Below are positions 1 to 64,000 of a stretch of 64,000 nt of DNA, one piece after another. Numbering within the stretch: position 1 is the stretch's first letter; every line of letters begins with the position of its first letter. The translations under genes and the position numbers were made by a program. Source of the DNA: a virus; IMG/VR virus record IMGVR_UViG_3300037042_003932, positions 1 through 64,000 of that record; one strand, 5' to 3'. The notes under the pieces are model-generated. The model searched no databases. It saw only the letters and a program-made list of their open reading frames with translations, and was not told where the DNA came from.

Positions 1-166
1 GGTCAGCTTGAATGCGGCCAAACTGATTGTCCGAGATAACCACGGTTCCAGTCGTACCTGGAAGAACCGTCAGGATAAATGGACCTTCAGTCGGAAAATT
101 GTCCTGCAAAATGACAGTGCCCTTGTTGCTGGCGACTGTCACTGCCAAGGTGTACATCGTAGACAT
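1..166 (-). CDS. Partial small beta-rich virion protein, 5' end only
   Basis: The gene starts at an ATG reading leftward from 166, preceded by an AAGGAGG ribosome site, and runs off the left window edge. The visible 55 residues resemble the start of the next gene upstream (248-1099): both carry the string D-x-FPTEGP followed by a beta-rich stretch and LGR/FGRI. The two are therefore tandem paralogs at the distal end of the tail/baseplate region. They are probably small structural or adhesin-like proteins. No enzymatic motif is visible and the function is unknown. Confidence 0.7.
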   Translation of the reverse strand, partial: MSTMYTLAVTVASNKGTVILQDNFPTEGPFILTVLPGTTGTVVISDNQFGRIQAD

Positions 167-247
167 GCGGTATCCTCCTTATAGGATCTTGATCGATACG
201 CTAAAGTGTAGGGTTTACGGCGTAAGAATGGAAGAGGATCGGAAGAA

Positions 248-1099
248 TTACGCGTTGGTTGTCACGACAGTGATGTTGGACGTCTTCTCACCCGAGCGCA
301 GTTTGATCTTCGCGTAGCCGTTATCGGCTGCGAGGGTACCGAGGTTCGGAGTGGTGATGGTCAGCTTGTCCGTGGGGCTCGCGGAGATGTCGAGCGCGGT
401 AACCGTGCAAGCCAGACCGCAACAAGACACGGTTAGACCAGAGCCAGTTCCACCCGCGAGAGCGGTCTCAGCCTGGAGAGCGACGTTACCAGCGCCGTTA
501 CCGCCAGCCGCAGCAATGAACACTGGGCCAGCCGTAACGCTGTTGTTGATAGCTGCGGTAACGAGAGTTGCGGTGTGCGCGGCTCCACCGAAGTCCACGA
601 CGAGGTCGCTGCCGGTGAGAACTGCCGCGAGACCACCACCACCAGTGTCGACTGCCGAAACGGTGTAGTCATTGCCATCTTGGCCAGGGAGAATTGACCG
701 AACCACAACGCCTGTGTTCGCAGCAGCGCCAGTAACGAATAGGTCCGCATGCGCGCATACCTGGCCAGCGACGAGGTTGTAGCCGTAGAGAACACAGCCA
801 GTCTCACCACCAATGGTGATGGACTCACTCGCAGAGTAGATGTCAGGGAGACCTGCGAGGTCCGACTCCTGAATCCAGGTCTGGTTTCCGCTGATAGCCG
901 TCAGGGTGAAGGTGATCGCGCCAGCCTCAAAGAGGCTCTGAATCTGAGAGGCGATCCGGCCCAACTGAGTGAAGGACAGGTTGATTGTCGCGGTAGCGTT
1001 GGTAGCCACTTCCAAGACGAGGGGACCCTCGGTCGGGAATTGGTCTTGAATGACAACAGGACCGCCGCCAACGGGCGTAGTAACGGAAAGCTTTAGCAT
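248..1099 (-). CDS. Beta-rich putative virion/appendage protein
   Basis: This 283-residue protein is rich in Gly, Ala, Thr and Val, with low charge and alternating hydrophobic residues, as in phage surface or appendage proteins. Its N-terminus (VVIQDQFPTEGP near residue 15) matches the N-terminus of the truncated gene at the window edge, so the pair arose by duplication. The middle contains a Gly-rich segment (VDTGGGGLAAVLTGSDL) and a Cys pair (SCCGLAC). It lies downstream of the baseplate spike and a terminator/promoter pair, so it may be transcribed separately. An adhesin, a decoration protein or a baseplate appendage are all possible. Confidence 0.6.
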   Translation of the reverse strand: MLKLSVTTPVGGGPVVIQDQFPTEGPLVLEVATNATATINLSFTQLGRIASQIQSLFEAGAITFTLTAISGNQTWIQESDLAGLPDIYSASESITIGGETGCVLYGYNLVAGQVCAHADLFVTGAAANTGVVVRSILPGQDGNDYTVSAVDTGGGGLAAVLTGSDLVVDFGGAAHTATLVTAAINNSVTAGPVFIAAAGGNGAGNVALQAETALAGGTGSGLTVSCCGLACTVTALDISASPTDKLTITTPNLGTLAADNGYAKIKLRSGEKTSNITVVTTNA

Positions 1100-1157
1100 T
1101 TTTCTACCTCGTCTTGGTTATCGGAACTCCACGTCCCGAGATGTGCTAACACGTTGT

Positions 1158-1167
1158 TTGAATTATA
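1158..1167 (-). promoter_or_regulatory. Putative -10-like promoter element (TATAATTCAA)
   Basis: Read on the minus strand, the gap between a hairpin terminator and the start of the gene at 1099 contains TATAATTCAA. The identical ten bases occur in the gap upstream of the gene starting at 22039. No well-spaced TTGACA box accompanies either copy: a TTGACA lies only 5 bases upstream here, too close for a standard sigma-70 promoter. It may be a phage-specific or extended -10 type promoter. Confidence 0.45.
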
Positions 1168-1180
1168 GGTTGTGTCAAGG

Positions 1181-1208
1181 CAAAATAGAAGCTGCTCCTT
1201 AGGCAGCT
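1181..1208 (-). terminator. Putative rho-independent terminator downstream of the 72-aa gene
   Basis: On the minus strand AGCTGC pairs with GCAGCT across a 7-base loop, followed by TTCTATTTTG. It lies just after the stop of the gene at 1231-1449 and just before the putative promoter at 1158-1167. The stem is short (6 bp plus wobble pairs), so strength is uncertain. Confidence 0.45.
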
Positions 1209-1230
1209 CCTACTCGTTGGGCCAGGAAAT

Positions 1231-1449
1231 CTACACGTTGTCTCCTATGAGACGCGTGTAGACCTTCTCAGCCTGGACCAAGACGTTGAGAGGTAGTGAT
1301 ACGCTTCGAGTACCCTCCATGTACTCTTCTGCATGTCTGAAGACATTAGCCGCATGAATAGCAGCTTCGCTGTCTTCTGCGTCCAGTTTCCTAGACGTTA
1401 CTAATTTTGTGAGACGCCCCGCCAATACACCATGTCTCTCGAGTGGCAT
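1231..1449 (-). CDS. Small helical protein of unknown function (72 aa)
   Basis: A strong AGGAGGTGAT ribosome site sits six bases before the ATG. The product is short, charged and predicted mostly helical (for example EDSEAAIHAANVFRHAEEYMEG), with no recognised domain. It follows the baseplate spike gene in the same direction and is the last gene before a putative terminator, so it is probably co-expressed with the tail genes. Function is not recognised. Confidence 0.6.
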   Translation of the reverse strand: MPLERHGVLAGRLTKLVTSRKLDAEDSEAAIHAANVFRHAEEYMEGTRSVSLPLNVLVQAEKVYTRLIGDNV

Positions 1450-1516
1450 TTTTTCATCACCTCCTGATTAAGTGCTTATACCAAAATATCGAGACTACTT
1501 ATGAATGATGCATGCG

Positions 1517-3058
1517 TTATGCGCCAATAGCAACACGTACACTTTTGACCGGTGTGATCAAAGAAGTGATGGTGGAATTGAATCCGCCGGGTGAAGGAGC
1601 CATAGCAGGACCTGATGGACCCCAAGCAGTCGAGTGCGTGTGCGAATCGAGCAGGGTTATCAGCTGAGTCATGAGGATTTGCCACTTCAAAAACAGCATA
1701 GCGAAGTCGGTTGACGGATTCTTCCCTGAGGCATCAGCACTAATCCAAGGGCCTGCAGGCACACACCCCAAACCAATCGAGTTTGGAAGCGTTGTGTTCA
1801 AAGCGACGGCGCATTGTATAGCTGGAGGAGACGCTAGATCCCGACAGTTCTCTCCCAGCACAATGGTGCCGTTGTAAGCAAACACATTGAACCCCGGCAG
1901 CGCCGAGGGCACAGCACCATCACGAGGGTCTCCAACTATGAACGTCGCATTTCCGTTTACGATGTGCGCCTCATACGCGAGGTTGGTGGGCAATGCGTCT
2001 TTTGGAGACCCACCCGTTAGCACTTGTTTGAACATTCCACCGATGTTCAAGACTTTGTCTCGGTTAACAACTTCGACACAATCAACACCCACAGTGGTAG
2101 CGTGAGACCCTGAGTACGTTTGGTCTGTGCTTCCTTCACATTCGAGATAATGAGACCCCGCAATAAACGTAGATACCCCACCCTCATAACGATATGTCTG
2201 GTCTCCACCAACGAAGTGTGCGGCGCTTCCAGCGGTAAATGCGCTGAAACTCCTAGCTCCATAAAACTCCACACTCCCATCGCTCGTGAACTTAGCCTGC
2301 GACATGAGCTTGTTGTCGTTAGTAGTCACACGCATATCGAACATCTTACCGACGTCGCCGATGTCTACATGGAAGGTCCAGTTCTTTTGAGCTCCTCCGG
2401 TTTGCGACACCTGGTCAGGTCCACCACGGAACGAGCAGTTGCTCCTACCGTTGTTGTTCGTAACGCGGAATTCACCAAATGAGCTGAAATTCTCATAGTT
2501 TTCGGATACTACCCTGACTAGGTCGTGGTATCCGAGCGTCATGATTTGGGCTCTCTCAGACCCGTACAGCTTTGATATTTTACCGCGTAAGGCCGCAACG
2601 TAGTTTCCGTCAGGACTTACGAGAGCTGTGTCACCCGGAACCATTCCTTTTGGGTAATACGACGTTGTGCTGTTAGAACCAGAACCTTCCGCGACATTCC
2701 CTGATGATATTGTCGAGAACGTGGGTGCTGTCGTCGGGACGTTACTTGGAGAGGCTCCTTTAGGTTGTGACCCTACGATACGAGGAAACCCCAAAGAGAA
2801 ATCAACGATCACGGGGATCGAGGTATCCGGGGCCTGGCACAAACCAGTAGCTGCAGATTGGAACGGGACGTTCTTGTAGAAACTTCCGTTCTTTCTTCCT
2901 GCTGTCTTTTGTCCTTCAGTTTTTACGTCACACGTATTCGTGTTGGGATCATACTTGAGAATGATCCCTAACGTTTGACCTACAGGAAAAGGATTTGTCG
3001 TGAACGCGTTGCCACGACGAAGAGCTTCTTGCTGCGGAGTATTAGAGGTGTATGCCAT
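1517..3058 (-). CDS. Baseplate spike / central puncturing protein (gpV/gp5-like)
   Basis: This 513-residue protein has an N-terminal region that fits the small OB-type domain of phage spike proteins (residues about 25-90, GQTLGIILKYDPNTNTCDV). A long region of short beta strands with repeated Gly/Ser/Tyr turns follows, consistent with a trimeric beta-helix or beta-prism. The C-terminus carries HTHSTAWGPSGPAM; an HxH followed by GPSGP is common near the tip of contractile-tail spike proteins. In the family, the spike sits under the tail tube and pierces the cell envelope. Position downstream of sheath and tube genes agrees. The domain assignment is by eye and the exact tail role is inferred. 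Confidence 0.7.
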   Translation of the reverse strand: MAYTSNTPQQEALRRGNAFTTNPFPVGQTLGIILKYDPNTNTCDVKTEGQKTAGRKNGSFYKNVPFQSAATGLCQAPDTSIPVIVDFSLGFPRIVGSQPKGASPSNVPTTAPTFSTISSGNVAEGSGSNSTTSYYPKGMVPGDTALVSPDGNYVAALRGKISKLYGSERAQIMTLGYHDLVRVVSENYENFSSFGEFRVTNNNGRSNCSFRGGPDQVSQTGGAQKNWTFHVDIGDVGKMFDMRVTTNDNKLMSQAKFTSDGSVEFYGARSFSAFTAGSAAHFVGGDQTYRYEGGVSTFIAGSHYLECEGSTDQTYSGSHATTVGVDCVEVVNRDKVLNIGGMFKQVLTGGSPKDALPTNLAYEAHIVNGNATFIVGDPRDGAVPSALPGFNVFAYNGTIVLGENCRDLASPPAIQCAVALNTTLPNSIGLGCVPAGPWISADASGKNPSTDFAMLFLKWQILMTQLITLLDSHTHSTAWGPSGPAMAPSPGGFNSTITSLITPVKSVRVAIGA

Positions 3059-3080
3059 GCCTTAAGCATAGCATATCAGA

Positions 3081-3836
3081 CTAGAAATCGTCACCGTAAC
3101 CAGTCTGCCAGCTTCCGTCCTCTGGAGACTGATTTCCAGCAGCGCCAGTGAAGCCGATGACTTCGTCGAGCGTGGCGCGTGGGACAGTTCCCGAGGTCAG
3201 AGCAGTGGTGTAGAACGGCATGAGCCGGTCACACATACCACCGACATCCTCAAGGACCATATTCTGTCCCGAGGTGAACCCGAGGGTGTAGGTGCTGATC
3301 ATCGAGAGCTCAACGTAGAACGAACCGATAGTGGCGTGGGTCTTGTCTTTGAAGATGACACCCAGACCAAACGGAACGTAGAAGAGCTCCGAATCCAAGT
3401 TGCAGAAGAACAGGGTGTTGGAGCTACCACCCTCGGGAACAGTCGGATCGTCGAACTGCTCCACGGGGACGCCGCCAGAGACGGCGTTGTGGTAGAGGAT
3501 GCGCAGAAGGTTCCTTCCGTTGGCCAAGAGTCGGCCAATCCGCCACGTCGTCATGCTCTTTCCAGAGACGAAGAACGAGCGGCCAGAACCGATAGCCTGC
3601 ATGGGCTGTGTCGGTTTCTGACTGGAAATTTGGAACGTCTGGAGCATACCGATGGCCAGCACGCTGTTCCATCCCGAGGTAGACTGGATAGCTACACTCG
3701 AGAAACGCGGTGGACCAGCCAGTACCAGAGTGTCGTCTGGGTGAGCAGCCGTATACGCCGAGTTGTCCATGAGACGCTCGACGTTATTCTTCTGCGTCTT
3801 CCAGCTTGAAATTCCCTTAGTTACTCCGAGTGTCAT
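3081..3836 (-). CDS. Candidate tail tube or tail-associated structural protein
   Basis: This 251-residue protein lies two genes after the tail sheath, where contractile-tail phages usually encode the tube. It has mixed alpha/beta composition, with ATIGSFYVELSMIS and RSFFVSGKSMTTWRIGRLL among its recognisable segments. It lacks the K-x-A motif common in head-region proteins here. No decisive tube signature could be identified by eye, so the call rests mainly on gene order and size. A baseplate or tail-completion protein is an alternative. Confidence 0.45.
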   Translation of the reverse strand: MTLGVTKGISSWKTQKNNVERLMDNSAYTAAHPDDTLVLAGPPRFSSVAIQSTSGWNSVLAIGMLQTFQISSQKPTQPMQAIGSGRSFFVSGKSMTTWRIGRLLANGRNLLRILYHNAVSGGVPVEQFDDPTVPEGGSSNTLFFCNLDSELFYVPFGLGVIFKDKTHATIGSFYVELSMISTYTLGFTSGQNMVLEDVGGMCDRLMPFYTTALTSGTVPRATLDEVIGFTGAAGNQSPEDGSWQTGYGDDF

Positions 3837-3850
3837 GACGTGTGACTCCT

Positions 3851-4180
3851 CTAATTCGTCGGAATGGCACTAGCGCCGATCATAGCAGTTTGCGTCCAGG
3901 GAGAGGTGAAAGCTTTGTACGCTTTCCCCAACATGCCTGGTTTTTTGGTAACCTGCTCTGCAGCCTGCTGACCAGCTTGTTGAACGCCCTTATTACCGAA
4001 CATACCCCGGACAGCGCCTACTCCTTTTTGGAGGAGACCCATCCCGCCTTTGGCTATTGCGCCAATGAACGGAAGGGCTTCCTTCTGAAGAGATGCTTGT
4101 TTCGAGGTAATGAGACCGAGGGCTACGAGGGTATCCTCGTAACCCTGGTCAAAGGCTTGCTTAGATAATGCCGAGTGCAT
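3851..4180 (-). CDS. Small virion-associated protein with a G-rich helix (109 aa)
   Basis: The start overlaps the sheath gene stop as TAATG, implying translational coupling. The N-terminus reads SKQAFDQGYEDTLVALGL, an instance of an Ala-aromatic-x-x-Gly-Tyr...Leu-Gly helix that recurs in several proteins of this block. A K-Q-A follows. The middle is Gly/Ala rich and hydrophobic (FIGAIAKGGMGLLQKGVGAV), perhaps membrane-active. It sits between sheath and candidate tube. Function unknown; internal virion protein is a reasonable guess. Confidence 0.55.
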   Translation of the reverse strand: MHSALSKQAFDQGYEDTLVALGLITSKQASLQKEALPFIGAIAKGGMGLLQKGVGAVRGMFGNKGVQQAGQQAAEQVTKKPGMLGKAYKAFTSPWTQTAMIGASAIPTN

Positions 4181-6912
4181 TATGCCACCAAGTGAAGCCC
4201 GATGACATTGAGTGTCATAGGCTGTCTCACGCTGATGTAAGCTTCGACACGGTCTTCGCTGATGTCGCTCTCCGCAACAGAGTCAATCGTTGCGCTGATG
4301 AGAGGAGCACCGATCTTAGCGACGTATCGAGACTTCAGGTTTGTGATCGTAGCAGTACACGCCTGATGAATGTACTGGATGGTGTCCGTATTGATGTTCC
4401 ACTTGCCCAAGAAGTCTCGAATCGTTCCGAGGAACGTCAGCGAGATGAAGTCGAGATTCTTGACAGCCATGTACTCACCCGTCTCCAAAGAAGTCACATC
4501 AGTAGTGACCTCATGGATAGTGTACGGCTGCGAGGAAGTGGTGTCTTGCACGAACACGTAAACACCACCGTTGGACAGGTCAGTGAGCTGCTCCTCGGTG
4601 AAGTAGTCACTCGCGTAGTAGACACGCGAGATACCGATACCCGAGAGGTTCGTGAAGCCTTGCTGTGAGGGCTGACCTGCCGTCTGGCCACCGACGATGC
4701 ATGACAGGTAGTAACCCGGCTGGTGTCCTGCCGTCGCTTTGACTGTGGGAGACGTCCGCGTCAGACTGCCGTCAACCAGACCCGTGACGTCGCAGGAGTG
4801 TGGGTAGCACAAGAGCGTTCGCTTCGACGCGAACCCCTGAGCAATCGACAGCATGTTGGTGACTTGCTCGGACTTGACCATGTTCCGGAGAACCCGGATG
4901 AACACCTGACCTGCGGTGACAACTCGATCCGTAGCGGCTGTCCGCTTGACGAGATGCGGAAGCTCGTTCGACACCGTGGAAGTGTTGCTGCCCTCGTTGA
5001 CCACACGCAGACGCGTGGTGCTCTCAACCAGGGAGACAACCCAAGAGTCATACGTGGTCCACGTATTCACCTCAGGGTCAGTTGGGATCTGGATGATGTC
5101 ACCCGGAACAACGTTCGCGAAGCTGGCTGTCGGAACAGTGATGACATTGTACAGAGCGTCGAGGGCCGCGTTCGCAATCGAGAACGTGGTACCTGTTCCG
5201 ACGTTGGACAACTCCACCGTCATCCTCTTCACAGCAGTAGCCCCAACGTAGATGTTGAGCTTACTGGAAGCGTTGAGGGTCAAAGTACTCGTGACGCTCG
5301 TCTCGATCTCACAGGCAGTCGCGCTGTTGACGTGCGCGACCACATACGTAGCGGTTCCACCGGCATGGATGACTACAATGTTGTCGCCAGGCAGCACACC
5401 GTCAGCCGAGAGGTCGTAATGCTGACCAGCATCAGCAGTGACCGTGAACGTTTTCGTTCCCGAGGGAGCACTGCCTACCTGTTGCGAAACGGTTCCGCCA
5501 CCGATAGCAGCCACGACCTCTTTTTGGGTCGCGAGCTCGAGGGCACCAATGACAGCCCTGAACTTCTGCTTGACGCCGTTGTCCAAGCAGTACGTGGGGT
5601 CTGCGTAGTTCTCAGCCATCAGCTTGATAGCACCGATGATCGAGGTGTCGTACGTCAGAGGGACGATAGCGTACACGTCTCTCTCGGCGCTAATGCGATC
5701 CAAGAAGTCACCGTAGCCCGCGATGTCATCCGACGCTACGCCGTAAACTCGAACCTTGGTCGTTGTGTTCTGTTTCGCAACAGACGCTCCGACGTGCAAC
5801 GGGTTACGTGCGTCGTACTTTCCGAGATACGTGGTGAGGTCGACAGTGTTCTCGATATCCGTGATGTTCTGGAGGTCTTGGCGCAGAGCCATGTACTCCA
5901 TGTAGATGTTGGCGGCAGTAATTCTTACTGTCGTGGCAACACCTTGGACCATAACGCTGTCAGAGAGGTTACCGTCTACCGTGACAATTTTGGTCTCGGA
6001 GTCGACTGAGTAATCACCCGCGTCTAGCTCCAGGTCGTCCAACTGACGCTCTATGCGCCAGAGGCGATAAGCGGCTGTCGCGCTGTTCGCAACCGCGAAA
6101 TCCACAGTGGTTCGCAAGTGACACTCGTCACGAAGACCGATGGCGCTGCCCGTGGTTGAATCGTAGCGCACTGTCCCGTCAGGAGCAGTGATAACCATGT
6201 GAGCGTTTGCCGAAGTACCGACGAGGTTCGAAGCTCCCGTAGGCTCGAGCTCGATGGCAAGAGCAACGGAAGAACCGTTCTCCACGTACTTCTTCTTCAC
6301 GATGTAGGTGCCGTTACGAGGAACTGACGCAGCGTCACTCGTGATCGTAATGGTGTCCCCGGTGTCCGTTCCAACCGAATCATGGTTGGGAGCAGAATCA
6401 GTTGACCGAAGAACGTACACGAGTTCTTTCACGGTACCGACGATGTCCGAAGTAGACGTGGGGTTTCCTTGGTTCGCGATGACCTTGTCCCCCGCTTGGA
6501 CTCCCAACCTATTCATGTTGTAGGTAATGGAAGTCACGTCGGTACCACGGAACAAGTTGTCATTGGCCCAGAACGTAGCCAAGCCATCTGCTTGAGCGAC
6601 CTCGTCGGTGATTTCCTTCATCGCAACGCGGTAGTTGTCGAAGAAGATTTTGACGCTGTCGTCTTTCAAAATGGCACCCGCTGCGAGCTCTGGGGGTGTC
6701 AGAATGTCGACGGCAGTGGTGGTAACGATTGGGTTGTTAGAATCAGCGTCACTCCCGTAGGTATCGGCGTAACAGTCCGTCTTGTCATCAAGGTAATCAA
6801 GGATTTGGTAACACGGACCAACGACGAGAACATTCAGGTCAGGGATGGTCGGAGTAACCGAAAATTCCGCGTACTCTTGGAAGACAATCGCATTTGGTCT
6901 TGTGAGGGCCAT
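4180..6912 (-). CDS. Tail sheath protein
   Basis: At 910 residues this is the largest tail gene here and longer than typical sheath proteins (about 500-700). The C-terminal third has the sheath-like features: VYVFVQDTTSSQPYTIHEVTTD, then a conserved helical segment (GTIRDFLGKWNINTDTIQ) and the terminal VRQPMTLNVIGL strand. The N-terminus (PTIPDLNVLVVGPC) fits the strand that docks on neighbours. The middle is expanded with beta-rich inserts, which usually form surface domains in large phages. The sheath contracts to drive the tube into the host. This gene is the main evidence for a myovirus morphotype. Confidence 0.8.
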   Translation of the reverse strand: MALTRPNAIVFQEYAEFSVTPTIPDLNVLVVGPCYQILDYLDDKTDCYADTYGSDADSNNPIVTTTAVDILTPPELAAGAILKDDSVKIFFDNYRVAMKEITDEVAQADGLATFWANDNLFRGTDVTSITYNMNRLGVQAGDKVIANQGNPTSTSDIVGTVKELVYVLRSTDSAPNHDSVGTDTGDTITITSDAASVPRNGTYIVKKKYVENGSSVALAIELEPTGASNLVGTSANAHMVITAPDGTVRYDSTTGSAIGLRDECHLRTTVDFAVANSATAAYRLWRIERQLDDLELDAGDYSVDSETKIVTVDGNLSDSVMVQGVATTVRITAANIYMEYMALRQDLQNITDIENTVDLTTYLGKYDARNPLHVGASVAKQNTTTKVRVYGVASDDIAGYGDFLDRISAERDVYAIVPLTYDTSIIGAIKLMAENYADPTYCLDNGVKQKFRAVIGALELATQKEVVAAIGGGTVSQQVGSAPSGTKTFTVTADAGQHYDLSADGVLPGDNIVVIHAGGTATYVVAHVNSATACEIETSVTSTLTLNASSKLNIYVGATAVKRMTVELSNVGTGTTFSIANAALDALYNVITVPTASFANVVPGDIIQIPTDPEVNTWTTYDSWVVSLVESTTRLRVVNEGSNTSTVSNELPHLVKRTAATDRVVTAGQVFIRVLRNMVKSEQVTNMLSIAQGFASKRTLLCYPHSCDVTGLVDGSLTRTSPTVKATAGHQPGYYLSCIVGGQTAGQPSQQGFTNLSGIGISRVYYASDYFTEEQLTDLSNGGVYVFVQDTTSSQPYTIHEVTTDVTSLETGEYMAVKNLDFISLTFLGTIRDFLGKWNINTDTIQYIHQACTATITNLKSRYVAKIGAPLISATIDSVAESDISEDRVEAYISVRQPMTLNVIGLHLVA

Positions 6913-6963
6913 CTTTTAGCTCCTTTACAGAGTGCACAACGATTCAGAGGAAGTATAGGGTTT

Positions 6964-7779
6964 TTACTCTCTGATTGAAGTTTGCAAAGCTACCTGTTGA
7001 TACAGGATATCCGGAGTAATACCCTGCTTCCGTATCGTCAAAGCGATGTCGTTTATCAGAGGGCCTATCGGTCGAACAGCCCAACGAAGTTCGGAGGTGA
7101 CACCAAAAGAAATAGGTGTCTTCCAAACGGTTTTGTCTTCCAGGTCGTTGTACGTCTTCCCTAAAACAGGCTCTGAGATGTCATGCAGCCCAAAGTCTTT
7201 TCGAAAGATGTCACGTGTAGCCAACAAGAAAAACCAAACAGTCTCACCAATCAGGGACGATTCTCCCGGTGTCTCGGCATCGCACTCGATCATCATCTCT
7301 GTGTTGGCAAAGCAGTAGTACCCAACGATCCCACTGGGGAGGTTGTTGCCCACGCGGTTGTCCAACGCAACTTTTTGAGCGATGGTATTCCCGTGGTCCA
7401 CGTAGATGGCAGGCTTATAGTTGTGCGTGCCCCTGTGGATATTGTATGCTGAATCGATCAAAATCTTTGTTCTGACGAGGTCTGGATTCTCTGGGTGGGG
7501 GCATTCTGCCTCAGGACGCACACTGTTGTCCCAAACCCAAGGTACCTGTTCCGTATCGACCTCGGGGTTCTCCTCGTAAGTCCCATCTTCAGGGACGTCT
7601 ATGCTTCCGCCTCCTAGAACACTTTGGGCCAACGCGCTAGCACCAAAGCGTTGGCGTATCGCGAGCATGAACAAGCCCACGATAGCCAGAGGCGTACCTG
7701 GGGCTACACGACGCGACTCTTCTTCTGCTCGTGGAAGCGCACCGTCTGCATAGTTCTTGTTTGTTACTATGAGTGACAT
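6964..7779 (-). CDS. Putative tail-completion / sheath-terminator protein
   Basis: The ATG at 7779 overlaps the previous stop as TAATG, so I prefer it to the upstream ATG at 7800. The 271-residue product begins MSLIVTNKNYADGAL and has a hydrophobic segment near residue 35 (LAIVGLFMLAI). The C-terminal half is alpha/beta. It lies between a neck-like gene and the sheath, where tail terminator or tail-completion proteins are usually encoded. No residue-level signature was recognised, so the role is inferred from order only. Confidence 0.5.
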   Translation of the reverse strand: MSLIVTNKNYADGALPRAEEESRRVAPGTPLAIVGLFMLAIRQRFGASALAQSVLGGGSIDVPEDGTYEENPEVDTEQVPWVWDNSVRPEAECPHPENPDLVRTKILIDSAYNIHRGTHNYKPAIYVDHGNTIAQKVALDNRVGNNLPSGIVGYYCFANTEMMIECDAETPGESSLIGETVWFFLLATRDIFRKDFGLHDISEPVLGKTYNDLEDKTVWKTPISFGVTSELRWAVRPIGPLINDIALTIRKQGITPDILYQQVALQTSIRE

Positions 7780-8711
7780 TACGGAGTAACCCACCAACAT
7801 GGCTCATGCCACGGATCGACGTTTATCTCGTACTCAACAGCACTCGGACTCAGTTCACTGACGGACAACTCTTGGTGTACGTCTGTATCTTGAATGGTAG
7901 TCGGAAGAACTCTCGTGACGATGAACCGTTTACCACTCCTGAGAAACACTACGACATCGTCTGCATCCATGAGTGGTATATTCGCCATGATGACCTGGCG
8001 TTCTTTGGTCTCTACTAGACCTTGTATCTTCGTCGCGGTGTTCACTGCGTTCGAAGTTAGAATCGCGTATCCGTAGTGGGGAGTCTCGTAACCGCCTACG
8101 ATGGTAGTTCCGTAACATGACGGACACGACGTACGTGTACTCTTGTTGGCGATAGACACGCACAAAGGACATCGAGCTCCCCAGCTCTTCTTCTTCAAGA
8201 TGGCACACTCTAAACCCACAGCCTTGAGCGCTATCAGAGCATCCCGCACAAGCTTTCTAGCGATGCCTGCACGTCGTTGATCCATCCAGGGCTCAAGGTT
8301 CTTTATTACGCTCGTTATAAGCGTTGGATTACCTGGAGGGTCTTCTGGTGGATCAGGAGGGTCTGGCGGGAGCAACACTTCTATCTTGTAGTTGAGAGAT
8401 ACCTTGAGCGAGTAGAGACTCTGCTGCGTGTTGTCGACTGATGCACCAAAACTCTCATCTACGTAGTGGTAGACGTTGTCCAAGTCAGAAGCCAACAGTG
8501 TCCAAGGACCAGAAGGACCTGAAGACTTGTAAATGTTGAACCAGTAATCGGGTTCCCCCTGAGGAACGTTACGAAGTACCCACTGAACGAACACCCGCCT
8601 CGGCCATATCGGGTATACGCGTGTGACCTCGATCTCGAGGACACTCGACGTCTTGATAGGGGGTTTTTGAACCCCCTGTCTCATTGACAGAGGGACGGTG
8701 TTGTCCGTCAT
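7779..8711 (-). CDS. Neck-like protein with FnIII-like domain and zinc ribbon
   Basis: 310 residues; the start overlaps the preceding gene as ATGA. Residues about 28-110 look like a fibronectin-type beta domain (WFNIYKSSGPSGPWTLL). A linker with Pro-Asp/Glu repeats (PPDPPDPPEDPPG) follows. Residues about 175-205 carry CPLC...CPSC, a four-Cys zinc ribbon. The C-terminus is a small beta domain. Ribbon-bearing neck or head-completion proteins of this general build are found in large myophages. Position between connector and sheath genes fits the neck. Exact role is inferred. Confidence 0.55.
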   Translation of the reverse strand: MTDNTVPLSMRQGVQKPPIKTSSVLEIEVTRVYPIWPRRVFVQWVLRNVPQGEPDYWFNIYKSSGPSGPWTLLASDLDNVYHYVDESFGASVDNTQQSLYSLKVSLNYKIEVLLPPDPPDPPEDPPGNPTLITSVIKNLEPWMDQRRAGIARKLVRDALIALKAVGLECAILKKKSWGARCPLCVSIANKSTRTSCPSCYGTTIVGGYETPHYGYAILTSNAVNTATKIQGLVETKERQVIMANIPLMDADDVVVFLRSGKRFIVTRVLPTTIQDTDVHQELSVSELSPSAVEYEINVDPWHEPCWWVTP

Positions 8712-9175
8712 ATCGTGTACCTGCCAATATAGCGGTAGCCCGAGGATATACGCCCGTAAACGGATTCCATGTTGACCTGAGTCTTGATATTCCGCGCATG
8801 AATTTCAAACTCTTGTTGGAGTCTGTCAGCCCACGCAGAGTATTGCGCTTGTTTCTCATCGAGGTTAACAGGCGCAATATTTCCGTCTTGAGAGCGTAAC
8901 TCGTTCCGGTTCTGCCGAATACCTTCTGACCGTAACAGAATGGCGCACACACCGCAGAGCAGCATGTACTCATTCAAAGCTGTTGCAGGTTCCCAGGTAA
9001 CGGGAGTCATCGCGTTGTACTTTGATGTAGCAAAACGGATAGCTCTGTTAATGTCCGCGTCTGTGAACTCGATACCGCTTGGCAGAATGATGTTGTGCTC
9101 TGGTGTGTCACGCAGGAACCACCGTATATCTTCGGTCGTTAACGGCAACTGATTCTGCTGTAGCGTTACGGTCAT
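8708..9175 (-). CDS. Putative head-tail connector protein
   Basis: This 155-residue, mainly helical protein contains DADINRAIRFATSKYNAMTP followed by further helices, as in gp6/gp15-type connector (adaptor) proteins that dock under the portal. It has a GAGG ribosome site, and its end overlaps the next start by four bases. Order (capsid, small genes, this gene, neck, sheath) supports a connector. The assignment rests on helical pattern and position only. Confidence 0.5.
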   Translation of the reverse strand: MTVTLQQNQLPLTTEDIRWFLRDTPEHNIILPSGIEFTDADINRAIRFATSKYNAMTPVTWEPATALNEYMLLCGVCAILLRSEGIRQNRNELRSQDGNIAPVNLDEKQAQYSAWADRLQQEFEIHARNIKTQVNMESVYGRISSGYRYIGRYTI

Positions 9176-9181
9176 GGTACC

Positions 9182-9661
9182 TCAGAGAATGTGTGTGGCC
9201 TGGGCTCGGACAACCATTAGCGTGATTGCACCTGCCGCCGTGGTGGTGACCTTCAAACTCTGATAAGGCATCACGATGAAGGGAGTACTGAAACACTTTC
9301 GTGTTTTGTTACCACCCTCAGTGGTCAACAGATTTACGTCGTACGTCCCGGAGCTGTCACTGTCGTTATGCAGAACTATTGTGTACGTTTGAGCTCCACC
9401 TAACTGAGCATGGGCCTCAAGAACAAGAACAGGGTCTGTGTCCGACAGTTTGAAAAGTCCGCCATCCGTGAGCGTCTCTTCGGTTGTGGGGGTAGCAGCT
9501 AACGCGTATCCCCAGAGACCCCCGGGGTATACTGGGACTGTTGGGTAACAGAGAGTCGGGACAGCGGTCACCGTCTTGGTCGGAGCAACACCAGTCATGG
9601 CTCCCACCGAAAGTTGACGGACGGTAATCGGGATAGGACCGGTCGTGAACAAAACGCTCAT
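9182..9661 (-). CDS. Beta-rich putative virion protein (159 aa)
   Basis: The start is coupled to the upstream stop as TGATG. The protein is almost entirely beta-strand and turn (AQTYTIVLHNDSDSSGTYDV, AITLMVVRAQ), with few charges, resembling decoration or collar proteins. No catalytic motif is visible. It lies in the head-completion region between a membrane-anchored coiled-coil protein and the putative connector. Function unknown. Confidence 0.55.
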   Translation of the reverse strand: MSVLFTTGPIPITVRQLSVGAMTGVAPTKTVTAVPTLCYPTVPVYPGGLWGYALAATPTTEETLTDGGLFKLSDTDPVLVLEAHAQLGGAQTYTIVLHNDSDSSGTYDVNLLTTEGGNKTRKCFSTPFIVMPYQSLKVTTTAAGAITLMVVRAQATHIL

Positions 9662-10431
9662 CAGTTCCTCCTAGTTGCATTACTTGGCTCAGTCCCAATA
9701 GGAACCGACGCAGCAATATCTTTCACTTCTTGTCTTAGAATATTGTCTTGGTTTACGTCCGGACTAACGCTCATGTCATTTTTGAGCTGGTCCTTACGTG
9801 ACTGTAGGTATGCATCGGGCGATGGCTGTCTTAACTTTTGACCTTGGGACATCCGAGACATCGCAAGCATCAATCGATACTCCATCTCGTTAAAGCGTAC
9901 TTCGAGATTGGCCTTTTGGGTTACCTGCGTCTCGATTGAGGTCTCTTTGTTAGTCTGTATCTCTTTCGAGATATCCCTGACTTCAGTCTTCAGAGCCACA
10001 ATGGACTCAGAGGCATCATGGACGGAAGAGGTCAGCGCATAGTATTGCCAGAGCCAACCCGCGACTAACCCCAGACCCCCAATAGCCCCAACGGCAATGG
10101 TGTTCCGAAAGAAGTTGCGCCATTCGGCGATAGCTTGTTTCATGTCTTCGAACTCCTCGCGACGGCTGCAGCCTTTAAGGCTCTCAACCTTCTTTTCGAT
10201 GATTTCGAAGCGTTGTGTGTTTGACTCTTCTTTTTGCTCAAACAGATCAACGCCGACTTTTTTATCGTCTAAGCGTTTGAGGTCTTCTTTAAGCCATGAG
10301 TCTTTTGCGTCTTTATGCACAGGAATAGCATCCGATTCTAGAAACGGAACGCGTCGTTTCCCTTTTGTAGAAACCCCATACGGTGGTACAGGGTCAAACG
10401 AAGGTAACTGCTTGGGAGAACCGTCAGCCAT
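9661..10431 (-). CDS. Coiled-coil protein with a single transmembrane segment
   Basis: 256 residues. The first 100 are charged and helical. Residues about 112-130 form one hydrophobic segment (TIAVGAIGGLGLVAGWLWQYY), and residues about 135-200 are a heptad-like coiled coil (VHDASESIVALKTEVRDISK). This layout resembles holin- or spanin-like and virion membrane-associated proteins. It is embedded in the structural block beside a beta-rich protein, so an injected or lysis-related role is conceivable. No family was recognised. Confidence 0.55.
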   Translation of the reverse strand: MADGSPKQLPSFDPVPPYGVSTKGKRRVPFLESDAIPVHKDAKDSWLKEDLKRLDDKKVGVDLFEQKEESNTQRFEIIEKKVESLKGCSRREEFEDMKQAIAEWRNFFRNTIAVGAIGGLGLVAGWLWQYYALTSSVHDASESIVALKTEVRDISKEIQTNKETSIETQVTQKANLEVRFNEMEYRLMLAMSRMSQGQKLRQPSPDAYLQSRKDQLKNDMSVSPDVNQDNILRQEVKDIAASVPIGTEPSNATRRN

Positions 10432-10444
10432 TTTACCTCGATCT

Positions 10445-10714
10445 TTACGTGGTAATTTCTAAAACGGTAGGACCGTACATTGTTGGTTTTTCAAAGTGAA
10501 CAATATATGTCTGATCCTCGTCCACGAGAATAGGTGTGGTCCACCTTCCTTCAGTATCCGTCGAGGTCACACCGACCCAAGTGTCCACGATGCCCGCGTT
10601 GTAGGGCACCAACTCAAAAATAGTGACCACTACGCCTTCAATGGGATCGCCATTGGCAGCAAGAACCCGGAGGTCGTCATCGTCCGGGTAATTGTGATTT
10701 ACCATTACGCCCAT
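10445..10714 (-). CDS. Small Ig/transthyretin-like beta-sandwich protein
   Basis: The 89 residues show the pattern of carboxypeptidase-regulatory/transthyretin-like folds: NGDPIEGVVVTIFE, then TDTEGRW, then YIVHFEKPTMYG. Such domains occur as surface modules on phage capsids and fibres. A GGAAGG ribosome site precedes the ATG at 10714; a second ATG nine bases later is possible. It is probably a minor capsid-surface or head-fibre protein, as it follows the capsid gene by one gene. Confidence 0.55.
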   Translation of the reverse strand: MGVMVNHNYPDDDDLRVLAANGDPIEGVVVTIFELVPYNAGIVDTWVGVTSTDTEGRWTTPILVDEDQTYIVHFEKPTMYGPTVLEITT

Positions 10715-10736
10715 TATGCAGTCCTTCCAGTCATCC

Positions 10737-10754
10737 GTGGTATAAATGTACCAC
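10737..10754 (-). other. Perfect 6-bp stem-loop in the gap before the Ig-like gene
   Basis: GTGGTA and TACCAC flank a six-base loop in the roughly 100-base gap between two structural genes. No T-run follows on the minus strand. It could be a weak processing or attenuation hairpin, or chance. The rest of this gap shows nothing recognisable. Confidence 0.25.
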
Positions 10755-10812
10755 CAAAATGATAGGGTAGTCCTGCGCTACTTGATAGTTTTGGTTGCGG
10801 GGGTGCTGGGGT

Positions 10813-11205
10813 CTAGCGGCGGTTCCGTGAAAACTTTTTGTGTGAGTCTGTGGTGGGCGTGGGCTCCACTACTTCTGGAGAAGAAGAGGCGTCTGCGACC
10901 GTGGTAGGCATGTCAGGCTCATCGGTTAAGGTCACGTCATCAACCGGGGGAGCGATGGGTTCGACTACGACTACGGGAGCAGGTGCCACAACCTCTTTTG
11001 GTTTCACGGCTTCGGGGACTTCGTCGCTGATAAACAGCACTTTTGTTCCCTTAACCGCCTGCAAAGAAGGCTGGGATGCCATAGACGGGAAGATGTCTTT
11101 CTCTTCACCGGCTTCAAGAGTCAACGGAAGGTCACCAGGTCCACGCACAGCGAGGAACACAAGTTTTCCTTTTGTGATGTTTTTGACCTTGACGAGTTTC
11201 GACAT
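10813..11205 (-). CDS. Putative virion protein with Pro/Val/Glu-rich tail (130 aa)
   Basis: The ATG at 11205 is chosen because AAGGAGG lies seven bases upstream; an upstream in-frame ATG at 11253 lies within the MCP-distal hairpin. The first 65 residues form a small beta domain (VKVKNITKGKLVFLAVRGPG), reminiscent of short phage head proteins. The rest is a low-complexity tail rich in Pro, Val, Glu and Thr, ending in basic residues. It follows the major capsid gene directly. Function is not recognised. Confidence 0.55.
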   Translation of the reverse strand: MSKLVKVKNITKGKLVFLAVRGPGDLPLTLEAGEEKDIFPSMASQPSLQAVKGTKVLFISDEVPEAVKPKEVVAPAPVVVVEPIAPPVDDVTLTDEPDMPTTVADASSSPEVVEPTPTTDSHKKFSRNRR

Positions 11206-11225
11206 AGCAGCCTCCTTAGATAGGG

Positions 11226-11281
11226 TGTGACCCCAGCCAGCTAGGGGGAGCAAAGACGCAAACTACCTAGCTGGGGTCACA
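11226..11281 (-). terminator. Long hairpin immediately downstream of the major capsid gene
   Basis: TGTGACCCCAGC (11226-11237) pairs perfectly with 11270-11281, and an inner CTAGG/CCTAG extends the stem across a 4-base bulge. It begins about a dozen bases after the capsid stop and ends just before the ribosome site of the next gene. No U-run follows, so it is not a classical rho-independent terminator. A role as transcript attenuator, processing site or 3' stabiliser for abundant capsid mRNA is inferred. Confidence 0.5.
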
Positions 11282-11293
11282 GGAACGCTGTCA

Positions 11294-12214
11294 TCACGGG
11301 AAGATGATCTGTTGCATGGATAGAGAGTTACCCACGCCGATTCCGAGCGCCTCGTACGTCCAGAACATGATCGTGTCTGCCTTCTGCTCGATGTACAGAG
11401 TCGCATCTTGCAGGAGGTAGAAGTTTCCGAGGAAGTTGTTCGGAGCCTGCGGTGCGAAGATGAACGCGTGATTGATCGAGTAGACCTGGGGCTTGACCGT
11501 GGTCACCGTGGGGATGCCCCACAGCTTCTGGGAGGACTCGATGCCCTCGTCGAAGTGCCGCTTCGCGATGTCGTGACCTACGGAGGTCGCCGGGAGATCC
11601 AACGCGTCGAGGTACCGGGCCTTCGCCATGAGCATCTTGCCGACAGGGCGACGACGCTCGAGCATGGCACGCATGGCCAGCTTGAAGGTGCCGCTCTGGA
11701 ACGCGCCGTTCGTCTGCTGGACCGAGGGGTTCGCCGTGGTGATGGCGAGGATGGTCTCGTAGAACTTGCGGTCCTCTTCGTCAGCCATGTCCTTCACGGA
11801 GTTGTCCGACAGGATCTGCCGGATGTCGCTCGTGTAGGTCATGAGCTCGAACTTCGACTTTGTGAACCGCTGGCTCTCGATCTTGCCGAACTTCACGGCG
11901 TAGCGCTTGCCACGGAACCAGGTGCGCTGTCCGGTGCCCTGGAAGTTGACGAAGGTAGCAACCGAATCGGGCTCCTTGTCGATGATCTTGATCGGCTGGT
12001 CGCTGTCGAGCGTGCGGTCGATTTGGTCCTCAGTGATGCCCTGGGGAACAATGATCTCACGGACGGCTGCTTCTTGACGGAGCTTCTCACGAATGAAAGC
12101 ACCGCCCTCGGCCTGAGCTTCCTTGACCTGGCCGCTTTCGATTTTGCGGATGAAATTGCTGTTGAGGAACTGCGCCGTGATGTGCGGGTTCTCAACCGGG
12201 TAACTGGTGCTCAT
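11294..12214 (-). CDS. Major capsid protein (HK97-like fold)
   Basis: This 306-residue protein has the usual plan: a helical N-terminal arm (residues 1-60), then an E-loop-like region (FQGTGQRTWFRGKRYAVKF). A long P-domain-like helix follows (IRQILSDNSVKDMADEEDRKFYETIL), and the A-domain stretch ends in WTYEALGIGVGN. Gene order (protease, small proteins, decoration-like protein, this gene, connectors) supports the call. Unlike nearly all its neighbours it has no repeated K-x-A motif. It has a GGAAAT ribosome site. It assembles the icosahedral shell. Confidence 0.85.
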   Translation of the reverse strand: MSTSYPVENPHITAQFLNSNFIRKIESGQVKEAQAEGGAFIREKLRQEAAVREIIVPQGITEDQIDRTLDSDQPIKIIDKEPDSVATFVNFQGTGQRTWFRGKRYAVKFGKIESQRFTKSKFELMTYTSDIRQILSDNSVKDMADEEDRKFYETILAITTANPSVQQTNGAFQSGTFKLAMRAMLERRRPVGKMLMAKARYLDALDLPATSVGHDIAKRHFDEGIESSQKLWGIPTVTTVKPQVYSINHAFIFAPQAPNNFLGNFYLLQDATLYIEQKADTIMFWTYEALGIGVGNSLSMQQIIFP

Positions 12215-12256
12215 TGTATTTCCTTTTTCCTTTTGAAAAGTTTTAGTTACCCGCTA

Positions 12257-12766
12257 TTACGGGTGGCCCATCGAAATGCCCTGCGGGATGATGACATCCA
12301 GCACAGCGTTGGTGCTATCGAGCCCGTTGGGGCCGACGACTCCGTAGCAGGACTCACCGGTAGTCGCAGCGCGGAAGGAGCCACCCGTGGTGTTGTCACA
12401 CGTCAGGATGTCACCGATGGTGTACGACGTAGAGACGTAGTACGGAGCTTTGACGCGAACGCCACCCTGAATGAACGTGCACCGGCCAGTGAAGCTACCG
12501 TCGTAGTCAGCATTGCCGTCCACAGCGATGAACATCAGGCAAGGAGCGTTCGTAAGGGAGTCATCGTTATCCGCGACGATGGCCTTTCCGCTGTGAGCGG
12601 CGTCCATAATGCAGACCATGCCTGCGTAAATGGAACCAGCACGCGGCGTACCTTCGGAATCGGGACCCAGGGCACCATAGACCTCGAGGGTCAAGCCCAG
12701 CGAAGCCAGCGCAGCCGGGTGCGGGTCGCACGTAACGATGTCAAACTTCGAGGAGAGAAGAGTCAT
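12257..12766 (-). CDS. Putative capsid decoration / head protein
   Basis: 169 residues, beta-rich with many Gly, Thr and Ala (GDILTCDNTTGGSFRAATTGE; VIIPQGISMGHP). A protein of this size and composition directly upstream of the major capsid gene is usually a decoration protein that binds the outer shell. It ends at a small CCCG/CGGG stem-loop before the capsid ribosome site. No catalytic motifs. Assigned by position and composition. Confidence 0.6.
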   Translation of the reverse strand: MTLLSSKFDIVTCDPHPAALASLGLTLEVYGALGPDSEGTPRAGSIYAGMVCIMDAAHSGKAIVADNDDSLTNAPCLMFIAVDGNADYDGSFTGRCTFIQGGVRVKAPYYVSTSYTIGDILTCDNTTGGSFRAATTGESCYGVVGPNGLDSTNAVLDVIIPQGISMGHP

Positions 12767-12801
12767 CTTGTTTTTCCTTTCAAGCTACCTGCCGCTATGG
12801 G

Positions 12802-13140
12802 TCAGGACATTAGCCAGTTGGTAAAGCTCTCGGCAGCGGGGCTTCCACTGCTGTTGCTTGCGGTCTTAACACGAGCTGTGTTGTCCGGACCGCCGAGGCT
12901 GTCGGACAAAGCAGAGCCCGCAATTTTCTCGAGCAAGCTGGCGACTTCAGGACCAGCCGAAGCAAGCTTTTGAAGAACAGAAGCGTCAATGTTCTCACCT
13001 AAGAAAGACGACAATTTCTCGTTGAGACGAGAAGCCTCTTTCTCACGAGCCTCCTTGACGGTGTTCTCTCGCTCGCGGCTGACCTCGTCGAAGTACGACG
13101 CGGCTTTCTCGAGAACATCTGCGATGAGGTTCTTATCCAT
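12802..13140 (-). CDS. Small helical putative head/scaffold protein with K-x-A repeats
   Basis: I take the ATG at 13140 (MDKNLIADVLEKAAS), which follows AAAGGAAA, over one 30 bases upstream. The 112-residue product is helical and carries repeated K-x-A tripeptides: EKAAS, QKLAS, EKIAG, VKTAS. It sits between the protease and the capsid gene, so a scaffold or internal core role is plausible. No known family was recognised. Confidence 0.55.
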   Translation of the reverse strand: MDKNLIADVLEKAASYFDEVSRERENTVKEAREKEASRLNEKLSSFLGENIDASVLQKLASAGPEVASLLEKIAGSALSDSLGGPDNTARVKTASNSSGSPAAESFTNWLMS

Positions 13141-13150
13141 GTGCTTTCCT

Positions 13151-13324
13151 TTACCTTCCAGTCGTCTCACTGGAAAGTATACGCTTCAGTTCAGCTAGTC
13201 CGCGTGCTGCCACTAAAATTTTTGCGATTTTTTCTGTCTTCGCTTTTTGGGTGGCTTCGTCCTGGTTGCGGATACTCGCTGCAACTTTTCGGAGCTCATC
13301 AGCAAACTTTGTTGGATCTTGCAC
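13151..13324 (-). CDS. Small helical protein, 57 aa, GTG start
   Basis: The reading frame opens at GTG 13324, preceded by GGGAGGTGA seven to eight bases upstream, and closes with TAA at 13151. The product (MQDPTKFADELRKVAASIRN...) is charged and helical and contains K-V-A and E-K-I-A, the motif seen in its neighbours. It fits exactly between the flanking genes, with only a 3-base gap upstream. It is probably a real head-region gene; function unknown. Confidence 0.6.
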   Translation of the reverse strand: MQDPTKFADELRKVAASIRNQDEATQKAKTEKIAKILVAARGLAELKRILSSETTGR

Positions 13325-13327
13325 GAC

Positions 13328-13552
13328 TCACCTCCCAAACCGGCTTGTGAAATCAAGCACGTCGTTGAGAGTTACCCGGGATGAATCCTCATTGCGAATA
13401 TCCGCAGCAAGTTTGCGAAGGAGCTTTCCGACCTCGGTCATCGTGCGTTCTTCCGCCGCAACTTTCTCAGTGACCGATTGTGCTAGATCAGCGACAACCT
13501 GTCTCTGGATGTTCTCGACAAGAACGTCAACGTTTGGAAGACTCTGTCGCAT
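13328..13552 (-). CDS. Small helical protein (74 aa) with K-x-A motifs
   Basis: The product is charged and alpha-helical, containing TEKVAAEER and RKLAADIRNED. Its C-terminal half resembles the next downstream gene (RKVAASIRNQDEA), suggesting local duplication. The start overlaps the end of the upstream 54-aa gene by 26 bases. Probably part of the set of small head-core or internal proteins between protease and capsid. Confidence 0.55.
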   Translation of the reverse strand: MRQSLPNVDVLVENIQRQVVADLAQSVTEKVAAEERTMTEVGKLLRKLAADIRNEDSSRVTLNDVLDFTSRFGR

Positions 13553-13691
13553 CTTTTTTGTCCTTCTTCATCGATTCTTCGCTGCAACAAGGGCCTTCTT
13601 CCTTCTTTACGCCGTAAGCGCTACTCAAGGAATCAGCCGCTTGCTTGAACAGCATTGCGTATTCAGTCCTGACGTTAGAGTTGAAGAACAT
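13527..13691 (-). CDS. Small protein (54 aa) with strong ribosome site
   Basis: ATG at 13691 follows AAGGAGGTGTGACA, one of the best ribosome sites in the block. The frame encodes MFFNSNVRTEYAMLFKQAAD, then a Lys/Glu-rich tail containing a CC pair, and stops at 13527 inside the next gene. It carries K-Q-A in an amphipathic helix like its neighbours. Function unknown; head-region protein by position. Confidence 0.55.
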   Translation of the reverse strand: MFFNSNVRTEYAMLFKQAADSLSSAYGVKKEEGPCCSEESMKKDKKDATESSKR

Positions 13692-13710
13692 TGTCACACC
13701 TCCTTCAACG

Positions 13711-14295
13711 TTAACGGCTCATCTGGGACAGAATGACATCGACTTCCTGCGCACCCTTGTAGAACTCTTGGGCAGCTTTCTCACGCACGTCTTCCAGCGC
13801 AGCATTCTGCCCGGCGTTGTATTGCTCGGCAGCGACCTTCTCCATAGCCTGGGCGTAACCGGCTTCCATCGCGACTTTTGTCATAGTGTCGTTGTAGCCT
13901 TTCTCGGCTGCTTGCTGAAGCATGGATTGCTCTTCTGCCGCGAGCTTCTCCTGCGAGGGGACTTCCGGCTGCACCGATGCGATCTTGGACGTCTGGCGAG
14001 CCCAAGTCTCAGCAGCCGCGTCGGCGAAAGCAGCTCCCATCTGGCGCATGTGAATGACCTCGGCGGTCTTCTCGTCTTCAGCGAGTCTTTGCGCCTCTTT
14101 GATGAGGGCTTCGACTGGGTCAGACGTGTTGGCTGACGCGGTCTTCTCTTGCGCGACAACCTGCTTTAGCGAAGTGATTAGGGCCTCTTGCGCTGCTGCG
14201 GTAGCGGTTTTCGTGGACGCTTGCGAGGTAGTATCGCTGGCGGTCTTCTCGGTGGATGTCCCGCTAATCTGACTCATCAGTGTCTCGTAGTTCAT
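13711..14295 (-). CDS. Putative internal head/scaffold protein rich in K-x-A repeats
   Basis: ATG 14295 (MNYETLMSQIS) is preceded by GTGAGGA and chosen over 14322. The 194-residue helical protein has about ten K-x-A units (EKTAS, EKLAAE, TKVAM, EKVAAE, REKAAQ). It also has two GY-type turns (EKGYNDTMTKVAMEAGYAQAM), another recurring feature of this block. It lies just downstream of the prohead protease, the usual place for scaffolding proteins that the protease degrades. That role is inferred. Confidence 0.6.
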   Translation of the reverse strand: MNYETLMSQISGTSTEKTASDTTSQASTKTATAAAQEALITSLKQVVAQEKTASANTSDPVEALIKEAQRLAEDEKTAEVIHMRQMGAAFADAAAETWARQTSKIASVQPEVPSQEKLAAEEQSMLQQAAEKGYNDTMTKVAMEAGYAQAMEKVAAEQYNAGQNAALEDVREKAAQEFYKGAQEVDVILSQMSR

Positions 14296-14360
14296 GATTT
14301 CCTCACATTGGTTAGGTGCCAACCCGAATACTAGGGCGGCGACTGGTTCCTATCAAGGGA

Positions 14361-16412
14361 TTAACCCTCGACGATTAGTTCACCGATACGTTCAGCAATT
14401 TTCTCGATGTCCAGCTTTGGTAACAACACCGTGTCTGTTGGTTGGGGTAAGAGATCAGCCAAAATAGAAGACAATTTTGGAGTGCCAGAAGCCATCCGAT
14501 TCAACCATTTGGTCGCAGCGTCAGTTCCTTGAGCTATGTACTTGGCACCTGGTTCAAAGATTTGTTTGTTTGCTGCTCTACCTGCCAAGCTGCCACCCAA
14601 AGCATTAAGCCCCGTAACCCCAATGGCAGTACTCGCCAATGGATGCTCTTGAGTGAAAGCACCGGCTTGGTCAAGAAGACGCCTACCTAATGGAAGACCA
14701 GGATGCCCTACAGGTTCTCCTCGGGCTAACCGTGACTTGTAGTCACTGCTGAGAAGAGTCATCAGCCCCAAAGTTCCAAACAGAGGAAGAGCCAAAGAAG
14801 ACATCTTTGACATCTCAGTTACCGTGGAGATTGGAACTCCTTGGTCAGTCATGTAGTGAGTACCCATATCCGGGAGATGCGTCGCACCAGCAGTAGCGAG
14901 TGTTCCTCCGACCAAAGGCTTTAACGCACCTAGACCACGGCGACTCAAACCAGAACCCAAAACCTTGTACGTGCCACCCAACAACGCAGCGCCGCCGACT
15001 GTCTTGTACACGTTGCGCTTTGCCACTTCGTCGTGTGACCTAACTGCAGCACCCCGCGTGGTTTGGTACCGAGTACCTGTCGCGGGGTCAGTAACAGTCA
15101 GTGGTGTTGAAAACTCACCTTCGTCTCTGAACTTCTCCGGGATTATGTTTCGTTTGAGGTAGTCGCCCATACCCGAAGTCTTCTCAAGGTAAGGAGAGAG
15201 TGCCTCTAGTATCCGAGGGTCTACAGCATCTCTATGAAAGTTGAGTGCGTCTGACCCCTCAAACGAATCCAGGATTTGCGGGTGCTCTGCGATAAGGTCC
15301 ATAATCGGACCCTGCAATCCCACGGACCTATCGACCCAACTCTTCTCTGGATGATGCTTTGGATATGACTTGAAGAAGATGAGCTTCATGAGCTCTGGGG
15401 TCTTCAGCATCATTCCGCCAGAGAAAGCAGATGACAAAGTCTTCTGCAGTGGGTAGTGCGAAAGGTCATGCAGGGTCTCGTCGGGGATTACTGGAACGTT
15501 TCCGCCCATGTCTAGAACTTGGTTACGCATTCGCTGAATGTTACAAAGTTCTGTGGGGTCTACGTTCTCAGTCTTAGCGTCTAACGGAATCCCTTGAACG
15601 ACCTTGTCGATGACTGCGATCTTGTGAGCGGCAAGCTTACGCTCGTCCATAGCTTCAAGATATTCACCCGCCTTTACGCCGGAAAGGATTTCATACGGCG
15701 TAGCGTTAGCGACTTTTTTCATCATGTATGCCGTTGGGTCCGCAGGTCGGATAACCCAAGAGATGTCAAAGAACTTGGGGCTAGGGTTGAGTGCTGCTAC
15801 CTTAACACCATTGATTACGTCCCGCATTTGGAAGCGGAGGTGGTCACAGTACTGAGCTCTAGTAGGCGCTCTGTTTCCACAAATCGTGCAAACGTCCCAA
15901 GCTACCTTGGTCCCCATACTGACCGGGGGGAACTCACCGTTCTTGATTCTCTCAGCGAGGTCAGGGGCCTTCGCGTTGTCGAGATCAATCAGGAGCTCGA
16001 CTCGGTGCATCGTGTCGTTCCAGAATGACTTGACGACTTTTCCGACTCGCTTCTCTGGGTCTTTGTTGACGTGATGTCTGTAGTTGTTTCCGTACAGCTC
16101 AAACGTATGATGCCAATTCGATAACGTTTCGGCTTGGCTGATCCACGGAGGACTCGCCATTGGCTTATATGGGGCATTGGGGAATCCATCTCCGTTACGG
16201 TTCTCAGCGTAATGCTCCCAGTCGCTCACAGCCAAAACATAAACAAAGCTGTGACCTGGAATAGGCTGGATCGTCTTGAAGTACTCGCTCCCTACACTGG
16301 CGTGCTTCGTGATGTTTTCGTAGCAAGCCCTGTTATTGGCCCACAGCATCACCGGCTGAACCGTAGCTTCTCCAGTAGGAAAGTACTCGTCGAGATGGAT
16401 TATTTTTTCCAT
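14361..16412 (-). CDS. Prohead (head maturation) protease with long C-terminal region
   Basis: ATG 16412 (MEKIIHLDEYF) follows GAGGACTTA and is preferred over 16541. Residues about 60-220 match the maturation-protease pattern: AENRNGDGFP near 69, a His-containing segment (YRHHVNKDPEKRVGKV, near 111), then FPPVSMGTKV with the candidate nucleophile Ser near 165. A Cys cluster follows (CTICGNRAPTRAQYC), and then NPSPKFFDIS and ADPTAYM. Serine proteases of this class cleave scaffold and capsid arms during prohead maturation. At 683 residues it is far longer than typical (about 200). The C-terminal 400 are helical and Gly/Ala-rich with hydrophobic stretches, perhaps a fused internal scaffold. Confidence 0.75.
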   Translation of the reverse strand: MEKIIHLDEYFPTGEATVQPVMLWANNRACYENITKHASVGSEYFKTIQPIPGHSFVYVLAVSDWEHYAENRNGDGFPNAPYKPMASPPWISQAETLSNWHHTFELYGNNYRHHVNKDPEKRVGKVVKSFWNDTMHRVELLIDLDNAKAPDLAERIKNGEFPPVSMGTKVAWDVCTICGNRAPTRAQYCDHLRFQMRDVINGVKVAALNPSPKFFDISWVIRPADPTAYMMKKVANATPYEILSGVKAGEYLEAMDERKLAAHKIAVIDKVVQGIPLDAKTENVDPTELCNIQRMRNQVLDMGGNVPVIPDETLHDLSHYPLQKTLSSAFSGGMMLKTPELMKLIFFKSYPKHHPEKSWVDRSVGLQGPIMDLIAEHPQILDSFEGSDALNFHRDAVDPRILEALSPYLEKTSGMGDYLKRNIIPEKFRDEGEFSTPLTVTDPATGTRYQTTRGAAVRSHDEVAKRNVYKTVGGAALLGGTYKVLGSGLSRRGLGALKPLVGGTLATAGATHLPDMGTHYMTDQGVPISTVTEMSKMSSLALPLFGTLGLMTLLSSDYKSRLARGEPVGHPGLPLGRRLLDQAGAFTQEHPLASTAIGVTGLNALGGSLAGRAANKQIFEPGAKYIAQGTDAATKWLNRMASGTPKLSSILADLLPQPTDTVLLPKLDIEKIAERIGELIVEG

Positions 16413-16419
16413 TAAGTCC

Positions 16420-16830
16420 TCAGAGAACCCCGCGAAGGATCTCCATAAAAACTTCACGCCCGTAGGTACGCATCGACGCCAGCTTGAGACGGGCAGTATC
16501 CGACACGGTGTCGTTGTGCAGCGCTTGAGTGAGCGCGTCATCCACAGTCAAAGCTGTAGCGATTTTGAGCTGCTCGACGTTACTCAGAGGCTCTTGGCGT
16601 TTGAACGCAGCCATCTTCGTAACGAACGAAGCAACCCCAACAGCCCCCGTATGCCCATGAATGCGAGCTTCCGTACGGATAGCATCCGTAACAACGTGAG
16701 CGATTTTGGGGTTCTCGTATTCTACCGCGATGCACTGCTCTTCCGAGGCTGTCTTGACCGCAACCTCTTCATAGAGGCCATGGCTCTTAGCCGCGTTCGA
16801 GATCTCGTGCGTAAAGATTTCAAGGTTCAT
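16420..16830 (-). CDS. Small helical putative virion protein (136 aa)
   Basis: Helical, with multiple K-x-A units (VKTASEEQ, TKMAAFKRQ, LKIATAL, LKLASM). It ends seven bases before the protease start and starts just after the 71-aa gene stop, so the genes are one operon. No known domain. By context it is a head-core or internal protein cleaved or packaged during assembly, which remains a guess. Confidence 0.5.
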   Translation of the reverse strand: MNLEIFTHEISNAAKSHGLYEEVAVKTASEEQCIAVEYENPKIAHVVTDAIRTEARIHGHTGAVGVASFVTKMAAFKRQEPLSNVEQLKIATALTVDDALTQALHNDTVSDTARLKLASMRTYGREVFMEILRGVL

Positions 16831-16831
16831 A

Positions 16832-17047
16832 TTAACCTCGCAGCATCTTGAGGGCCGTTAAGCCGTCCATGATCACAGAGTGACGCATACGCCTGGCTGC
16901 AATCTTCTCGCCCATGTAGCGAGAGACGGAAGCGAAGCTGAAATCCGTCAGACCAGTGCGCTCTTCCGCGAGCTTGTGCACTTGGTGGTTTAGGTACGCC
17001 AGCTTCACGTTCTCGGGGACAACAGCATCGAGTTCTTCATACGTCAT
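16832..17047 (-). CDS. Small helical protein (71 aa)
   Basis: I choose ATG 17047 (MTYEELDAVVPENV), preceded by AGAGGTGAT. The product contains VKLAYLNHQVHKLAEERTG and EKIAARR, so three K-x-A units in 71 residues. It is separated by one base from the next gene. Function unknown; same protein set as its neighbours. Confidence 0.5.
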   Translation of the reverse strand: MTYEELDAVVPENVKLAYLNHQVHKLAEERTGLTDFSFASVSRYMGEKIAARRMRHSVIMDGLTALKMLRG

Positions 17048-17058
17048 GATATCACCTC

Positions 17059-17715
17059 TTAAAACCACGGGCGCGTGGCGTTACGTGCTTCCATGAAAGC
17101 CTTCTCAGCTTCAGCGAGGTGCTTCATGGTCATGTAGTTAATCGTACCTCCGGTTTGAGAAGCCTCACGCAGGAATGAAAGAACTACATTCGGGTCTTCC
17201 GAAACATGCGGAGCCGTATGGACCATCGTGGTGTACGCCTTCTCGAGGATACCGGGATTCTCCATGTCGAACGTGTGGAGCATGGGGTCGCTCTGCACGA
17301 TACGTTGAACCAGCATCTTCTGCTGTTGATTCAGCGTAGTCGGACCCAAGCGCACCGTGTTACCAACGCCGGTAACGAGAGCTCGGATGATATCGATCCC
17401 AGCTTGACCCACAGCCTTACCCAGACCTTCGCCAACGCCCTTGGTCAAACTACCTGCGAAAGTCGGAACCTCGTAGAGTGCGCTCTTCTCAAAAGCAACC
17501 TTCTTCTCAAGGAAGGCTTTGCGCTCTGCAACAGCATCAAGCTCCGCGTACACGTACTTACCACCAGGGGTACCTGTGTAGTTTTTCATGATTTCTCCCT
17601 CTAGCTCATCGCCGGGTTTAAGTCCTGCAGCAAGAGACGCACCGGTTCCTGCGATCCCCATAGAGGCTATGGGGTGCTTAAACGGCATGTTGACTACTTT
17701 TTTCAGTAAGCCCAT
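17059..17715 (-). CDS. Putative virion protein with Gly-rich hydrophobic segments (218 aa)
   Basis: The N-terminus has a basic start and a small-residue stretch (IASMGIAGTGASLAAGL). A charged helix with EKKVAFEKSALYE follows, then a Gly/Ala-rich segment (KGVGEGLGKAVGQAGIDIIR) that could insert in membranes. No family recognised. It is one of several block members combining membrane-active-looking segments with K-x-A units, as expected of internal or ejected virion proteins. Confidence 0.5.
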   Translation of the reverse strand: MGLLKKVVNMPFKHPIASMGIAGTGASLAAGLKPGDELEGEIMKNYTGTPGGKYVYAELDAVAERKAFLEKKVAFEKSALYEVPTFAGSLTKGVGEGLGKAVGQAGIDIIRALVTGVGNTVRLGPTTLNQQQKMLVQRIVQSDPMLHTFDMENPGILEKAYTTMVHTAPHVSEDPNVVLSFLREASQTGGTINYMTMKHLAEAEKAFMEARNATRPWF

Positions 17716-17717
17716 GG

Positions 17718-18674
17718 TTACCGCAGTCCTGCGATTTTCTCGTTCAGCCAGTTGAGAGACGCGGTATATCCCTCTCGTTTGATTCTCGCTGCCGAAGCTT
17801 GCTTAACAAAGACAAGAATCTCGCGTGTTTCCACCTTACTCCCAAGCGAACTGACGCTATGCTCGGACGCGGTCGCCAGCTTCTCGGATACGACATCTCC
17901 AAGAGCTCCTCCGATCAAGACATCGATAGCCTTAACTTCCGGGATGGCCGACACACCAAGGTCTGCAACGACCTCGGTGTAGAATGCATGCTTATCGAAG
18001 TTCGGACGCCCAAAGACAACCCGAACAGACTGGGCTGCTTTCTCAAGAGCGATACCCCATTCGTGCATGAGGCGGCGTGACTCCTCGTCAATGGCTTCTT
18101 GTGCTCGCTTGACGTTGAACCGCGCCATCGCCTTCTTGTCCAAGAGCGCCTTTTCAGACTCTTCTCCCGGCTCGTCTACTTTCTTTCCGAACACGAACGG
18201 AGGCTTGTCCTCGGTGTCTTCTTTATCGTCTTCCTTGTCGTCTTTCTTCTTCTCGTCGTCGTCTTCCTCGTCGTCATCATCTTCTTCGTCGTCTTCTTCC
18301 GACTCGTCTTCGGCTGTCTTAACGGACATCGGACCGTAGTAGTCCATTGCCCTGTCATACGAAGATACAGACGCGAACTTCTGTTGAGCTACGGCTGCTT
18401 GCTTGGTTTCCGCGTAAATATTGCTGATGACCAAATCAGGGTCACCGACCTCGAATTCGATCATACGGTCTTCCGACCCTGCACGCTTTGTGAACAACTC
18501 TTGGAAAGCAACCACGTTAGCAAGCCGAACAAGCGTTTGAATCCCTTCAGGGTTCAGGTTGTTCTCGGTCGCCACTTTCGTAGCGAGGTCATTGATTCGC
18601 ATCTGACCTTCGCTAGCGGCGAAGTCTTTGCCAATTTGAGTCGCTGCATTATCGAATTCAGCTCTTGTCCACAT
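17718..18674 (-). CDS. Putative virion/scaffold protein with long acidic tract
   Basis: 318 residues. The N-terminal helical part has K-V-A, K-Q-A and K-F-A units. Residues about 120-160 are almost purely Asp/Glu with Lys, a strikingly acidic run. The C-terminus is helical with VKQASAARIKREGYTASLNW and EKIAG. Acidic tracts in phage head proteins often belong to scaffolds or DNA mimics. Lying upstream of the protease it could be assembly core. No domain was recognised. Confidence 0.5.
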   Translation of the reverse strand: MWTRAEFDNAATQIGKDFAASEGQMRINDLATKVATENNLNPEGIQTLVRLANVVAFQELFTKRAGSEDRMIEFEVGDPDLVISNIYAETKQAAVAQQKFASVSSYDRAMDYYGPMSVKTAEDESEEDDEEDDDDEEDDDEKKKDDKEDDKEDTEDKPPFVFGKKVDEPGEESEKALLDKKAMARFNVKRAQEAIDEESRRLMHEWGIALEKAAQSVRVVFGRPNFDKHAFYTEVVADLGVSAIPEVKAIDVLIGGALGDVVSEKLATASEHSVSSLGSKVETREILVFVKQASAARIKREGYTASLNWLNEKIAGLR

Positions 18675-18683
18675 GCGTGCCTC

Positions 18684-19397
18684 TCAATGCATGATGTTTT
18701 CAGGGAGTATCTTCAACTCTTCAGGTGTGCGCGTCAACTGCTGTTGCTTAATCGCGATTACTGCGTCGTCGATGTTCTCATCGATCTCTTCCATACGCAG
18801 CTTCTCATGAGCAGCAAGCAGCTTCGTTACGCTATCAAACCAGCGAAGAGCCTGACGAGACGCATCTGAAGTTAAAGAGTTACCACGAGCGACCATACCG
18901 ATAGTGTACGCGGTGTTTATCATCTTTCTAGAAACACCCCGAACGTCAATGCTGAGCTCTTCATGCCCAAGAAGAAATCGATCTTGTAGAATAACCGGGC
19001 CACCGGATAGGCCGGTGTCTATCAGCCATTTGCCTTCTTCTTGAGCAACGTTCCTTTGGTACTCTCGAGCGTACATAATGTGATCGAGCTTATTCTTTAC
19101 TTCGCTTCGTTCAAAGAATAACTTCTCAAACACTTCCAAGATCTCATACGGAATCTCGAGACTCTTAGAGATCTCTTCTAAAGTAGCCCTACTAAGAATG
19201 AACGCCATGATGCAGTCACGATGATAGTCACTGTCACCAAGGTCTAAAGCAGCACCGACGATGTCGTCGTTCTTTTGCCCCATAGCGACTTCGTATACGC
19301 CGTAAAGCCAAACGTCGTTAAGAAGACAAGACGGGTCTTGTCCATTCAAGACATGCTTTAGGCGTTTCCATCGCCGGTCTGGGACACACTGTCTCAC
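18684..19397 (-). CDS. Hypothetical protein with HTH-like segment
   Basis: GTG 19397 overlaps the stop of the 881-aa gene as GTGA, so translation is coupled. The 237-residue protein contains ATLEEISKSLEIPYEILEVF, which reads like the helix-turn-helix of a sigma region 4 or phage terminase small subunit. A helical middle and C-terminus follow (LTRTPEELKILPENIMH). A small terminase-like or DNA-binding role is possible, but the evidence is a single motif. It lacks the K-x-A repeats of its neighbours. Confidence 0.45.
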   Translation of the reverse strand: MRQCVPDRRWKRLKHVLNGQDPSCLLNDVWLYGVYEVAMGQKNDDIVGAALDLGDSDYHRDCIMAFILSRATLEEISKSLEIPYEILEVFEKLFFERSEVKNKLDHIMYAREYQRNVAQEEGKWLIDTGLSGGPVILQDRFLLGHEELSIDVRGVSRKMINTAYTIGMVARGNSLTSDASRQALRWFDSVTKLLAAHEKLRMEEIDENIDDAVIAIKQQQLTRTPEELKILPENIMH

Positions 19398-22039
19398 TGC
19401 TGGTTCATCATTCCTTGTTGCGACATCTGGTTCGGACTCACAGCGTTACGGTTGATCTTGATGACGAGGTCACCGAGACCCTTAAACACCGTGCGAAGAC
19501 GCTCTTCAAGTGTCGTGTACTCCAGGTCACCAATCATCTGCTTGACCTCGGCCTCTTGCATCCAAAGGGTCAGCAAGATACGCCCGAGGTTGTCCACAGC
19601 CTTTTCGAGGTTGGGTACGTACGTCGAGATGATGTCGTGGAGAACTGGAGACGCCGCCATCATCGACATCGTAGCGAGGTCAAAGACACCTGCGTTGCCG
19701 AGGTCGCCAGCGGACTCAAGCATGTTGGGATTGATTTGGTCCGCAACAGCCTGTGGGTTCATGTTTCCCTCGGGCATGACAGGCTGCGGCGGGGGCTCGG
19801 GCTCTGGCTCGGGCTCTGGCGCAAGCATCCGAGCAGCAGTAGCCGGGGAAGCTTCAGCTCCAGCCGGGATGACGCCGCCAGTCACTTGCGTGATTTGGTT
19901 CGCCCGGTTCTGTATCTGCTGAAGGAGCTGAACCAGACGGTTGTTCTGGTCGGACTCCTGCTGCAGGGCTTGCTGTTGCTGCTGCATCTGATCTTGCAGC
20001 TGCTGCATACGGACCTGGTTCTCCTGAGTCAGCTTGTCCACAGCCTCGGCAATCGCGAGGTCCGTAGGAGACATCGGAGATGGCGCGGGCTGCTGCGGCA
20101 TCATACCGCCCATCATCGAGGGGTCCATTCCCTGCTGCATCGGGTCTCCCATCGGAGAACCGCCGCCACCCTCGGGAGACATCTGGGGAGCAGGACCCTG
20201 CGCCGGTCCCTGACCTTGCATCGGGCCTTCCATCCCAGGCTGAGCGACCTTCATCAAAATCTCGTTGATGGACGCCAGCTTAGAAGTGGGAAGGACGTAC
20301 ATAAACGGGAACCGCGTACGTTCTACTTCCACAAGAATCCCAGCAGCGTCCGAAACCGAGATGTTGTAGTCCGTCGCGATCTTCTCGACCGCCTTGGGGT
20401 AGTGGAGAGCGCATGGGTGATTCCCGACCCAGTACTCATCAACACCAGCCTTTTTGACTTCGATGGGGTCAGCCTTCGCGTCTTGCAACTTCGCGTCGAG
20501 CCAATGCGTGACCATCTTGGGATCGTCGGTGATGTTGCTCAGGCTATGGTTGCGCAGGTCGTACTTGTCCTTCTCATGGACATTCGTCTGAATGGCAACC
20601 CACTTGGCATCTTTGGGAATGAGGTACGTGTCGTTGGCCGCGTTCGTGATGGACTCACGTTTGGTGTTGTCGTCGATGATGTACTTAGTGCCATCCGAGT
20701 AATCTGAAATGATCTTCCTTACGCCTTTGGTATCCACGATGGAATGAATCCAAAAAGGCTTCGTGGCCTGCGGCTGTTTACCCGGACCCGCACAGAGGAA
20801 GAAACCGTAGTCATGGACAGATGGGGATGACCCACGCGCATTCCCGTGGATAATCGTCTTGATCCACTTGTAGTTGTTCAGCTCAGGGTCATCATCTTGG
20901 ATGAGCTCGCCCATAACGTGTGTATTGCACCACACCTTCTTACCGTCTTTGTTGACGATAAGATACTCAGTGGCGTTACGGCGAGGACTTGAACCGTATT
21001 CGCTGTAGTAGTCACTACTATAAACTAAACCGCCGCTCGAACCCTTGGGCTTAGGAATGATGTAGTAGATGTCCGGGGGAGCATCCATAAAGTAGAGGCG
21101 ATAGAACCCTGCGGTGTGACCAGGCTCAGTGAGCTTTAGGTCATGCTCAATCTTGAGAGCTACCTTATCAATGCCTCTACGTGTGTCTTGGACTGCAATG
21201 CCGTTTCGCAGAATCCCTTGGTACGCCTGTGCCGACTTAACGCCAAAAGCTTCTTTGAGTTCTGCAGCCGTTGCGGTCTTAGTGAACACCCTCACAACGC
21301 CAGGAGCATTGAGCGCAGCCGTCTTCGTTCGAGCCACATCTTGCGCAGCGACACGGGCATTACCGCGCTTGAACGCGTTTATAATGGACGTAGACCCGTG
21401 GAAGTGTGCCAGCTTAGCGAGGAGAACAGGGTGTTTCTCAAACGCTAGCTTTACGCCGTCAATAACGGACTTCGGCGCAGCGTCTCCGATGAACTCCAAA
21501 AACCGAGGATGGACTTCGTAGTTATTGGACTCCGCTTCCTTGAACATGGCCTTTGCGTGGAAGTCAAAGCTCATATCCGAAGCTAGACCCACACGACCCG
21601 AAGAAGTGAACGGGGGCATAACCACGTTTCGGATATCCACGTCCCGAGGAACGCCCTGTGGGATATCAGAAGGCTGGCCCATCTCTTCGAGAGACATCTT
21701 CGATACTTCCTCCAACCACTCTTTATTCATGGGAAGGAAGATATTCAGGTCTTTGAAGTAGAACACATCCAGCGGCTTCAGCTGGCTATCGCTCATAACG
21801 ACTGGAATGTAGATTGGCTTATTATCTTGCAGGAAGATAAAGGCACCAACTCCGCGTCCCTTTGTGGCGTTAGTCTCCAGAAGTTTGAAAGTTACAACCT
21901 GTTGCGCCATATCCGGGAATTTGGCGAACATCACGTTGTAAGCCATGCTCGCAAACTTTTGCTTAAAGATCTCTTCCGCTTGTTCAGCGGAAGGAAGCTG
22001 ACCATACGCTTGAACATCCGGGGACATAGGTGTTGGCAT
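19394..22039 (-). CDS. Large virion-associated protein with Q-rich coiled coil (881 aa)
   Basis: Residues 1-550 are a mixed alpha/beta region with many K-x-A units (VKLAFEKHPVLLAKLAHF, TKTAAL, FTKTAT, DKVALKI). Residues about 600-720 are Met/Pro/Gly/Gln-rich with a Gln coiled coil (QLQDQMQQQQQALQQ). A Pro-Glu repeat (EPEPEPEPEPPPQP) follows, and then a helical C-terminus. The layout suggests a large internal or core structural protein. A putative TATAATTCAA promoter precedes it. No known family was recognised. Confidence 0.55.
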   Translation of the reverse strand: MPTPMSPDVQAYGQLPSAEQAEEIFKQKFASMAYNVMFAKFPDMAQQVVTFKLLETNATKGRGVGAFIFLQDNKPIYIPVVMSDSQLKPLDVFYFKDLNIFLPMNKEWLEEVSKMSLEEMGQPSDIPQGVPRDVDIRNVVMPPFTSSGRVGLASDMSFDFHAKAMFKEAESNNYEVHPRFLEFIGDAAPKSVIDGVKLAFEKHPVLLAKLAHFHGSTSIINAFKRGNARVAAQDVARTKTAALNAPGVVRVFTKTATAAELKEAFGVKSAQAYQGILRNGIAVQDTRRGIDKVALKIEHDLKLTEPGHTAGFYRLYFMDAPPDIYYIIPKPKGSSGGLVYSSDYYSEYGSSPRRNATEYLIVNKDGKKVWCNTHVMGELIQDDDPELNNYKWIKTIIHGNARGSSPSVHDYGFFLCAGPGKQPQATKPFWIHSIVDTKGVRKIISDYSDGTKYIIDDNTKRESITNAANDTYLIPKDAKWVAIQTNVHEKDKYDLRNHSLSNITDDPKMVTHWLDAKLQDAKADPIEVKKAGVDEYWVGNHPCALHYPKAVEKIATDYNISVSDAAGILVEVERTRFPFMYVLPTSKLASINEILMKVAQPGMEGPMQGQGPAQGPAPQMSPEGGGGSPMGDPMQQGMDPSMMGGMMPQQPAPSPMSPTDLAIAEAVDKLTQENQVRMQQLQDQMQQQQQALQQESDQNNRLVQLLQQIQNRANQITQVTGGVIPAGAEASPATAARMLAPEPEPEPEPPPQPVMPEGNMNPQAVADQINPNMLESAGDLGNAGVFDLATMSMMAASPVLHDIISTYVPNLEKAVDNLGRILLTLWMQEAEVKQMIGDLEYTTLEERLRTVFKGLGDLVIKINRNAVSPNQMSQQGMMNQQ

Positions 22040-22109
22040 TGTTTGAACCTGTCCTGTTAACGACGACCAAGTTCTCCGAACACGAAAACACGTGCTCTCT
22101 GGTTTCGTC

Positions 22110-22119
22110 TTGAATTATA
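22110..22119 (-). promoter_or_regulatory. Putative -10-like promoter element (TATAATTCAA), second copy
   Basis: Identical in ten bases to the element at 1158-1167 and likewise in a roughly 110-base gap, about 70 bases upstream of the ATG at 22039. No TTGACA at standard spacing. The rest of the gap has no obvious hairpin. Two identical copies in two of the few real gaps of the block make promoter function plausible. Confidence 0.45.
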
Positions 22120-22151
22120 TGGCAAGAATGCGTTGAGGGAAGAACAGAATG

Positions 22152-23069
22152 TCAGTGAACGGACTTGAGAGCATTCATGAGGATGCTTGTGGCCACATCA
22201 ACGACCTCGGCCTGGCTCGCCTGCTTCTGCTGTTGGGCATGCAGGTTGATCAGAATCTGTCGGCCTTCCTCGGTTGAGAGGAGTTGCTCGGCAGTCTTCT
22301 TCACATCAGCCTGGAGCTCGTTATGAACCGCAGGTTGAGGAGCGGCTGGGTGCTTCTTCAGCGGGACCGGCTGGGTCGTGGTCTGGGTCGTGCTGCCCTG
22401 GGAGACAACCGTTCCGCCGAGGTTCGCGTTGGTGGTCAGGTCCATACGGCCACCGCCCTGCGGGAGAACGCCGTCTTTCGACAGCTTCTGCAGGAACGAG
22501 GAGATCTTCACGTCAGCAAGGGTCGTGGGAGCTGGGGAGTCTTGCGTACCCGGCTGGTCCGGACGGACAGTCTGAGACCCGACTTCGCCGCCGCTGGTGT
22601 CCATGGAAGACGAACCCTTCGGACCCGTGACAGCCGAAGATGGATTCTTCTCGGCGTCAGTCTCGCCCTCGATGAAGACCTGCTCATGCGTCGCGGGACC
22701 CGAACCCGGATTCGTGGTGCCAGCCTCGAGAGCAGCCTTGTAGATCAGTCGCTCAGCGGTGGCATAAGCCAGCTTCACGATGTCCAGGTTCTGATCGGCG
22801 GCGACCTTGTTCAGGTTCTCGTCCATCGCACTGCCGGTCTTGGCAGCAATCGCCTGAGCGACTTCGACGAGCTTCTGAAGGATCGGAGCGACTTCGTTGG
22901 CACTCATTCCGGTTTCGTCGGTGACTTCTGGAGCTTCCTCTTCCGGAACCTCGTCAGCCACAGCGTCAGCGACCTCATTGGCCACCTTAACCGACGAATA
23001 GTGCACCAGGCCATTGCGCATCAGGCCAAAATTCAGACCGCGAACGTGTGATCTTTTGAAAAGTCCCAT
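22152..23069 (-). CDS. Putative virion protein, low-complexity middle (305 aa)
   Basis: ATG 23069 (MGLFKRSHVRGLNFG) follows AAAAGGAG and is preferred over the upstream ATG at 23207, which would overlap the neighbour. Helical ends carry K-x-A units (VKVANEVADAV, NKVAADQNLDIVKLAYA, VKKTAEQLL). The middle is Thr/Ser/Gly/Pro-rich and probably disordered. Structural or internal virion protein by context; no family recognised. Confidence 0.5.
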   Translation of the reverse strand: MGLFKRSHVRGLNFGLMRNGLVHYSSVKVANEVADAVADEVPEEEAPEVTDETGMSANEVAPILQKLVEVAQAIAAKTGSAMDENLNKVAADQNLDIVKLAYATAERLIYKAALEAGTTNPGSGPATHEQVFIEGETDAEKNPSSAVTGPKGSSSMDTSGGEVGSQTVRPDQPGTQDSPAPTTLADVKISSFLQKLSKDGVLPQGGGRMDLTTNANLGGTVVSQGSTTQTTTQPVPLKKHPAAPQPAVHNELQADVKKTAEQLLSTEEGRQILINLHAQQQKQASQAEVVDVATSILMNALKSVH

Positions 23070-23091
23070 GATTTTGACTCCTTTTAGTCCG

Positions 23092-23403
23092 TTACTCGCT
23101 AAGCGCGCCGTAGATGTCCTCGTTCGGGTCACCTGCGTACGCCTCGGGCGATACTTCTTGGTTGTTGGCGTTAGGGTCTTGGGGCATGTTTTCGTAGTCG
23201 CCCTCAACCAAACTATTCACGTCTGGCTGAGCGGGTGCACCAGGGGTAGGACCCATCAGTTGAACTCCGGTGGGGTTACCTTCGGCTTCGTCTGCCAAGT
23301 CATTACCCATGGCTTCAGCTGTTGGTTCGTCATAACCGGCAGTCTTTAGAGCTGTCGTTGCCCCGTAGGCATATGCCTGTTTTAGTTGGGAGACAGTCAA
23401 CAT
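23092..23403 (-). CDS. Small putative virion protein (103 aa)
   Basis: ATG 23403 (MLTVSQLKQAYAYG) has AGGAGGAAA upstream. The N-terminal helix LKQAYAYGATTALKTAGYD matches the recurring pattern of K-x-A, aromatic-x-x-G and Leu...Gly. The C-terminal two thirds are acidic and Pro/Asn-rich, likely disordered. Function unknown. Confidence 0.5.
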   Translation of the reverse strand: MLTVSQLKQAYAYGATTALKTAGYDEPTAEAMGNDLADEAEGNPTGVQLMGPTPGAPAQPDVNSLVEGDYENMPQDPNANNQEVSPEAYAGDPNEDIYGALSE

Positions 23404-23450
23404 AGAAACATTTCCTCCTGGCGTACCTTTCACAAGTGTACGACTAAATT

Positions 23451-24035
23451 CTAAAATTGTCGTCCCTGATATTGAGGTTGCGGTTGTCCCTGTGGGTTAC
23501 GTTGTTGGAACCGTTGATACGGATTCTGCGGGTCCGATTGACCAAAAGTTCCCGTAGCTTTCTGAGCCACGTTTACAGCTCCACGCCCTATACGATCCAA
23601 CACGGGATACGCTACCATACTTCCAACCATACCTAATGGCCGGTATAGAGCGTTAGTCCCTAGCGTACCTAATGCTAAGCCACCAATGCTCTGCGCTTTG
23701 TCTGGAGCATCACTCTTCATAGTCTGGTAACCCATATAGGCTGGCAGACCGTAGAGCAACGCTTTATCCAACATCTTAGGAGCTTTCATTCCTTGATGCA
23801 TCATACTGTTGCTCTTGAACGCGTTACCAGACATAATCTCTTTTCCAAAGTTTATAGGCTCCCCTATCATAAACTTCCTAAGAGTTGTGTGCCATGGCTG
23901 CTTGGCACCGGCCTCAACAAGACTCTTACCTGCCTGTCCTGCTCTCGCCACAGCACCTGGAGGAATAGCCAAAGCCATCTTGGATAGCCCTAGAGATTGA
24001 TAGACTTCGTTCCAGCCTTCTTCGAACGGCGTCAT
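23451..24035 (-). CDS. Putative internal virion protein with Gly-rich segments (194 aa)
   Basis: Starts MTPFEEGWNEVYQSLGLSKMALA, the clearest instance of the Phe-x-x-Gly-aromatic...Leu-Gly-Leu-x-K-x-A helix of this block. The middle contains hydrophobic small-residue stretches (IGGLALGTLGTNALY). The tail is Gln/Pro/Arg-rich. It is one base from the beta-prime gene stop and probably co-transcribed with the RNA polymerase genes. Function unknown. Confidence 0.5.
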   Translation of the reverse strand: MTPFEEGWNEVYQSLGLSKMALAIPPGAVARAGQAGKSLVEAGAKQPWHTTLRKFMIGEPINFGKEIMSGNAFKSNSMMHQGMKAPKMLDKALLYGLPAYMGYQTMKSDAPDKAQSIGGLALGTLGTNALYRPLGMVGSMVAYPVLDRIGRGAVNVAQKATGTFGQSDPQNPYQRFQQRNPQGQPQPQYQGRQF

Positions 24036-24036
24036 G

Positions 24037-25842
24037 CTAGTACTTACCCTTTTCGCCTTTGCCGAACTCAGTACCTAAAACATACGCTGGAACAGGGCTA
24101 GTGCCGTGAACATTCGAAATTTCTCCGAAGTGAGCCGCGTGTTGCAACGTAGTCTTCAAGTTTCGATGGGCTAGCCGCGCCATCCAGTCCGGGTTGTACA
24201 GCGGTGCTCGTGTAGCGGGCTTCATAACAAACTCAACTTCAGGTGCTCGTGGGGCGATGAACACGTCTTTGACCCCATGGGATTTTAAAAAATCAACTAT
24301 GGAGGGAGTAACGCGCATACCAACGGAGAAATGAAAATACTCTTTACCGAGAGTTTCTCCTAGAGCTTCACTCAGCTTGATTTGTTTTATCCCGCTAGCC
24401 AAAACAGATTTCAGGTTGTTGTAGTTTACAACGTCACCCTTGAAAAAGTTATTTCCTTCGTCGTTCAGGATACGGACATGATTCAACTCACCTAGAGCAA
24501 GAAGCTCAAAGTGACGTTGGTCCAGGTTTATCCCTTGGTTTTTGTAGATGTCTCGGAGGGTATTTACCATGTAAACCCGTCCCGCTCCGAGACCCTTGTA
24601 CTTCACAACCTCGTCGGGCTTCGGGATACCGTCGCCTAACATGTCACCTTTTTCCACAGTGTCGCCTACGCGAACTTTTATCCCCATGTTCGGAGACACA
24701 TAGTGCGACGTATCTTCTACGTGCACAAAGTGTCCTCCTTGAGGTGCTTTGGACACCTTGGATACAGTTCCGTTAATTGAAGCTAGTGTGGCTTTGTTCA
24801 AAAACAGATTGGGCGACTCAACCGCTTGTCTGAAGCCCTCTAACCCTTGTAGCTGCAGACGCCCAGACGCCGCAGTAGTACCGCCGTGCTTTGCGGACAG
24901 AGCGAGCTGCGTCAAAGGTTCTGCCATCGCCTGAGCTGAACGAACGCCAATGTTCGTTCCAATGTCATGCATCCGACCCTTCTCGTTCAAACCCTGACAA
25001 TGCTGGCACACACCGTCGCCCGCTTCACAAGTCATAGGAGAACGGACAAGAATCTTCCCTACGACAGTTCGAGCTAATGAGGGTTGGATGGCTGGCGTAA
25101 TCAGCGTATTACGGCGGAAAGGACCGGTGTCCCTAGCGAGGTAACGGTCAATCACATCAGAGTCCTTGGGGTCCATGAGGATTCCGTTGTGCGTCCCACA
25201 GTCTTGTTCAGTAATGAGAATGTTGTTCATATTACTGACAAGAATCTTGGACAACTCACCCGGCTCCGAGACCGAAGTACTGGACTTGATAGTATCAAGA
25301 ATGGCTTCGCTACTCACTACCCAGTTATCCGCAGGGGTCATCCCCTCAGAGTAGGACCGACGAATGAGCCAAGGCTCTACGCGACCACGACCATCACGTC
25401 CGTAAACTGGGGACGTAACGATCTTTGCGTACTGAAGCTTGTTTCCACGAGCACCCGAGGACACCTGGGCAGTCATAGACCCAGGATGACGCATGGCCAA
25501 GTCTGTCATCTCAGGGTGAACTCCCTCGAGGAGTTTACGACGCTCGTCGTCTGTCTTGGCTTTGTTCATCTTTGCCGCGACAGGATTCAGTATCAGGTCT
25601 CGAGCTTTGTAATCAGGTTCAAGGTCATCAAGACCGACAGAGAGACCTTCTGTAGTTGCAAGATGGTCTCCCAAGCGCTTAACGTTACCAACGATCTTCG
25701 CGTATGTCTGTGGATCGGTCCTAGAGAGCCGTGTTAACGTACTCTTAAGATCTTTTCCAGACACAGCTCCGTCAAACTTGTAACCCTCAGGCATGAGGTT
25801 ATTGATGAGGTGCTGCCCAAAGGGTTGTCCAACGGTAGTCAT
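24037..25842 (-). CDS. RNA polymerase beta-prime, C-terminal part (split gene)
   Basis: 601 residues equivalent to the beta-prime region after the catalytic loop. The start (TTVGQPFGQHLINNLMPEG) matches cellular TTVGRv.fNeilP. SSGARG near 128-133 begins the bridge helix. C215, C272, C279 and C282 (EQDCGT; CEAGDGVCQHC) are the second zinc site, all four present. The trigger-loop region near 308-321 (AEPLTQLALSAKHGG) keeps the catalytic His but replaces the usual Met-Arg with Leu-Ser. The start overlaps the primase gene stop as TAATG. With the upstream fused beta/beta-prime protein it should reconstitute the RNAP core; no alpha or omega is visible in the window. Confidence 0.85.
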   Translation of the reverse strand: MTTVGQPFGQHLINNLMPEGYKFDGAVSGKDLKSTLTRLSRTDPQTYAKIVGNVKRLGDHLATTEGLSVGLDDLEPDYKARDLILNPVAAKMNKAKTDDERRKLLEGVHPEMTDLAMRHPGSMTAQVSSGARGNKLQYAKIVTSPVYGRDGRGRVEPWLIRRSYSEGMTPADNWVVSSEAILDTIKSSTSVSEPGELSKILVSNMNNILITEQDCGTHNGILMDPKDSDVIDRYLARDTGPFRRNTLITPAIQPSLARTVVGKILVRSPMTCEAGDGVCQHCQGLNEKGRMHDIGTNIGVRSAQAMAEPLTQLALSAKHGGTTAASGRLQLQGLEGFRQAVESPNLFLNKATLASINGTVSKVSKAPQGGHFVHVEDTSHYVSPNMGIKVRVGDTVEKGDMLGDGIPKPDEVVKYKGLGAGRVYMVNTLRDIYKNQGINLDQRHFELLALGELNHVRILNDEGNNFFKGDVVNYNNLKSVLASGIKQIKLSEALGETLGKEYFHFSVGMRVTPSIVDFLKSHGVKDVFIAPRAPEVEFVMKPATRAPLYNPDWMARLAHRNLKTTLQHAAHFGEISNVHGTSPVPAYVLGTEFGKGEKGKY

Positions 25843-27293
25843 TAGCCGTTACCGCCAGGAATGATCGGAGTTGTACCGCTCACGGCACCAACCGAGAACG
25901 GGTTACCCCAATCGGTAGGTCTCTCAAGATGCTTGTCTACGGGATTACCTGCGACAGAGGTTACAGGGTTCACGTTGGTGTAATCCGAATCCATTGCGTT
26001 GAGCGCTTTTGCCAACTGCCCGGCACCAGTGTTCTCGTCTGAAGCAGGCATCGGTCTTCCGGATTCAGAAGTGGATGCGTCACCTGATTGACCTTGTCCT
26101 GCGGATTCGGCTGCACTCTCGGCACCTAGTTTCCGCAACATGTCGAAGTAACCTCTCCAATAAAATGACGACGCTACTTTTTCAGAGATGTTTTTCATTA
26201 ACCACTTGTCCTTGTTGGTTCGAACCAGAGCATACCGCTCTTTTTTAGCGTCGCCTACTGTTCGTTCGAATTTTAGACTATCCGGTTTCGAGGACAAAAT
26301 AGAGATTGGTTCTTTGTGTTTGATCTCTACCGAGCCACGTCCGTACCCCGTGTGTATTTGGGCAGGCCCGCTTTCGCCAAAGGTAAGAGCATAATTTGAC
26401 GTGTGCGTAGGCGTCTGGATAGCGAGTAGAGGCTTCCCTCCTACTTCAGGGAACTTAGCTTTAGGTATTGCCCAAGAGTGGGCATGGTCCGTGTCAGGAT
26501 CGATCAAACGTAAATCCCAATGAGGACCCGCCTTAACAGCGTCATGCTGTTGTACTGACATCGTCCAGTCAGCATCCCCTAAAGTAGGTAGGTCGTGTGT
26601 CTTCTTGTCCCGTGGAATCCCAGGGGCGAACTCAGACGACATCAGACGCTTAGGGTTAGCGTCCATCGCTGGGATGAAATCATTGAGCTCGTGTCGTTTG
26701 AGAGGTACTGATGCTAATCCAGTTTCTGTATTCAGTGAATACAACCCCCGAATGGAGCCTTTGTCATGCAACGTAGATGTATCGAGTCTGACTTGCGAAG
26801 ACTTAGGAGGAGCCATGACCAACTTAGGGTTAGTCACTGTGAGCGGCTTCAACTTTTCTTCAAGAAGCTTTCGAGCTACATCCGTAGGCATGCTGTCGTT
26901 GAGGTGCCCCCGGATATAGAACCCCCGACCCCCTGAGAACGCTAGCGACGTTCGGGCTACTTCGGGAATCCCTTTCAACAGCGTATCGATTTGTTTTACG
27001 ATTGGCTTGAGTTCGTGTGTGGTTACTTCTTTGCCTGGATCGACATCCACCCACACAACGTTTGTTTCTTTCCCTATCGTCGGATGGAACTCAACAGCCC
27101 GCTGGTCCACCAGCCTCTTGAGCTGCGCTTGGTTGTTGAGCTTGATAGGGTTGCCGTCGAGATTCCTACGGTAAAAAGGTTTCCCCTCTTCGTGCTGCAC
27201 GAGCGTTAGGGCTCCGTCTCCATAAAAATTACGGAGTAAAGAGTCCTGGATATGCTGCGTGGTGTAGTAGTCTACGACGTCTTGTTTGTTCAC
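25842..27293 (-). CDS. Primase-polymerase (AEP) fused to LigD-type 3'-phosphoesterase
   Basis: 483 residues, GTG start overlapping the previous stop as GTGA. Residues about 40-220 are an archaeo-eukaryotic primase domain: VVWVDVDPG with metal-binding D83/D85, SGGRGFYIRG at 120-129 (the usual motif-II His is Tyr), and RLDTSTLHDKGSIRGLYSL with D171. This last resembles the RLIRLPGSLHGKTGL region of PriS. Residues about 245-370 match the LigD phosphoesterase domain: H250, H258, D260, R262 (HDAVKAGPHWDLRL), SWAIPK, and H297/Y301. All its catalytic positions are present. The tail carries EKVASSFYWRGYFDML, the virion-block helix motif. Family knowledge: LigD-type enzymes add and trim 3' ends. There is no ligase domain and no Ku in the window. 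Confidence 0.8.
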   Translation of the reverse strand: MNKQDVVDYYTTQHIQDSLLRNFYGDGALTLVQHEEGKPFYRRNLDGNPIKLNNQAQLKRLVDQRAVEFHPTIGKETNVVWVDVDPGKEVTTHELKPIVKQIDTLLKGIPEVARTSLAFSGGRGFYIRGHLNDSMPTDVARKLLEEKLKPLTVTNPKLVMAPPKSSQVRLDTSTLHDKGSIRGLYSLNTETGLASVPLKRHELNDFIPAMDANPKRLMSSEFAPGIPRDKKTHDLPTLGDADWTMSVQQHDAVKAGPHWDLRLIDPDTDHAHSWAIPKAKFPEVGGKPLLAIQTPTHTSNYALTFGESGPAQIHTGYGRGSVEIKHKEPISILSSKPDSLKFERTVGDAKKERYALVRTNKDKWLMKNISEKVASSFYWRGYFDMLRKLGAESAAESAGQGQSGDASTSESGRPMPASDENTGAGQLAKALNAMDSDYTNVNPVTSVAGNPVDKHLERPTDWGNPFSVGAVSGTTPIIPGGNG

Positions 27294-30200
27294 TTCTTCT
27301 CACCAATCGTTACGCGAGTACCTAGGGTAATTTTACTGTCATGATACGCCTTCATCGCATCGGCCTGTGTAGCGAAGTGAACAGGAGCATTATGCTCGTC
27401 CTGTTTGCTCGCGTGTGTCAGTCCCATTGTCGCTTCCTGTCTCGGGAAAACAAAAAGGTCTGACCTCGACTTATCCCCGTACAGCGTGTTCGACAGCGTC
27501 ATCTTTTTGACGTCTTCAATCGCAGCATTCGACACCGGAGTATGAACCATCATCGTGTCACCGTCGTAGTCGGCCCCGTGGGCGACTTCAATGAACGGGT
27601 TCACCCGGATAGTCTGACCGGCTACCGGAACAGGGAATGCCCCCGTGATATTGAAACGATGCAGCGTAGGTGCCCGGTTGAGCATGACGGGACGTTCCTT
27701 TATCTCGCGCTGGAACGCTTCTTTTGCTACCGGGTGTCGAGCCTTAATCATCTCTTGTGCTGTTAACGGGGAATACCCCTGTAACACGAGACGCCGGATC
27801 AAGAATTTCTCATACATCGTCCAGATCATATCTTCCGGAAGACCCACTTCGTCCAACCCCAAGTTGCTATCGGGCACAATGGTTCCGCGTCCCGCGACAT
27901 CCTGGGTCTTCTTCATGAGCTTCGATTGGAAATATCCGAACTTGGGACTCCCAGCTCCTGCGATGTACGTCAAGAACCCTTTGTGCCCTCGAGCTTGGGA
28001 CTTGGTGGTGACTGGGTCGTTCACTCCGTACACCGCACCAACAGCTTGATGAAGCATGGGCCGTAGCTTTGCCTCTTCAAAAGGCATGGTTCCTGCGCTC
28101 TTAACTTCCTTGAACTGGTTGTTCACAAAAAGGAGATCCCGGTAAAGCGGGTTAATGTCTCCATAAATGAGTTCTTGACCGCCCTTACCTGGAATGACAG
28201 GACGTACAGATGGAGGGACAACAGGAATCTTTGAGATAATGTACGCATCTCCTGGGGATAGATTCTGTGACTTCAACGCCCTGACGTACTTGAGCTGTTT
28301 GACAACCCCATCGAGGTCAGCACCCTTGGCCTTCTTACTCTTCTCTTCCAGCTCTTTCTGCTTCTTGTCCAAGTCGATCTTGTTCAACTCAGAACGTAAG
28401 AACCCTGCGCCCTTGTCGTTGATTGTCTCCGTCAATTTCGTTCCAGTCATCCCCAAGAAACGTCGGACCGGCTCTGCGAAGATCGGATTGACGATGGGCT
28501 CCGCGAGCTCGATGTGTGCCCACCGGTCTCCCTTGAGGCCCCCGGTAATGCCTGGGTCAAAAAGACCCCCCTTCTCGGGCTTGAGGTCTTTCGCACGGAC
28601 GAGCTTTGGTTCAAGAATCTCACCAGAGGACATCTTCAGCGTGTCGCGGTCCGTCAACGGGCCGAGAGCGATATTTGAACCGGAACGCGTTACCTTAACT
28701 CCTGCTCCAACAAGCATGTTCAAGAACTTGTCTGACGCGAACGACGTCTTGGGTGGGGGTGTAGGATACCCCATCTGCAGAGCTCGCCAGAACTCATCGT
28801 TCTTCTGACTCTTGAGAGTAGACGCTTCGAGCAGAACATTGCGGGCGTTGTGCCCCACAAGAGCCCCGAACTCCATCATGCCCAACGCTTTGGAGCTCGC
28901 ATCACCACCCTTGGTAGGCTGAAGGTTGGCGTCGTAACTCCCGATGTTTCTAGCACTGTAGTTAACGTCGGTGCTCTTAAACGCCTTGAACAAGTAGCTG
29001 CGCCCGACGAAAACCCCAGGAATAGTTTTGCCGGTGGTCGGGTCAAAAACGGTCTCTTTATCCTTGACGTCATGCTTCTTGAGGAGGTCCTTCACGTACT
29101 GAACGTTGTTCCTTCCAGTGAAGTTCTCAAGTTGAATTGGCTTCCCTAGCTTCTCGGCTACCTTCCCTACTGCTGCTTCTAATATCTGCGCAGGATTGAT
29201 ACGAGAGACAACACCTGCAGACGTCACCAACACGTCGATGGGTTTTCCCGATTCATCTTTGACCATGTGGTCGTCTGGGATTATTTGGGAAACAACACCT
29301 TTGTTTCCGAAATTGCCCATCATCTTGTCGCCAATCACCATTGGTTCCTTAACCTTGACTGTGATTGCAATTCTCTTTGGGGTCTTTACGACGTCAATCA
29401 CTTCCCCGGTGTGGTGGTGGTCCCAAATTTCAGAAGCGTTCCGGAATGGCTTCACCAACGCTTTGTGGAGTCGGCCAAGCATAATGTCATCAGGAGTCAT
29501 TGTGGACTTCCTAAGACCAAAAACCACGGGGTCCCCTGCGTTCAGCTTAGTGCCCTTCTTCACGATGCCCTCTGCATCCACTAGTCCGTATTGGTCTCGC
29601 TTGTACTCGTGCCCGTAGTAGACCTGGTGTTTGTCTTTATCAAACGTCATGTCTACGTCTCTCGAGACGATAATCTTGTACATCTTCTCGGACGTCAGCT
29701 TCTTCGAGGCACCCTCACTGATAACGATTGCGTCGTTAGAGTTGGCACCCTTGTAGGGCATGTAAGCCACCGAGAGGTTCTTACCCAACGCAAGCTGCCC
29801 GTCTTTCGTGTAGTTGGACTCAGCCAACATTTGTCCTGCGGACACATGGTCACCCACACGAACTTTGAGGTCGTGGTGCAAGAAAGACTTCGCCGCTAAC
29901 GGGAAGTTAGTCTCGTAGTGAACCGTAACCTCTCCTTTTCCGTTATCCGGCTTTATGTACAAGTAGTCCTTGTCCACACGACTGATTATCCCGGAAACAG
30001 GCGCTCTTGGGTTTATGGTCTCAGCCATGACTGTGACCATCGGCCTACCTGTTTGCGAGATGGACTGTACGTATGGAACTTCCCGATCCACCAAAGACAA
30101 CGCTTGTGTCTGGTACTTAGACCCCATAATCACACGATTGCCCTGGTTGGACTCGAGGAATGGAATCAGATTGGTGGCAGGGCTATACAGCACCGTGGAG

Positions 30201-31648
30201 TGTGGTACTTGGTACTGAACAGAAGACGCCGGTACTTTTCGAACAACTCCGTTCACCAACGCGTCTACTTGCCCCTCAAGCTTCTGTTGAGGGAACGCAA
30301 CTATGTTGTTCTGGATTTGTCCTGCACGGATGAACGTGAGTTTTTTTCCGTTCTTTACGTCGTACATGGGGACGTAGATATTCCCCTTGCTGTCCTTGTG
30401 TAGCATCATCGCTGCTCTGACATCGACGCCCGCACGGAAAGACTCAGGAGTCCGCATAGGGTCAATAGCCCCGATTTGTGTGGGGTGAACCATACGCGCT
30501 TCCATAGGAATAGCTCGCTCTGAACTGATACCGCCTTCACCAAGAGACGTAATACGCATGGAGGAATCGATTAGCTCCATGGGATTTGTCTGCGTTGGCA
30601 CCGAGACTAGCTGGGACGTGTTGATGAATTTCAACAAACCAGGAGTGAACGGAGCTGACGGTATGGCGTTACGTAGATCCTTTTTCGCCTCAATCTTTAT
30701 CGAGGCTTTACGTGCAATATCTCGCGCATCTAGTTTGATTCTCTCTTTGAAGAAGTCGTCGATACCGTACAGAGACTTGAAGTCCAAGTTGTCTCGGTCA
30801 TCAACTTCGTCGTTGTTCTTAAAAATCTTCAACACCTTCTTGGATGCATCCAAGATGACATGAGGCGTTACGTTTTCGTAAGGCTTGCCTAACGTAACGG
30901 CGTTCACCTCAGGGCTCATTGTAGCCTTGGTGTACCTGTTGAAGATTTCTTTTACTTTTTCTTCAGGCGTCGTGAGCTTCAAAGACTCCCGTCCGTAAAC
31001 CGGGACCACCTTGTTGTACAAACGGTCCACGACGCCGCTTACGTTCTTGGGGGCCATTTGCCTGTTTTTCTCAGCCAGGTCTTTTCCCCAAGCAGAAGAT
31101 ATGTCCTCGTGCGTTAAGCCCGCTCTTGTCAAAATGGGGTAGAGTGGAATCTTGGAAGCGCCGTACTCCAACTGCATCTCACCTTGTTCAGGGTCCATGG
31201 TGACGTTGAAGTTCGCCCCTCCCTGCATGTTGAAGTTAGCTTCAAGAATTCCGTTAGCTCTTTTCCGAGCGTAGACTCCCGGCTTAGGACGCACCATGCT
31301 GGAGACTGAGTACTCGTTGCCACCGACAATCAGGGTGTGCCGAGGGGTGAACCATGGGATTTTCGCTAAGGTAAAGTTTTTTATCTTATCAGTCACTTCC
31401 CCTGTAGCGTTGTCCCGTACCGTGATAGTCCCCTTGATGTGTTCGAACAGCGAATTCCCCTCGAGAATCGCCGCCTTCTGTTCTGTCGATGAGTAATCTT
31501 TACCGTGTACAGTGACGTCGCTAACGTTGATGGTCTTGCTTCTCGATTTAATGGGAAATGATTCCTGAATACCCTCCACGACTTTGTTTCGGATGTGTCC
31601 ACGCTTAACGTCAGCTCCGACAAGGAATGGCTGGATATCAGAAGTCAT
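27290..31648 (-). CDS. Fused RNA polymerase beta and N-terminal beta-prime subunit
   Basis: 1452 residues. Beta landmarks in order: IPWFTPRHTLIVGGNEYSV near 97-115; rifampicin-region equivalent near 344-372; HPTQIGAIDPMRTPES near 388-403; GDKMMGNFGNKG at 773-784; and SARNIGSYDANLQPTKGG near 898-915. Beta-prime begins near 1000 (KPEKGGLFDPGITG), without the usual N-terminal CxxC zinc domain, and continues to LNRAPTLHR at 1323-1331. The active site GADYDGDTM carries D1360, D1362 and D1364, all three Mg-binding Asp. It ends at TLGTRVTIGEKK, exactly where cellular beta-prime continues into the next domain, encoded here two genes downstream. Its place in the virion block suggests a packaged polymerase, which is inference. 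Confidence 0.9.
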   Translation of the reverse strand: MTSDIQPFLVGADVKRGHIRNKVVEGIQESFPIKSRSKTINVSDVTVHGKDYSSTEQKAAILEGNSLFEHIKGTITVRDNATGEVTDKIKNFTLAKIPWFTPRHTLIVGGNEYSVSSMVRPKPGVYARKRANGILEANFNMQGGANFNVTMDPEQGEMQLEYGASKIPLYPILTRAGLTHEDISSAWGKDLAEKNRQMAPKNVSGVVDRLYNKVVPVYGRESLKLTTPEEKVKEIFNRYTKATMSPEVNAVTLGKPYENVTPHVILDASKKVLKIFKNNDEVDDRDNLDFKSLYGIDDFFKERIKLDARDIARKASIKIEAKKDLRNAIPSAPFTPGLLKFINTSQLVSVPTQTNPMELIDSSMRITSLGEGGISSERAIPMEARMVHPTQIGAIDPMRTPESFRAGVDVRAAMMLHKDSKGNIYVPMYDVKNGKKLTFIRAGQIQNNIVAFPQQKLEGQVDALVNGVVRKVPASSVQYQVPHSTVLYSPATNLIPFLESNQGNRVIMGSKYQTQALSLVDREVPYVQSISQTGRPMVTVMAETINPRAPVSGIISRVDKDYLYIKPDNGKGEVTVHYETNFPLAAKSFLHHDLKVRVGDHVSAGQMLAESNYTKDGQLALGKNLSVAYMPYKGANSNDAIVISEGASKKLTSEKMYKIIVSRDVDMTFDKDKHQVYYGHEYKRDQYGLVDAEGIVKKGTKLNAGDPVVFGLRKSTMTPDDIMLGRLHKALVKPFRNASEIWDHHHTGEVIDVVKTPKRIAITVKVKEPMVIGDKMMGNFGNKGVVSQIIPDDHMVKDESGKPIDVLVTSAGVVSRINPAQILEAAVGKVAEKLGKPIQLENFTGRNNVQYVKDLLKKHDVKDKETVFDPTTGKTIPGVFVGRSYLFKAFKSTDVNYSARNIGSYDANLQPTKGGDASSKALGMMEFGALVGHNARNVLLEASTLKSQKNDEFWRALQMGYPTPPPKTSFASDKFLNMLVGAGVKVTRSGSNIALGPLTDRDTLKMSSGEILEPKLVRAKDLKPEKGGLFDPGITGGLKGDRWAHIELAEPIVNPIFAEPVRRFLGMTGTKLTETINDKGAGFLRSELNKIDLDKKQKELEEKSKKAKGADLDGVVKQLKYVRALKSQNLSPGDAYIISKIPVVPPSVRPVIPGKGGQELIYGDINPLYRDLLFVNNQFKEVKSAGTMPFEEAKLRPMLHQAVGAVYGVNDPVTTKSQARGHKGFLTYIAGAGSPKFGYFQSKLMKKTQDVAGRGTIVPDSNLGLDEVGLPEDMIWTMYEKFLIRRLVLQGYSPLTAQEMIKARHPVAKEAFQREIKERPVMLNRAPTLHRFNITGAFPVPVAGQTIRVNPFIEVAHGADYDGDTMMVHTPVSNAAIEDVKKMTLSNTLYGDKSRSDLFVFPRQEATMGLTHASKQDEHNAPVHFATQADAMKAYHDSKITLGTRVTIGEKK

Positions 31649-31710
31649 AGGTCTTCCCTTCTCAAAAAATCGTTAGTGCTACCGGTATAAGAATACGCAA
31701 CAAGGTAACG

Positions 31711-31728
31711 CTTATCACAGGAGATAAG
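31711..31728. promoter_or_regulatory. Perfect inverted repeat in the gap upstream of the RNAP operon
   Basis: CTTATC-6 bases-GATAAG lies in the 120-base gap between the 177-aa gene and the RNA polymerase operon. It could be an operator, or part of a promoter region driving the RNAP operon leftward. A candidate TATTCTTATAC lies further downstream in that direction. On the plus strand the loop contains the ribosome site of a 16-codon open frame. Confidence 0.35.
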
Positions 31729-31779
31729 ATGACAATTACTGAGTTTTTGGGGCTGCTATTCCTAATAATTATGGACTAG
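31729..31779 (+). CDS. Possible 16-aa hydrophobic peptide ORF
   Basis: ATG at 31729 with AGGAG eight bases upstream opens MTITEFLGLLFLIIMD and stops at 31779. It is antisense to the surrounding minus-strand block and slightly overlaps the end of the 177-aa gene. The peptide is transmembrane-like. The ribosome site lies in the loop of a perfect hairpin. It may be chance, so this is listed with low confidence. Confidence 0.15.
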   Translation: MTITEFLGLLFLIIMD

Positions 31780-32302
31780 CAGTTCCAGCGGAGCCGCCCG
31801 TGGGCTCCGCACTCTTATTATCGTATTCTTCCGAAAAGACCTTCTTTGGGTTCGGAGGATACACGGTATCCTTTTCTTTTTCTTTTTGCTTCCGCTCGAG
31901 TTCAGCGATGTGTGCTGGGTCAGCAACCATCCACATGATATGCACACACCGAGCGTCACTCTCTCGACGATTAAAGAACTCTTGCTTCTGTAGGAGGGCT
32001 TTTCCGCTCAAGCAGAGGTTGACTACTTTCTCGTACTCCGCGTTCTCGTTGTGGGGACACGTGTAGTCACCTTCTGAAGGAATCAGAACCTCACCTGAGT
32101 TAATATCGTTACTACACCTGGGACACATGTCGTAGGGCTTCCAGATAACGAAAACTCGGGAAGCGTACTGCACACGGATTTGATCGGCTATTTGGTTCGC
32201 TTCTGTCTTTGGTTGAACGAGGTTTCCCCCTTTGTTTCCACCAAAGACATTCGTGAACTCAAACTTCTGCGCTGACTCTACCTGAGACCTAAAGTCATCC
32301 AT
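31769..32302 (-). CDS. Zinc-ribbon protein downstream of the portal gene (177 aa)
   Basis: The start overlaps the portal stop by eight bases. Residues about 58-85 form a zinc ribbon (CPRCSNDINSGEVLIPSEG... with a second CPH). A helical stretch and a Lys/Glu-rich coiled segment follow (LERKQKEKEKD). It probably works with portal or packaging, given coupling to the portal gene, but no family was recognised. It lacks K-x-A repeats. Confidence 0.55.
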   Translation of the reverse strand: MDDFRSQVESAQKFEFTNVFGGNKGGNLVQPKTEANQIADQIRVQYASRVFVIWKPYDMCPRCSNDINSGEVLIPSEGDYTCPHNENAEYEKVVNLCLSGKALLQKQEFFNRRESDARCVHIMWMVADPAHIAELERKQKEKEKDTVYPPNPKKVFSEEYDNKSAEPTGGSAGTASP

Positions 32303-34034
32303 TCATAGTTCCTTGTGCTGGGTCCTGTTGTAGCATCTGGGTATTCTGCAGCTTCAAGCGCTGCACCACGACAGAGTACAATATGAAATCTTCCATTTGC
32401 AACTGGTGCAATCGACTCTTCTTGGCCCCGTACTCCATGCCTGAGAGCTCAGCCACAACCTGATCGGCGTTGGCTATGACCTGCTGCTGGTTATACGAAC
32501 CCGGAGTTGTGTTGGCCTCTTGCTGAGATTGAGCTGCTGCAGCATTTTGCTGCTTCTGCATCTCCATCTGAATCTCATTACTGATACGTGAGCCACGAAG
32601 AGTTTCATTCTTGATACGCTCCTCTTCGCGTTTTGGATCGATTTCAAAAATCTCACACATCGTCGTATCAGACAGCACTTGAGACCCTGTCTGCTTTCCA
32701 GATTGCCACACGTTGTACATGAGTTGCTGTCTCTCAAAATCATCAACCATTCGGAACGGAGTGAGACCCAACTTCACTTTTTCCCAACCCAGGAACTCGG
32801 CGCACTTGTCGTCCATCCACTGCATAAGGTCGACGATGTCAGCGATGTGTGTTGCGAGCTGGTTCTCGATCATGCGCAACGTGGCTTCCATACCTCGACC
32901 AGTAAGACCGCCGTACAAGAACTCCATAGGGATACCGAGAGTTGCGACGATGCTCTTCTCAGCCTCTTGGATTTCACCCAGAGTCAGTAGAGCTCGTCCT
33001 TGCCCACCGAGCTGAACCATACCCACCGGGATAGGCGAGTACATGATATGGAGGGGATCTTTACGGTGTAACCGAATGTTGATGTCGAGTTCGTCGCGCC
33101 ACTTCGACAAGCTAATCTGCTGCACAGGGTCAGCAACCCCAGAAGCCTGAGAGGCGTGGAGAATCCTGAAAGGAACTAGGTAGTCCAACGCGATGGCTTC
33201 GTTAGCCTTACGCAGAATCTGTGTGAAATGGAACCGCTCGAGCGCCGCTAGGATCGGAGGAAGTCCCCACTGCGGATTGATGCCCGCAGGAGCACCCACC
33301 TTCATATGGAAGATTGCGTCACGTGCGAACTTGAAAGGCTTGTGCTCTTTGATTGCCTTCAAGAAGCCAATCGGCATGGTGTCGATGAGCATCTTGTGGC
33401 CTGAGTTCACACGCGAGACAATGGCAGACGGAATCTTGTAGTAGTAAGTTGACTCTCCGGTGAGTGGGTTATGGTCGATGTCGAGGTCCTTGGCGTCCCA
33501 TCGAATGAAATTGATTCCCTTACTCAGCAGGAGCTTCCGGTCCTCGATATTCTCTTCGCCGACTACGGCTCTTTTTTTGCACGAGTTGCATGTGTACGTG
33601 AACTTGAGGTGCGAAACGTCAAATGTGTACGTTGTGTTCTTGATATTCGACAGAGACGAACACGACGGGCACTTAAGGTAACGCACGAATGGTTGATACA
33701 TAGATATGAAAGCGTTACCATAAACGTACTTATCAAGAGAACACTTGATAAGGAATTCACGGACACGCAACGTCTTCTCAAGAAGGTCTTTGTGCTTGGT
33801 CTTGAGATGCTCGTTAACCGTCTCGTAAGTGATCTTCGTGATCGGGTATTCGCCAAACTTACGCAGAGCAGCAAAAATGTGAGGACTTTGGTAGAAGAGA
33901 TACTCACACCAGATAAAGAGCTCTTTTAGCCTCTTGGGCGTGTAGAGCTGCGAATACTGGTAGTACGGATTTGAATGAGTACCATCCATGCCCCCGTGAT
34001 AGGGGTCGAACAAACGCATTGTGTCAGTCGTCAT
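32295..34034 (-). CDS. Portal protein with inserted zinc ribbon
   Basis: 579 residues. The first half has RVREFLIKCSLDKYVYGNAFIS, typical of portal wing/clip regions. GLTGRGMEATLRMIENQL and the following helices match the stem/crown helices of gp20/SPP1-type portals. C122, C125, C149 and C152 (KCPSC...CNSCKK) are a zinc ribbon not present in the classical portals. The C-terminus is a Gln-rich helix. Portal forms the dodecameric DNA gate at one capsid vertex and the docking point for terminase. It begins 29 bases from the divergent helicase gene, leaving almost no room for a promoter. Confidence 0.8.
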   Translation of the reverse strand: MTTDTMRLFDPYHGGMDGTHSNPYYQYSQLYTPKRLKELFIWCEYLFYQSPHIFAALRKFGEYPITKITYETVNEHLKTKHKDLLEKTLRVREFLIKCSLDKYVYGNAFISMYQPFVRYLKCPSCSSLSNIKNTTYTFDVSHLKFTYTCNSCKKRAVVGEENIEDRKLLLSKGINFIRWDAKDLDIDHNPLTGESTYYYKIPSAIVSRVNSGHKMLIDTMPIGFLKAIKEHKPFKFARDAIFHMKVGAPAGINPQWGLPPILAALERFHFTQILRKANEAIALDYLVPFRILHASQASGVADPVQQISLSKWRDELDINIRLHRKDPLHIMYSPIPVGMVQLGGQGRALLTLGEIQEAEKSIVATLGIPMEFLYGGLTGRGMEATLRMIENQLATHIADIVDLMQWMDDKCAEFLGWEKVKLGLTPFRMVDDFERQQLMYNVWQSGKQTGSQVLSDTTMCEIFEIDPKREEERIKNETLRGSRISNEIQMEMQKQQNAAAAQSQQEANTTPGSYNQQQVIANADQVVAELSGMEYGAKKSRLHQLQMEDFILYSVVVQRLKLQNTQMLQQDPAQGTMNG

Positions 34035-34063
34035 AAGTCCTCCAGTCTCTGAAAGGATAGGAA

Positions 34064-36205
34064 ATGTGTAACAAAGTCAGACTCGTTAGAATTGGTACGA
34101 CGCCTGTCTTCTTAATTCCTGGAAGCAAAAATGACTCCTGGGTTCATGTGTTCGGGTGTCAGTTTGTCGAGCAACTTCGCGGTTGGGTCTGTCCTGCTTA
34201 CCGCCCATTTCTAGACAATGTAATACGAGATATCAGGACACTCAATGAAAATGTCCTAGATGAGAAAACAATTAGCAACGCGTATGAGCAAGCTCCGACC
34301 AAAGAGGACTGGCTCATCCGTCTATCGGACACGCCACCCCCCGGGAAGATCAAGAGTTACGCGCACCAAATAGAAGGAACAGCTGAACTTCTAGCTAACT
34401 ACAGGTGGTATCTCCGCTGGGAAATGGGGACAGGTAAGACGAAAGTTGCTGTTGACGCCCTCACCTATCTCAAAACCAAAACAATTGTTATCTGCCCTGT
34501 TATCGCAATTAACACATGGCACCGAGAAATAGCCCTTCACTCGAATGGTGAGCTGACGTCAACGGCTATAATAGGCACACCAAAGCAAAAACTGAAAAGG
34601 CTGACCGAAGCAAAAGAATTTGACGTCGTAATTATGTCCTACGACACGGCCCGGATGTACAGCGTCCCTAGCATCTGTTCCGAGGCTCAGAGCTTACGTA
34701 AGAAATCTCAGATGGGCACGACCCGAAGTCACGTGCGGGTACTCGACGCCATCGCTCTTCTTCATTCAAAAAAGGACCAAGAGGAACTCTTAGGGGCGTT
34801 CTATGCTGGGAAGGCTACTGCCGATGACGTTGAGAAAGCAGTGGACCGTCTTAACGGAGGAGTCATTCCTTTTTTGTCTGGTCTAACTTTCGAGACGATA
34901 ATCCTCGACGAGGCCCATCGAGTAAAGAACATACGAAGCCAACGGACCAAAGCTATCAGTGCTCTGTCCGCTCGGGCTTCGCGTAGATACCTCTTGTCTG
35001 GTACGCCCACCGTTGGAGACCCGCGAGACTTCTACACACAACTCCGAGTCCTCTTACCTGCTCTCATGCCCGAAGAGTGGCATAACTTTGTTCCTAAGTT
35101 TTGTGATGTCTCGAAGACCAATAAGCACATAGTTCGTGGTTACAAAAATATGCATGTCATTAACGGGAGAGTTAATTCTGTTTCTAGCGAACGAAGACTT
35201 ACCGAGTGCGTGTCACTGCCTCCTAGAACCGATATAAATGTTCACTATTCTTTAACGGGGAAGCAGCTGATGGATTATAACATCGCAATCCACGAGTGCT
35301 GCATACAGGTTGGCTTAGGGAAAGATTTGAAATTCAAGCATGGAGCTATCCGCTTAACCAAAATAATGCAGATGTGTAGCGGGTTTTACTATTTGCCAAG
35401 AGCAGCAACCGGAAACTATTGCGACGAGTGTGACCACCTGTTTGACTGCGTGTCTAGAAACATCGAACCCGGTACCAATAGATGTCTGAACGCAGAGGCC
35501 AAGATTGTTGATGTGTTCAAGTACAAAGAGAATCCGAAGCTGGAAGCGCTCGAAGACCTTTTGGAAGACATCCTAGAGGATGCAGAGCACAAGGTAATCA
35601 TCTGGGGTAACTACACCACGGAGCTCGATGACATCGAGGAGCTTCTTATCAAAATGGGGCACACGTATATCCGAGTAGACGGCACGAATACGCAGCACAT
35701 AAAGAAACACGAAGAACGATTCCAAACAGACCCAAAATGCCGTGTGTACCTCGGGCAGATACATACGGGAATTGCAGTCACGCTTACGGCAGCTAAGTAC
35801 TCTGTTTACTACAGCCGTGCATGGTCTATGGATGCTTGGGACCAGTCGAGGGGACGGAACTTCCGAATAGGCCAAACGCAAAAGACCATCGTGTACAGGC
35901 TGGTGGGAGTCCAGTCAGTTGAAAAGCAACAGCTCATCGCGTTGGATAATCGCCATGATATCGCTGAGATTTTGACAAAGAACGTAGAGTGCATGCTCTG
36001 TGAACAGTACGAAGACTGTTCGGCTAAAGGGATATCGCCTTGGTGTGAGGGGTGTGTCATGGCGGATAAGATGGAAAAGTACATGACTTGTCCAAAGGTT
36101 ATTCAACCTGGGGTAAATGAAACTCCATTAGCTGAATATCTTGAGGACAAACGTGATGCAGGCTATGGTAAACATGAGGAGCAAGACGATGCAGATAACA
36201 TTTAG
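34064..36205 (+). CDS. SNF2-family DNA helicase/translocase
   Basis: 713 residues with an SF2/SNF2 core: Walker A MGTGKTK at 121-127, DEAH at 282-285, LSGTP at 311-315, and a C-terminal motif region (AWSMDAWDQSRGRNFRIGQ) with the SNF2 Gln-Arg pattern. Between the motor lobes and at the C-terminus are Cys clusters (CDECDHLFDC; CMLCEQYEDC...CEGC) that probably bind zinc. Family proteins translocate on dsDNA and remodel bound proteins. This one likely supports replication, recombination or displacement of host proteins. First gene of the plus-strand metabolic block, with an AGGAA ribosome site. Confidence 0.85.
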   Translation: MCNKVRLVRIGTTPVFLIPGSKNDSWVHVFGCQFVEQLRGWVCPAYRPFLDNVIRDIRTLNENVLDEKTISNAYEQAPTKEDWLIRLSDTPPPGKIKSYAHQIEGTAELLANYRWYLRWEMGTGKTKVAVDALTYLKTKTIVICPVIAINTWHREIALHSNGELTSTAIIGTPKQKLKRLTEAKEFDVVIMSYDTARMYSVPSICSEAQSLRKKSQMGTTRSHVRVLDAIALLHSKKDQEELLGAFYAGKATADDVEKAVDRLNGGVIPFLSGLTFETIILDEAHRVKNIRSQRTKAISALSARASRRYLLSGTPTVGDPRDFYTQLRVLLPALMPEEWHNFVPKFCDVSKTNKHIVRGYKNMHVINGRVNSVSSERRLTECVSLPPRTDINVHYSLTGKQLMDYNIAIHECCIQVGLGKDLKFKHGAIRLTKIMQMCSGFYYLPRAATGNYCDECDHLFDCVSRNIEPGTNRCLNAEAKIVDVFKYKENPKLEALEDLLEDILEDAEHKVIIWGNYTTELDDIEELLIKMGHTYIRVDGTNTQHIKKHEERFQTDPKCRVYLGQIHTGIAVTLTAAKYSVYYSRAWSMDAWDQSRGRNFRIGQTQKTIVYRLVGVQSVEKQQLIALDNRHDIAEILTKNVECMLCEQYEDCSAKGISPWCEGCVMADKMEKYMTCPKVIQPGVNETPLAEYLEDKRDAGYGKHEEQDDADNI

Positions 36206-36626
36206 CCGGGAAGAATTCGTGGACATGTTGTCCGGGTTATGGGGGATACCACTAGGGGTCGATGACCTTGTACTCGACTTTGACGAAATGACTGGTGACG
36301 TAAAGACGTTCACTGTGAAGGGAATGACCTCCGCGTCCTTGGCGCGTGTTGGCGCTGTAACACAATCGGCAGCACCAACTCCGCAACGGGTAGAGAATCG
36401 AAAGTCGTCCAGTGTCTTTCCGAGTAGTGTCAAGGAAGATGAACCACGAGAGTCTGCTGACGACATCAATCTCGACGACGTTATCAGGTTGAGCCATGAA
36501 CTAGCGCTTCAAGGACAACCACGGTCAGACAAAAGTCCTGATAACAACCAGAACGAACTTCTTATGTACCCTGGAGCCAGCGATACGTTCCCGCTTGACT
36601 TCGCGAATCAAGTTCTCGGAAAATAG
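36189..36626 (+). CDS. Hypothetical protein (145 aa)
   Basis: ATG 36189 (MQITFSREEFVDML) lies seven bases after GAGGAG and overlaps the helicase stop by 17 bases, suggesting coupled translation. The first 60 residues are alpha/beta (VDDLVLDFDEMTGDVKTFTV), and the rest is acidic and Ser/Pro-rich with no motif. It sits between the SNF2 helicase and a PD-(D/E)XK nuclease and may be an accessory factor. Not recognised. Confidence 0.5.
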   Translation: MQITFSREEFVDMLSGLWGIPLGVDDLVLDFDEMTGDVKTFTVKGMTSASLARVGAVTQSAAPTPQRVENRKSSSVFPSSVKEDEPRESADDINLDDVIRLSHELALQGQPRSDKSPDNNQNELLMYPGASDTFPLDFANQVLGK

Positions 36627-36655
36627 GCTATACGCCGTAAACTCAGGAGGAAAGC

Positions 36656-37525
36656 ATGTCTGAAGAAGACGATGTGAAAGAAACACGTGCGTCTGATCGT
36701 AAGTTCGAATATCCCGAAGGTTTCCTAGACCCCCTACTCCCCAAAGGCGTGATGTCTCCCTCGCAGGTCGGTATGTACCAGCGATGCCCTCGTCAGTACG
36801 AGTACAGGTACATCCTCGGTACCGTAGAGGCTCCTGGGATTTCCATGGTAAAGGGGACCGCTATCCACAAGGGAGCAGAGGTCACACACAGAAGGATGAT
36901 CGAGACTGGATCTCCACCGGATGTCAAGGAGTCTATGCAGGCAGTGGCCGACTGCTTCGCGGTTGAGTCGGTGTTCATTGAAAACTGGGAAGGGTTTGAC
37001 CCCGGCATTGTCAAAGACAAAGCGATCTACGGTTACGCGGCGTACCACCGCCAAGCAGTCCCCCTCATAAAGCCCGTTCACGCTGAGAAGACATTCGCCA
37101 TAAAGGTCGGGGGTGTTCCTGTCCGAGGGGTAATCGACCTCATCGATAGCGTTAAAGATACCGAAATGTCTCTGGAAAATGACCCAGAGAACCCCCGTAT
37201 GGTCGAGGTAGTTTCGGACTTAAAGACCACTACGAAGAAATGGCCGGAACAAAAAGTCCGTTACACGCATCAGTTAACCTTTTATGCTCTTGCAGAGGAC
37301 ACGAATAAGGTTAGAATCGATTTCTTAGTTGACCTTAAAGCAGGTCCTAAGTACGAACAAGAGCGATCTGAGCGAACATTACTCGATAAACAATTGCTGG
37401 CGGAAGACGTGGCCCAAGTGGCGGAACAGATCAAAAAAGGAAACTTCCCTAGGTGTGACCCCACGTCGTGGGCATGCACTGAAAAGTTCTGCGGGTATTC
37501 CAAAACATGTCGAGGACCAAGATGA
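36656..37525 (+). CDS. RecB/Cas4-like PD-(D/E)XK nuclease
   Basis: 289 residues with the usual layout: SPSQVGMYQRCPRQYEYRY near 35 (first Fe-S or Zn Cys), then GTAIHKGAE. The metal site is EVVSDLKTTTKKW (D-x-K core near 187), followed by HQLTFYALAEDT. A C-terminal Cys cluster (CTEKFCGYSKTC) completes the 4Fe-4S-like site. Such exonucleases process DNA ends in phage recombination and replication. The ATGA overlap with the endolysin gene shows co-translation. A second, shorter-motif relative lies at 42791-43672. Confidence 0.8.
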   Translation: MSEEDDVKETRASDRKFEYPEGFLDPLLPKGVMSPSQVGMYQRCPRQYEYRYILGTVEAPGISMVKGTAIHKGAEVTHRRMIETGSPPDVKESMQAVADCFAVESVFIENWEGFDPGIVKDKAIYGYAAYHRQAVPLIKPVHAEKTFAIKVGGVPVRGVIDLIDSVKDTEMSLENDPENPRMVEVVSDLKTTTKKWPEQKVRYTHQLTFYALAEDTNKVRIDFLVDLKAGPKYEQERSERTLLDKQLLAEDVAQVAEQIKKGNFPRCDPTSWACTEKFCGYSKTCRGPR

Positions 37526-38727
37526 GCTATGCATATCTGTTGAACTTCAACCAAATGCCCCACAAAGAGTTCTGGCATCTCGTGAAGACTACGAACGCAG
37601 CCGCTAAGCTCTCGTTCCAGTTAGCCTGGGCTGACGTGGGAGCAGGTAAAGTTCTCTCAGAGAAAGAAGCCCAAAAGGCCCTCAACAACCTGTTCATCTA
37701 CTCGCACCAACGAATCCTTGAGAAGGGACTCGATAAGATTTTCCCCACGCAACAGCTGTACACTAACGCTCTGGTCTCAGTCGATGACATGTGGTGGGTG
37801 GACCACTATACGGCTGGCATCAATATGTGGTCCACACTGAATTGGTTCAGCTCGCGTAAAAAGGCAGATGGTAAATTCAACGGGGCGTCCACGCACTTCG
37901 TTCAGGACTATCATGGTGACCCCATGTACCTGATTTCTCTGCATAACGGCGCGTGGCATGAACCCCGGAAGAACAAGGACTCTATCGCCATCGAGATGGT
38001 TAACGCAGGCAAGATGTTCCGTAACGAGCAGGGTGAGTGGCGTTACTGGGCAAACGTGGTTCCACAGAATCTCATTGACGAGCTCCCTCCGGTAGCTATT
38101 ACGCCCCAGTATAAAGGTGCGTCGTACCTCCAGCCGTTCACTCTCGACCAAGTGGTCAACAACATCAAAATCAAGCGCCTCGTAAAGATGGCTCTCGGGG
38201 AGAGACTGTCGGCTATCCGGATGTCCCAGCACTCAGATTGGCGAGAGGGAAAGTCGGATATGGGTCCAATGTGGCCCTTTGCCGACTGTAATGGTGGGGT
38301 GTTCACTGCTGGGTCATACCCCGTTGACCAACTTTCGTTTATCCAAGACTTTGAGAACTCACCCCTCTCGAAGCCAGAGGTCATCCAGCAGCACTACGCC
38401 GTCGTTGAAGAGAACAACGGCAGTCCCGAATACGGCGTAAATTCTCCAACAAGCGATGACGACGAACCTGACTACCATAAACACGTTCTGTCTGTGGTAG
38501 AAGCAAGACCCAAGCTCGATGAACTTGGCTTTACGAGCAAGTCTAAGATCTACGATGCTCCGTTTAGGCAGTCCGTCGAGATGTTCCAAGCGGCCTGGAA
38601 TCATAGGAAGATGGACCTATATCCCGAGGAAGTCTTAGTTGTCGACGGGATTCTTGGTCCGAAAACAACCACAGCCTTGCTGGCTGCGTCGAAGCAGTAT
38701 GGCATCGACAACATCAACTGGAGGTAG
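37522..38727 (+). CDS. Amidase endolysin with peptidoglycan-binding domain
   Basis: Start at 37522 (MSYAYLLNFN) overlaps the preceding stop as ATGA, chosen over 37507. Residues about 90-250 are an Amidase_2/PGRP-type domain: WWVDHYTAG supplies the first zinc His, LHNGAWHEP and IAIEMVN are typical, and MSQHSDWREGKSDMGP carries the second zinc His and downstream Asp. Residues about 325-395 are a PG-binding-1 domain (DAPFRQSVEMFQ; VDGILGPKTTTAL). It cleaves the amide bond between muramic acid and the stem peptide to lyse the host. No signal peptide is visible. Its location in the metabolic block is unusual. Confidence 0.8.
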   Translation: MSYAYLLNFNQMPHKEFWHLVKTTNAAAKLSFQLAWADVGAGKVLSEKEAQKALNNLFIYSHQRILEKGLDKIFPTQQLYTNALVSVDDMWWVDHYTAGINMWSTLNWFSSRKKADGKFNGASTHFVQDYHGDPMYLISLHNGAWHEPRKNKDSIAIEMVNAGKMFRNEQGEWRYWANVVPQNLIDELPPVAITPQYKGASYLQPFTLDQVVNNIKIKRLVKMALGERLSAIRMSQHSDWREGKSDMGPMWPFADCNGGVFTAGSYPVDQLSFIQDFENSPLSKPEVIQQHYAVVEENNGSPEYGVNSPTSDDDEPDYHKHVLSVVEARPKLDELGFTSKSKIYDAPFRQSVEMFQAAWNHRKMDLYPEEVLVVDGILGPKTTTALLAASKQYGIDNINWR

Positions 38728-38728
38728 C

Positions 38729-39145
38729 ATGAATATCAAGGTTCCTACGAAGTGTTCGCGTTGTGGTCGGGTCAGTGAGACCGAACTCCCGCTTGAGGAG
38801 GTTAGCCACATCGTCGAGAACGAAGCGGCGCGTAAGAACGCTATCGAGGAGTTCACGAGAGCCGTGTTGGACACCACGGACGTACCGAATCTCCCTGACG
38901 TCATCATCATCCACAAGGACGCTGACGGCTCGTTGGTTATTGAGTCTCACGACAACCTGTGCTCTCTCGACGGCAAGCGCAACAAGGGCTGTAAGTCTCG
39001 TGTCAAGTACCTAATCGAGGACATCATGTTCAGGATCAAACATGAGAAGGTCGAAGAGACGGTGGAAAACGAGACTCCGAAGAAGAAACGGCGAACCAAG
39101 TCTGAGATGGAAGCTGCTAAAGTGGCGGCAGAAAAAGCAGAGTAA
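38729..39145 (+). CDS. Zinc-binding hypothetical protein (138 aa)
   Basis: ATG 38729 is one base after the endolysin stop and follows GGAGG. A leading CSRCG and a later CSLDGKRNKGC suggest zinc binding. The tail is Lys/Glu-rich (KKKRRTKSEMEAAKVAAE), possibly disordered or DNA-binding. Not recognised. Co-transcribed with the downstream small genes. Confidence 0.5.
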   Translation: MNIKVPTKCSRCGRVSETELPLEEVSHIVENEAARKNAIEEFTRAVLDTTDVPNLPDVIIIHKDADGSLVIESHDNLCSLDGKRNKGCKSRVKYLIEDIMFRIKHEKVEETVENETPKKKRRTKSEMEAAKVAAEKAE

Positions 39146-39146
39146 C

Positions 39147-39311
39147 ATGGAGAAGTACGGAGTAGACGAAAAGATTGACCGTACAAAACTAGGTACAGAG
39201 GAGAGCGTCGAAAAAGAACGTTGTCCTTGGTGCCAGCGTGTTCTTGTTAATCCTAAGAAGATCGGTGGAATCCTGAAGTGCCCTATGCATGGGACGGAGC
39301 CCTTCGAATGA
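39147..39311 (+). CDS. Small zinc-ribbon protein (54 aa)
   Basis: ATG 39147 sits two bases after the previous stop. The product has CPWCQRVLVNPKKIGGILKC, one complete zinc ribbon, and an acidic N-terminus. The end overlaps the next start as ATGA. Function unknown. Several short zinc-ribbon genes cluster here. Confidence 0.5.
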   Translation: MEKYGVDEKIDRTKLGTEESVEKERCPWCQRVLVNPKKIGGILKCPMHGTEPFE

Positions 39312-39538
39312 CACGAACACCTATCCGGAGAAAACGCGTTGACCCTGAGAAGACCATCCAGGCTATACGTGCTCTGTATATGACTGCGTACAACTCTGAG
39401 AAGAGTCTACTCTTGTGCTCGACCGAGCTATTTCATCTTTTGGGCGATATCCTAGAAGGCGTCCCGCCCGAAAGACTCAGCATGATTCATATAGACAAGT
39501 CAGAAGTGCTAGCAGAGTTAGCTGCCGCATCTGAATAA
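39308..39538 (+). CDS. Small helical hypothetical protein (76 aa)
   Basis: The ATGA overlap with the preceding gene fixes the start at 39308. The product is basic at the N-terminus (TRTPIRRKRVDPEK) and helical afterwards (SLLLCSTELFHLLGDIL). No domain recognised. It is translationally coupled in a run ending with the ParB-like gene. Confidence 0.5.
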   Translation: MTRTPIRRKRVDPEKTIQAIRALYMTAYNSEKSLLLCSTELFHLLGDILEGVPPERLSMIHIDKSEVLAELAAASE

Positions 39539-39566
39539 TGTACCCCAACAAAGTAGGAGCAAAGAC

Positions 39567-40574
39567 GTGGCTAAAACTGAATCGACAATCCCCACGGAAT
39601 CCGAGCAAGACGATATCTTGAGCTCTGTCATTCCTGTCGAGGCCGAGGTACAAGCCGAACAGCCCGACGACAAGAAGAAGAAAAAGGGAGCTAAGGTAGA
39701 GATGGCTAGCAGCGGGCTACAGAACACAAAGCTCGATATCAATTTGATTGATCTCCCAGAGCGCTGGAATCGTGACAAAGCTGGAGACCTCAAGAATCTC
39801 ACCCAGTCCATCAAGATAAAGGGACAGCTTGTTCCACTGGCCGTTCGCCCGAACCCTGAAAACCCCAAGAGGTACATCCTCGTTGACGGTCGTCGCCGGT
39901 ACATGTCGATGCTCGATCTCGGGATCAAAGAGGTCAATGTCTCTCTCGTCCTCGACGACAACGACGTAGACGCGTACATGACTTCCATGGCCACCAACCT
40001 GGCTCGCACCGGACACAACTGCGTCGAGATCGCAGAGTCATTCACGTACCTTACCCAGAGCGGGAAGAAGCAAAAAGACATCGCAGCGTCTTGCGGCTTG
40101 AGCGATGCCTACGTGTCGCAGCACCTCGGAATCTTGGATCTCCCCCCGGAAATCCTGAAGCTGGCACGTACCGAGAAGTTGAACTTCGCACACCTCCGCG
40201 TGTTCAAGAGTGTCTTCAACGACGAAGACATGTCTTTCTTCAACAAGCTGACCGACAGGGTTATCACGAATAACCTTCCTCCGGATAAGGCCGATGAGGC
40301 TGTGTCCCGGTACAAAGAGCGCAAGCGTGCCAAGGAAGAGGCAGCGGGTAAGAAGTCCAAGAAGACTGGTCGTCCTGCGAAGAAGGGCAAAGACCCTATG
40401 GACTACGATACCGTCGCTACCTCCATCAAACCGATCCCGAAGAAAGAAATCCTCGAGCTGCTCAAGGAGTATGCTGACAGGTACAAGGGTTCTGGTTCTA
40501 AGACCCGGACTGCGTACTACGAGGGTTTCCTTCACGGCGCAGAGACGGTTGGCGGAATCCGCGAGACAAAGTAA
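39567..40574 (+). CDS. ParB/Spo0J-like DNA-binding protein
   Basis: GTG start after TAGGAGC. Residues about 55-150 are the ParB N-terminal domain (ERWNRD...LTQSIKIKGQLVPLAVRP; VDGRRRYMSML). Residues about 160-230 hold a helix-turn-helix (KKQKDIAASCGLSDAYVSQH). The last 100 are Lys-rich. The classical GERRxRA NTPase box is replaced by VDGRRRYMS, so CTP-clamp activity is uncertain. No partner ParA was seen. In phages such proteins bind DNA in regulation or nucleoid organisation rather than plasmid partition. 335 residues. Confidence 0.75.
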   Translation: MAKTESTIPTESEQDDILSSVIPVEAEVQAEQPDDKKKKKGAKVEMASSGLQNTKLDINLIDLPERWNRDKAGDLKNLTQSIKIKGQLVPLAVRPNPENPKRYILVDGRRRYMSMLDLGIKEVNVSLVLDDNDVDAYMTSMATNLARTGHNCVEIAESFTYLTQSGKKQKDIAASCGLSDAYVSQHLGILDLPPEILKLARTEKLNFAHLRVFKSVFNDEDMSFFNKLTDRVITNNLPPDKADEAVSRYKERKRAKEEAAGKKSKKTGRPAKKGKDPMDYDTVATSIKPIPKKEILELLKEYADRYKGSGSKTRTAYYEGFLHGAETVGGIRETK

Positions 40575-41591
40575 TCATCTTCTGACGAATCCCACCTGTT
40601 CGCTCATATCAAATAATTGACGCCGTAAATTCTTAAGAACAGATACCTTTATCTGTCGAACGCGCTCGACAGTAACTCCCGTAGTAGCTGCAAGCTGCGG
40701 AAGAGTTTTGGGATCTGTTTTCCGGTCGTCAGTGGCTATGTTGTAGTACTGCAAAAGGATGAACCTGTCTCTGGGTCGGATAGGCATAAGGTTTAGGACT
40801 TGACGAAGTAACTCGGCGCTGTCGTTGTTAATAGTCAAATCTTCAATTGTGTCGTCCGACTCAGGACGGTTCATCGCTTCTTCTATAGGGACTACACACG
40901 ACATCGTAGTGATCTCTTCAGCGTTAACCGCGATGAAGTCGTGTAGTCTTTTTCGCGCAGAGGGACACTTGGTTCGTAATGGGTTATCCGTTCGAAGACC
41001 GCAGAAAATACATTCGTACGACCCGAGCTTTTGATTCTTCTTTACGGCTTTTTGTTTGTGCGAAGGTACATGGACAATACCGCTCGCGTGCAATTCATCG
41101 AGCATCTCTTTACGTATCCACCACGATGCGTAGGTTAAGAACCTAGTCGACCGGGTCATGTCAAATTTGTCTAGAGCCAGCAAGAGACCGACGTTTCCTG
41201 CTGATATTAGCTTTTGGATTACTTCTGGTGACTTGGATAGCTTCTTAGCGGTTGTCACTACAAAGCGTAGATTAGTGACGATGAGTTCTTCTCTGGAGGC
41301 CATATCCCGAGTTGAACCGCATAGTGGACAGTAGACAGGAGGGATAAAACAGTCAAAACGTGTGTTACATTCGGTACAAGTAATGGCTTTACCTGTCACA
41401 CGTTTCGGCGTCGGTGTTCCGCATTTCGTGCAGTTATTTCGCTTAACTAAGTGCGGGAGTCGTTTATGGCATTTGGGACAACTCTTATACAAAACTAGAA
41501 GTTCACGTTCACGCTTAGGCGTAAGAACTTTATGTTTACCCACGTCTTCGTAGTAGGTTCTGAATGTTCGACTCTCAAAGAAACTGTCCAT
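40575..41591 (-). CDS. Sigma-70-family factor with inserted zinc ribbons
   Basis: 338 residues. The N-terminus matches region 1.2 (RTYYEDVGKHKVLTPKRERE). Residues 38-91 hold CxxC pairs (CPKC, CTKC, CTEC, CPLC) forming probable zinc ribbons. Region 2 follows (EELIVTNLRFVVTTAKKL; FLTYASWWIRKEML, 100-165). A third ribbon-like cluster (CIFC...C, 194-209) sits in the region 3 area. Region 4 occupies 268-325 (TLPQLAATTGVTVERVRQIK). It should direct a polymerase to promoters, most simply the phage RNAP. It lies on the minus strand with a convergent ParB gene, and its start faces a divergent gene across 89 bases. Confidence 0.8.
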   Translation of the reverse strand: MDSFFESRTFRTYYEDVGKHKVLTPKRERELLVLYKSCPKCHKRLPHLVKRNNCTKCGTPTPKRVTGKAITCTECNTRFDCFIPPVYCPLCGSTRDMASREELIVTNLRFVVTTAKKLSKSPEVIQKLISAGNVGLLLALDKFDMTRSTRFLTYASWWIRKEMLDELHASGIVHVPSHKQKAVKKNQKLGSYECIFCGLRTDNPLRTKCPSARKRLHDFIAVNAEEITTMSCVVPIEEAMNRPESDDTIEDLTINNDSAELLRQVLNLMPIRPRDRFILLQYYNIATDDRKTDPKTLPQLAATTGVTVERVRQIKVSVLKNLRRQLFDMSEQVGFVRR

Positions 41592-41680
41592 GATTTTCTC
41601 CTTAGTGTTTAGTGGTCGAAAGCGGTGGACAACGCAACGTGTGCAAGGTAGGCTTTATGCCTTCTGCAAGGAGAACAACA

Positions 41681-42700
41681 ATGGCAAAACAAAAGACCGT
41701 CTCCCCCAACCCCGAACAGACAGAGGTGAAACCAATGAGCGATGCTCCGACCGAGAATGCTGCAATTGAGAAAAGTCATCCCGCTCCTTCAGCTATGTCC
41801 TTGCTACAAAGTTATACCCATATTCCGGAGTTCGTCGAGCGTTATGGTAAACAACTCGTAAGGATCGAAAAGGAAAACGTCACTGCCGAGCTTATCGACG
41901 AAACGCTCTGGAAGCTTCCCGAAGATATCCAAGATAAGCTGTTCGCCCTCGTGGCCAAAATGAACCCGCAAAAGAAGGGCGTCGTCGCCGCTGGTGCGGT
42001 GACCGAGTTCCTGGAAGCCCGCGTTAACCAGGGAACCGGTAACGACCCTAACCGTCCTGAGGATTCTATCGCAGGACACTTCTACCTCTCCAGCTCTGAA
42101 AAGATGGGGAAAGAGTTCCTCGCTACGCCCATCCTTCTGTGGGAAGGATGCCAGAAGTGGGAGAAGCGGGATGCAAACGACCCGAAGCCTGCCATTCCCG
42201 AGTGCACATCGCATGACCGTATCGTCGGAGACAAGTACGGACACTGCGAAAAGTGCTTATACCTGCCCTGGCGGGACAACAAACCGAATGAGTGTTCCAA
42301 TACCGTAAGCGCAATCCTTCTCACGAAGGACCCCATGAACATCGTCATGATGCGCTTCCAGCGTACGTCTACCCCCGGTGGGACGCAGCTCGTGAAGCTC
42401 GCCCGTCGCGGTAGCGTTCCGTGGGCTCGGTGGTACAAGTTCGCCACGGAGAAACAAGAGAAGGTTGATAAGCGTTGGTACACAATCACGGCAATCCCAG
42501 TCGATGAGAAGGTGGAGCCAAACCTCCAGAAGTTCTGTGATCTGATGTGCACCGTCGCAGAGCGCGATTACCTGTATCCCAAGCTGGCGCGGAACTACGC
42601 ACAGGAACCAGAACCAGCACTCCCCTCGGCAACAACTGGACCAGTGTCTACCGAGATGAGTGAAGCCGACCTGGGCAGTTTCGGCGGGGTAAACGTCTAG
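41681..42700 (+). CDS. Zinc-bearing phage replication protein, possible ssDNA-binding protein
   Basis: ATG 41681 follows AAGGAGAACAACA and is chosen over 41612. The 339-residue protein has a helical N-terminal half, then a Cys/His cluster (CTSHDRIVGDKYGHCEKC...C), then an OB-like beta region (NTVSAILLTKDPMNIVMMRF). Proteins of this layout in large phages lie beside Cas4-like nucleases and polymerases and are thought to bind ssDNA; here a Cas4-like gene is next. The assignment is from architecture and context only. It ends before a strong terminator. Confidence 0.5.
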   Translation: MAKQKTVSPNPEQTEVKPMSDAPTENAAIEKSHPAPSAMSLLQSYTHIPEFVERYGKQLVRIEKENVTAELIDETLWKLPEDIQDKLFALVAKMNPQKKGVVAAGAVTEFLEARVNQGTGNDPNRPEDSIAGHFYLSSSEKMGKEFLATPILLWEGCQKWEKRDANDPKPAIPECTSHDRIVGDKYGHCEKCLYLPWRDNKPNECSNTVSAILLTKDPMNIVMMRFQRTSTPGGTQLVKLARRGSVPWARWYKFATEKQEKVDKRWYTITAIPVDEKVEPNLQKFCDLMCTVAERDYLYPKLARNYAQEPEPALPSATTGPVSTEMSEADLGSFGGVNV

Positions 42701-42715
42701 TGTTCTAAGTTCTGT

Positions 42716-42770
42716 GGGACCCCTCTCTGATACGGCGTAATTGCGTATCAGAGAGGAGGTCTCCTTTTTT
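42716..42770 (+). terminator. Strong rho-independent terminator
   Basis: CCTCTCTGATACG (42722-42734) pairs perfectly with 42744-42756 across a 9-base loop. The stem can extend imperfectly to GGGAC/GTCTCC, followed by TTTTTT. It ends the transcript of the putative ssDNA-binding protein gene and separates it from the nuclease-primase-polymerase genes. This is the clearest terminator in the window. Confidence 0.85.
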
Positions 42771-42790
42771 CATGTGAAAGAGGTACCCTT

Positions 42791-43672
42791 ATGACCTGCA
42801 AATTGAGCCCGTTTCTGTTGGAACACGCTGCATGGTCTTTGAGCAAAGTAGAAACAGTCAAACAATGCCCCCGGAAGTTTTGGTATACGTACATCAACAA
42901 GCCGAACAAAGCTGCTTTAGGTATTGTAGATAGTTCTGAAGCTCGAACAGGTAAGGCTATTCATCGCGTACTCGAACTCATGCTGAAGGGACACCCTTTA
43001 GACTTCGCAATATCTACAGTGATACGCGAAAAACAGTTGCTCACAAAAGAGATCGAAGCAGTAGAAGCGTCGCGTCCTGCTGCTACAAAATTCATAAGAA
43101 CGTTTAACGCGTTCAGGAACTCACATGGAGACCATGACCTCATTGTCGAGGCCCAAGTAGCTGCGGGCTTCAACGGAGAAAAGAAACCATACTTCGAAAA
43201 ACGAGGAGCTCCTAACACACTGTTGTTGCGTGGAATGATCGACGTAGGGTGCATCTTCAAAGATAAACCCACTGCGATGGTTATCGACCACAAAACTGGT
43301 AAGAACAAAGGCATAGCGAATCACGCGCACCAGATGGATTGTTATGCCTTGCTTATCAAGGCGAACTATCCGCACGTTACAAAGATGATTCCAGCGATCC
43401 ATTGGGTTCAAGATCAGCTAGTCGAGACGTGTGACAACATCGACTTAACCAATCTTGACGCCCTCGTTGATAAGGTCGTACAGTTCATGTTGGACGCCAC
43501 CATTGAGGTTGATGGCTCTAACCTTGAAACTACTAAGACTGGAATCCTCTGCAACTGGTGTGACTACTACTCGTTGTGCCCCGCTCACGTTACTGACTCA
43601 CTAGGTGGTGCTCATGGCGAAATCAAAAAAGAGGGACAAACAATCGAAGGACTCGAAGGTCTTAACACGTGA
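42791..43672 (+). CDS. Cas4/RecB-like PD-(D/E)XK exonuclease
   Basis: 293 residues: SLSKVETVKQCPRKFWYTY near 15 (first cluster Cys), GKAIHRVLELML, and the metal site AMVIDHKTGKN (D-x-K near 174). HQMDCYALL follows, with a C-terminal CNWCDYYSLC cluster. The same fold family as 36656-37525 but clearly diverged, so two such nucleases coexist. It overlaps the primase start by 59 bases. A role in DNA-end processing during replication-recombination is expected. Confidence 0.75.
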   Translation: MTCKLSPFLLEHAAWSLSKVETVKQCPRKFWYTYINKPNKAALGIVDSSEARTGKAIHRVLELMLKGHPLDFAISTVIREKQLLTKEIEAVEASRPAATKFIRTFNAFRNSHGDHDLIVEAQVAAGFNGEKKPYFEKRGAPNTLLLRGMIDVGCIFKDKPTAMVIDHKTGKNKGIANHAHQMDCYALLIKANYPHVTKMIPAIHWVQDQLVETCDNIDLTNLDALVDKVVQFMLDATIEVDGSNLETTKTGILCNWCDYYSLCPAHVTDSLGGAHGEIKKEGQTIEGLEGLNT

Positions 43673-46600
43673 ACAATGTGCTAAGATATGGCCTCTAATC
43701 AAAGCAGAAGACTGGGTAAAGTTCGCAAAAGAGGCCGGTAGACCTGATCTCAGATTTACCGCGACGTCCCCAACATCCGTTCTCGGTTTGTGCCCTACAC
43801 CGGCACATGCTGAGACTAATCCGTCATTTACTATCAACGGTACTGACGGAATCTGTGGTTGCTTTGGATGTAAGTGGTCAACGACAAATCCCATAGTCCT
43901 TTACTCCGTAATCACACAGAAGACTATTCCTGAGAGTTTCTCGGACCTGCACGCGAAGTATCGGCTCACTTTCTTACCAAAAGATTACGGTGAACAGTTA
44001 GAAGCACAGCGGCTCAACTCAGCAATGAAGAGAGCCGCTGAAGCTATCTTCCATGATGAGCTTTGCCAAGCGATTGCATGCGATTGCACGGGAGAATACG
44101 AGTACGCTCGGAAGGCTGTGGACTGGCTCATCACGGAGCGCCAGATAAATAAAGATGTCATCCCGTCTCTCCCGATTGGAATCTTTCCAACTATCGCTCA
44201 GCTTAGTAAGAAGTTAACAGCCAGGTTCATACAGAGAGCTGCTCTCGAGAACGAGACTAACCCGTCTACAGTAATAACTACCGAGAAACTAGAAGACCAC
44301 GCAGGAACTGCAGTCACGTATTTCTCTGACTTCTCTCGCGCAGGAGTTAACGACAAGTTCATCGGTGCTCCGGTATTTACGCTGTACAATTCGCCACATA
44401 ACATCGGGCGATTCAAGATGCGTTTACCTGAGAAGGGTCACACGCATGTGATGCCCGATGACCCCTTTGAGGAGATCCCTGGGGTTTATGGGTTAGGGTG
44501 GGACCAATACAAAGCTTGTTGGGACCCAAAGGCAAAAACCCAAGCGGCGTATGCTGTCGAAGGAGAGATGGACTGTTTATCTCTCATGGCGCATATGGCT
44601 GAGACTGGTAACATCTGGGGTCCCGTTGTCAGCTTAGGTGGCACAGGAACAATCGAGGGCTCAGAAGAATCTCTAATACGTAGTCAGGTCACGGACGTCT
44701 ATTTTATCGGAGACGCTCCAAACAAAGGCGGGGACGAGAAGACCAGCTCCAGCGGAGACGTAGCAGTTACTAAGTGGCTATCTGTTTACTCAAAGATTCG
44801 TTCCTACGTTTTTAGCCACGAGGCTTGGGAAAAGTTAGCACCAGCTGATGACCCGGATAACGCAATGCACCTTGATTGCGTAGGACCGGACAAGACGTTT
44901 CTCGAGCTGTATACAAACCGAACGGAGAATTACCAACCCTCAGGGCATTGGCTCTTCGAAAAGGCGTACGACAAGCTCGAGAAATTAGACCCCACAGACT
45001 ACCGAGGACTAACTGAAATAGCAGTTGAGGTCGGTAGGGTACTGCTGAACCTACTAGACAGAGAAGCGTATGTTCAAAGTATCTGTGAGGCATTCCCCAC
45101 ACTAAAGCCTGACCCGTTAAAGCGAGCTCTCACTAGCAGCCTCGTGTCTGAAGAAGCGTTCATCATGCGCTTCAAAGAGGCAATTGAAGCCCTCATGTTC
45201 GTAGTAGGTACTGACAGTGCTAACGCTGATCGGAGGTTACTGTGTGTCGGTCGACAGAAAAATACAGTCTACTCGTTCAAGTTGGACAGCCCCACTTCTG
45301 CAGTAAAAGAACTCGCTACTATCTCGGGTGGTATCGCTAGGTTCATTGACGACCACGTTGGTTGGCCTTCCTTCGTACCAAACCCAAGCACCAAAGAAGG
45401 TGATGGGTGTATGGAGTCCATAGATAAGACGCTGAGATTCTATGCTAACGAGGCCGTTATGCGTGCTGCAGTAGGTGTTCCTGATCTCAAAGACCATGAC
45501 TTATTACGGCAGGGGTATCACTGTATAAGAGACTCATACGGGAATGTGAAAGGGGAGTACGTTGTTGACGGTGGAAGTATTCATAAGATCGTATCTAGGG
45601 ATCATAGCGGGGCACACTGGAACCTGCTAGATGGTCCACGAGATGAAAACATCATATTCGATACGGGGTACACGCACAGAACAATCGAGGAGCCATGGTA
45701 CCCTGGTGGCTTGGACGTTGACACGCTGGAGAAGGGTAACGACGTAGACCTATTAAGGCTGTATAACGACCTCGTAGCAGTTTTCACAGACGGTTTCTTC
45801 TTTAAGAATCACGACGTCGTTCCGAAAATGTTGGGAGCTATGCTCATGGTGCTAGCTGTCAACAACTGCTTCCCTCGACAAATCATGGCGTCAGTCACAG
45901 GTGAGACAAGTTCTGGGAAATCTTCTTTCTTATCTACGTTAAGCAATATAGGTGGCGCTAAATCCATGAGGCTCCTTCTTTGCTCAGTGGGATTCGACGG
46001 ATTCTCCGAAGCAGGTATCAGTGCTCATATCGACAACTCACGAAAGGCTCTGTGCCTAGACGAGGCTGAGTCTGATGAAGGTACTCGTAGGTCTGAAGCT
46101 GTTGGTATGATCAATGAGTTGTTCCGGAGTTGCGTGTCTGGTGAGGGTGCGCGTATCCGTTCTTCGAATAACGGCACTTCAGACGTGAGTATACGTAAGA
46201 TATTTTGTCCGGTGATTTACAGCGGAATTAGTGGGGTGCACAAGGCTCAAGACATGAATCGTATGATCATGATTGAGACCAAAAGAGTCGAGGGCCGCGA
46301 TAATGTGAAGAACATTATCCATGCCAAATATGGTGAAGATTTTGCTCCAGATATCGCGAAGAGACTTGCTGTTGGGATGTACCGTCACGTTCCAGCCTTA
46401 ATGGAGAGCTACGCCAAGATCGAGCGGTTATACCCCACGTTCCACACATTCGTAGGAACCAAGATAGAGTATAGATACGCCTCGGGCCTGTTTGGTATGT
46501 TAGCGGTCCTAGACGTAATCGGCCTCAATTGGAAAGAGTTCTTAACTGATTTCGTGACGTCTAATACCGAGGCTATCGACCGTGCTACCAAGTACTCAGA

Positions 46601-47192
46601 GTCTAACTCTACCTTAACGGCTATGATGCACAACCCAGTCATACGTGTTCCATCCGGGGACAAAGATATGCCGCTACTTTTCAGGTCGATTGCACAGCTT
46701 ATGGTCAATCCAGGACAGAGGCATTATATCAACGAATCCTCTGTGGGTATTTTCTTAGACGAAGAGCGACAACTTCTGCTTGTGCTACTTGACCAAGTTA
46801 TCAAACGGTTGCTCCCGTACCAAGAAAAGTTAACAGCTAGCACCCTGCGTCAAACACTGACACGCGGTAACAACACCCTGTCAGATCAACGCGTAATCGA
46901 ATCCCAAATACTTGAGACCAGCAGACAGTACTTAGGTAATGGAATCACGACGCATGACGTTGTCGTCTTCGAGGCTGGCATGTGGCTCAGTAGAGCAAAA
47001 AGTAACGAAAACAATGGAAAAGGAATTGTTACTCCTCAAGCACTAACCAATCAAAAAGAAATGGCGGTTGGCGATGACAGACCAACAGACACAGGACCCA
47101 CCTCCGAATCCACCCCCGGACCCGAGTCCAAAAAAGACGAGGAAGAAGTCATCGAAACGATCAGCTACGGACCAGGAGAAACTAACTTCTAA
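43614..47192 (+). CDS. Primase-helicase (CHC2 zinc, Toprim, AAA-type motor)
   Basis: ATG 43614 is preferred over GTG 43605. The 1192-residue protein begins with a CHC2-like zinc domain (LCPTPAHAETNPSF...CGCFGC, about 59-87). A Toprim primase core follows (AYAVEGEMDCLSL with the Glu, then IGDAPNKGGD). The C-terminal half has a P-loop (GETSSGKSS near 765) and Walker B (LCLDEAESDEG), an AAA/SF3-like motor. Such fusions unwind and prime lagging-strand synthesis. It lies immediately upstream of, and overlaps, the DNA polymerase gene, so it probably forms the replisome core with it. Confidence 0.8.
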   Translation: MAKSKKRDKQSKDSKVLTREQCAKIWPLIKAEDWVKFAKEAGRPDLRFTATSPTSVLGLCPTPAHAETNPSFTINGTDGICGCFGCKWSTTNPIVLYSVITQKTIPESFSDLHAKYRLTFLPKDYGEQLEAQRLNSAMKRAAEAIFHDELCQAIACDCTGEYEYARKAVDWLITERQINKDVIPSLPIGIFPTIAQLSKKLTARFIQRAALENETNPSTVITTEKLEDHAGTAVTYFSDFSRAGVNDKFIGAPVFTLYNSPHNIGRFKMRLPEKGHTHVMPDDPFEEIPGVYGLGWDQYKACWDPKAKTQAAYAVEGEMDCLSLMAHMAETGNIWGPVVSLGGTGTIEGSEESLIRSQVTDVYFIGDAPNKGGDEKTSSSGDVAVTKWLSVYSKIRSYVFSHEAWEKLAPADDPDNAMHLDCVGPDKTFLELYTNRTENYQPSGHWLFEKAYDKLEKLDPTDYRGLTEIAVEVGRVLLNLLDREAYVQSICEAFPTLKPDPLKRALTSSLVSEEAFIMRFKEAIEALMFVVGTDSANADRRLLCVGRQKNTVYSFKLDSPTSAVKELATISGGIARFIDDHVGWPSFVPNPSTKEGDGCMESIDKTLRFYANEAVMRAAVGVPDLKDHDLLRQGYHCIRDSYGNVKGEYVVDGGSIHKIVSRDHSGAHWNLLDGPRDENIIFDTGYTHRTIEEPWYPGGLDVDTLEKGNDVDLLRLYNDLVAVFTDGFFFKNHDVVPKMLGAMLMVLAVNNCFPRQIMASVTGETSSGKSSFLSTLSNIGGAKSMRLLLCSVGFDGFSEAGISAHIDNSRKALCLDEAESDEGTRRSEAVGMINELFRSCVSGEGARIRSSNNGTSDVSIRKIFCPVIYSGISGVHKAQDMNRMIMIETKRVEGRDNVKNIIHAKYGEDFAPDIAKRLAVGMYRHVPALMESYAKIERLYPTFHTFVGTKIEYRYASGLFGMLAVLDVIGLNWKEFLTDFVTSNTEAIDRATKYSESNSTLTAMMHNPVIRVPSGDKDMPLLFRSIAQLMVNPGQRHYINESSVGIFLDEERQLLLVLLDQVIKRLLPYQEKLTASTLRQTLTRGNNTLSDQRVIESQILETSRQYLGNGITTHDVVVFEAGMWLSRAKSNENNGKGIVTPQALTNQKEMAVGDDRPTDTGPTSESTPGPESKKDEEEVIETISYGPGETNF

Positions 47193-50148
47193 AGAGATCA
47201 CTCTCGATTGTCAGCTTTGTACTCGGGGTTGGGATGGTCCAAAGTGCCTAGCGTGTGACCATTATGGGTCACAACACTTCCTTCCGGACAGAGGTCCAAA
47301 GGTAACTGACTGCTTCTTCGTCAGCGACTCGCCTGAGCTAGGTCCTTCCACGAACGTGCATTCGCACGAACCCTGGAAGTCTGGCTTAGAGCGAGACGCT
47401 CGAGCTATGGTAGAGACCTTCCGGAACAACAACCCTAGCTACCAAAACGTAGAAGCGTATTTCACGTACGCGGTTCATTGTGTTGTTCCAAAACCCTCGA
47501 TCAAAACTATTCGGTGCTGCAGCGAAATCTTGAAGAACAAGTTGGTCAGCAACAGTGACCCTGAGAAGCCCATTATGGTTTTCGCGTTTGGTCCCCTCGT
47601 GCTGAAAGCTCTCGGGTTCAATATCAAGAAACACTCTGACGTTGTAGGCCAGCTTCTAGAGACAACGATTGGTGGTCGTCATGCTTACATATTCGCCTCG
47701 ATTTCTCTCGCTCAAATGGTGGTTAAGTCTGGCTACATAGAGCTGGTCAACCGCCATATCCAATCGTTCATGGGTAGCGTCCTTATCTCTAACGTGAAGA
47801 AGACGTTAAAGACTAAGGCCAACGTTGCTCTCATCGCTAAGAACTACGTATTCCCAAAGACGCTGGAAGAAGTAACGAAGCTGGTCGACCGTATCATCGC
47901 GTATGCCCCAGAGGGTTCAACCCCTGACACCCACCTGATCGCAATCGACACTGAGACTAATACGCTCATGCCCCACAGGGAAAAGCTGAAGTTGCTCACG
48001 CTCACTGTGGCGTGGGACACGGGAAGAGCTGCTTCGATTCCGGTGGAGCACAAAGAGTCGAAGTGGACTTTGGAAGATGTCAGACCTGACTTGATGCGCT
48101 TGCTCACATGCAACAAGCCAAAAGCGGGACACAACATCAAGTACGACATCAAAGTGTTACGTCGTAAAAAGTTCAAGATTAACCGGATTGCTTGGGACAC
48201 CATGGTGGGCGAACACCTTCTCGCGGAAGATAAGAAGGGGTTCTATGGATTGAAGGAACTCGTAAAGCAGTACATACCAAGTTACGCAAACTACGAGTCG
48301 GGAGTCAAAACTCACGCCAACACGGCGGTTCTAGAAAAGAAGAAGGAGTTGAAAGCACTCGGGAAGAAACTCAGCAAAGCTGAAGAGTCTCTTCTCAAGG
48401 ACGACGGGTATGCCGATGTTCCTCTGGACGAGTTAAGTATCTACGGTGCTATCGATGCTGACGCCACATTCCAAATTGCCATAGCGCAACGTAGGAATAT
48501 GGGCATTGAGACACAGAAGTTCCACGAGGAAAGGCAGAAATATCAGAAGTTCGAACGAGCTTCGTTCCGACAAGTAGGAGAAATCCTATGCCCCGTTAAA
48601 GAGCCGCTTAACCGGATTATGGCGTCGAGGACTATGCCAACCTTAGGAGTTCTTGCGCGTATGGAAGATCGGGGTGTCCCCATAGATCGGAAATACGCAG
48701 AAGAACTCGCTATCAAAATGGAGCAGTCTTCCAGAGAAGCCATCATCAAGCTCAACCACATGCTCCCGGTTGGGTACAATGAAAAACTCAATCCTGCGAG
48801 CTCTGGGCAGATTCGTTCCATCCTCTACAACGTAGGGTTCGTACACCCCGAGACCAAAGAGCACGTCTGCTACCTTGGGAAAGTCGAACCTCCCCGAACA
48901 GACTCAGGGATGATTTCGACGAACGCGCAGTTCTTGCGACTGCTCGTCACAAAGTACGACTGCCCGTTCTCCCGAGACCTCTTGGAGTTTCGGGCGATGC
49001 AGAAGGCACGCAACACGTTCATCGAGAACATCATGGTTCTCACACGTGAAGATGACCGGATGCATACTACGTATCACCAGCACGGCACGTCTAGCGGGCG
49101 TTTGTCAAGTTCGCACGAAAACATGCAGAACATCCCCAAGAAACTTGGGGGTCACAACATCAAACGAATCTTCATTCCGTCGAGACCTGGGTTTGCCTTC
49201 GGTAACGCCGACGCTAAAGCAGCAGAAGTCAGAATCTATTCGGCGTACAGCAAAGACAAGAATCTCATTAAGGCTCTCAATGACGGCATGGACCCCCACA
49301 GCTTCTTCGCGTCCATGGTTTACAATCCCACCAACGTGTTAAGCGGTGTTGATCGTTCTCGGTGGAAAGAGGTAGCGGAGACTGTAGGTATCGACATAGC
49401 CCATGCATGGTCTTACGAGGACTTCTGTAACAGAGATATCCTAAAAGAAACGGAGGCAGCATACAGTAAACAGTTGGACCGCTTGCGCGGTATCATCAAG
49501 CGAGTCGTGTTCGGGATACTCTACGGAGCTACCCCAAATAAGGTCTCTTCGATTGTTGGCATCCCAGAGGAACAAGCATCGGTCATCGTGGACACGCTGT
49601 TCAAGATGTTCCCAACAATCCCCGAGTACATTCAGCTCACAAAAGACCAGATCAAACACCTGGGTTTTGTGGAGACATTCTTCGGAAGACGCCGACGATT
49701 CGGGTCTCTGACCAAGCTCCCGTGGAGCTTGAGGTCAAAAGCTGAACGTCAAAGTGTCAACTTCAAGATCCAGAGCACGAGCTCTGAAATCGTCCTCGAG
49801 GTCCTGTGCGACATGGAAGAACCCTTACGCGTTGACATGCAAGGGGAGCTTCTCCTAACCGTGCATGACTCTGTTGGGTTCGAGTGCCCCAATAAATACG
49901 TCCATCAGCTCCCTGAGTTCATCAAGGAGTATGGGATGCGTAGAGTCAACAACAGGTACCCCTGGCTACCAGTACCGTTCTCTTGGGATGTAGAAGCTGG
50001 CCCGTCGTACGGGGAGCTCACGAGCGTCGACAACTACATCAAGAAGATGGAGAACATCGACCACATCATCCCTGAGAACCCCGCCGACCGTTACGAGTTC
50101 ATCGAGCAGGAAATACGCGCAGACCTCGAAGAGCTAGTTGCCAGTTAG
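47074..50148 (+). CDS. Family A DNA polymerase with N-terminal UDG-like domain
   Basis: 1024 residues. Residues about 45-235 resemble family-4-type uracil-DNA glycosylases: CLACDHY, FFVSDSPE (canonical GEAPG degenerate), AVHCVVP, RCCSEIL and AFGPLVLKALG. The 3'-5' exonuclease follows (AIDTETNTL; GHNIKYDIKVL; YGLKELVKQY). The polymerase domain has TSSGRLSS, motif A (NADAKAAEVRIY), motif B (RVVFGILYG) and motif C (TVHDSVGFE). The usual Glu after HD is Ser, a variation seen in other phage enzymes. The start overlaps the primase gene. It is the probable replicative polymerase; the UDG-like part may be a structural relic or uracil sensor. Confidence 0.85.
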   Translation: MTDQQTQDPPPNPPPDPSPKKTRKKSSKRSATDQEKLTSKEITLDCQLCTRGWDGPKCLACDHYGSQHFLPDRGPKVTDCFFVSDSPELGPSTNVHSHEPWKSGLERDARAMVETFRNNNPSYQNVEAYFTYAVHCVVPKPSIKTIRCCSEILKNKLVSNSDPEKPIMVFAFGPLVLKALGFNIKKHSDVVGQLLETTIGGRHAYIFASISLAQMVVKSGYIELVNRHIQSFMGSVLISNVKKTLKTKANVALIAKNYVFPKTLEEVTKLVDRIIAYAPEGSTPDTHLIAIDTETNTLMPHREKLKLLTLTVAWDTGRAASIPVEHKESKWTLEDVRPDLMRLLTCNKPKAGHNIKYDIKVLRRKKFKINRIAWDTMVGEHLLAEDKKGFYGLKELVKQYIPSYANYESGVKTHANTAVLEKKKELKALGKKLSKAEESLLKDDGYADVPLDELSIYGAIDADATFQIAIAQRRNMGIETQKFHEERQKYQKFERASFRQVGEILCPVKEPLNRIMASRTMPTLGVLARMEDRGVPIDRKYAEELAIKMEQSSREAIIKLNHMLPVGYNEKLNPASSGQIRSILYNVGFVHPETKEHVCYLGKVEPPRTDSGMISTNAQFLRLLVTKYDCPFSRDLLEFRAMQKARNTFIENIMVLTREDDRMHTTYHQHGTSSGRLSSSHENMQNIPKKLGGHNIKRIFIPSRPGFAFGNADAKAAEVRIYSAYSKDKNLIKALNDGMDPHSFFASMVYNPTNVLSGVDRSRWKEVAETVGIDIAHAWSYEDFCNRDILKETEAAYSKQLDRLRGIIKRVVFGILYGATPNKVSSIVGIPEEQASVIVDTLFKMFPTIPEYIQLTKDQIKHLGFVETFFGRRRRFGSLTKLPWSLRSKAERQSVNFKIQSTSSEIVLEVLCDMEEPLRVDMQGELLLTVHDSVGFECPNKYVHQLPEFIKEYGMRRVNNRYPWLPVPFSWDVEAGPSYGELTSVDNYIKKMENIDHIIPENPADRYEFIEQEIRADLEELVAS

Positions 50149-51785
50149 GCAGTTTTCTTCTCATCGTCATTTGTGTAGTAGAACTGCAGGTCATTCACAA
50201 CTACTTTAAAAGCCAACCACCCAAACACCGCAGCATGAAGACAGTCATCCGAGAGGGACATCGCATGAGTCCAGACCTTACGCCCAGCGGCTGTAATGTC
50301 TTCGTACTCGTTCATCATATCCTCGATGGCTGTCTTCATCTGCGGCAACGGCCCTAGCTCCACTTCTTTTCGTTTCAAAAGGAGAAAGAAGTTGTCCACA
50401 ATCGTGGTTTTGTCCACGGTGTACCTGTCGAGCTGGTTCCAAACAACCGCCTTCGTCTGGCTCGTGTACTGAGCTTGCGTTACCTTATGAACCCCAAGGC
50501 GTTTACGGAGTAAGTCATTCGGCGCATGTCCTTCACCCGCGTCACCTACGACCAACCCCACCTTATGCGACATGCACACGTTGGCAATCTCTTCGATATT
50601 ATTTACGGGGTTAATTCCAGGATAGACTTTGTAGAAGAGACAAACCAACTTTTTGTCCTTGGGTCTGTATCCCCAGATCCAAAGAGCGGTTCGTGACACG
50701 CCAGTCGTACCGCCACCAGTCCAGTCCACGCCAGCAACGATGGTTGAGATTTCGGAGTGTTGTTTGGTATCAGGGTATTGTTGGAGCGCCTTCCCCACGC
50801 ACAAGCATTCGATCTCTTCTTTTGAAATCATACGAGAGCCAATGTCGTCCGAGACACCTAAGACTTCATTGTTAAACTTCGATTCATTCAGCTCGTCGTT
50901 CTTTACTAGGATTCTGTTCCACGCATTTTGCGCATAAGGAACAAGTTCTGGGCAAGCCATAGCCATTGCGTGAGGATTGTACTCAGGCATGATGAGCTGA
51001 CTGATATGGAACCCCTTGACACGGAATGCAGGGTCAATGTCGGAGTTCTTAAACGAATTCAGGTCGATCCATTGACCCTTGAAGGGGTTCAGATACGAAC
51101 CACACTTCAGGCAAATGATCCCTTCCTTACCTAGGGACCGTGTAGAGTCGATGTACTGGTGCGTGTAACAGCTGTCGCACTTGATCACCCACTCCGTCTG
51201 GCTGCTGTTATCCCACAAGAACTGGATGGTGTTCTCCATGGTCTTGGGGGTACCCGCGTAGGTCTCAAAGGCATACTTCGAGTGCGACAAGCATTCGTTT
51301 CCGACGATGATGACAGGGTCGTACAAGATATCCTGGACTTCGTCGTACATATTTCGGTCGGTAGAAGGGCCACGAAGACGGTCGGCGTCGTCCAGAGCGT
51401 AGGTGAACAACATCTCCGATCCGTTTTTGTACTGTTTGTGGAACACACGATCAGCTAAACCAGTATGGAGGAACGTCCGACTGATGTGAGGTGAGTACCT
51501 CATCGTTTTCGACACACGTGAATTGGAGAAACGGACCGTCTGCTCCTTCGTGGGGCTCACAAACATCACGGAGAAATGTGGTATAACACTACACTCAACG
51601 ATAGCGAAATTGGCTAAGGTAGTGGACTTAGCAACCTGTCGTCCTGTTTTGAAAAGGGTTCGCCGTGACCGGCAATCGTAGAAGGCCCTATGCATAGGCC
51701 AATTGGAAAGATCGAACTTCTTTCCGTTGAGCTTAATCCATGATTCGGCAACTTCACTTAAGGTTGCCTCTACTTTAGCAGACAT
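50145..51785 (-). CDS. Terminase large subunit (TerL)
   Basis: 546 residues from ATG 51785; ATGs at 51797 and 51821 are alternatives. ATPase: TGRQVAKS near 47-54 (Walker A) and MYDEVQD near 146-152 (Walker B plus catalytic Glu). C203, C206, C225 and C228 form a zinc ribbon between ATPase and nuclease. RNase-H-like nuclease: AGVDWTGG, LVVGDAGEGH and SLSDDCLHAA provide three acidic metal ligands. It cuts and pumps DNA into the prohead through the portal. It converges with the polymerase gene and starts back-to-back with the MoxR gene, separated from its structural block. Confidence 0.85.
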   Translation of the reverse strand: MSAKVEATLSEVAESWIKLNGKKFDLSNWPMHRAFYDCRSRRTLFKTGRQVAKSTTLANFAIVECSVIPHFSVMFVSPTKEQTVRFSNSRVSKTMRYSPHISRTFLHTGLADRVFHKQYKNGSEMLFTYALDDADRLRGPSTDRNMYDEVQDILYDPVIIVGNECLSHSKYAFETYAGTPKTMENTIQFLWDNSSQTEWVIKCDSCYTHQYIDSTRSLGKEGIICLKCGSYLNPFKGQWIDLNSFKNSDIDPAFRVKGFHISQLIMPEYNPHAMAMACPELVPYAQNAWNRILVKNDELNESKFNNEVLGVSDDIGSRMISKEEIECLCVGKALQQYPDTKQHSEISTIVAGVDWTGGGTTGVSRTALWIWGYRPKDKKLVCLFYKVYPGINPVNNIEEIANVCMSHKVGLVVGDAGEGHAPNDLLRKRLGVHKVTQAQYTSQTKAVVWNQLDRYTVDKTTIVDNFFLLLKRKEVELGPLPQMKTAIEDMMNEYEDITAAGRKVWTHAMSLSDDCLHAAVFGWLAFKVVVNDLQFYYTNDDEKKTA

Positions 51786-51802
51786 ACTGCTAAACATAGG
51801 AA

Positions 51803-53050
51803 ATGAGTACGGAAATGTCAAACAAGAAAGAAGTTATCCATTACGCAGACCAGTATGATATCCCGCGTGTGAGCCCCCAAGAAGCGATTGACCAGATCAA
51901 ACTCTCTATTGCAAACAGTCAGTTTCGTGGAGTGTTCAACCTCGTTGGACAGTCTGGCATCGGCAAAACCCACATTATTCGTCAAATAGCCCAAGACATG
52001 AACCTGTCAAGAGTAGCGGACGTACGTACAGCCCATTTCTCTATCCTGGGTGGCGGTGTTCCGAAACTCCAAGGAGACAACGACAGGTTCTTCAGCATCC
52101 TGCTCCCGCCCCAATTCCCCGATACAGACGAGTCGGCTTTGATCTTCTTCGACGAAATCAACCAGGGGATGCAACATGCCATCAGCATGTTCTTCTCTTT
52201 GATCGAAGATCGGAGCCTGTACGACTACGAGCTCGGGGACAAAGTGACAATCGTCGCAGCAATGAATCCCAACACAGCGAATTACGTCGTACAGAATATC
52301 GAGTCGAACGCGGCTCTGCGCCGACGTTTGAAGTTTCTGTACGTGGTATCCAACGCCAAAGATTTCCTGGCCCACGCCTCTACTTCGAGGTTCCACTTCA
52401 CCGACACAGCATGTCGTGCGATTGGCTCGTCATCGAAACCCTGCCACCCCGCAGTCCTGGAGTTCCTGAAGGGGTCTCCAAGCCTAGTCGAAGATTCCAA
52501 GGCGCGAGAGCAGAACAAGCAGTACGCGTGCCCTGCGTCGTGGCAGACGGTGAGCCTCGACGCCTACGTCATGGACTACAGTCAAATTCCACTGGATAGT
52601 GACGTGGCGCGGGTTCGGTTCGGGTCATCCATCGGCATGACCATGGCCCAGCAGCTTGTCGGGTTTTTCCACGACAGATCAGCAACCCTGAGTGCAGAGG
52701 ACGTCATCCTGCACTTCCCCAGTGTCCAAAGTAAACTAGAGAAACTTGTCGAGAATGGTGCCCTGGAGAAACTCGTCAGCCTCACAGGCGACGTCTTGGA
52801 GTACATCTTCATTAGTGAACCAAAAGAAGTGAGTCGCGTAGCCAAGAATCTCATCCGGTATCTTATGGTCGTCCCCAATGACGCCAGTATCTCAGCCATG
52901 CAACAAATACCAATAATCGCACAGCAAAACAAAGCAGGGGTATACCTAACGCAGCTCATGAAGGAGTTACGAAATCACCAAGAGTTCGTGACGTTGAACC
53001 AACGTCTCGAAACAGCACACGCATCCATTGACTCAAAACTCAGGGCTTAA
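51803..53050 (+). CDS. MoxR-like AAA+ ATPase
   Basis: 415 residues. Walker A GQSGIGKTH near 52-60, Walker B ALIFFDEINQG near 112, and AAMNPNT as sensor 1, followed by an arginine-finger stretch (NAALRRRLKFLYV). It resembles MoxR/dynein-related ATPases that act with VWA-domain partners to load metals or remodel complexes. The partner candidate is the VWA protein at 54827-56464, separated by two minus-strand genes. It may remodel virion or replication complexes. Confidence 0.75.
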   Translation: MSTEMSNKKEVIHYADQYDIPRVSPQEAIDQIKLSIANSQFRGVFNLVGQSGIGKTHIIRQIAQDMNLSRVADVRTAHFSILGGGVPKLQGDNDRFFSILLPPQFPDTDESALIFFDEINQGMQHAISMFFSLIEDRSLYDYELGDKVTIVAAMNPNTANYVVQNIESNAALRRRLKFLYVVSNAKDFLAHASTSRFHFTDTACRAIGSSSKPCHPAVLEFLKGSPSLVEDSKAREQNKQYACPASWQTVSLDAYVMDYSQIPLDSDVARVRFGSSIGMTMAQQLVGFFHDRSATLSAEDVILHFPSVQSKLEKLVENGALEKLVSLTGDVLEYIFISEPKEVSRVAKNLIRYLMVVPNDASISAMQQIPIIAQQNKAGVYLTQLMKELRNHQEFVTLNQRLETAHASIDSKLRA

Positions 53051-53744
53051 GACCTAGACGAGCTAACTCCGCATGGAGATGGCTCTTGTGTTCTGCAACG
53101 TAGAGGTAACAAGCAGCAAGACGGGCTAGTTGCACACCGACCGCATTCTCTGCGAACTCGGTGTGCGCTAGTCTGTTCTTGGGAGTATGACTCCAAGCTT
53201 GCTTTACCTCTTTTTTTAGTCCAGTGACGTATTCTTCCGAAGTGAGTTGTTTCTCCAAACAGTCTTCCGCAAACAGAAGTTCACTTGGCGGAAGCACAAA
53301 GCCTTCGCGACGGAGACAAACAGCCACGTAAAGCTGCACGTCACCATCAAAATCTGGGATGGTATCTTTGTCAGGGTCAAACTGGCGAATGACAGCGGCT
53401 TCGCAAATAGCCCAAGCCATATGCGCGGAGTGATTCTCCTGCAGCGTACCAACGCTGAAAGGTTGACCGTTCAACGCCTGCACCGTGTGCTGGAATGAGA
53501 TGTTGTCCCAGTAGAAAGACGGGTGTTCCGTGAGCGCAATAGCCGCCTGGATCTTGTCGCGGTCCACTTCACTCAAAGGGTAGCTGTCTCGCTCTAGGGT
53601 TAACCATAGAGCTTCAGGTTCCCACTTGAGGACTTCGTCCCCGTACAAAGAACGCAGCGACAGTAAGAGAGCAATAGCCGAGCTAGAAGACGCGGCTTTA
53701 AGCGTAGCTTTTGCTTCAGGTTCTAGTGCCTTGTTTTTCATCAA
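53040..53744 (-). CDS. Hypothetical protein (234 aa)
   Basis: Start at 53744 overlaps the upstream stop by four bases, so the pair is coupled. The product is mainly helical, with DFDGDVQLYVAVCLRREGF and an Ala-rich N-terminus (ATLKAASSSSAIALLLSL). It reads oppositely to both neighbours and its stop overlaps the MoxR stop. No motif recognised. It is paired with the K-x-A-rich gene upstream, so virion association is possible. Confidence 0.5.
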   Translation of the reverse strand: MMKNKALEPEAKATLKAASSSSAIALLLSLRSLYGDEVLKWEPEALWLTLERDSYPLSEVDRDKIQAAIALTEHPSFYWDNISFQHTVQALNGQPFSVGTLQENHSAHMAWAICEAAVIRQFDPDKDTIPDFDGDVQLYVAVCLRREGFVLPPSELLFAEDCLEKQLTSEEYVTGLKKEVKQAWSHTPKNRLAHTEFAENAVGVQLARLAACYLYVAEHKSHLHAELARLGLKP

Positions 53745-54745
53745 TGCGAGTATGCCACAAGATTCGTAGCGAGGGAAGACTTGAGGTCATTCGGCAGAGT
53801 CTCAATAATCTGCTCAAGAGCAGTAGGGTCAACTTGGCCACCGGGGGCTATCTCAGACGCGAAGTCAGGGCCAATCGCGTCAGACCAAAAAGTGACAGGC
53901 AGAGACGACAACACGTTCTTGTCAAACATCTTTCCAGCGATGTTGATGCTCTGTGCCGCCAGCTTATCCGTGTTCCAAACAGTCTGGATAGGATCAAGAA
54001 TCTTCTTACCGTACAGATTCACAATGCCTGCCTGCTTGTCCAGATCATGGAGCGCTGCGGCCAACTTTACCTGGTAACCTTTGTCCGCAATATAGTCAGG
54101 AGTGTTGGTAAAAGCTTGTGCCAACTTCTCGTACGAAGCCGCGACAGGCGAATTCACCTTCAGGGCTGCTTCCTTGCGAGCGCCGAGCCAGTCACAAAGA
54201 AGCTTGGTGCTTGTGAGCGTAATGCCTGCGAACTTCTTGGTAGAAGGAGCCAACGGAACTTCGTAACGCTCAGCTACCTTAACCAGGTTGAGCATGATTT
54301 CAGAGCGTTCGGTCGGAGAAAACTCCGCGTACCGTTGTCCCACAATCTGCTCGGCAAGTTTGACGTCACCAGCGGAAGCAACGCGAAAACGGCGTTGGCT
54401 ATCCAACAGCCAGTACTCCTCACCTGCTTCTTTTTCCAACAAGCTCTCGGAGTTGAACGATGCGGTGTCTACCCCGTAGACCTCGGCAGCGCGATCCAAA
54501 TTTAACCTCACGTCCAACGGAAGGACAGAGGCAGTCTTGCTGTAAGCAAGAGAAAGAACAGCATGCTCCCGATTATGTAGGGGGAACATCCGGCGCTCTG
54601 GCCATGCAAAAGCTGACATCGGCAGGTTCGAGAACTCCTCCGAGTCGAGCTCAGCAGTCTTCGCCATCTCTTTGATGGCTGGGAACTTCTCGGAAAGGAC
54701 TCGCAGCATTGCGAAACCGGCATCAGTGGTTTGGTCGATGATCAT
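53741..54745 (-). CDS. Putative virion-associated protein with K-x-A repeats (334 aa)
   Basis: Helical throughout, with many K-x-A units (MAKTAE, YSKTAS, VKLAEQ, VKVAER, YEKLAQ, VKLAAALHDLDKQAG). These match the style of the head block at 12.8-23 kb. That suggests a virion protein displaced into an early-gene neighbourhood. It is coupled to the 234-aa gene and diverges from the VWA operon. No family recognised. Confidence 0.5.
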   Translation of the reverse strand: MIIDQTTDAGFAMLRVLSEKFPAIKEMAKTAELDSEEFSNLPMSAFAWPERRMFPLHNREHAVLSLAYSKTASVLPLDVRLNLDRAAEVYGVDTASFNSESLLEKEAGEEYWLLDSQRRFRVASAGDVKLAEQIVGQRYAEFSPTERSEIMLNLVKVAERYEVPLAPSTKKFAGITLTSTKLLCDWLGARKEAALKVNSPVAASYEKLAQAFTNTPDYIADKGYQVKLAAALHDLDKQAGIVNLYGKKILDPIQTVWNTDKLAAQSINIAGKMFDKNVLSSLPVTFWSDAIGPDFASEIAPGGQVDPTALEQIIETLPNDLKSSLATNLVAYSH

Positions 54746-54769
54746 TCCATTTCCTGCCTGTAAATAGTC

Positions 54770-54779
54770 GAACTAGTTC
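54770..54779. promoter_or_regulatory. Perfect palindrome in the divergent gap
   Basis: GAACTAGTTC is a perfect 10-base palindrome in the 81-base gap between two divergent gene starts. An outer GTCG/CGAC partly extends it. It is well placed for a dimeric repressor or activator controlling the minus-strand pair, the plus-strand VWA/RT operon, or both. No binding protein is identified. Confidence 0.4.
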
Positions 54780-54826
54780 TAGCGACACTACTAATTGTAC
54801 GCCAAACAACCCAAAGGAGTAACTCT

Positions 54827-56464
54827 ATGGGCGAATCGAAGGACAATGCTCTCACAAACGCGCTGCAGTGGCTCTGTTCCCCTCGGGGTGGGAACAACTT
54901 CTACGGACGCATCCTTAATGGATGCCGACGTATCAGTACTCCCGGCAAAGGAACCGCTTGCGTCTCGGTAAACCTGTCCACAGGTAGGTACTCTTTCGAG
55001 TATGACCTCGAGTGGTTCGAAAAACTTAACGTCAAAGAACAGCTGTTCGTGGTCATGCATGAGGCGTGTCACATTGTGCTCCAACACATTCCTCGGGCTC
55101 TCTGGATGTACAACAATTTGCCTTCGGGTTCTGACCTGAAATTAAACCACAAGCTCAGCAACTGCGCTATGGATTTTGCAGTTAATAGCAATTTCCTCAG
55201 AAAAGAACTGGATGAATTTGGGGATAAGTGTCCCTTCCTGAATCCAGCAATGTTCGAATTGCCGCATAAGCTCATGTTCGAAGAGTACCTAGACTTGCTT
55301 ATTCAAAAAGCCAAAAAGGTTCCTATGTTCGTTATGTCGCTAGGTGACGGTGGAAGTCAACCAAGTGACCAAAACAACCACAAAGAGGACAGCGACGAAG
55401 AGAACAGCAATTCCCCTGGTGATGAAAAGAATGAAGACCAAGACGACAGCGAGTCAGACGAAGGTGACAGTAGCACGAGCGAAGACTCTGACGATACCGA
55501 GGATGATTCCGAAAATGAAAATGGCGGAGGTGGGGGCGCGGGTGATCCAGGAGAGGAAGAGGAAACTAACGGAAGTAGTCAAGGAGATGGTCTTGGCGAT
55601 TTACACCCCGAGTTCCCTCGACACACATTCGACCCGAGCGAAACGAGTCTGACCCGCACTGATGCTGAGATGGAAAGACTCATAAGCGAGCTGACCAAAG
55701 AAACTAAAGAGATGGTCAGGCACGCATACGAGCAAACTATCCGACGCAGGGGAACTATCCCGGTAGAAATCAGAAGTGAAGTAGAAGCACTTTTGAAAGA
55801 ACCAGAAGTTCCGTGGGACCAAATTCTCAGAAACATGATGCGGTCTAGCATCATAGCCAAGATGTACGAGAGTGCTGTTATTCCTAATTACAGCCTTCTG
55901 CCTGTAATGGGTATGGGTATCATTCCGTATCCGGGTCTTCAGTGTGACACTGCAATCAACGTGTCTATTCTCATCGACACCTCAGGCTCTATCAGTGACT
56001 CAGACTTTATAAAGTTCGTGACTGAGCTCAACGGAGTTCTACAGTGCACCCATGGGATAAACATGCACGTCGTCATGTTCGACGCGTATATCCAGTACGA
56101 ACACTACCTGAGCGAGCTGGAGGCCGATGAGCTACGAACCGAGATGAAAGCAGGTAAGGCGTCATACGACAGGCACGGACGCGGAGGAACAGACTTTAAC
56201 CCGCCGTTCCAGTGTGTTAGTGGCGTCGATAGAGACACAATCCCCCGGATAGACAACTGCGCGGGTAACTGGGAGGAACACCGATTCAAGAAACCAGACT
56301 TGGTCGTGTTCCTGACAGACGGTTGCGCCCCTGTAGACGAGGAGTCCGGAGGACCAATCCCCGTGTACCAACCAGACTGCCCAGTAATCTGGGTCATCTG
56401 TGGCGGCAGTAGAGCCGAGGTACACCCAGCCATGGGACAACGTGTCGTTGTCCTCTCGGAGTAA
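54827..56464 (+). CDS. HEXXH metallopeptidase-like/VWA protein (DUF2201-type)
   Basis: 545 residues. The N-terminal domain has MHEACHIVLQH at 77-87, a zinc-protease-like HEXXH. Residues 180-260 are a long acidic linker. A VWA-like domain follows, with DTSGS at 384-388, GGTDF at 453-457 and LTDG at 496-499, so the MIDAS metal site looks intact. Family knowledge: such proteins pair with MoxR ATPases, here at 51803-53050. It opens a four-gene operon, with the next ATG two bases after its stop. Peptidase activity is uncertain. An AAAGGAG ribosome site precedes the start. Confidence 0.75.
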   Translation: MGESKDNALTNALQWLCSPRGGNNFYGRILNGCRRISTPGKGTACVSVNLSTGRYSFEYDLEWFEKLNVKEQLFVVMHEACHIVLQHIPRALWMYNNLPSGSDLKLNHKLSNCAMDFAVNSNFLRKELDEFGDKCPFLNPAMFELPHKLMFEEYLDLLIQKAKKVPMFVMSLGDGGSQPSDQNNHKEDSDEENSNSPGDEKNEDQDDSESDEGDSSTSEDSDDTEDDSENENGGGGGAGDPGEEEETNGSSQGDGLGDLHPEFPRHTFDPSETSLTRTDAEMERLISELTKETKEMVRHAYEQTIRRRGTIPVEIRSEVEALLKEPEVPWDQILRNMMRSSIIAKMYESAVIPNYSLLPVMGMGIIPYPGLQCDTAINVSILIDTSGSISDSDFIKFVTELNGVLQCTHGINMHVVMFDAYIQYEHYLSELEADELRTEMKAGKASYDRHGRGGTDFNPPFQCVSGVDRDTIPRIDNCAGNWEEHRFKKPDLVVFLTDGCAPVDEESGGPIPVYQPDCPVIWVICGGSRAEVHPAMGQRVVVLSE

Positions 56465-56466
56465 GC

Positions 56467-57153
56467 ATGACGACATACCCATTTTACTCGGTAAAGGTAC
56501 GACACAGCACCGGTAAGATGCCCAGTACTGACACACGAAAGGCTCGTCACTTCGAGAAGGCTCGAACGAGTTTTTTCCAATACGACAGGTTCTACCTGTT
56601 TCACAACGATGACATTGGCTTCGTGAACAGAATGTTCAACGTGTACATGTTGCATACAATTACCCCAGAAATCCTCGGATACCTGAATGACATGCTAGAC
56701 ATAGAGATGGTCACGTCGTTGGGCCATACGAAACTGACACGAAAAGTGTCTACAAAAATCGAACGAGGACAACAACAAGCAAGTGTCCCATGGCATGTTG
56801 GGAGGTCTAAGATCGAGAACTACATGCTCGTAGTCCCCACGTACACGTTTAACCTGAAGTTCTCAACTAGACAGAAGCATGCGGAACTGCCAGATGGACG
56901 TGCCATCGGGTACGTACGATCAAAAGTTACTGTCGGTTCCGTAATCTTCAAAGACGCACCTTTGCTTGTAATCAACGAGCGGGTCATTCCAAATCCTTGC
57001 ATGTTCTGTGCGCGGTATCTTGACGGGTTCCAAGCGGGAATTTGCAATTTTGGAACCAGGGTTTGTCATAAGACAAACACAATATTTGCACCACTAGAAA
57101 GGAAAACGATCCAAGATGACGATGTTCCTACGGACGGAGTTATTGAAGTATGA
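56467..57153 (+). CDS. Cys-rich hypothetical protein in the RT operon (228 aa)
   Basis: Begins two bases after the VWA gene and overlaps the reverse transcriptase start by 38 bases. Mixed alpha/beta, with LDIEMVTSLGHTKLTRKVST and a C-terminal Cys cluster (CMFCARYLDGFQAGIC, then C further on) suggestive of zinc binding. No family recognised. Translational coupling implies function with the RT and VWA proteins. Confidence 0.55.
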   Translation: MTTYPFYSVKVRHSTGKMPSTDTRKARHFEKARTSFFQYDRFYLFHNDDIGFVNRMFNVYMLHTITPEILGYLNDMLDIEMVTSLGHTKLTRKVSTKIERGQQQASVPWHVGRSKIENYMLVVPTYTFNLKFSTRQKHAELPDGRAIGYVRSKVTVGSVIFKDAPLLVINERVIPNPCMFCARYLDGFQAGICNFGTRVCHKTNTIFAPLERKTIQDDDVPTDGVIEV

Positions 57154-58285
57154 TGTGAATCCTCTCTTGGAGGCAGACGAAGACCTCGCGCTTATCATCG
57201 ACGACTACACCCTAGCAAACTGTCTACGCACGACCGCACACCTTCTATGGAACGCGGTTATCAACCGAAACGGTATGTACACAACGTTCAGCATACCCAA
57301 GAAGACCGGGGGTGAACGAACCATACGAGCGCCGCGTCCGTACCTGAAAAGACTACAAGCTCGGATGTACAAAAAAATACTAACTCCGCTACACAACAGA
57401 CTAGGAGACCACGTCACAGGATATAGATCAGGATTTGGGACAAAAGCAGCCGTATCGCTACACGTTCATCCATGCGAAATATGTGACAGTGCCCCTGAAG
57501 GAACAACCGCTACGTCACATGCGTGTCCCCGCAACGGAACGTATATAAAGCTCGACCTCAAAGACTTCTTCCATACCACACGTAAATGGTGGATCGAAGA
57601 CTATCTAGTCTCTGTAGGGTACGGAAGTTACGTCTCAGATTTGATGGCTGTAATCATGACTGTTCCAGGGTTACCGCACCCAAAGAAACCAGACGCAAAA
57701 GTTACAGGGGTACCCCAGGGGAGTCCGACCTCTGGAGCCATCTGTAACCTAGTAGCTGCTCAACGCCTAGACAAGCCCATTATGGATCACCTACGCTACC
57801 TAAACGTGATGCATAAGCTCGATACTACCTGGGGTTGGAGATACTCGAGGTATGCCGACGACATCGCAATCACCTGCGGAAAAAAGATGCATCACAGCGT
57901 TCGCAGAGACGTAATCGGCCAGGTCAAGAAGATAATCTGGAGGGCAGGTTACACCGTAAACGCCAAGAAGACGAAGGTCAAAACAGGTCGAAAACAACGG
58001 AAGCTACTGGGCCTGGTGTTCAACCAGAAGCCCAACATCGACAGACGTGACTACCTGCGACTAAGGGCCATCGTATTCAACTGCTCGATGCATGGCTTTG
58101 ACTCACAGGGCCAACGTGCAGGTTACGAGAACGCTGCGCAATTCAAGTCATGGCTCCAAGGGAAAATTAACTACGTAAAGCACATTCACCCAAGTCATGG
58201 ATTGAAGCTCCAAGAGGTGCTCGAGAGCGCTATAAAGATGCACAATCCAGAATGGACAGAAATAGTCAATGAAGAAATTAACTGA
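57116..58285 (+). CDS. Retron-like reverse transcriptase
   Basis: 389 residues. RT motifs: FSIPKKTGGERTIRAP near 58-73, KLDLKDFFHT (catalytic D147), VTGVPQGSPTS at 196-206, and YSRYADDIAI with the YADD at 246-249. RKLLGLVFNQKPNI near 295-308 corresponds to the retron VTG region, and QGKINYVKHIHPSHGLKL matches the end of retron RTs. QGSPTS argues against diversity-generating RTs, which have a different motif 4. A Cys-containing insertion (CEIC...CP) near 120-138 precedes motif A. No intergenic space exists for an adjacent retron ncRNA. It is coupled to the genes on both sides. Confidence 0.85.
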   Translation: MTMFLRTELLKYDVNPLLEADEDLALIIDDYTLANCLRTTAHLLWNAVINRNGMYTTFSIPKKTGGERTIRAPRPYLKRLQARMYKKILTPLHNRLGDHVTGYRSGFGTKAAVSLHVHPCEICDSAPEGTTATSHACPRNGTYIKLDLKDFFHTTRKWWIEDYLVSVGYGSYVSDLMAVIMTVPGLPHPKKPDAKVTGVPQGSPTSGAICNLVAAQRLDKPIMDHLRYLNVMHKLDTTWGWRYSRYADDIAITCGKKMHHSVRRDVIGQVKKIIWRAGYTVNAKKTKVKTGRKQRKLLGLVFNQKPNIDRRDYLRLRAIVFNCSMHGFDSQGQRAGYENAAQFKSWLQGKINYVKHIHPSHGLKLQEVLESAIKMHNPEWTEIVNEEIN

Positions 58286-59675
58286 CACAAAGATCTTCAC
58301 GGCCATTATGTGCGAGTACAGGTTCAGGACAAAGGAGGGATTCGACGCAGGAGACGATTACCCCAAGTACTCACGCGACGACGGCTGGTGCGTGAAAGAT
58401 TCTTGGGGTCTTGTGTTCGGCACGTACTCACCGAACGTCCCTGAGGTAAATGACTACACCGCAAAAGATGCGATGGAGCTCGCCGACGACCCAGAACTCC
58501 ACAAGATATTCCCTCCCCCATTCTACGTAGCGTCCCTGGACGACAGCGCCAACCGGACAATGTTGTACTTCGGAAGACACGCAGCTAAGTTTGTATCCTC
58601 GTGGGTACAACAACCAGGTGAGTACCCTCTGGACTTCTTGGTCATTAAGCCCTCCGTCGACGAGCCTGCATTCAACGTGGATACCATGTCTCAAGTGGCG
58701 AGATGCCACGCTCCAGAAAAACACGTATACGGGTGTAAGGCGTGCTTAGAGAGCGCCACGAGCTTTGAGGGTTGCTGCAGTATCAAACGCACGTTATGCC
58801 CTACAGAAGACCCCTTAGAGTTCAAATCTAAGTGGAGCGTTGGACCGTTTCTCCCGTCTAGAAAGCACACCATCCAGGGTTATTTGTATGTGTCACCCGT
58901 CATGCTACACGACAACGATTCTCGCAAGATCGTGGGGGTAAAAGATATCAAGCTAACTGATCTGGATTTCAGTCAGTATCAGGAACTGTATGACCGACGC
59001 TGTGAGTCTCTAAAAGAGAGACAGAAAACTCTCGAAAATGGAAGAGTGTACTGCTCACAGTGCTCGGTGCGAGACGAGTGCTTCAATCACTTCAAACACA
59101 AGAGACGTTTCTGCTGCAATCCACGCCCTAGTGTAGAGCAGATAGCCTCTGAGATTACAAACGCAGCCGTTATCAAACTATCGAAAAGGACCATCGCTGA
59201 GATCTTAGAAGCTAGTGGGCGTACGCGAGCACAGAATCCAAGAACTGGAAGGACAAGTGAGGCTACGATAGGTCTTGCGGACCTTAACAGGGGTCTGGGT
59301 TTCTGTGTTCACCGTGTATCTGACAACTACATAATGGTGAGTGGTAGTACCGACGAGGAATGGGAAAGGTTCAAACAAGCTGAGTCTATTACCTGTTATG
59401 AGGCAGGTGTAGAAAATCTTCTTCGTACCTTAGACGACCCCGTGAAGTTTGCAACCCTCTTATCCTGCGTAAGCACACGCCAGTCACCTGCTCGAGCTAC
59501 CGGTTTTGGAAACTTTCACTACGAGTACATGTACACACATGTACGGTACGGTGACGAATTCAGTATAGCGTTCCACCAACCGAGCGGAAGAAGAGTATCC
59601 CCGTGGAAACTAGAAGTTAAGTCCCTCCCCTGCCTATTCAAGCACTACGGAAGAATCCCGGGGTCTACGTGGTAG
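58269..59675 (+). CDS. Cys-rich hypothetical protein downstream of RT (468 aa)
   Basis: Overlaps the RT stop by 17 bases. It contains two Cys clusters: CHAPEKHVYGCKAC...CC...C near 140-175, and CSQCSVRDEC...CC near 258-280. The remainder is alpha/beta without recognised motifs. Possibly a nucleic-acid-binding partner of the RT, or an effector of the operon. Not recognised. The end overlaps the convergent fibre-like gene by 11 bases. Confidence 0.55.
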   Translation: MKKLTDTKIFTAIMCEYRFRTKEGFDAGDDYPKYSRDDGWCVKDSWGLVFGTYSPNVPEVNDYTAKDAMELADDPELHKIFPPPFYVASLDDSANRTMLYFGRHAAKFVSSWVQQPGEYPLDFLVIKPSVDEPAFNVDTMSQVARCHAPEKHVYGCKACLESATSFEGCCSIKRTLCPTEDPLEFKSKWSVGPFLPSRKHTIQGYLYVSPVMLHDNDSRKIVGVKDIKLTDLDFSQYQELYDRRCESLKERQKTLENGRVYCSQCSVRDECFNHFKHKRRFCCNPRPSVEQIASEITNAAVIKLSKRTIAEILEASGRTRAQNPRTGRTSEATIGLADLNRGLGFCVHRVSDNYIMVSGSTDEEWERFKQAESITCYEAGVENLLRTLDDPVKFATLLSCVSTRQSPARATGFGNFHYEYMYTHVRYGDEFSIAFHQPSGRRVSPWKLEVKSLPCLFKHYGRIPGSTW

Positions 59676-60672
59676 GAACGAAGTCCGGACAGATGGCGAG
59701 AGCCGCAGCTAGCGCTGCGTCTTCTGCAGCCTGGGCCGAAGCGACCTCTGCTTCGGCCTCTTTTTTTGCTATCACAGCAGAAGACACCGCGAGGTTCTTG
59801 ACCGTAGTGAGCTGAAGCGCAGAGTTATACGACGTGAACAACGAGGTGTACAACGTATCCAACGTTGACGTTAGGTTGGTTGCGTTACTCTCAGTATTCG
59901 CAAACGACGCGAGGTTTGTTTCTTGCCCCGCAAAGGCTGCTGACAGCGCAGGGTAACGCGGCTCAGTGTTACCCACGTACGTCAGCATCTCCGCAACAGG
60001 AACCTGGTACGTCTTTGTCAGACCTGCAAAAGCCTGACCGCCAGACACCGTCTTTATCGAATTGAAATAGTTTGTCCAGAAGCTCTTAACGTCAACAGCT
60101 AGAGCGTACTGTTCCTTGTATTTCTCGGTGATTGTCGTCTGGTAGTTAGCCGCGTCTCTCGCGTCCGCTAAGTCTTTCTCAGCCTCCACCAGAGCGAGAT
60201 CCGCTGCGACTCGTTCAGCCCGTGCCGCATAGTACGCATCCTGTAGCTGCTGCTCGTAGGTTTCATCCTCGGTAGGATGCCAACCATCCAAATTGCCTGA
60301 GAAGACTTCCTTAAAATCGTACCAAGCACGAACACCGTCGTTGACGCGAGACTTAACCGCGTCTTTAGCTTGAACCGCCATATTAAGGTCAGCGTACTTA
60401 CGTGTGAGAACACTCGTCAGGTAGTAAGAGTTACCGGCAGTCAGAGCCACTTCACGTCCGTTTGAGATGTTCTCCAAGTCATATGGAGTAGCCACACGCT
60501 CGAACACATCTTGTGTCGTGTCCACCACGTCCGTAATCTTGTACACGAACAAAGATGTGGTTGGTAACTCACCCTGCTCAGACACCAACGCCGTGATGAT
60601 GTACTGGAAGTCCCCTTCTTCAAGGGCCACCGTTGTGTAGTTGTACTCTACTTTTGTTAGTGCTGCTGTCAT
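59665..60672 (-). CDS. Putative fibre/appendage protein with coiled coil (335 aa)
   Basis: Residues 1-110 form a beta domain with FERVATPYDLENI. This resembles the next gene (FSRVATVYDIEKV) and the one after (VRAATLLDMYNYL). Residues about 135-180 and the C-terminus are Ala/Glu coiled coil (ALVEAEKDLADARDAANY; AKKEAEAEVASAQAAEDAA). The architecture suggests a trimeric fibre or whisker. One of three tandem paralogs; distant from the tail block. Confidence 0.55.
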   Translation of the reverse strand: MTAALTKVEYNYTTVALEEGDFQYIITALVSEQGELPTTSLFVYKITDVVDTTQDVFERVATPYDLENISNGREVALTAGNSYYLTSVLTRKYADLNMAVQAKDAVKSRVNDGVRAWYDFKEVFSGNLDGWHPTEDETYEQQLQDAYYAARAERVAADLALVEAEKDLADARDAANYQTTITEKYKEQYALAVDVKSFWTNYFNSIKTVSGGQAFAGLTKTYQVPVAEMLTYVGNTEPRYPALSAAFAGQETNLASFANTESNATNLTSTLDTLYTSLFTSYNSALQLTTVKNLAVSSAVIAKKEAEAEVASAQAAEDAALAAALAICPDFVPTT

Positions 60673-61047
60673 TTAGGCACTCGTGAGGGTAGTTGTAGTC
60701 GTGCCAGCAAAGCTCGACGTGTACGTTTCGTATTCAGAAACCAAAAACTGCAAGCGCTGTTTATTGTACGCAGCGAACTCAGCGGCAAGGTCAAGAGACT
60801 CCCAATTCTTCGTGACCTCGTCCAGCCGGTAGAACTCAGCACCAGCAGTCTGAGCTGCTGCTAGGGTTGTGTGGGTAACTTTCTCGATGTCGTAAACGGT
60901 AGCTACGCGAGAGAACGCCTCAGTTTCCGTGGTGAACACGAAGACATACGGGGAAATATGAACAGAGGCTGTGATATCGTGTTTTACTCGGTAAAGTGGA
61001 CCTGTCTCTACCGTTCTGGTTTCGACCAGTGTGACGGATACGGTCAT
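60673..61047 (-). CDS. Small beta-domain paralog of the fibre gene (124 aa)
   Basis: Matches the N-terminal domain of its downstream neighbour (FSRVATVYDIEKV then a helix-rich end) but lacks the coiled-coil extension. Start overlaps the previous gene's stop as ATGA, and the end abuts the next start. Likely a subunit of the same appendage. Confidence 0.55.
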   Translation of the reverse strand: MTVSVTLVETRTVETGPLYRVKHDITASVHISPYVFVFTTETEAFSRVATVYDIEKVTHTTLAAAQTAGAEFYRLDEVTKNWESLDLAAEFAAYNKQRLQFLVSEYETYTSSFAGTTTTTLTSA

Positions 61048-61730
61048 TCAAAAACCTCTTCTTCCACGATTACGAAATCAGTCCCAGCGGTGTTCGAGTC
61101 GTTAACCAGGCTTTGGAGTTCCGCTTTGACGGAAACCACTTTGTTAGCAGCGTCAGTCACCTCAGGGAATACCGTGATAGACCTGCCGACCCGATGGTAA
61201 TTCTGCAGAACCTGGTTTGATTCGAGATAAGCAACACTCAAAGGATACCGTCCAGCAATTATGCTGTTGTAGCCAGAAGCTATATGAGCGCTGCCGCCTC
61301 TGGTGACGCTAAACTCCAATGACCCGTTAAAACCACACGCGAATTCCCCGTGAACCAAGAGAGAAGTATCTACCTTAACTGAACCTGTGCCCCGGTTCGT
61401 AACGTCGGTCACAGTCAGGTCAAGAGTTTCAGACCCCTCTTCCGTTGCCCACACTTCCGGAACATACGTGAAATGAAAAATGTCACCGATTTCTAGGGTT
61501 TCAAATAGACCAACACAGGACAGGTGGTCTAACGAGTAGCCTGTGTCCAAGTAGTTGTACATGTCGAGAAGAGTAGCAGCACGAACAAGTCCACCCGCAT
61601 CTCCCATGTTAACAACCAAGCATTTTAAGAAGGAAGAAGGATCGGTATCGGGGTACGCAGAGATTGTTACCCCAATGGCGTAACCATCGCGTGTCGTTCG
61701 TTGATCAAAAGTAGCCGTGATTTTTGCCAT
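61044..61730 (-). CDS. Putative appendage/structural protein (228 aa)
   Basis: Beta-rich. Contains LVRAATLLDMYNYLDTGYSL, which aligns with the RVAT-Y-D-x-E segment of the two downstream paralogs, plus a larger beta region. First gene of the three-gene operon; diverges from the RuvC gene across a 36-base gap. Function inferred as virion appendage. Confidence 0.5.
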   Translation of the reverse strand: MAKITATFDQRTTRDGYAIGVTISAYPDTDPSSFLKCLVVNMGDAGGLVRAATLLDMYNYLDTGYSLDHLSCVGLFETLEIGDIFHFTYVPEVWATEEGSETLDLTVTDVTNRGTGSVKVDTSLLVHGEFACGFNGSLEFSVTRGGSAHIASGYNSIIAGRYPLSVAYLESNQVLQNYHRVGRSITVFPEVTDAANKVVSVKAELQSLVNDSNTAGTDFVIVEEEVFE

Positions 61731-61766
61731 GTCCTTACCCTTTCAAAAGCATTAAAATAGTAGACC

Positions 61767-62330
61767 ATGAACCAAACAACGTCAACGCTGTGGGTAGGTG
61801 TCGATCCTTCAGCTACGAGCACAGGGTTAGCAGTAATAACCCCGGAACTCACGCTCGCCACAACAACGATACGACCAAAAGAACTTCGGCTAGGAGCCAG
61901 ACTGAAATTTATCCAAGACGAGCTCCTAGCGTTCGTAAAGAACCAGAACATCCAAAGGATTTACTCGTGCATAGAAGGACCCTCACTAGAGTCCACGAAT
62001 CAAGCAGATACTTTGGGACAAGTACGTGGAGTCATCTTGGTAACCTTGGAAAATCTTGGAGCCGTAGTTACTGTCGTACCACCAACAACCCTTAAGAAGT
62101 TCGCGACCCGGAGTGGCTCCGCAGATAAAGAAGATATGATTGCAGCGGCATTTACCAAATGGAACGTCGTGTTAAAAGATGATGCCGCTGACGCTGCTTG
62201 GTTAGCACAATTAGCGTATTCGTTAACAACTAATAAGATAGACACGCGAGAACAACTTGAGGTAATCTCTGGTATAAGGTCACCCAAAGCTAAACCAGTA
62301 TTGCGTTTCAAACGAAAACCAAACGTCTGA
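61767..62330 (+). CDS. RuvC-like Holliday junction resolvase
   Basis: 187 residues with the RNase-H-like acidic residues of RuvC: VGVDPSATSTGLAV (first Asp), SCIEGPSLES (Glu near 70), SADKEDM, and KDDAADAAWLAQL (final Asp pair). PPTTLKKFAT in between is typical of phage RuvC-like proteins that use a PxxxK segment in place of part of the canonical loop. It resolves branched DNA before packaging. Followed 12 bases later by the reductase gene. Confidence 0.85.
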   Translation: MNQTTSTLWVGVDPSATSTGLAVITPELTLATTTIRPKELRLGARLKFIQDELLAFVKNQNIQRIYSCIEGPSLESTNQADTLGQVRGVILVTLENLGAVVTVVPPTTLKKFATRSGSADKEDMIAAAFTKWNVVLKDDAADAAWLAQLAYSLTTNKIDTREQLEVISGIRSPKAKPVLRFKRKPNV

Positions 62331-62342
62331 AAAGGAGAATTT

Positions 62343-64000
62343 ATGACGCTGACTCTGGCTAATCGTGTGTACACGACGCAGGGAACAAATCCGTATGACT
62401 CCGTAAGATGGGAAAAGACACCGGTAAAGATTACAGACGAAGTTGGAAACACAATTTACGAATTGAATGATGCTGAGTTCCCATCGTCATGGTCCAAGAC
62501 AGCTCGAAAAATCACAGCGAACAAATACTTCAGAGAGTTCAGAGACTCAAAAGAGAAAGAGACCAGCCTTCGAGACACCATCACCCGTGTTGAAAATTTC
62601 ATAACGAACAAGGGCATAGAGCATGGGTACTTCGAGAATCATAGTGAGAGCGCAGCGATCTATGCTGCTGAACTAACTCACATCCTCCTGCATCAGATAG
62701 CCGCGTTCAATAGCCCTGTGTGGTTCAACGCGGGTGTTCCAGGGGTTGAGAAGCCTCTTCTCAGCGCTTGTTTCATTAACAAAGTCGAAGACAACATGGA
62801 CAGTATCCTCGACTTGGCTAAGACCGAGGGTCTCATATTCAAAGAGGGTGCTGGTTCCGGCGTAAATTTCAGCAATCTCCGCGCATCCACCGAACGCATC
62901 CGTGGTGGTGGTACTGCCTCTGGTCCCGTGTCGTTCATGCAGGGTTACGATGCCTTTGCCAACGTCATTATGTCTGGAGGCCGCACACGCCGCTCGGCTC
63001 GGATGTGTATCCTCAACGCCGACCACCCAGACATTGAAAAGTTCATCACGTGCAAGAATGAGCAAGAGGTCATAGTTGAGCGACTCATAAAGAACGGAAT
63101 GTCTGCGCGGTTCAACGACCTCGAGGGTGCCTACTCCTGGGCTAAGCACCAGACGGGCAACAACAGCATTCGGGTGACTAACGAGTTCATGGAGCGTGTT
63201 CGCCAACACATGTACTACGGTAAAGAGGAGAAGTGGAATCTCACCAACCGTTCGGATGGCAGCACCGCTAAAACTGTGGATATTGGTGAGTTATTTACAC
63301 TGATTGCCACATGCGCTCATAGTTGTGGTGACCCTGCCTTACAGTTTCACGACACCATCAACGGCATGAACACTTGCTCGAGTGACTTTGTAATCGAGGG
63401 ATCGAACCCATGCAGTGAATTTATGTGGGTAAATAACTCAGCTTGTAATTTGAGCAGCATAAACCTCGTTAAGTTTATGCGCGACGATAACACATTCGAC
63501 ACAAAGTTGTTTAAGCATGTTGTACGCATGCTCATCATCGCACAGGACATCATTGTCGAATCTGCAAGCTACCCCACCAAAGACATCGAGATTAATAGCC
63601 TCAAGTACCGTCCTCTCGGACTCGGGTACGCCAACCTAGGTGGACTCCTCATGCGTTGGGGCATTCCTTACGACAGCGACAAAGGTCGTGAAATTGCTGC
63701 GTCTATCACTAGCCTCATGACAGCGCAGGCGTATGTAACAAGCGCGGAGCTCGCAGCTGTAAAAGGCCCATTCAGCGCCTACGAGTCCAACAAATCCAGT
63801 ATGGAAGAAGTGCTCAACAAGCATCGAGCATTCACGAAAAAGATACCCGAATCTCACCTGCAACTAGTCGCGTACAAAGCCTGGGGAGAAGCTATCTCAG
63901 TAGGCTTAGGGAAAAAGAAAGAAGACGGCGCAGGTTACAGAAACGCACAGGTCACAGTGCTGGCCCCCACGGGAACAATTGCCTTCATGATGGACTGCGA
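62343..64000 (+). CDS. nrdJ: Class II (B12-dependent) ribonucleotide reductase, 3'-truncated by window
   Basis: ATG 62343 follows AAAGGAGAATTT. The visible 552 residues show SPVWFNAGVPG, LSACFINKVEDN, KEGAGSGVNFSNLR, GGGTASGPVSFMQG, GGRTRRSARM and HPDIEKFITCK. NPCSEF and LAPTGTI follow, the sequence order of NrdJ enzymes. These reduce ribonucleotides with adenosylcobalamin, without an NrdB subunit, supplying dNTPs for phage replication. The gene continues past the right edge, so the C-terminus and any thioredoxin-like tail are unseen. Confidence 0.85.
   Translation, partial: MTLTLANRVYTTQGTNPYDSVRWEKTPVKITDEVGNTIYELNDAEFPSSWSKTARKITANKYFREFRDSKEKETSLRDTITRVENFITNKGIEHGYFENHSESAAIYAAELTHILLHQIAAFNSPVWFNAGVPGVEKPLLSACFINKVEDNMDSILDLAKTEGLIFKEGAGSGVNFSNLRASTERIRGGGTASGPVSFMQGYDAFANVIMSGGRTRRSARMCILNADHPDIEKFITCKNEQEVIVERLIKNGMSARFNDLEGAYSWAKHQTGNNSIRVTNEFMERVRQHMYYGKEEKWNLTNRSDGSTAKTVDIGELFTLIATCAHSCGDPALQFHDTINGMNTCSSDFVIEGSNPCSEFMWVNNSACNLSSINLVKFMRDDNTFDTKLFKHVVRMLIIAQDIIVESASYPTKDIEINSLKYRPLGLGYANLGGLLMRWGIPYDSDKGREIAASITSLMTAQAYVTSAELAAVKGPFSAYESNKSSMEEVLNKHRAFTKKIPESHLQLVAYKAWGEAISVGLGKKKEDGAGYRNAQVTVLAPTGTIAFMMDC

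Follow-up and report, generated by a model that had tools for sequence, protein, structure and literature searches.

The head region and its genes

The window, the whole stretch of DNA that was analysed, comprises 64,000 nucleotides of an IMG/VR virus record of 143,878 bases. Its head module contains, from right to left, a portal-like gene, two genes for RNA-polymerase-like proteins, a LigD-type primase-polymerase gene, several genes of unknown function, a prohead protease gene, further unknowns and the gene of the major capsid protein (Table 1). The order portal-like gene, protease and capsid on one strand is the same in the Salmonella phage Arash. A profile search for a portal protein found none. 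The capsid protein gave a weak profile match to gp27 of phage G (6wkk), and its AlphaFold model was too poor for use (mean pLDDT 41).

Table 1. Coordinates of head-region features, with K-x-A counts given as observed vs expected
Position	Strand	Feature	Details
3851..4180	-	small protein, three N-terminal K-x-A, predicted propeptide	F-x-x-G-Y...LGL...K-x-A
11294..12214	-	major capsid protein, 306 aa	42% identical to Arash major capsid protein
12116..12124	-	K-x-A (KEA, capsid residues 31-33)	predicted removal of 33-residue N-terminal propeptide
12802..13140	-	small putative core protein	6 vs 1.1
13328..13552	-	small head-region protein	2 vs 0.2; orthologs 4.4x
13711..14322	-	putative main scaffold/core protein	11 vs 2.5
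14361..16412	-	prohead (head-maturation) protease, 683 aa, from internal ATG	profile, fold, alignments
15708..15716	-	K-x-A (KVA, protease residues 233-235)	predicted C-terminal self-cleavage site
16299..16307	-	K-x-A (KHA, protease residues 36-38)	predicted N-terminal self-cleavage site
16420..16830	-	head-region protein	5 vs 0.9; orthologs 4.1x
16832..17068	-	head-region protein	3 vs 0.4; orthologs 4.4x
17718..18674	-	head-region protein with acidic stretch	12 vs 3.0; orthologs 3.8x
19394..22039	-	large head-region protein, Arash gp218 homolog	14 vs 5.0
22152..23069	-	head-region protein	6 vs 2.1, two clusters
23092..23433	-	small head-region protein	2 K-x-A near N-terminus
23451..24035	-	protein, one N-terminal K-x-A (KMA 19-21), predicted propeptide	F-x-x-G-W...LGL-S-K-x-A
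32295-34034	same as protease and capsid	portal-like	assigned by position and length only
53741..54745	-	predicted head substrate, gene apart from block	11 vs 2.7
L038:16121-17128, L039:15163-16164, L040:15075-16076, L041:16172-17173		actinophage capsids	KLA near residue 45

We assigned 14361-16412 to the prohead serine proteases (herpes-assemblin-like fold) by profile, predicted fold, a His/Ser pair and gene position. The protein matches the PHROG profile of head maturation proteases (phrog_18299, E 2e-8) and, in tblastn, the "prohead protease" of Rhodococcus phage E3 (E 2e-8). Its predicted fold gave 144 matches in BFVD at E<=1e-3, many of them named prohead protease. Matches to solved structures were weak: T4 gp21 and herpes proteases ranked near the top and were not significant (TM 0.46 on target for gp21, 5jbl), and a sequence search of the PDB with the protease profile returned spurious coiled-coil matches alone. 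H114 and S165, the latter in an SM motif, are near-invariant (62 of 64 relatives) and are candidates for the active-site histidine and serine. A Cys-x2-Cys...Cys-x-His insert (C175, C178, C189, H191) adjoins this serine in all 64 relatives and is visible also in gp19 of phage G; residues 175-191 are a possible zinc site.

The two RNA-polymerase-like proteins are encoded at 27290-31648, which carries a DYDGD motif, and at 24037-25842. Between them lies 25842-27293, a LigD-type primase-polymerase domain fused to a LigD 3'-phosphoesterase-like domain, whose Arash counterpart, called a DNA helicase, is an abundant virion protein (PMC10585845). The RNA polymerase of Arash and its corresponding head proteins, including gp218, have likewise been detected in virions (PMC10585845). 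We did not use the coverage percentages of that study, which do not resemble ordinary sequence coverage (e.g. 100% from two unique peptides; PMC10585845).

Excess of K-x-A in head-region proteins

A first-pass annotation of the sequence had noted that [EV]K[TVILAF]A recurs in proteins encoded at 12802-23403 and 53741-54745. We curated 13 genes from these regions and compared them with composition-preserving shuffles. The recurrence was borne out, with 27 occurrences against 1.5 expected and no more than 6 in any of 1000 shuffles. The underlying motif is broader, namely K-x-A with nearly any residue at x: 81 sites were counted against 24.3 +/- 4.6 expected, and the maximum in 3000 shuffles was 41. 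When all residue pairs at gaps of 1-4 were ranked with no prior choice, K-x-A came first (p about 1e-19) and EK second (p 1e-5). Only a gap of 2 between K and A is enriched, gaps 1 and 3-8 being near expectation, as are A-x-K and R-x-A, while K-x-E is depleted. KxxxE (i,i+4) is likewise raised (35 vs 17). Across about 78 kb of the rest of the record K-x-A is at background level with 98 vs 90. The codons used are mixed, with 68 different 9-mers among 83 sites. Selection therefore acts on the protein, and we rejected a reading as a DNA repeat.

About ten genes are enriched, and not the whole of the non-capsid virion block: 17059 (2 vs 1.7) and 18684 (no K-x-A) lie within 12802-23403 and show no enrichment. 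The strongest genes are 12802, 13711, 16420, 17718, 19394 and 53741, followed by the weaker 16832, 13328, 23092 and 22152. In the product of 13711-14322, 11 of 13 lysines sit in K-x-A, and 25 orthologs retain a 4.3x excess. For the 12802 gene the listed ORF runs to 13170, with the ATG at 13140 the likelier start. When the 23092 gene is read from the ATG at 23403, both of its only two lysines are in K-x-A. The 19394-22039 product has no K-x-A beyond residue 599. No match was found when the 53741-54745 protein was searched against phage records.

Other genes behaved differently. Sheath (4180-6912) and tube (3081-3836) contain no K-x-A, in agreement with the first-pass annotation, and their orthologs reach 0.36-0.38 of expectation; this depletion may merely reflect their folds. 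The absence claimed for the capsid did not hold, since that protein carries KEA at residues 31-33 and a second K-x-A, KLA, at 177-179. The recurrence reported for 25842-27293 was not found: this primase-polymerase, which is not a tail protein, has a single K-x-A. The word "tail" used for it may have meant the C-terminal tail, where EKVA lies. The RNA-polymerase-like proteins are not enriched either (1.0-1.2x in orthologs). By number alone the protease is borderline (7 vs 3.6, p 0.058). The 3851-4180 protein, also listed at first as rich in the motif, has three sites, a number that is not exceptional (p 0.16), all within the first 35 residues.

Conservation and position of the sites

Relatives include Arash, the Vibrio phages D69, D148 and D181 and many IMG/VR contigs. 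In alignments of six site-rich proteins (12802, 13328, 13711, 16420, 16832 and 17718) conservation of the motif K and A is 0.47-0.84, compared with 0.10-0.38 for other lysines, 0.17-0.47 for other alanines and 0.23-0.42 for the middle residue. Alignment with related phages, which the first-pass annotation had proposed as a check, showed K and A conserved and the residue between them not. For 19394 the contrast between motif and other residues is weak. Even at identities as low as 25%, orthologs of the six proteins retain an excess of 3.8-4.7x. We also gathered 64 loci via the protease; several are near-duplicates, so that 64 is not a count of independent cases. In 55 of them K-x-A outranks every other residue pair. 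Over the 64 loci its median excess is 2.28x (range 1.62-2.85), and other K-A gaps have a median of 0.95.

From 1052 aligned sites in enriched proteins of relatives we derived a logo: L/F/M/I at P5, E/V/T at P4, K at P3, V/I/T/L/E at P2, A at P1 and S (3.5x), A or E at P1'. The preference is restricted to P5-P1', with little past P2'. As judged from these aligned sequences, the logo has the shape of a protease subsite logo.

In the capsid protein, KEA 31-33 is kept in all homologs of a first set, including those of Arash (42% identity) and D69 (38%) and a relative at 33%. This set had been gathered in part with a pattern containing KEA, and we therefore rechecked the site in the loci gathered via the protease, which have some contigs in common with the first set. 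Among 40 capsid homologs there, 36 read KEA, two KQA and one KLA; the fortieth is an ORF with a wrong start, from a contig whose capsid had already been found to read KEA. Judged from these alignments, K and A stay fixed at the capsid site while the middle residue varies.

Two sites in the protease are similarly conserved. KHA 36-38 is invariant in an alignment of 19 sequences, and in a wider set K is kept in 49 and A in 54 of 62. KVA 233-235 lies in the linker that follows the catalytic domain, and all 64 relatives have it. The structure model is mostly confident at residues 40-227 and falls below a pLDDT of 50 at 1-38 and 228-249, which places both sites within, or at the edge of, low-confidence stretches.

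Where a protein has few sites, one of them tends to lie close to the N-terminus. In 422 proteins of relatives that show no general K-x-A excess, capsids excluded, K-x-A peaks at residues 16-30 (68 vs 31.4; maximum 46 when shuffled in 30-residue blocks). A typical example in relatives reads M...LGL-x-K-x-A-F, followed by a glycine-rich start. The proteins 3851-4180 and 23451-24035 have F-x-x-G-[YW]...LGL...K-x-A in common. To judge from their position, such single sites look like propeptides and could target proteins to the core too.

A second element accompanies some sites. F-x-x-G-[YFW] is frequently found no more than 14 residues from K-x-A, with 25 upstream cases against 7.2 expected (maximum 17 in shuffles that preserve K-x-A). 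Examples are 3851-4180, 23451-24035 and 13711-14322, and in related loci L003:17997-18314, L004:19269-19562 and L030:4273-5154. Its N-terminal form is at times F-[DE]-x-G-[YW]...LGL...K-x-A. It is possibly a capsid-targeting signal.

A candidate signal of the head-maturation protease

From the enrichment, selective conservation, clade association and positions of the sites described above we infer that cutting occurs, which bond is cut and what becomes of each protein and of the scaffold pieces. K-x-A is very probably the recognition and cleavage signal of the protease 14361-16412, an option that the first-pass annotation had listed and that the sequence evidence strongly supports. The bond cut is probably the one after A (A|P1'). 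This reading rests on the confinement of the logo to P5-P1' with K and A conserved and x not, on K-x-A leading in most protease-collected loci, on the conserved sites that flank the catalytic domain of the protease in low-confidence linkers, and on the tendency of few-site proteins to have one at residues 16-30. It has become more coherent because the capsid site is now included. A positive control gives further support: on T4 gp67, gp68, gp21 and gp22 the same unbiased pair statistic ranked IxE first and LxE second, which is the known gp21 signal. For five SPN3US substrates with few sites the known AxE did not rank first, which shows that the statistic does not detect every such signal.

According to the mechanism we propose, substrates would bind in extended form as [LFMI]-[EVT]-K-[VITLE]-A|[S/A/E], the S3 pocket taking K and the S1 pocket A. 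Within the prohead, the protease would release itself by cutting at KHA (36-38) and KVA (233-235), the capsid protein would lose 33 N-terminal residues at KEA, and packaged proteins with a single N-terminal site would lose short propeptides. The many-site scaffold or core proteins (13711, 12802, 17718, 16420, 16832 and 53741) would be digested to small pieces, making room for the entry of DNA. Sites in probably folded regions (capsid 177-179, protease 204-206) may stay uncut.

Alternatively, K-x-A could be a docking or packaging tag that recruits proteins to the core by binding scaffold, protease or portal and is left uncut, or has the cut falling at residues close by. The motif is confined to head-region proteins, and single N-terminal copies often follow the common F-x-x-G-[YW]...LG context (25 vs 7.2), as a tag might. 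A pure tag, however, needs no 11-14 copies per protein, would not require sites flanking the protease's own catalytic domain and leaves unexplained a preference limited to P5-P1' with S or A after the alanine. We regard it as improbable in this pure form; a tag role and a cleavage role are compatible, and the sites at residues 16-30 may serve core targeting in addition.

A structural preference, for coiled-coil heptads or for helix-capping in lysine- and alanine-rich helical proteins, is very improbable. Many of the proteins do seem helical, with much A, E and K in their composition, and KxxxE is raised, but none of the K-to-A gaps 1, 3, 4, 5, 6, 7 and 8 is enriched, residues i and i+2 lie on different helix faces, and lysines and alanines in the motif are far better conserved than those elsewhere in these proteins. 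The heptad version, another suggestion of the first-pass annotation, was rejected, since only i,i+2 is enriched and motif spacings of 7, 14, 21 and 28 are not favored. The i,i+2 spacing is that expected for P3 and P1 of an extended substrate. Least probable of all is that another protease, of the host or from a different phage gene, cuts the sites: the link to 14361-16412 consists of the clade-wide association and the sites within the protease itself, but all loci gathered via this protease alone show a 1.6-2.85x excess, K-x-A flanks its catalytic domain and it is encoded inside the cluster of presumed substrates.

The cleavage reading has parallels in known systems. As in T4, a phage protease is encoded beside portal and capsid genes, the signal spans three residues with P3 and P1 fixed, and copies are many in the scaffold (gp22: 16 [LI]xE vs 5.8) and few in the capsid (gp23, E65). 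T4 gp21 differs in its signal, L/I-x-E and not K-x-A, and the present protease is distinguished by its Cys3-His insert and long C-terminal part. T4 internal proteins carry capsid-targeting propeptides. The short K-x-A propeptides predicted here resemble them, and may likewise have a targeting role. SPN3US gp245 (A-x-E) and the phiKZ protease (S/A/G-x-E) also come from large myophages with a packaged RNA polymerase. In these phages several propeptides of different length are known, with multiple sites in long ones (PMC5694885, PMC10052503), and the proteases are documented to cut themselves on the C-terminal side of the catalytic domain (PMC5694885). SPN3US gp245 favors serine at P1' (PMC10052503), as does the K-x-A logo. 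The head proteases of T4, phiKZ, 201phi2-1 and SPN3US all cut after glutamate (PMC5694885). The x-x-E specificity of T4, phiKZ and SPN3US does not extend to the present proteins, in which K-x-E is depleted and K-x-A enriched; instead of the glutamate P1 of SPN3US and phiKZ, K would occupy P3 and A, presumably, P1. Of the large-myovirus head proteases whose sites are mapped in the literature consulted for comparison, none has alanine at P1. A literature search for K-x-A as a prohead-protease signal, with bioRxiv preprints and most subscription papers outside its scope, found nothing. K-x-A would thus be a novel specificity in a system whose kind is known, and not a new kind of system.

Among the closest known systems are Arash and the Vibrio phages D69, D148 and D181, which have a homologous capsid (38-42%) with KEA, a homologous protease (33-41%) and homologous K-x-A-rich neighbors. 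In Arash the protease gene is annotated merely as a structural protein, and the virion proteome paper mentions neither protease nor cleavage (PMC10585845). More distantly, gp19 of phage G is a protease of similar predicted structure (E 1e-15) with 8 K-x-A vs 2.5 and EKVAS after the catalytic domain. The distantly related phage G capsid gp27 differs in having no K-x-A, and its solved chain (6wkk) is numbered from residue 1. This is as expected if no site means no cut, and suggests that gp27 is uncut. In the virion block of Myrna, an actinophage with a related protease, K-x-A is not top-ranked. The capsids of the actinophages Myrna, E3, Phrappuccino and Tonenili have KLA near residue 45, and their proteases have about 2x K-x-A. 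The signal may therefore reach beyond the Arash-like clade.

A wider proposal is more tentative, and we hold it to be somewhat doubtful: a large and mostly uncultivated clade of myophages that carry an RNA polymerase (Arash-like, and perhaps extending to phage G and some actinophages) may use a protease with K at P3 and A at P1, together with K-x-A in the N-terminal F-x-x-G-[YW]...LG...K-x-A context as a removable capsid-targeting tag. If this were true, sequence could reveal which proteins are packaged in all phages of this type.

Since the Salmonella phage Arash is in culture and mass spectra of its virions already exist, the prediction is directly testable. The conserved K-x-A code would offer a rule, based on sequence alone, for recognizing head substrates, the capsid trim point and the scaffold in many uncultivated phages. 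It would provide a role for a dozen functionally unassigned proteins; it also predicts an enzyme of distinct specificity and makes K-x-A a candidate for the signal by which proteins are loaded into phage heads.

Follow-up and report, generated by a model that had tools for sequence, protein, structure and literature searches.

The window analysed here, a stretch of 64,000 nucleotides, corresponds to positions 1 to 64,000 of record IMGVR_UViG_3300037042_003932, which measures 143,878 bases as a whole and is possibly incomplete. One of its genes encodes a sigma-70-type protein, P0001, in a frame that begins with ATG and is preceded by a ribosome-binding-like AAGGAG (Table 1). Pfam Sigma70_r2 (PF04542) matches P0001 at residues 103–167 (1.3e-12, 47.8 bits, cut-off 24) and Sigma70_r4 (PF04545) at residues 273–323 (3.4e-7, 30.1 bits, cut-off 24.1). 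The PHROG comparison returned PHROG 351, 'RNA polymerase sigma factor' (2.9e-29), and the nearest solved structures are SigA, SigB, RpoD and RpoS.

Table 1. Features of the window and, in the last line, the second sigma encoded elsewhere in the record
Feature	Position	Strand	Basis
RNAP β′ C-terminal half (P0004), 601 aa	24037..25842	-	
LigD-like primase-polymerase/phosphoesterase protein (P0003), between RNAP genes	25842..27293	-	
RNAP β fused to β′ N-terminal half (P0002), 1452 aa, ADYDGD catalytic motif	27290..31648	-	
β′ coiled coil of P0002, sigma region 2 docking site; V for E. coli R275	28019..28162	-	
Presumed β′ place of bacterial N-terminal zinc-binding domain; Cys-free here	28499..28567	-	
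Portal-like protein (P0007), matches annotated Arash portal, upstream of RNAP	32295..34034	-	
DNA helicase, start of replication block	34064..36205	+	
ParB-like protein, tail-to-tail with sigma	39567..40574	+	
Sigma-70 factor with zinc ribbons (P0001), 338 aa	40575..41591	-	ORF, Pfam, PHROG, solved relatives
Region 4 helix-turn-helix, residues 273–323	40623..40775	-	Pfam Sigma70_r4
Middle CxxC..C..H finger, residues 194–217, behind region 3.0	40941..41012	-	
Region 2, residues 99–170; A131 at E407 position of E. coli sigma70	41082..41297	-	Sigma70_r2
Tandem double zinc ribbon, residues 38–91	41319..41480	-	8 invariant Cys, AF2 pLDDT
Region 1.2, residues 8–36	41484..41570	-	alignment, AF2/VIA superposition on E. 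coli sigma70
Element TTGCGTTGTCCAC (TTGCGTTGTCYAC), upstream of sigma; kept in close class A relatives	41625..41637	-	
Conserved neighbour, function not assigned, head-to-head with sigma	41681..42700	+	
Exonuclease, PHROG 69	42791..43672	+	
Protein matching DNA primase	43605..47192	+	
P0005, second sigma-70-like protein, tail module, outside window	record 76326-77027 (L066:12326-13027)	-	Sigma70_r3

Architecture of P0001 and its locus

In the AF2 model of P0001 (35 rows), pLDDT is 94–97 across residues 21–100, ribbons included. Regions 1.2 and 2 together (112 residues) superpose on E. coli sigma70 (7n4e_F) with an rmsd of 2.2 Å and a Z score of 15.0; this is a domain-level value, quoted instead of the whole-chain rmsd, which is high in many fold comparisons (about 20 Å), perhaps owing to moving domains. 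Judged by its domains and fold, P0001 is a true sigma-70-type initiation factor.

The four N-terminal CxxC pairs (C38/C41, C54/C57, C72/C75 and C88/C91) are packed into 54 residues directly after region 1.2. Their spacing is C38-x2-C41-x12-C54-x2-C57-x14-C72-x2-C75-x12-C88-x2-C91, after which region 2.1 opens in its usual way with SREELIVTNLRFVV. The double ribbon thus occupies the place where E. coli sigma70 has its non-conserved region. The third set, C194/C197/C209/H217, is located between regions 2 and 4, behind the region 3.0 stretch HVPSHKQK. The original prediction had read regions 1.2, 2 and 4 in this protein, with four CxxC pairs separating 1.2 from 2 and a further CxxC...C between regions 2 and 4; the Pfam matches and the alignment bear out this layout in both parts.

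The Cys pattern of P0001 is far beyond chance. None of the eight N-terminal Cys varies in any of the 20 distinct double-ribbon sequences (classes A and B below, window included), and P46 is the only other invariant residue in columns 38–91; the invariance of the eight Cys argues for metal binding. C194 and C197 of the middle finger are kept in 17/17 class A sequences and absent from 3/3 class B sequences, and its third and fourth ligands vary more in position and kind. Zinc-ribbon families of Pfam match P0001 only below their cut-offs. The pattern suggests that two tandem Cys4 zinc ribbons, predicted to bind metal, are inserted between regions 1.2 and 2.1.

A mixture of sigma and TFB/TFE features had also been considered for this protein. 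In TFB/TFE-like factors, an N-terminal ribbon precedes cyclin or winged-helix domains. The ribbons of P0001 are insertions in an ordinary sigma fold, and among its relatives they occur at two sites or are missing altogether; the Pfam scan of P0001 listed no TFB or TFE family, and the matches listed in PDB fold comparisons are all sigma entries. These comparisons do not support a mixed factor.

The gene order around the sigma is kept among relatives: exonuclease, conserved neighbour, opposite-strand sigma, ParB-like gene, exonuclease and helicase. The sigma adjoins an opposite-strand ParB-like gene in 16 of the 19 relatives scanned (classes A–E), the three exceptions being L058, in which the sigma was not called, and L043 and L060, in which the neighbour was not recognised; neighbours were called by longest-ORF rules, and some of them are spurious ORFs. 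The sigma gene had been described as the only minus-strand gene within the plus-strand replication block. This holds for family-supported genes within 34064–50148, where the other minus-strand ORFs are of 42–119 aa and mostly lie over large plus-strand genes, but not beyond that stretch, where minus-strand genes occur at 50145–51821, 53040–54745 and 59665–61730. Further along, 57116–58285 matches PHROG 'polymerase' (1.2e-33) and 'reverse transcriptase' (4.1e-12), and an HNH-like gene is found near it at 54827–56464.

The intergenic regions of the window were inspected by eye for promoters. The element upstream of the sigma gene has a single exact copy in the window, and a search allowing up to 3 mismatches gave 40 matches there against 31.5 expected, a count reached by 8 of 100 shuffles; it was rejected as a genome-wide promoter motif for the window on this comparison. 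The element is possibly the promoter or operator of the sigma gene itself.

Ribbon classes among the relatives

Scans of viral contigs for relatives of the sigma yielded 7 loci and then 53, and 35 proteins were aligned. The architecture recurs in other phages, the double ribbon being present in 20 distinct sequences when the window is included. Class A (the window, L012–L024, L032, L033 and, found later, L178 and L179) combines the double ribbon with the middle finger, and class B (L025–L031) has the double ribbon and no middle finger. Class C (L034–L043) has a single ribbon at the same N-terminal place, and class D (L045–L047, L049, L050, L060 and L061) a single ribbon between regions 2.2 and 2.3, before TTRFLTYAAWW. 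Class E (L044, L048 and L051–L058) is ribbonless, and L059 and L062–L064 are ordinary sigmas.

Sigmas without ribbons are found both at the same locus, as class E, and among more distant proteins; by this comparison, ribbons are not needed in general by the sigmas of this group. The sigma occupies the same locus whether it carries two ribbons, one or none, so that a single inherited sigma has acquired or shed them, at two separate places. The presence of any ribbon requires at least three changes on the RNAP tree and at least two on the sigma tree, and the class D ribbon site requires a separate change of its own.

The same data bear on whether the Cys clusters could sense metal or redox state within the protein and thereby switch the sigma on or off, as the C-terminal clusters of CorE, CorE2 and OrbS do. 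Metal-responsive Cys clusters do exist in sigmas, as passages of two papers describe (PMC9023288, PMC8999054). In P0001, however, regular CxxC-x12-CxxC ribbons are built into the sigma body instead of being clustered at the C-terminus, and some relatives have a ribbonless sigma at this locus, which makes a sensor highly improbable.

A helicase encoded elsewhere in the record (112475-114814; L068:8475-10814, plus strand; PHROG 2488, Helicase_C_2) begins with a zinc ribbon that shares 56% identity with ribbon 1 of P0001 across 25 residues.

The phage RNA polymerase and its contact with sigma

The window also encodes a multisubunit RNAP. P0002 matches PHROG RNAP β families as well as solved β chains (5.5e-60) and β′ chains (3.7e-46). 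A tblastn search with P0002 and P0004 found a single RNAP set in the 143,878-base record, from which a very divergent set or one in the missing ends could have escaped. The order portal, small ORF and RNAP is common to the window and the phages Arash and D69. The phosphoesterase match of P0003 lies below its cut-off. In several related records the β/β′N match is broken in open frame, near P0002 residue 777 (G002, G010, G013, G015, G016, G018, G020 and G029) and, in the same manner, near residue 1365, right behind ADYDGD (G002, G004, G007, G008, G010 and G029). These breaks resemble what inteins would do; another in-frame insert, long in class C, lies near residue 571.

The bacterial β′ N-terminal zinc-binding domain has a presumptive place in P0002, set by its layout in bacteria. 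An alignment of the window with 20 of 28 RNAP loci (the other 8 were missed by the motif search) contains no Cys pair at this place in any of the 21 sequences, class E included. The absence would fit an arrangement in which the sigma ribbons replace, in trans, the zinc domain lost from phage β′. In E. coli, the sigma70 non-conserved region contacts the β′ N-terminus, and the ribbons are inserted at just this region. However, class E RNAPs are also without the domain and their sigmas are ribbonless, so that replacement in trans is improbable. A transfer of the zinc module from β′ to sigma is likewise weakened, class E having neither, and is unsupported because the β′ domain is absent whether or not the sigma carries ribbons.

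The occurrence of the two genes was compared from both sides. RNAP was present in 36 of the 50 sigma-bearing records searched, a set outside which L053, L056 and L064 fell; the 14 misses comprise 11 class A–E records (15–113 kb) and 3 ordinary sigmas. The RNAP-profile scan gave 173 places, from which 80 loci were kept, 22 of them in records already known through the sigma and 17 in records shorter than 12 kb. Among the 41 records reached through RNAP, 23 contain the sigma, and among the 21 with a length of 40 kb or more the count is 17 (two of them weakly); the sigma was not detected in the RNAP records G053, G077, G083 and G084 (47–138 kb). Sigma and RNAP distances agree with a Mantel r of 0.93 over 51 records that carry both genes, the window among them, the best of 2000 permutations reaching 0.151; the G086 and G087 pairs, which have weak sigmas, and some further two-gene records were left out of this set. 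Classes A+B (14), C (8) and D (5) form clades in both the sigma and the RNAP tree, with support of 0.988–1.0. This shows that sigma and RNAP are stably co-inherited. Because the Mantel comparison covers sigma and RNAP only, the agreement speaks to inheritance and not to contact; it would be seen between any pair of core genes that share a lineage.

The residues at the docking site were also compared. E407 of E. coli sigma and R275 of β′ belong to the sigma2.2/coiled-coil contact, according to part of PMC8321222. At the E407 position, the 63 distinct sigmas of the group (two of which, L199 and L200, are weak matches) have A in 53, N in 5, Q in 2, E in 2 and S in 1, E being kept in L188 and L198 alone. 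The Arash and D69 sigmas also have A there, and the ordinary sigmas L059, L062 and L063 from the same scan keep E407. In 14 other sigmas from phage records the residue is E in 9, D, M, Q, L and V in one each, and A in none. These controls first numbered 16, Arash and D69, which both encode RNAP, having been moved out after the fact; the absence of RNAP from the 14 records rests on the best 30 of 51 RNAP-matching records, and several of the 14 sigmas resemble bacterial genes of host or contaminant origin and hence are weaker phage controls. E407A was rejected as a perfectly specific mark, as 10 of the 63 sigmas differ.

On the RNAP side, the coiled-coil stretch of P0002 aligns with E. coli β′ 261–510. 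None of the 105 readable RNAP loci has R at β′ 275, and it is likewise not R in Arash or D69. Both sides of the contact are therefore changed, which fits a sigma tuned to an altered core, but one ancestral change could explain it. The E407A substitution is also found in Hodgkinia, bacteria that rely on an RNAP of their own, as a passage in PMC8321222 states.

The original prediction held that the sigma may be dedicated to the phage RNAP. The presence of such an enzyme in the window, the co-occurrence and agreeing distances of the two genes, the kept coiled coil and the changed contact all speak for this enzyme, which on these comparisons is quite likely the partner of P0001. The support for dedication is indirect, and the host RNAP keeps a share of the probability (see below).

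A probable virion sigma, the proposed switch and known systems

The second sigma-70-like protein, P0005, matches Sigma70_r3 above its cut-off (27.4 bits against 25.3) and solved SigA chains weakly (5.7e-4); Sigma70_r3 was found in 24/24 members of its family at E values of 0.01 or better. For a modelled family member (mean pLDDT 79.1), sigma entries in Foldseek are among the matches listed (best E 9e-8), and residues 3–92 superpose on SigA domain 2 at 1.8 Å (4x8k_A, Z 11.9). P0005 is present in 22 of the 27 RNAP- or sigma-bearing records searched. A search of 50,697 phage records found it in four, Arash and the Vibrio phages D69, D148 and D181, and the same four phages head the RNAP list, with about 36% identity over 93–98% of P0002. 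The 16 records reached through P0005 (one of which, G009, was known before) contain RNAP in 11 and the sigma in 12, the sigma being present in 11/11 of those with RNAP. One 138-kb record, G084 (L160), has RNAP and P0005; a replication-locus sigma was not detected in it.

The Salmonella phage Arash has the portal, the RNAP, a P0005 orthologue (gp10) and a replication-locus sigma (gp196), which is located between exonuclease and helicase and runs against the genes on either side. The sigma of Vibrio phage D69 also lies between exonuclease and helicase, on the same strand as both, and the two sigmas are without CxxC. In the published Arash particle proteome (PMC10585845), β (Gp206) ranks first with 3516 spectra, β′ (Gp216) has 1210, and Gp10 is represented by 24 unique peptides and 467 spectra; Gp196 is not among the 116 particle proteins, an absence that comes from a single data set and concerns a ribbonless orthologue. 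Its authors suggest early transcription or carry-over, and their paper names the RNAP and the virion sigma, with Gp196 not discussed in the parts covered (PMC10585845).

The finding that Arash particles hold β, β′ and Gp10 but not Gp196 leads to a model with a packaged RNAP and a virion sigma, followed by a new sigma. In it P0001, the sigma-70-type factor of an RNAP-encoding phage, would extend sigma2 by its ribbons, with the packaged RNAP and virion sigma acting early and the zinc-ribbon sigma later; we consider this reasonably probable. Region 2 of P0001 would dock on the phage β′ coiled coil and region 4 on the flap, as in bacteria, and the ribbons may lengthen sigma2 as a rigid arm, giving it one more contact with the phage core or with promoter DNA. 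The RNAP would be packaged with P0005, which would serve early promoters. Once the phage has entered, the zinc-ribbon sigma would be expressed from a promoter of its own within the replication block, and could then redirect the same RNAP to later promoters. Because relatives share the gene, P0001 probably directs the viral enzyme to its start sites. The more specific proposal, that a single packaged core is served by two phage sigma-70s, the virion sigma early and the new ribbon sigma switching the core later, is put forward tentatively.

Alternatively, P0001, produced during infection, could appropriate the host RNAP for phage middle or late promoters, as T4 gp55 and the SPO1 sigma factors do, leaving the phage RNAP to work with P0005 only. 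Regions 2 and 4 are indeed recognisable bacterial sigma domains, Arash virions contain the RNAP but not the orthologue of P0001 (PMC10585845, in part), and the sigmas of RNAP-lacking jumbo phages are thought, in sections of two reviews, to act on host RNAP (PMC7598289, PMC13282480). However, sigma presence tracks the phage RNAP, and the E407 position is not E in 61 of 63 group sigmas, whereas 3/3 ordinary sigmas and 9/14 other phage-record sigmas (some bacterial-looking) keep E. Appropriation of the host enzyme is rather unlikely in the light of these data.

If the model of a packaged RNAP with an early virion sigma and a later ribbon sigma is true, the viral RNAP itself would undergo sigma switching, in a system built like a minimal bacterium. 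Zinc ribbons would then be an evolvable sigma add-on, acquired in several sub-lineages as core- or DNA-contact modules. The system bears on sigma–RNAP co-evolution outside cells and on exchangeable sigmas for phage core RNAPs. Its sigma-70 carries ribbons at novel positions, and Arash is a cultivable relative for reconstituting promoter selection by a multisubunit RNAP.

The architecture of P0001 is real and conserved, belongs to a phage lineage with its own RNAP, and is not described in the literature searched. That no bacterial sigma-70 has this layout, as first supposed, agrees with searches of the literature and of structures; bacterial and archaeal genomes were scanned with two peptide patterns only, which gave one weak locus. 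The open-licence literature on phage and metal-binding sigmas and on RNAP phages yielded no zinc-ribbon sigma of the P0001 layout. Group 1/2 sigma-70s (RpoD, SigA and RpoS) have regions 1.2, 2 and 4 in common with P0001, which differs from them in the two ribbons between 1.2 and 2.1, the third finger past region 3.0, the A in place of E407 and the presence of an RNAP in the same phage genome. CorE, CorE2, OrbS and ECF52 are known as sigmas with metal-binding Cys or with a zinc-finger domain, and P0001 is predicted to resemble them in this respect. Their Cys clusters are C-terminal in CorE, CorE2 and OrbS, with an additional linker CXC in CorE, and others have fused anti-sigma domains, as described in portions of PMC9023288 and PMC8999054.

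AR9 gp226 and phiKZ gp68 are promoter-specificity factors of phage multisubunit RNAPs, a role that P0001 may share, and are held to be remote sigma homologues in the text available from PMC9209446 and PMC7618050. No sigma sequence similarity is detectable in gp226, whereas P0001 is recognised by Sigma70_r2 and Sigma70_r4. Phages of the phiKZ type (Chimalliviridae) have two RNAP sets, virion and non-virion; one set was found in the 143,878-base, possibly incomplete, record, where a very divergent second set could have escaped the search. Arash, D69, D148 and D181 have an orthologous RNAP and a P0005 homologue, the replication-locus sigma being seen in Arash and D69.

The mReC phages have in common with this record a caudovirus-like genome and β and β′ related to cellular RNAP, and their description does not use the words sigma or zinc in its main text (Weinheimer and Aylward, 2020; PMC7481178, in part). 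Besides the RNAP, the caudovirus marks of this record are a terminase and the portal-like protein. The mReC major capsid protein family PF07068 matched 0/16 records, and the controls also matched nowhere; the mReC terminase family PF03237 matched 6/16 records, 5 of them over the cut-off and none of them this one. Only 17 of 31 mReC TerL proteins had a Pfam hit, according to the same partial source (PMC7481178).

Reviews of jumbo phages describe a different distribution of these genes. The RNAP-encoding phages, group 1 of one review, are said to be without a sigma factor in the portion concerned (PMC7824862), and recognisable sigmas appear in extracts from two others as a trait of RNAP-less jumbo phages (PMC7598289, PMC13282480). 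These statements concern phages above 200 kb; the present lineage, with records of up to 198 kb, has both the sigma and the RNAP.
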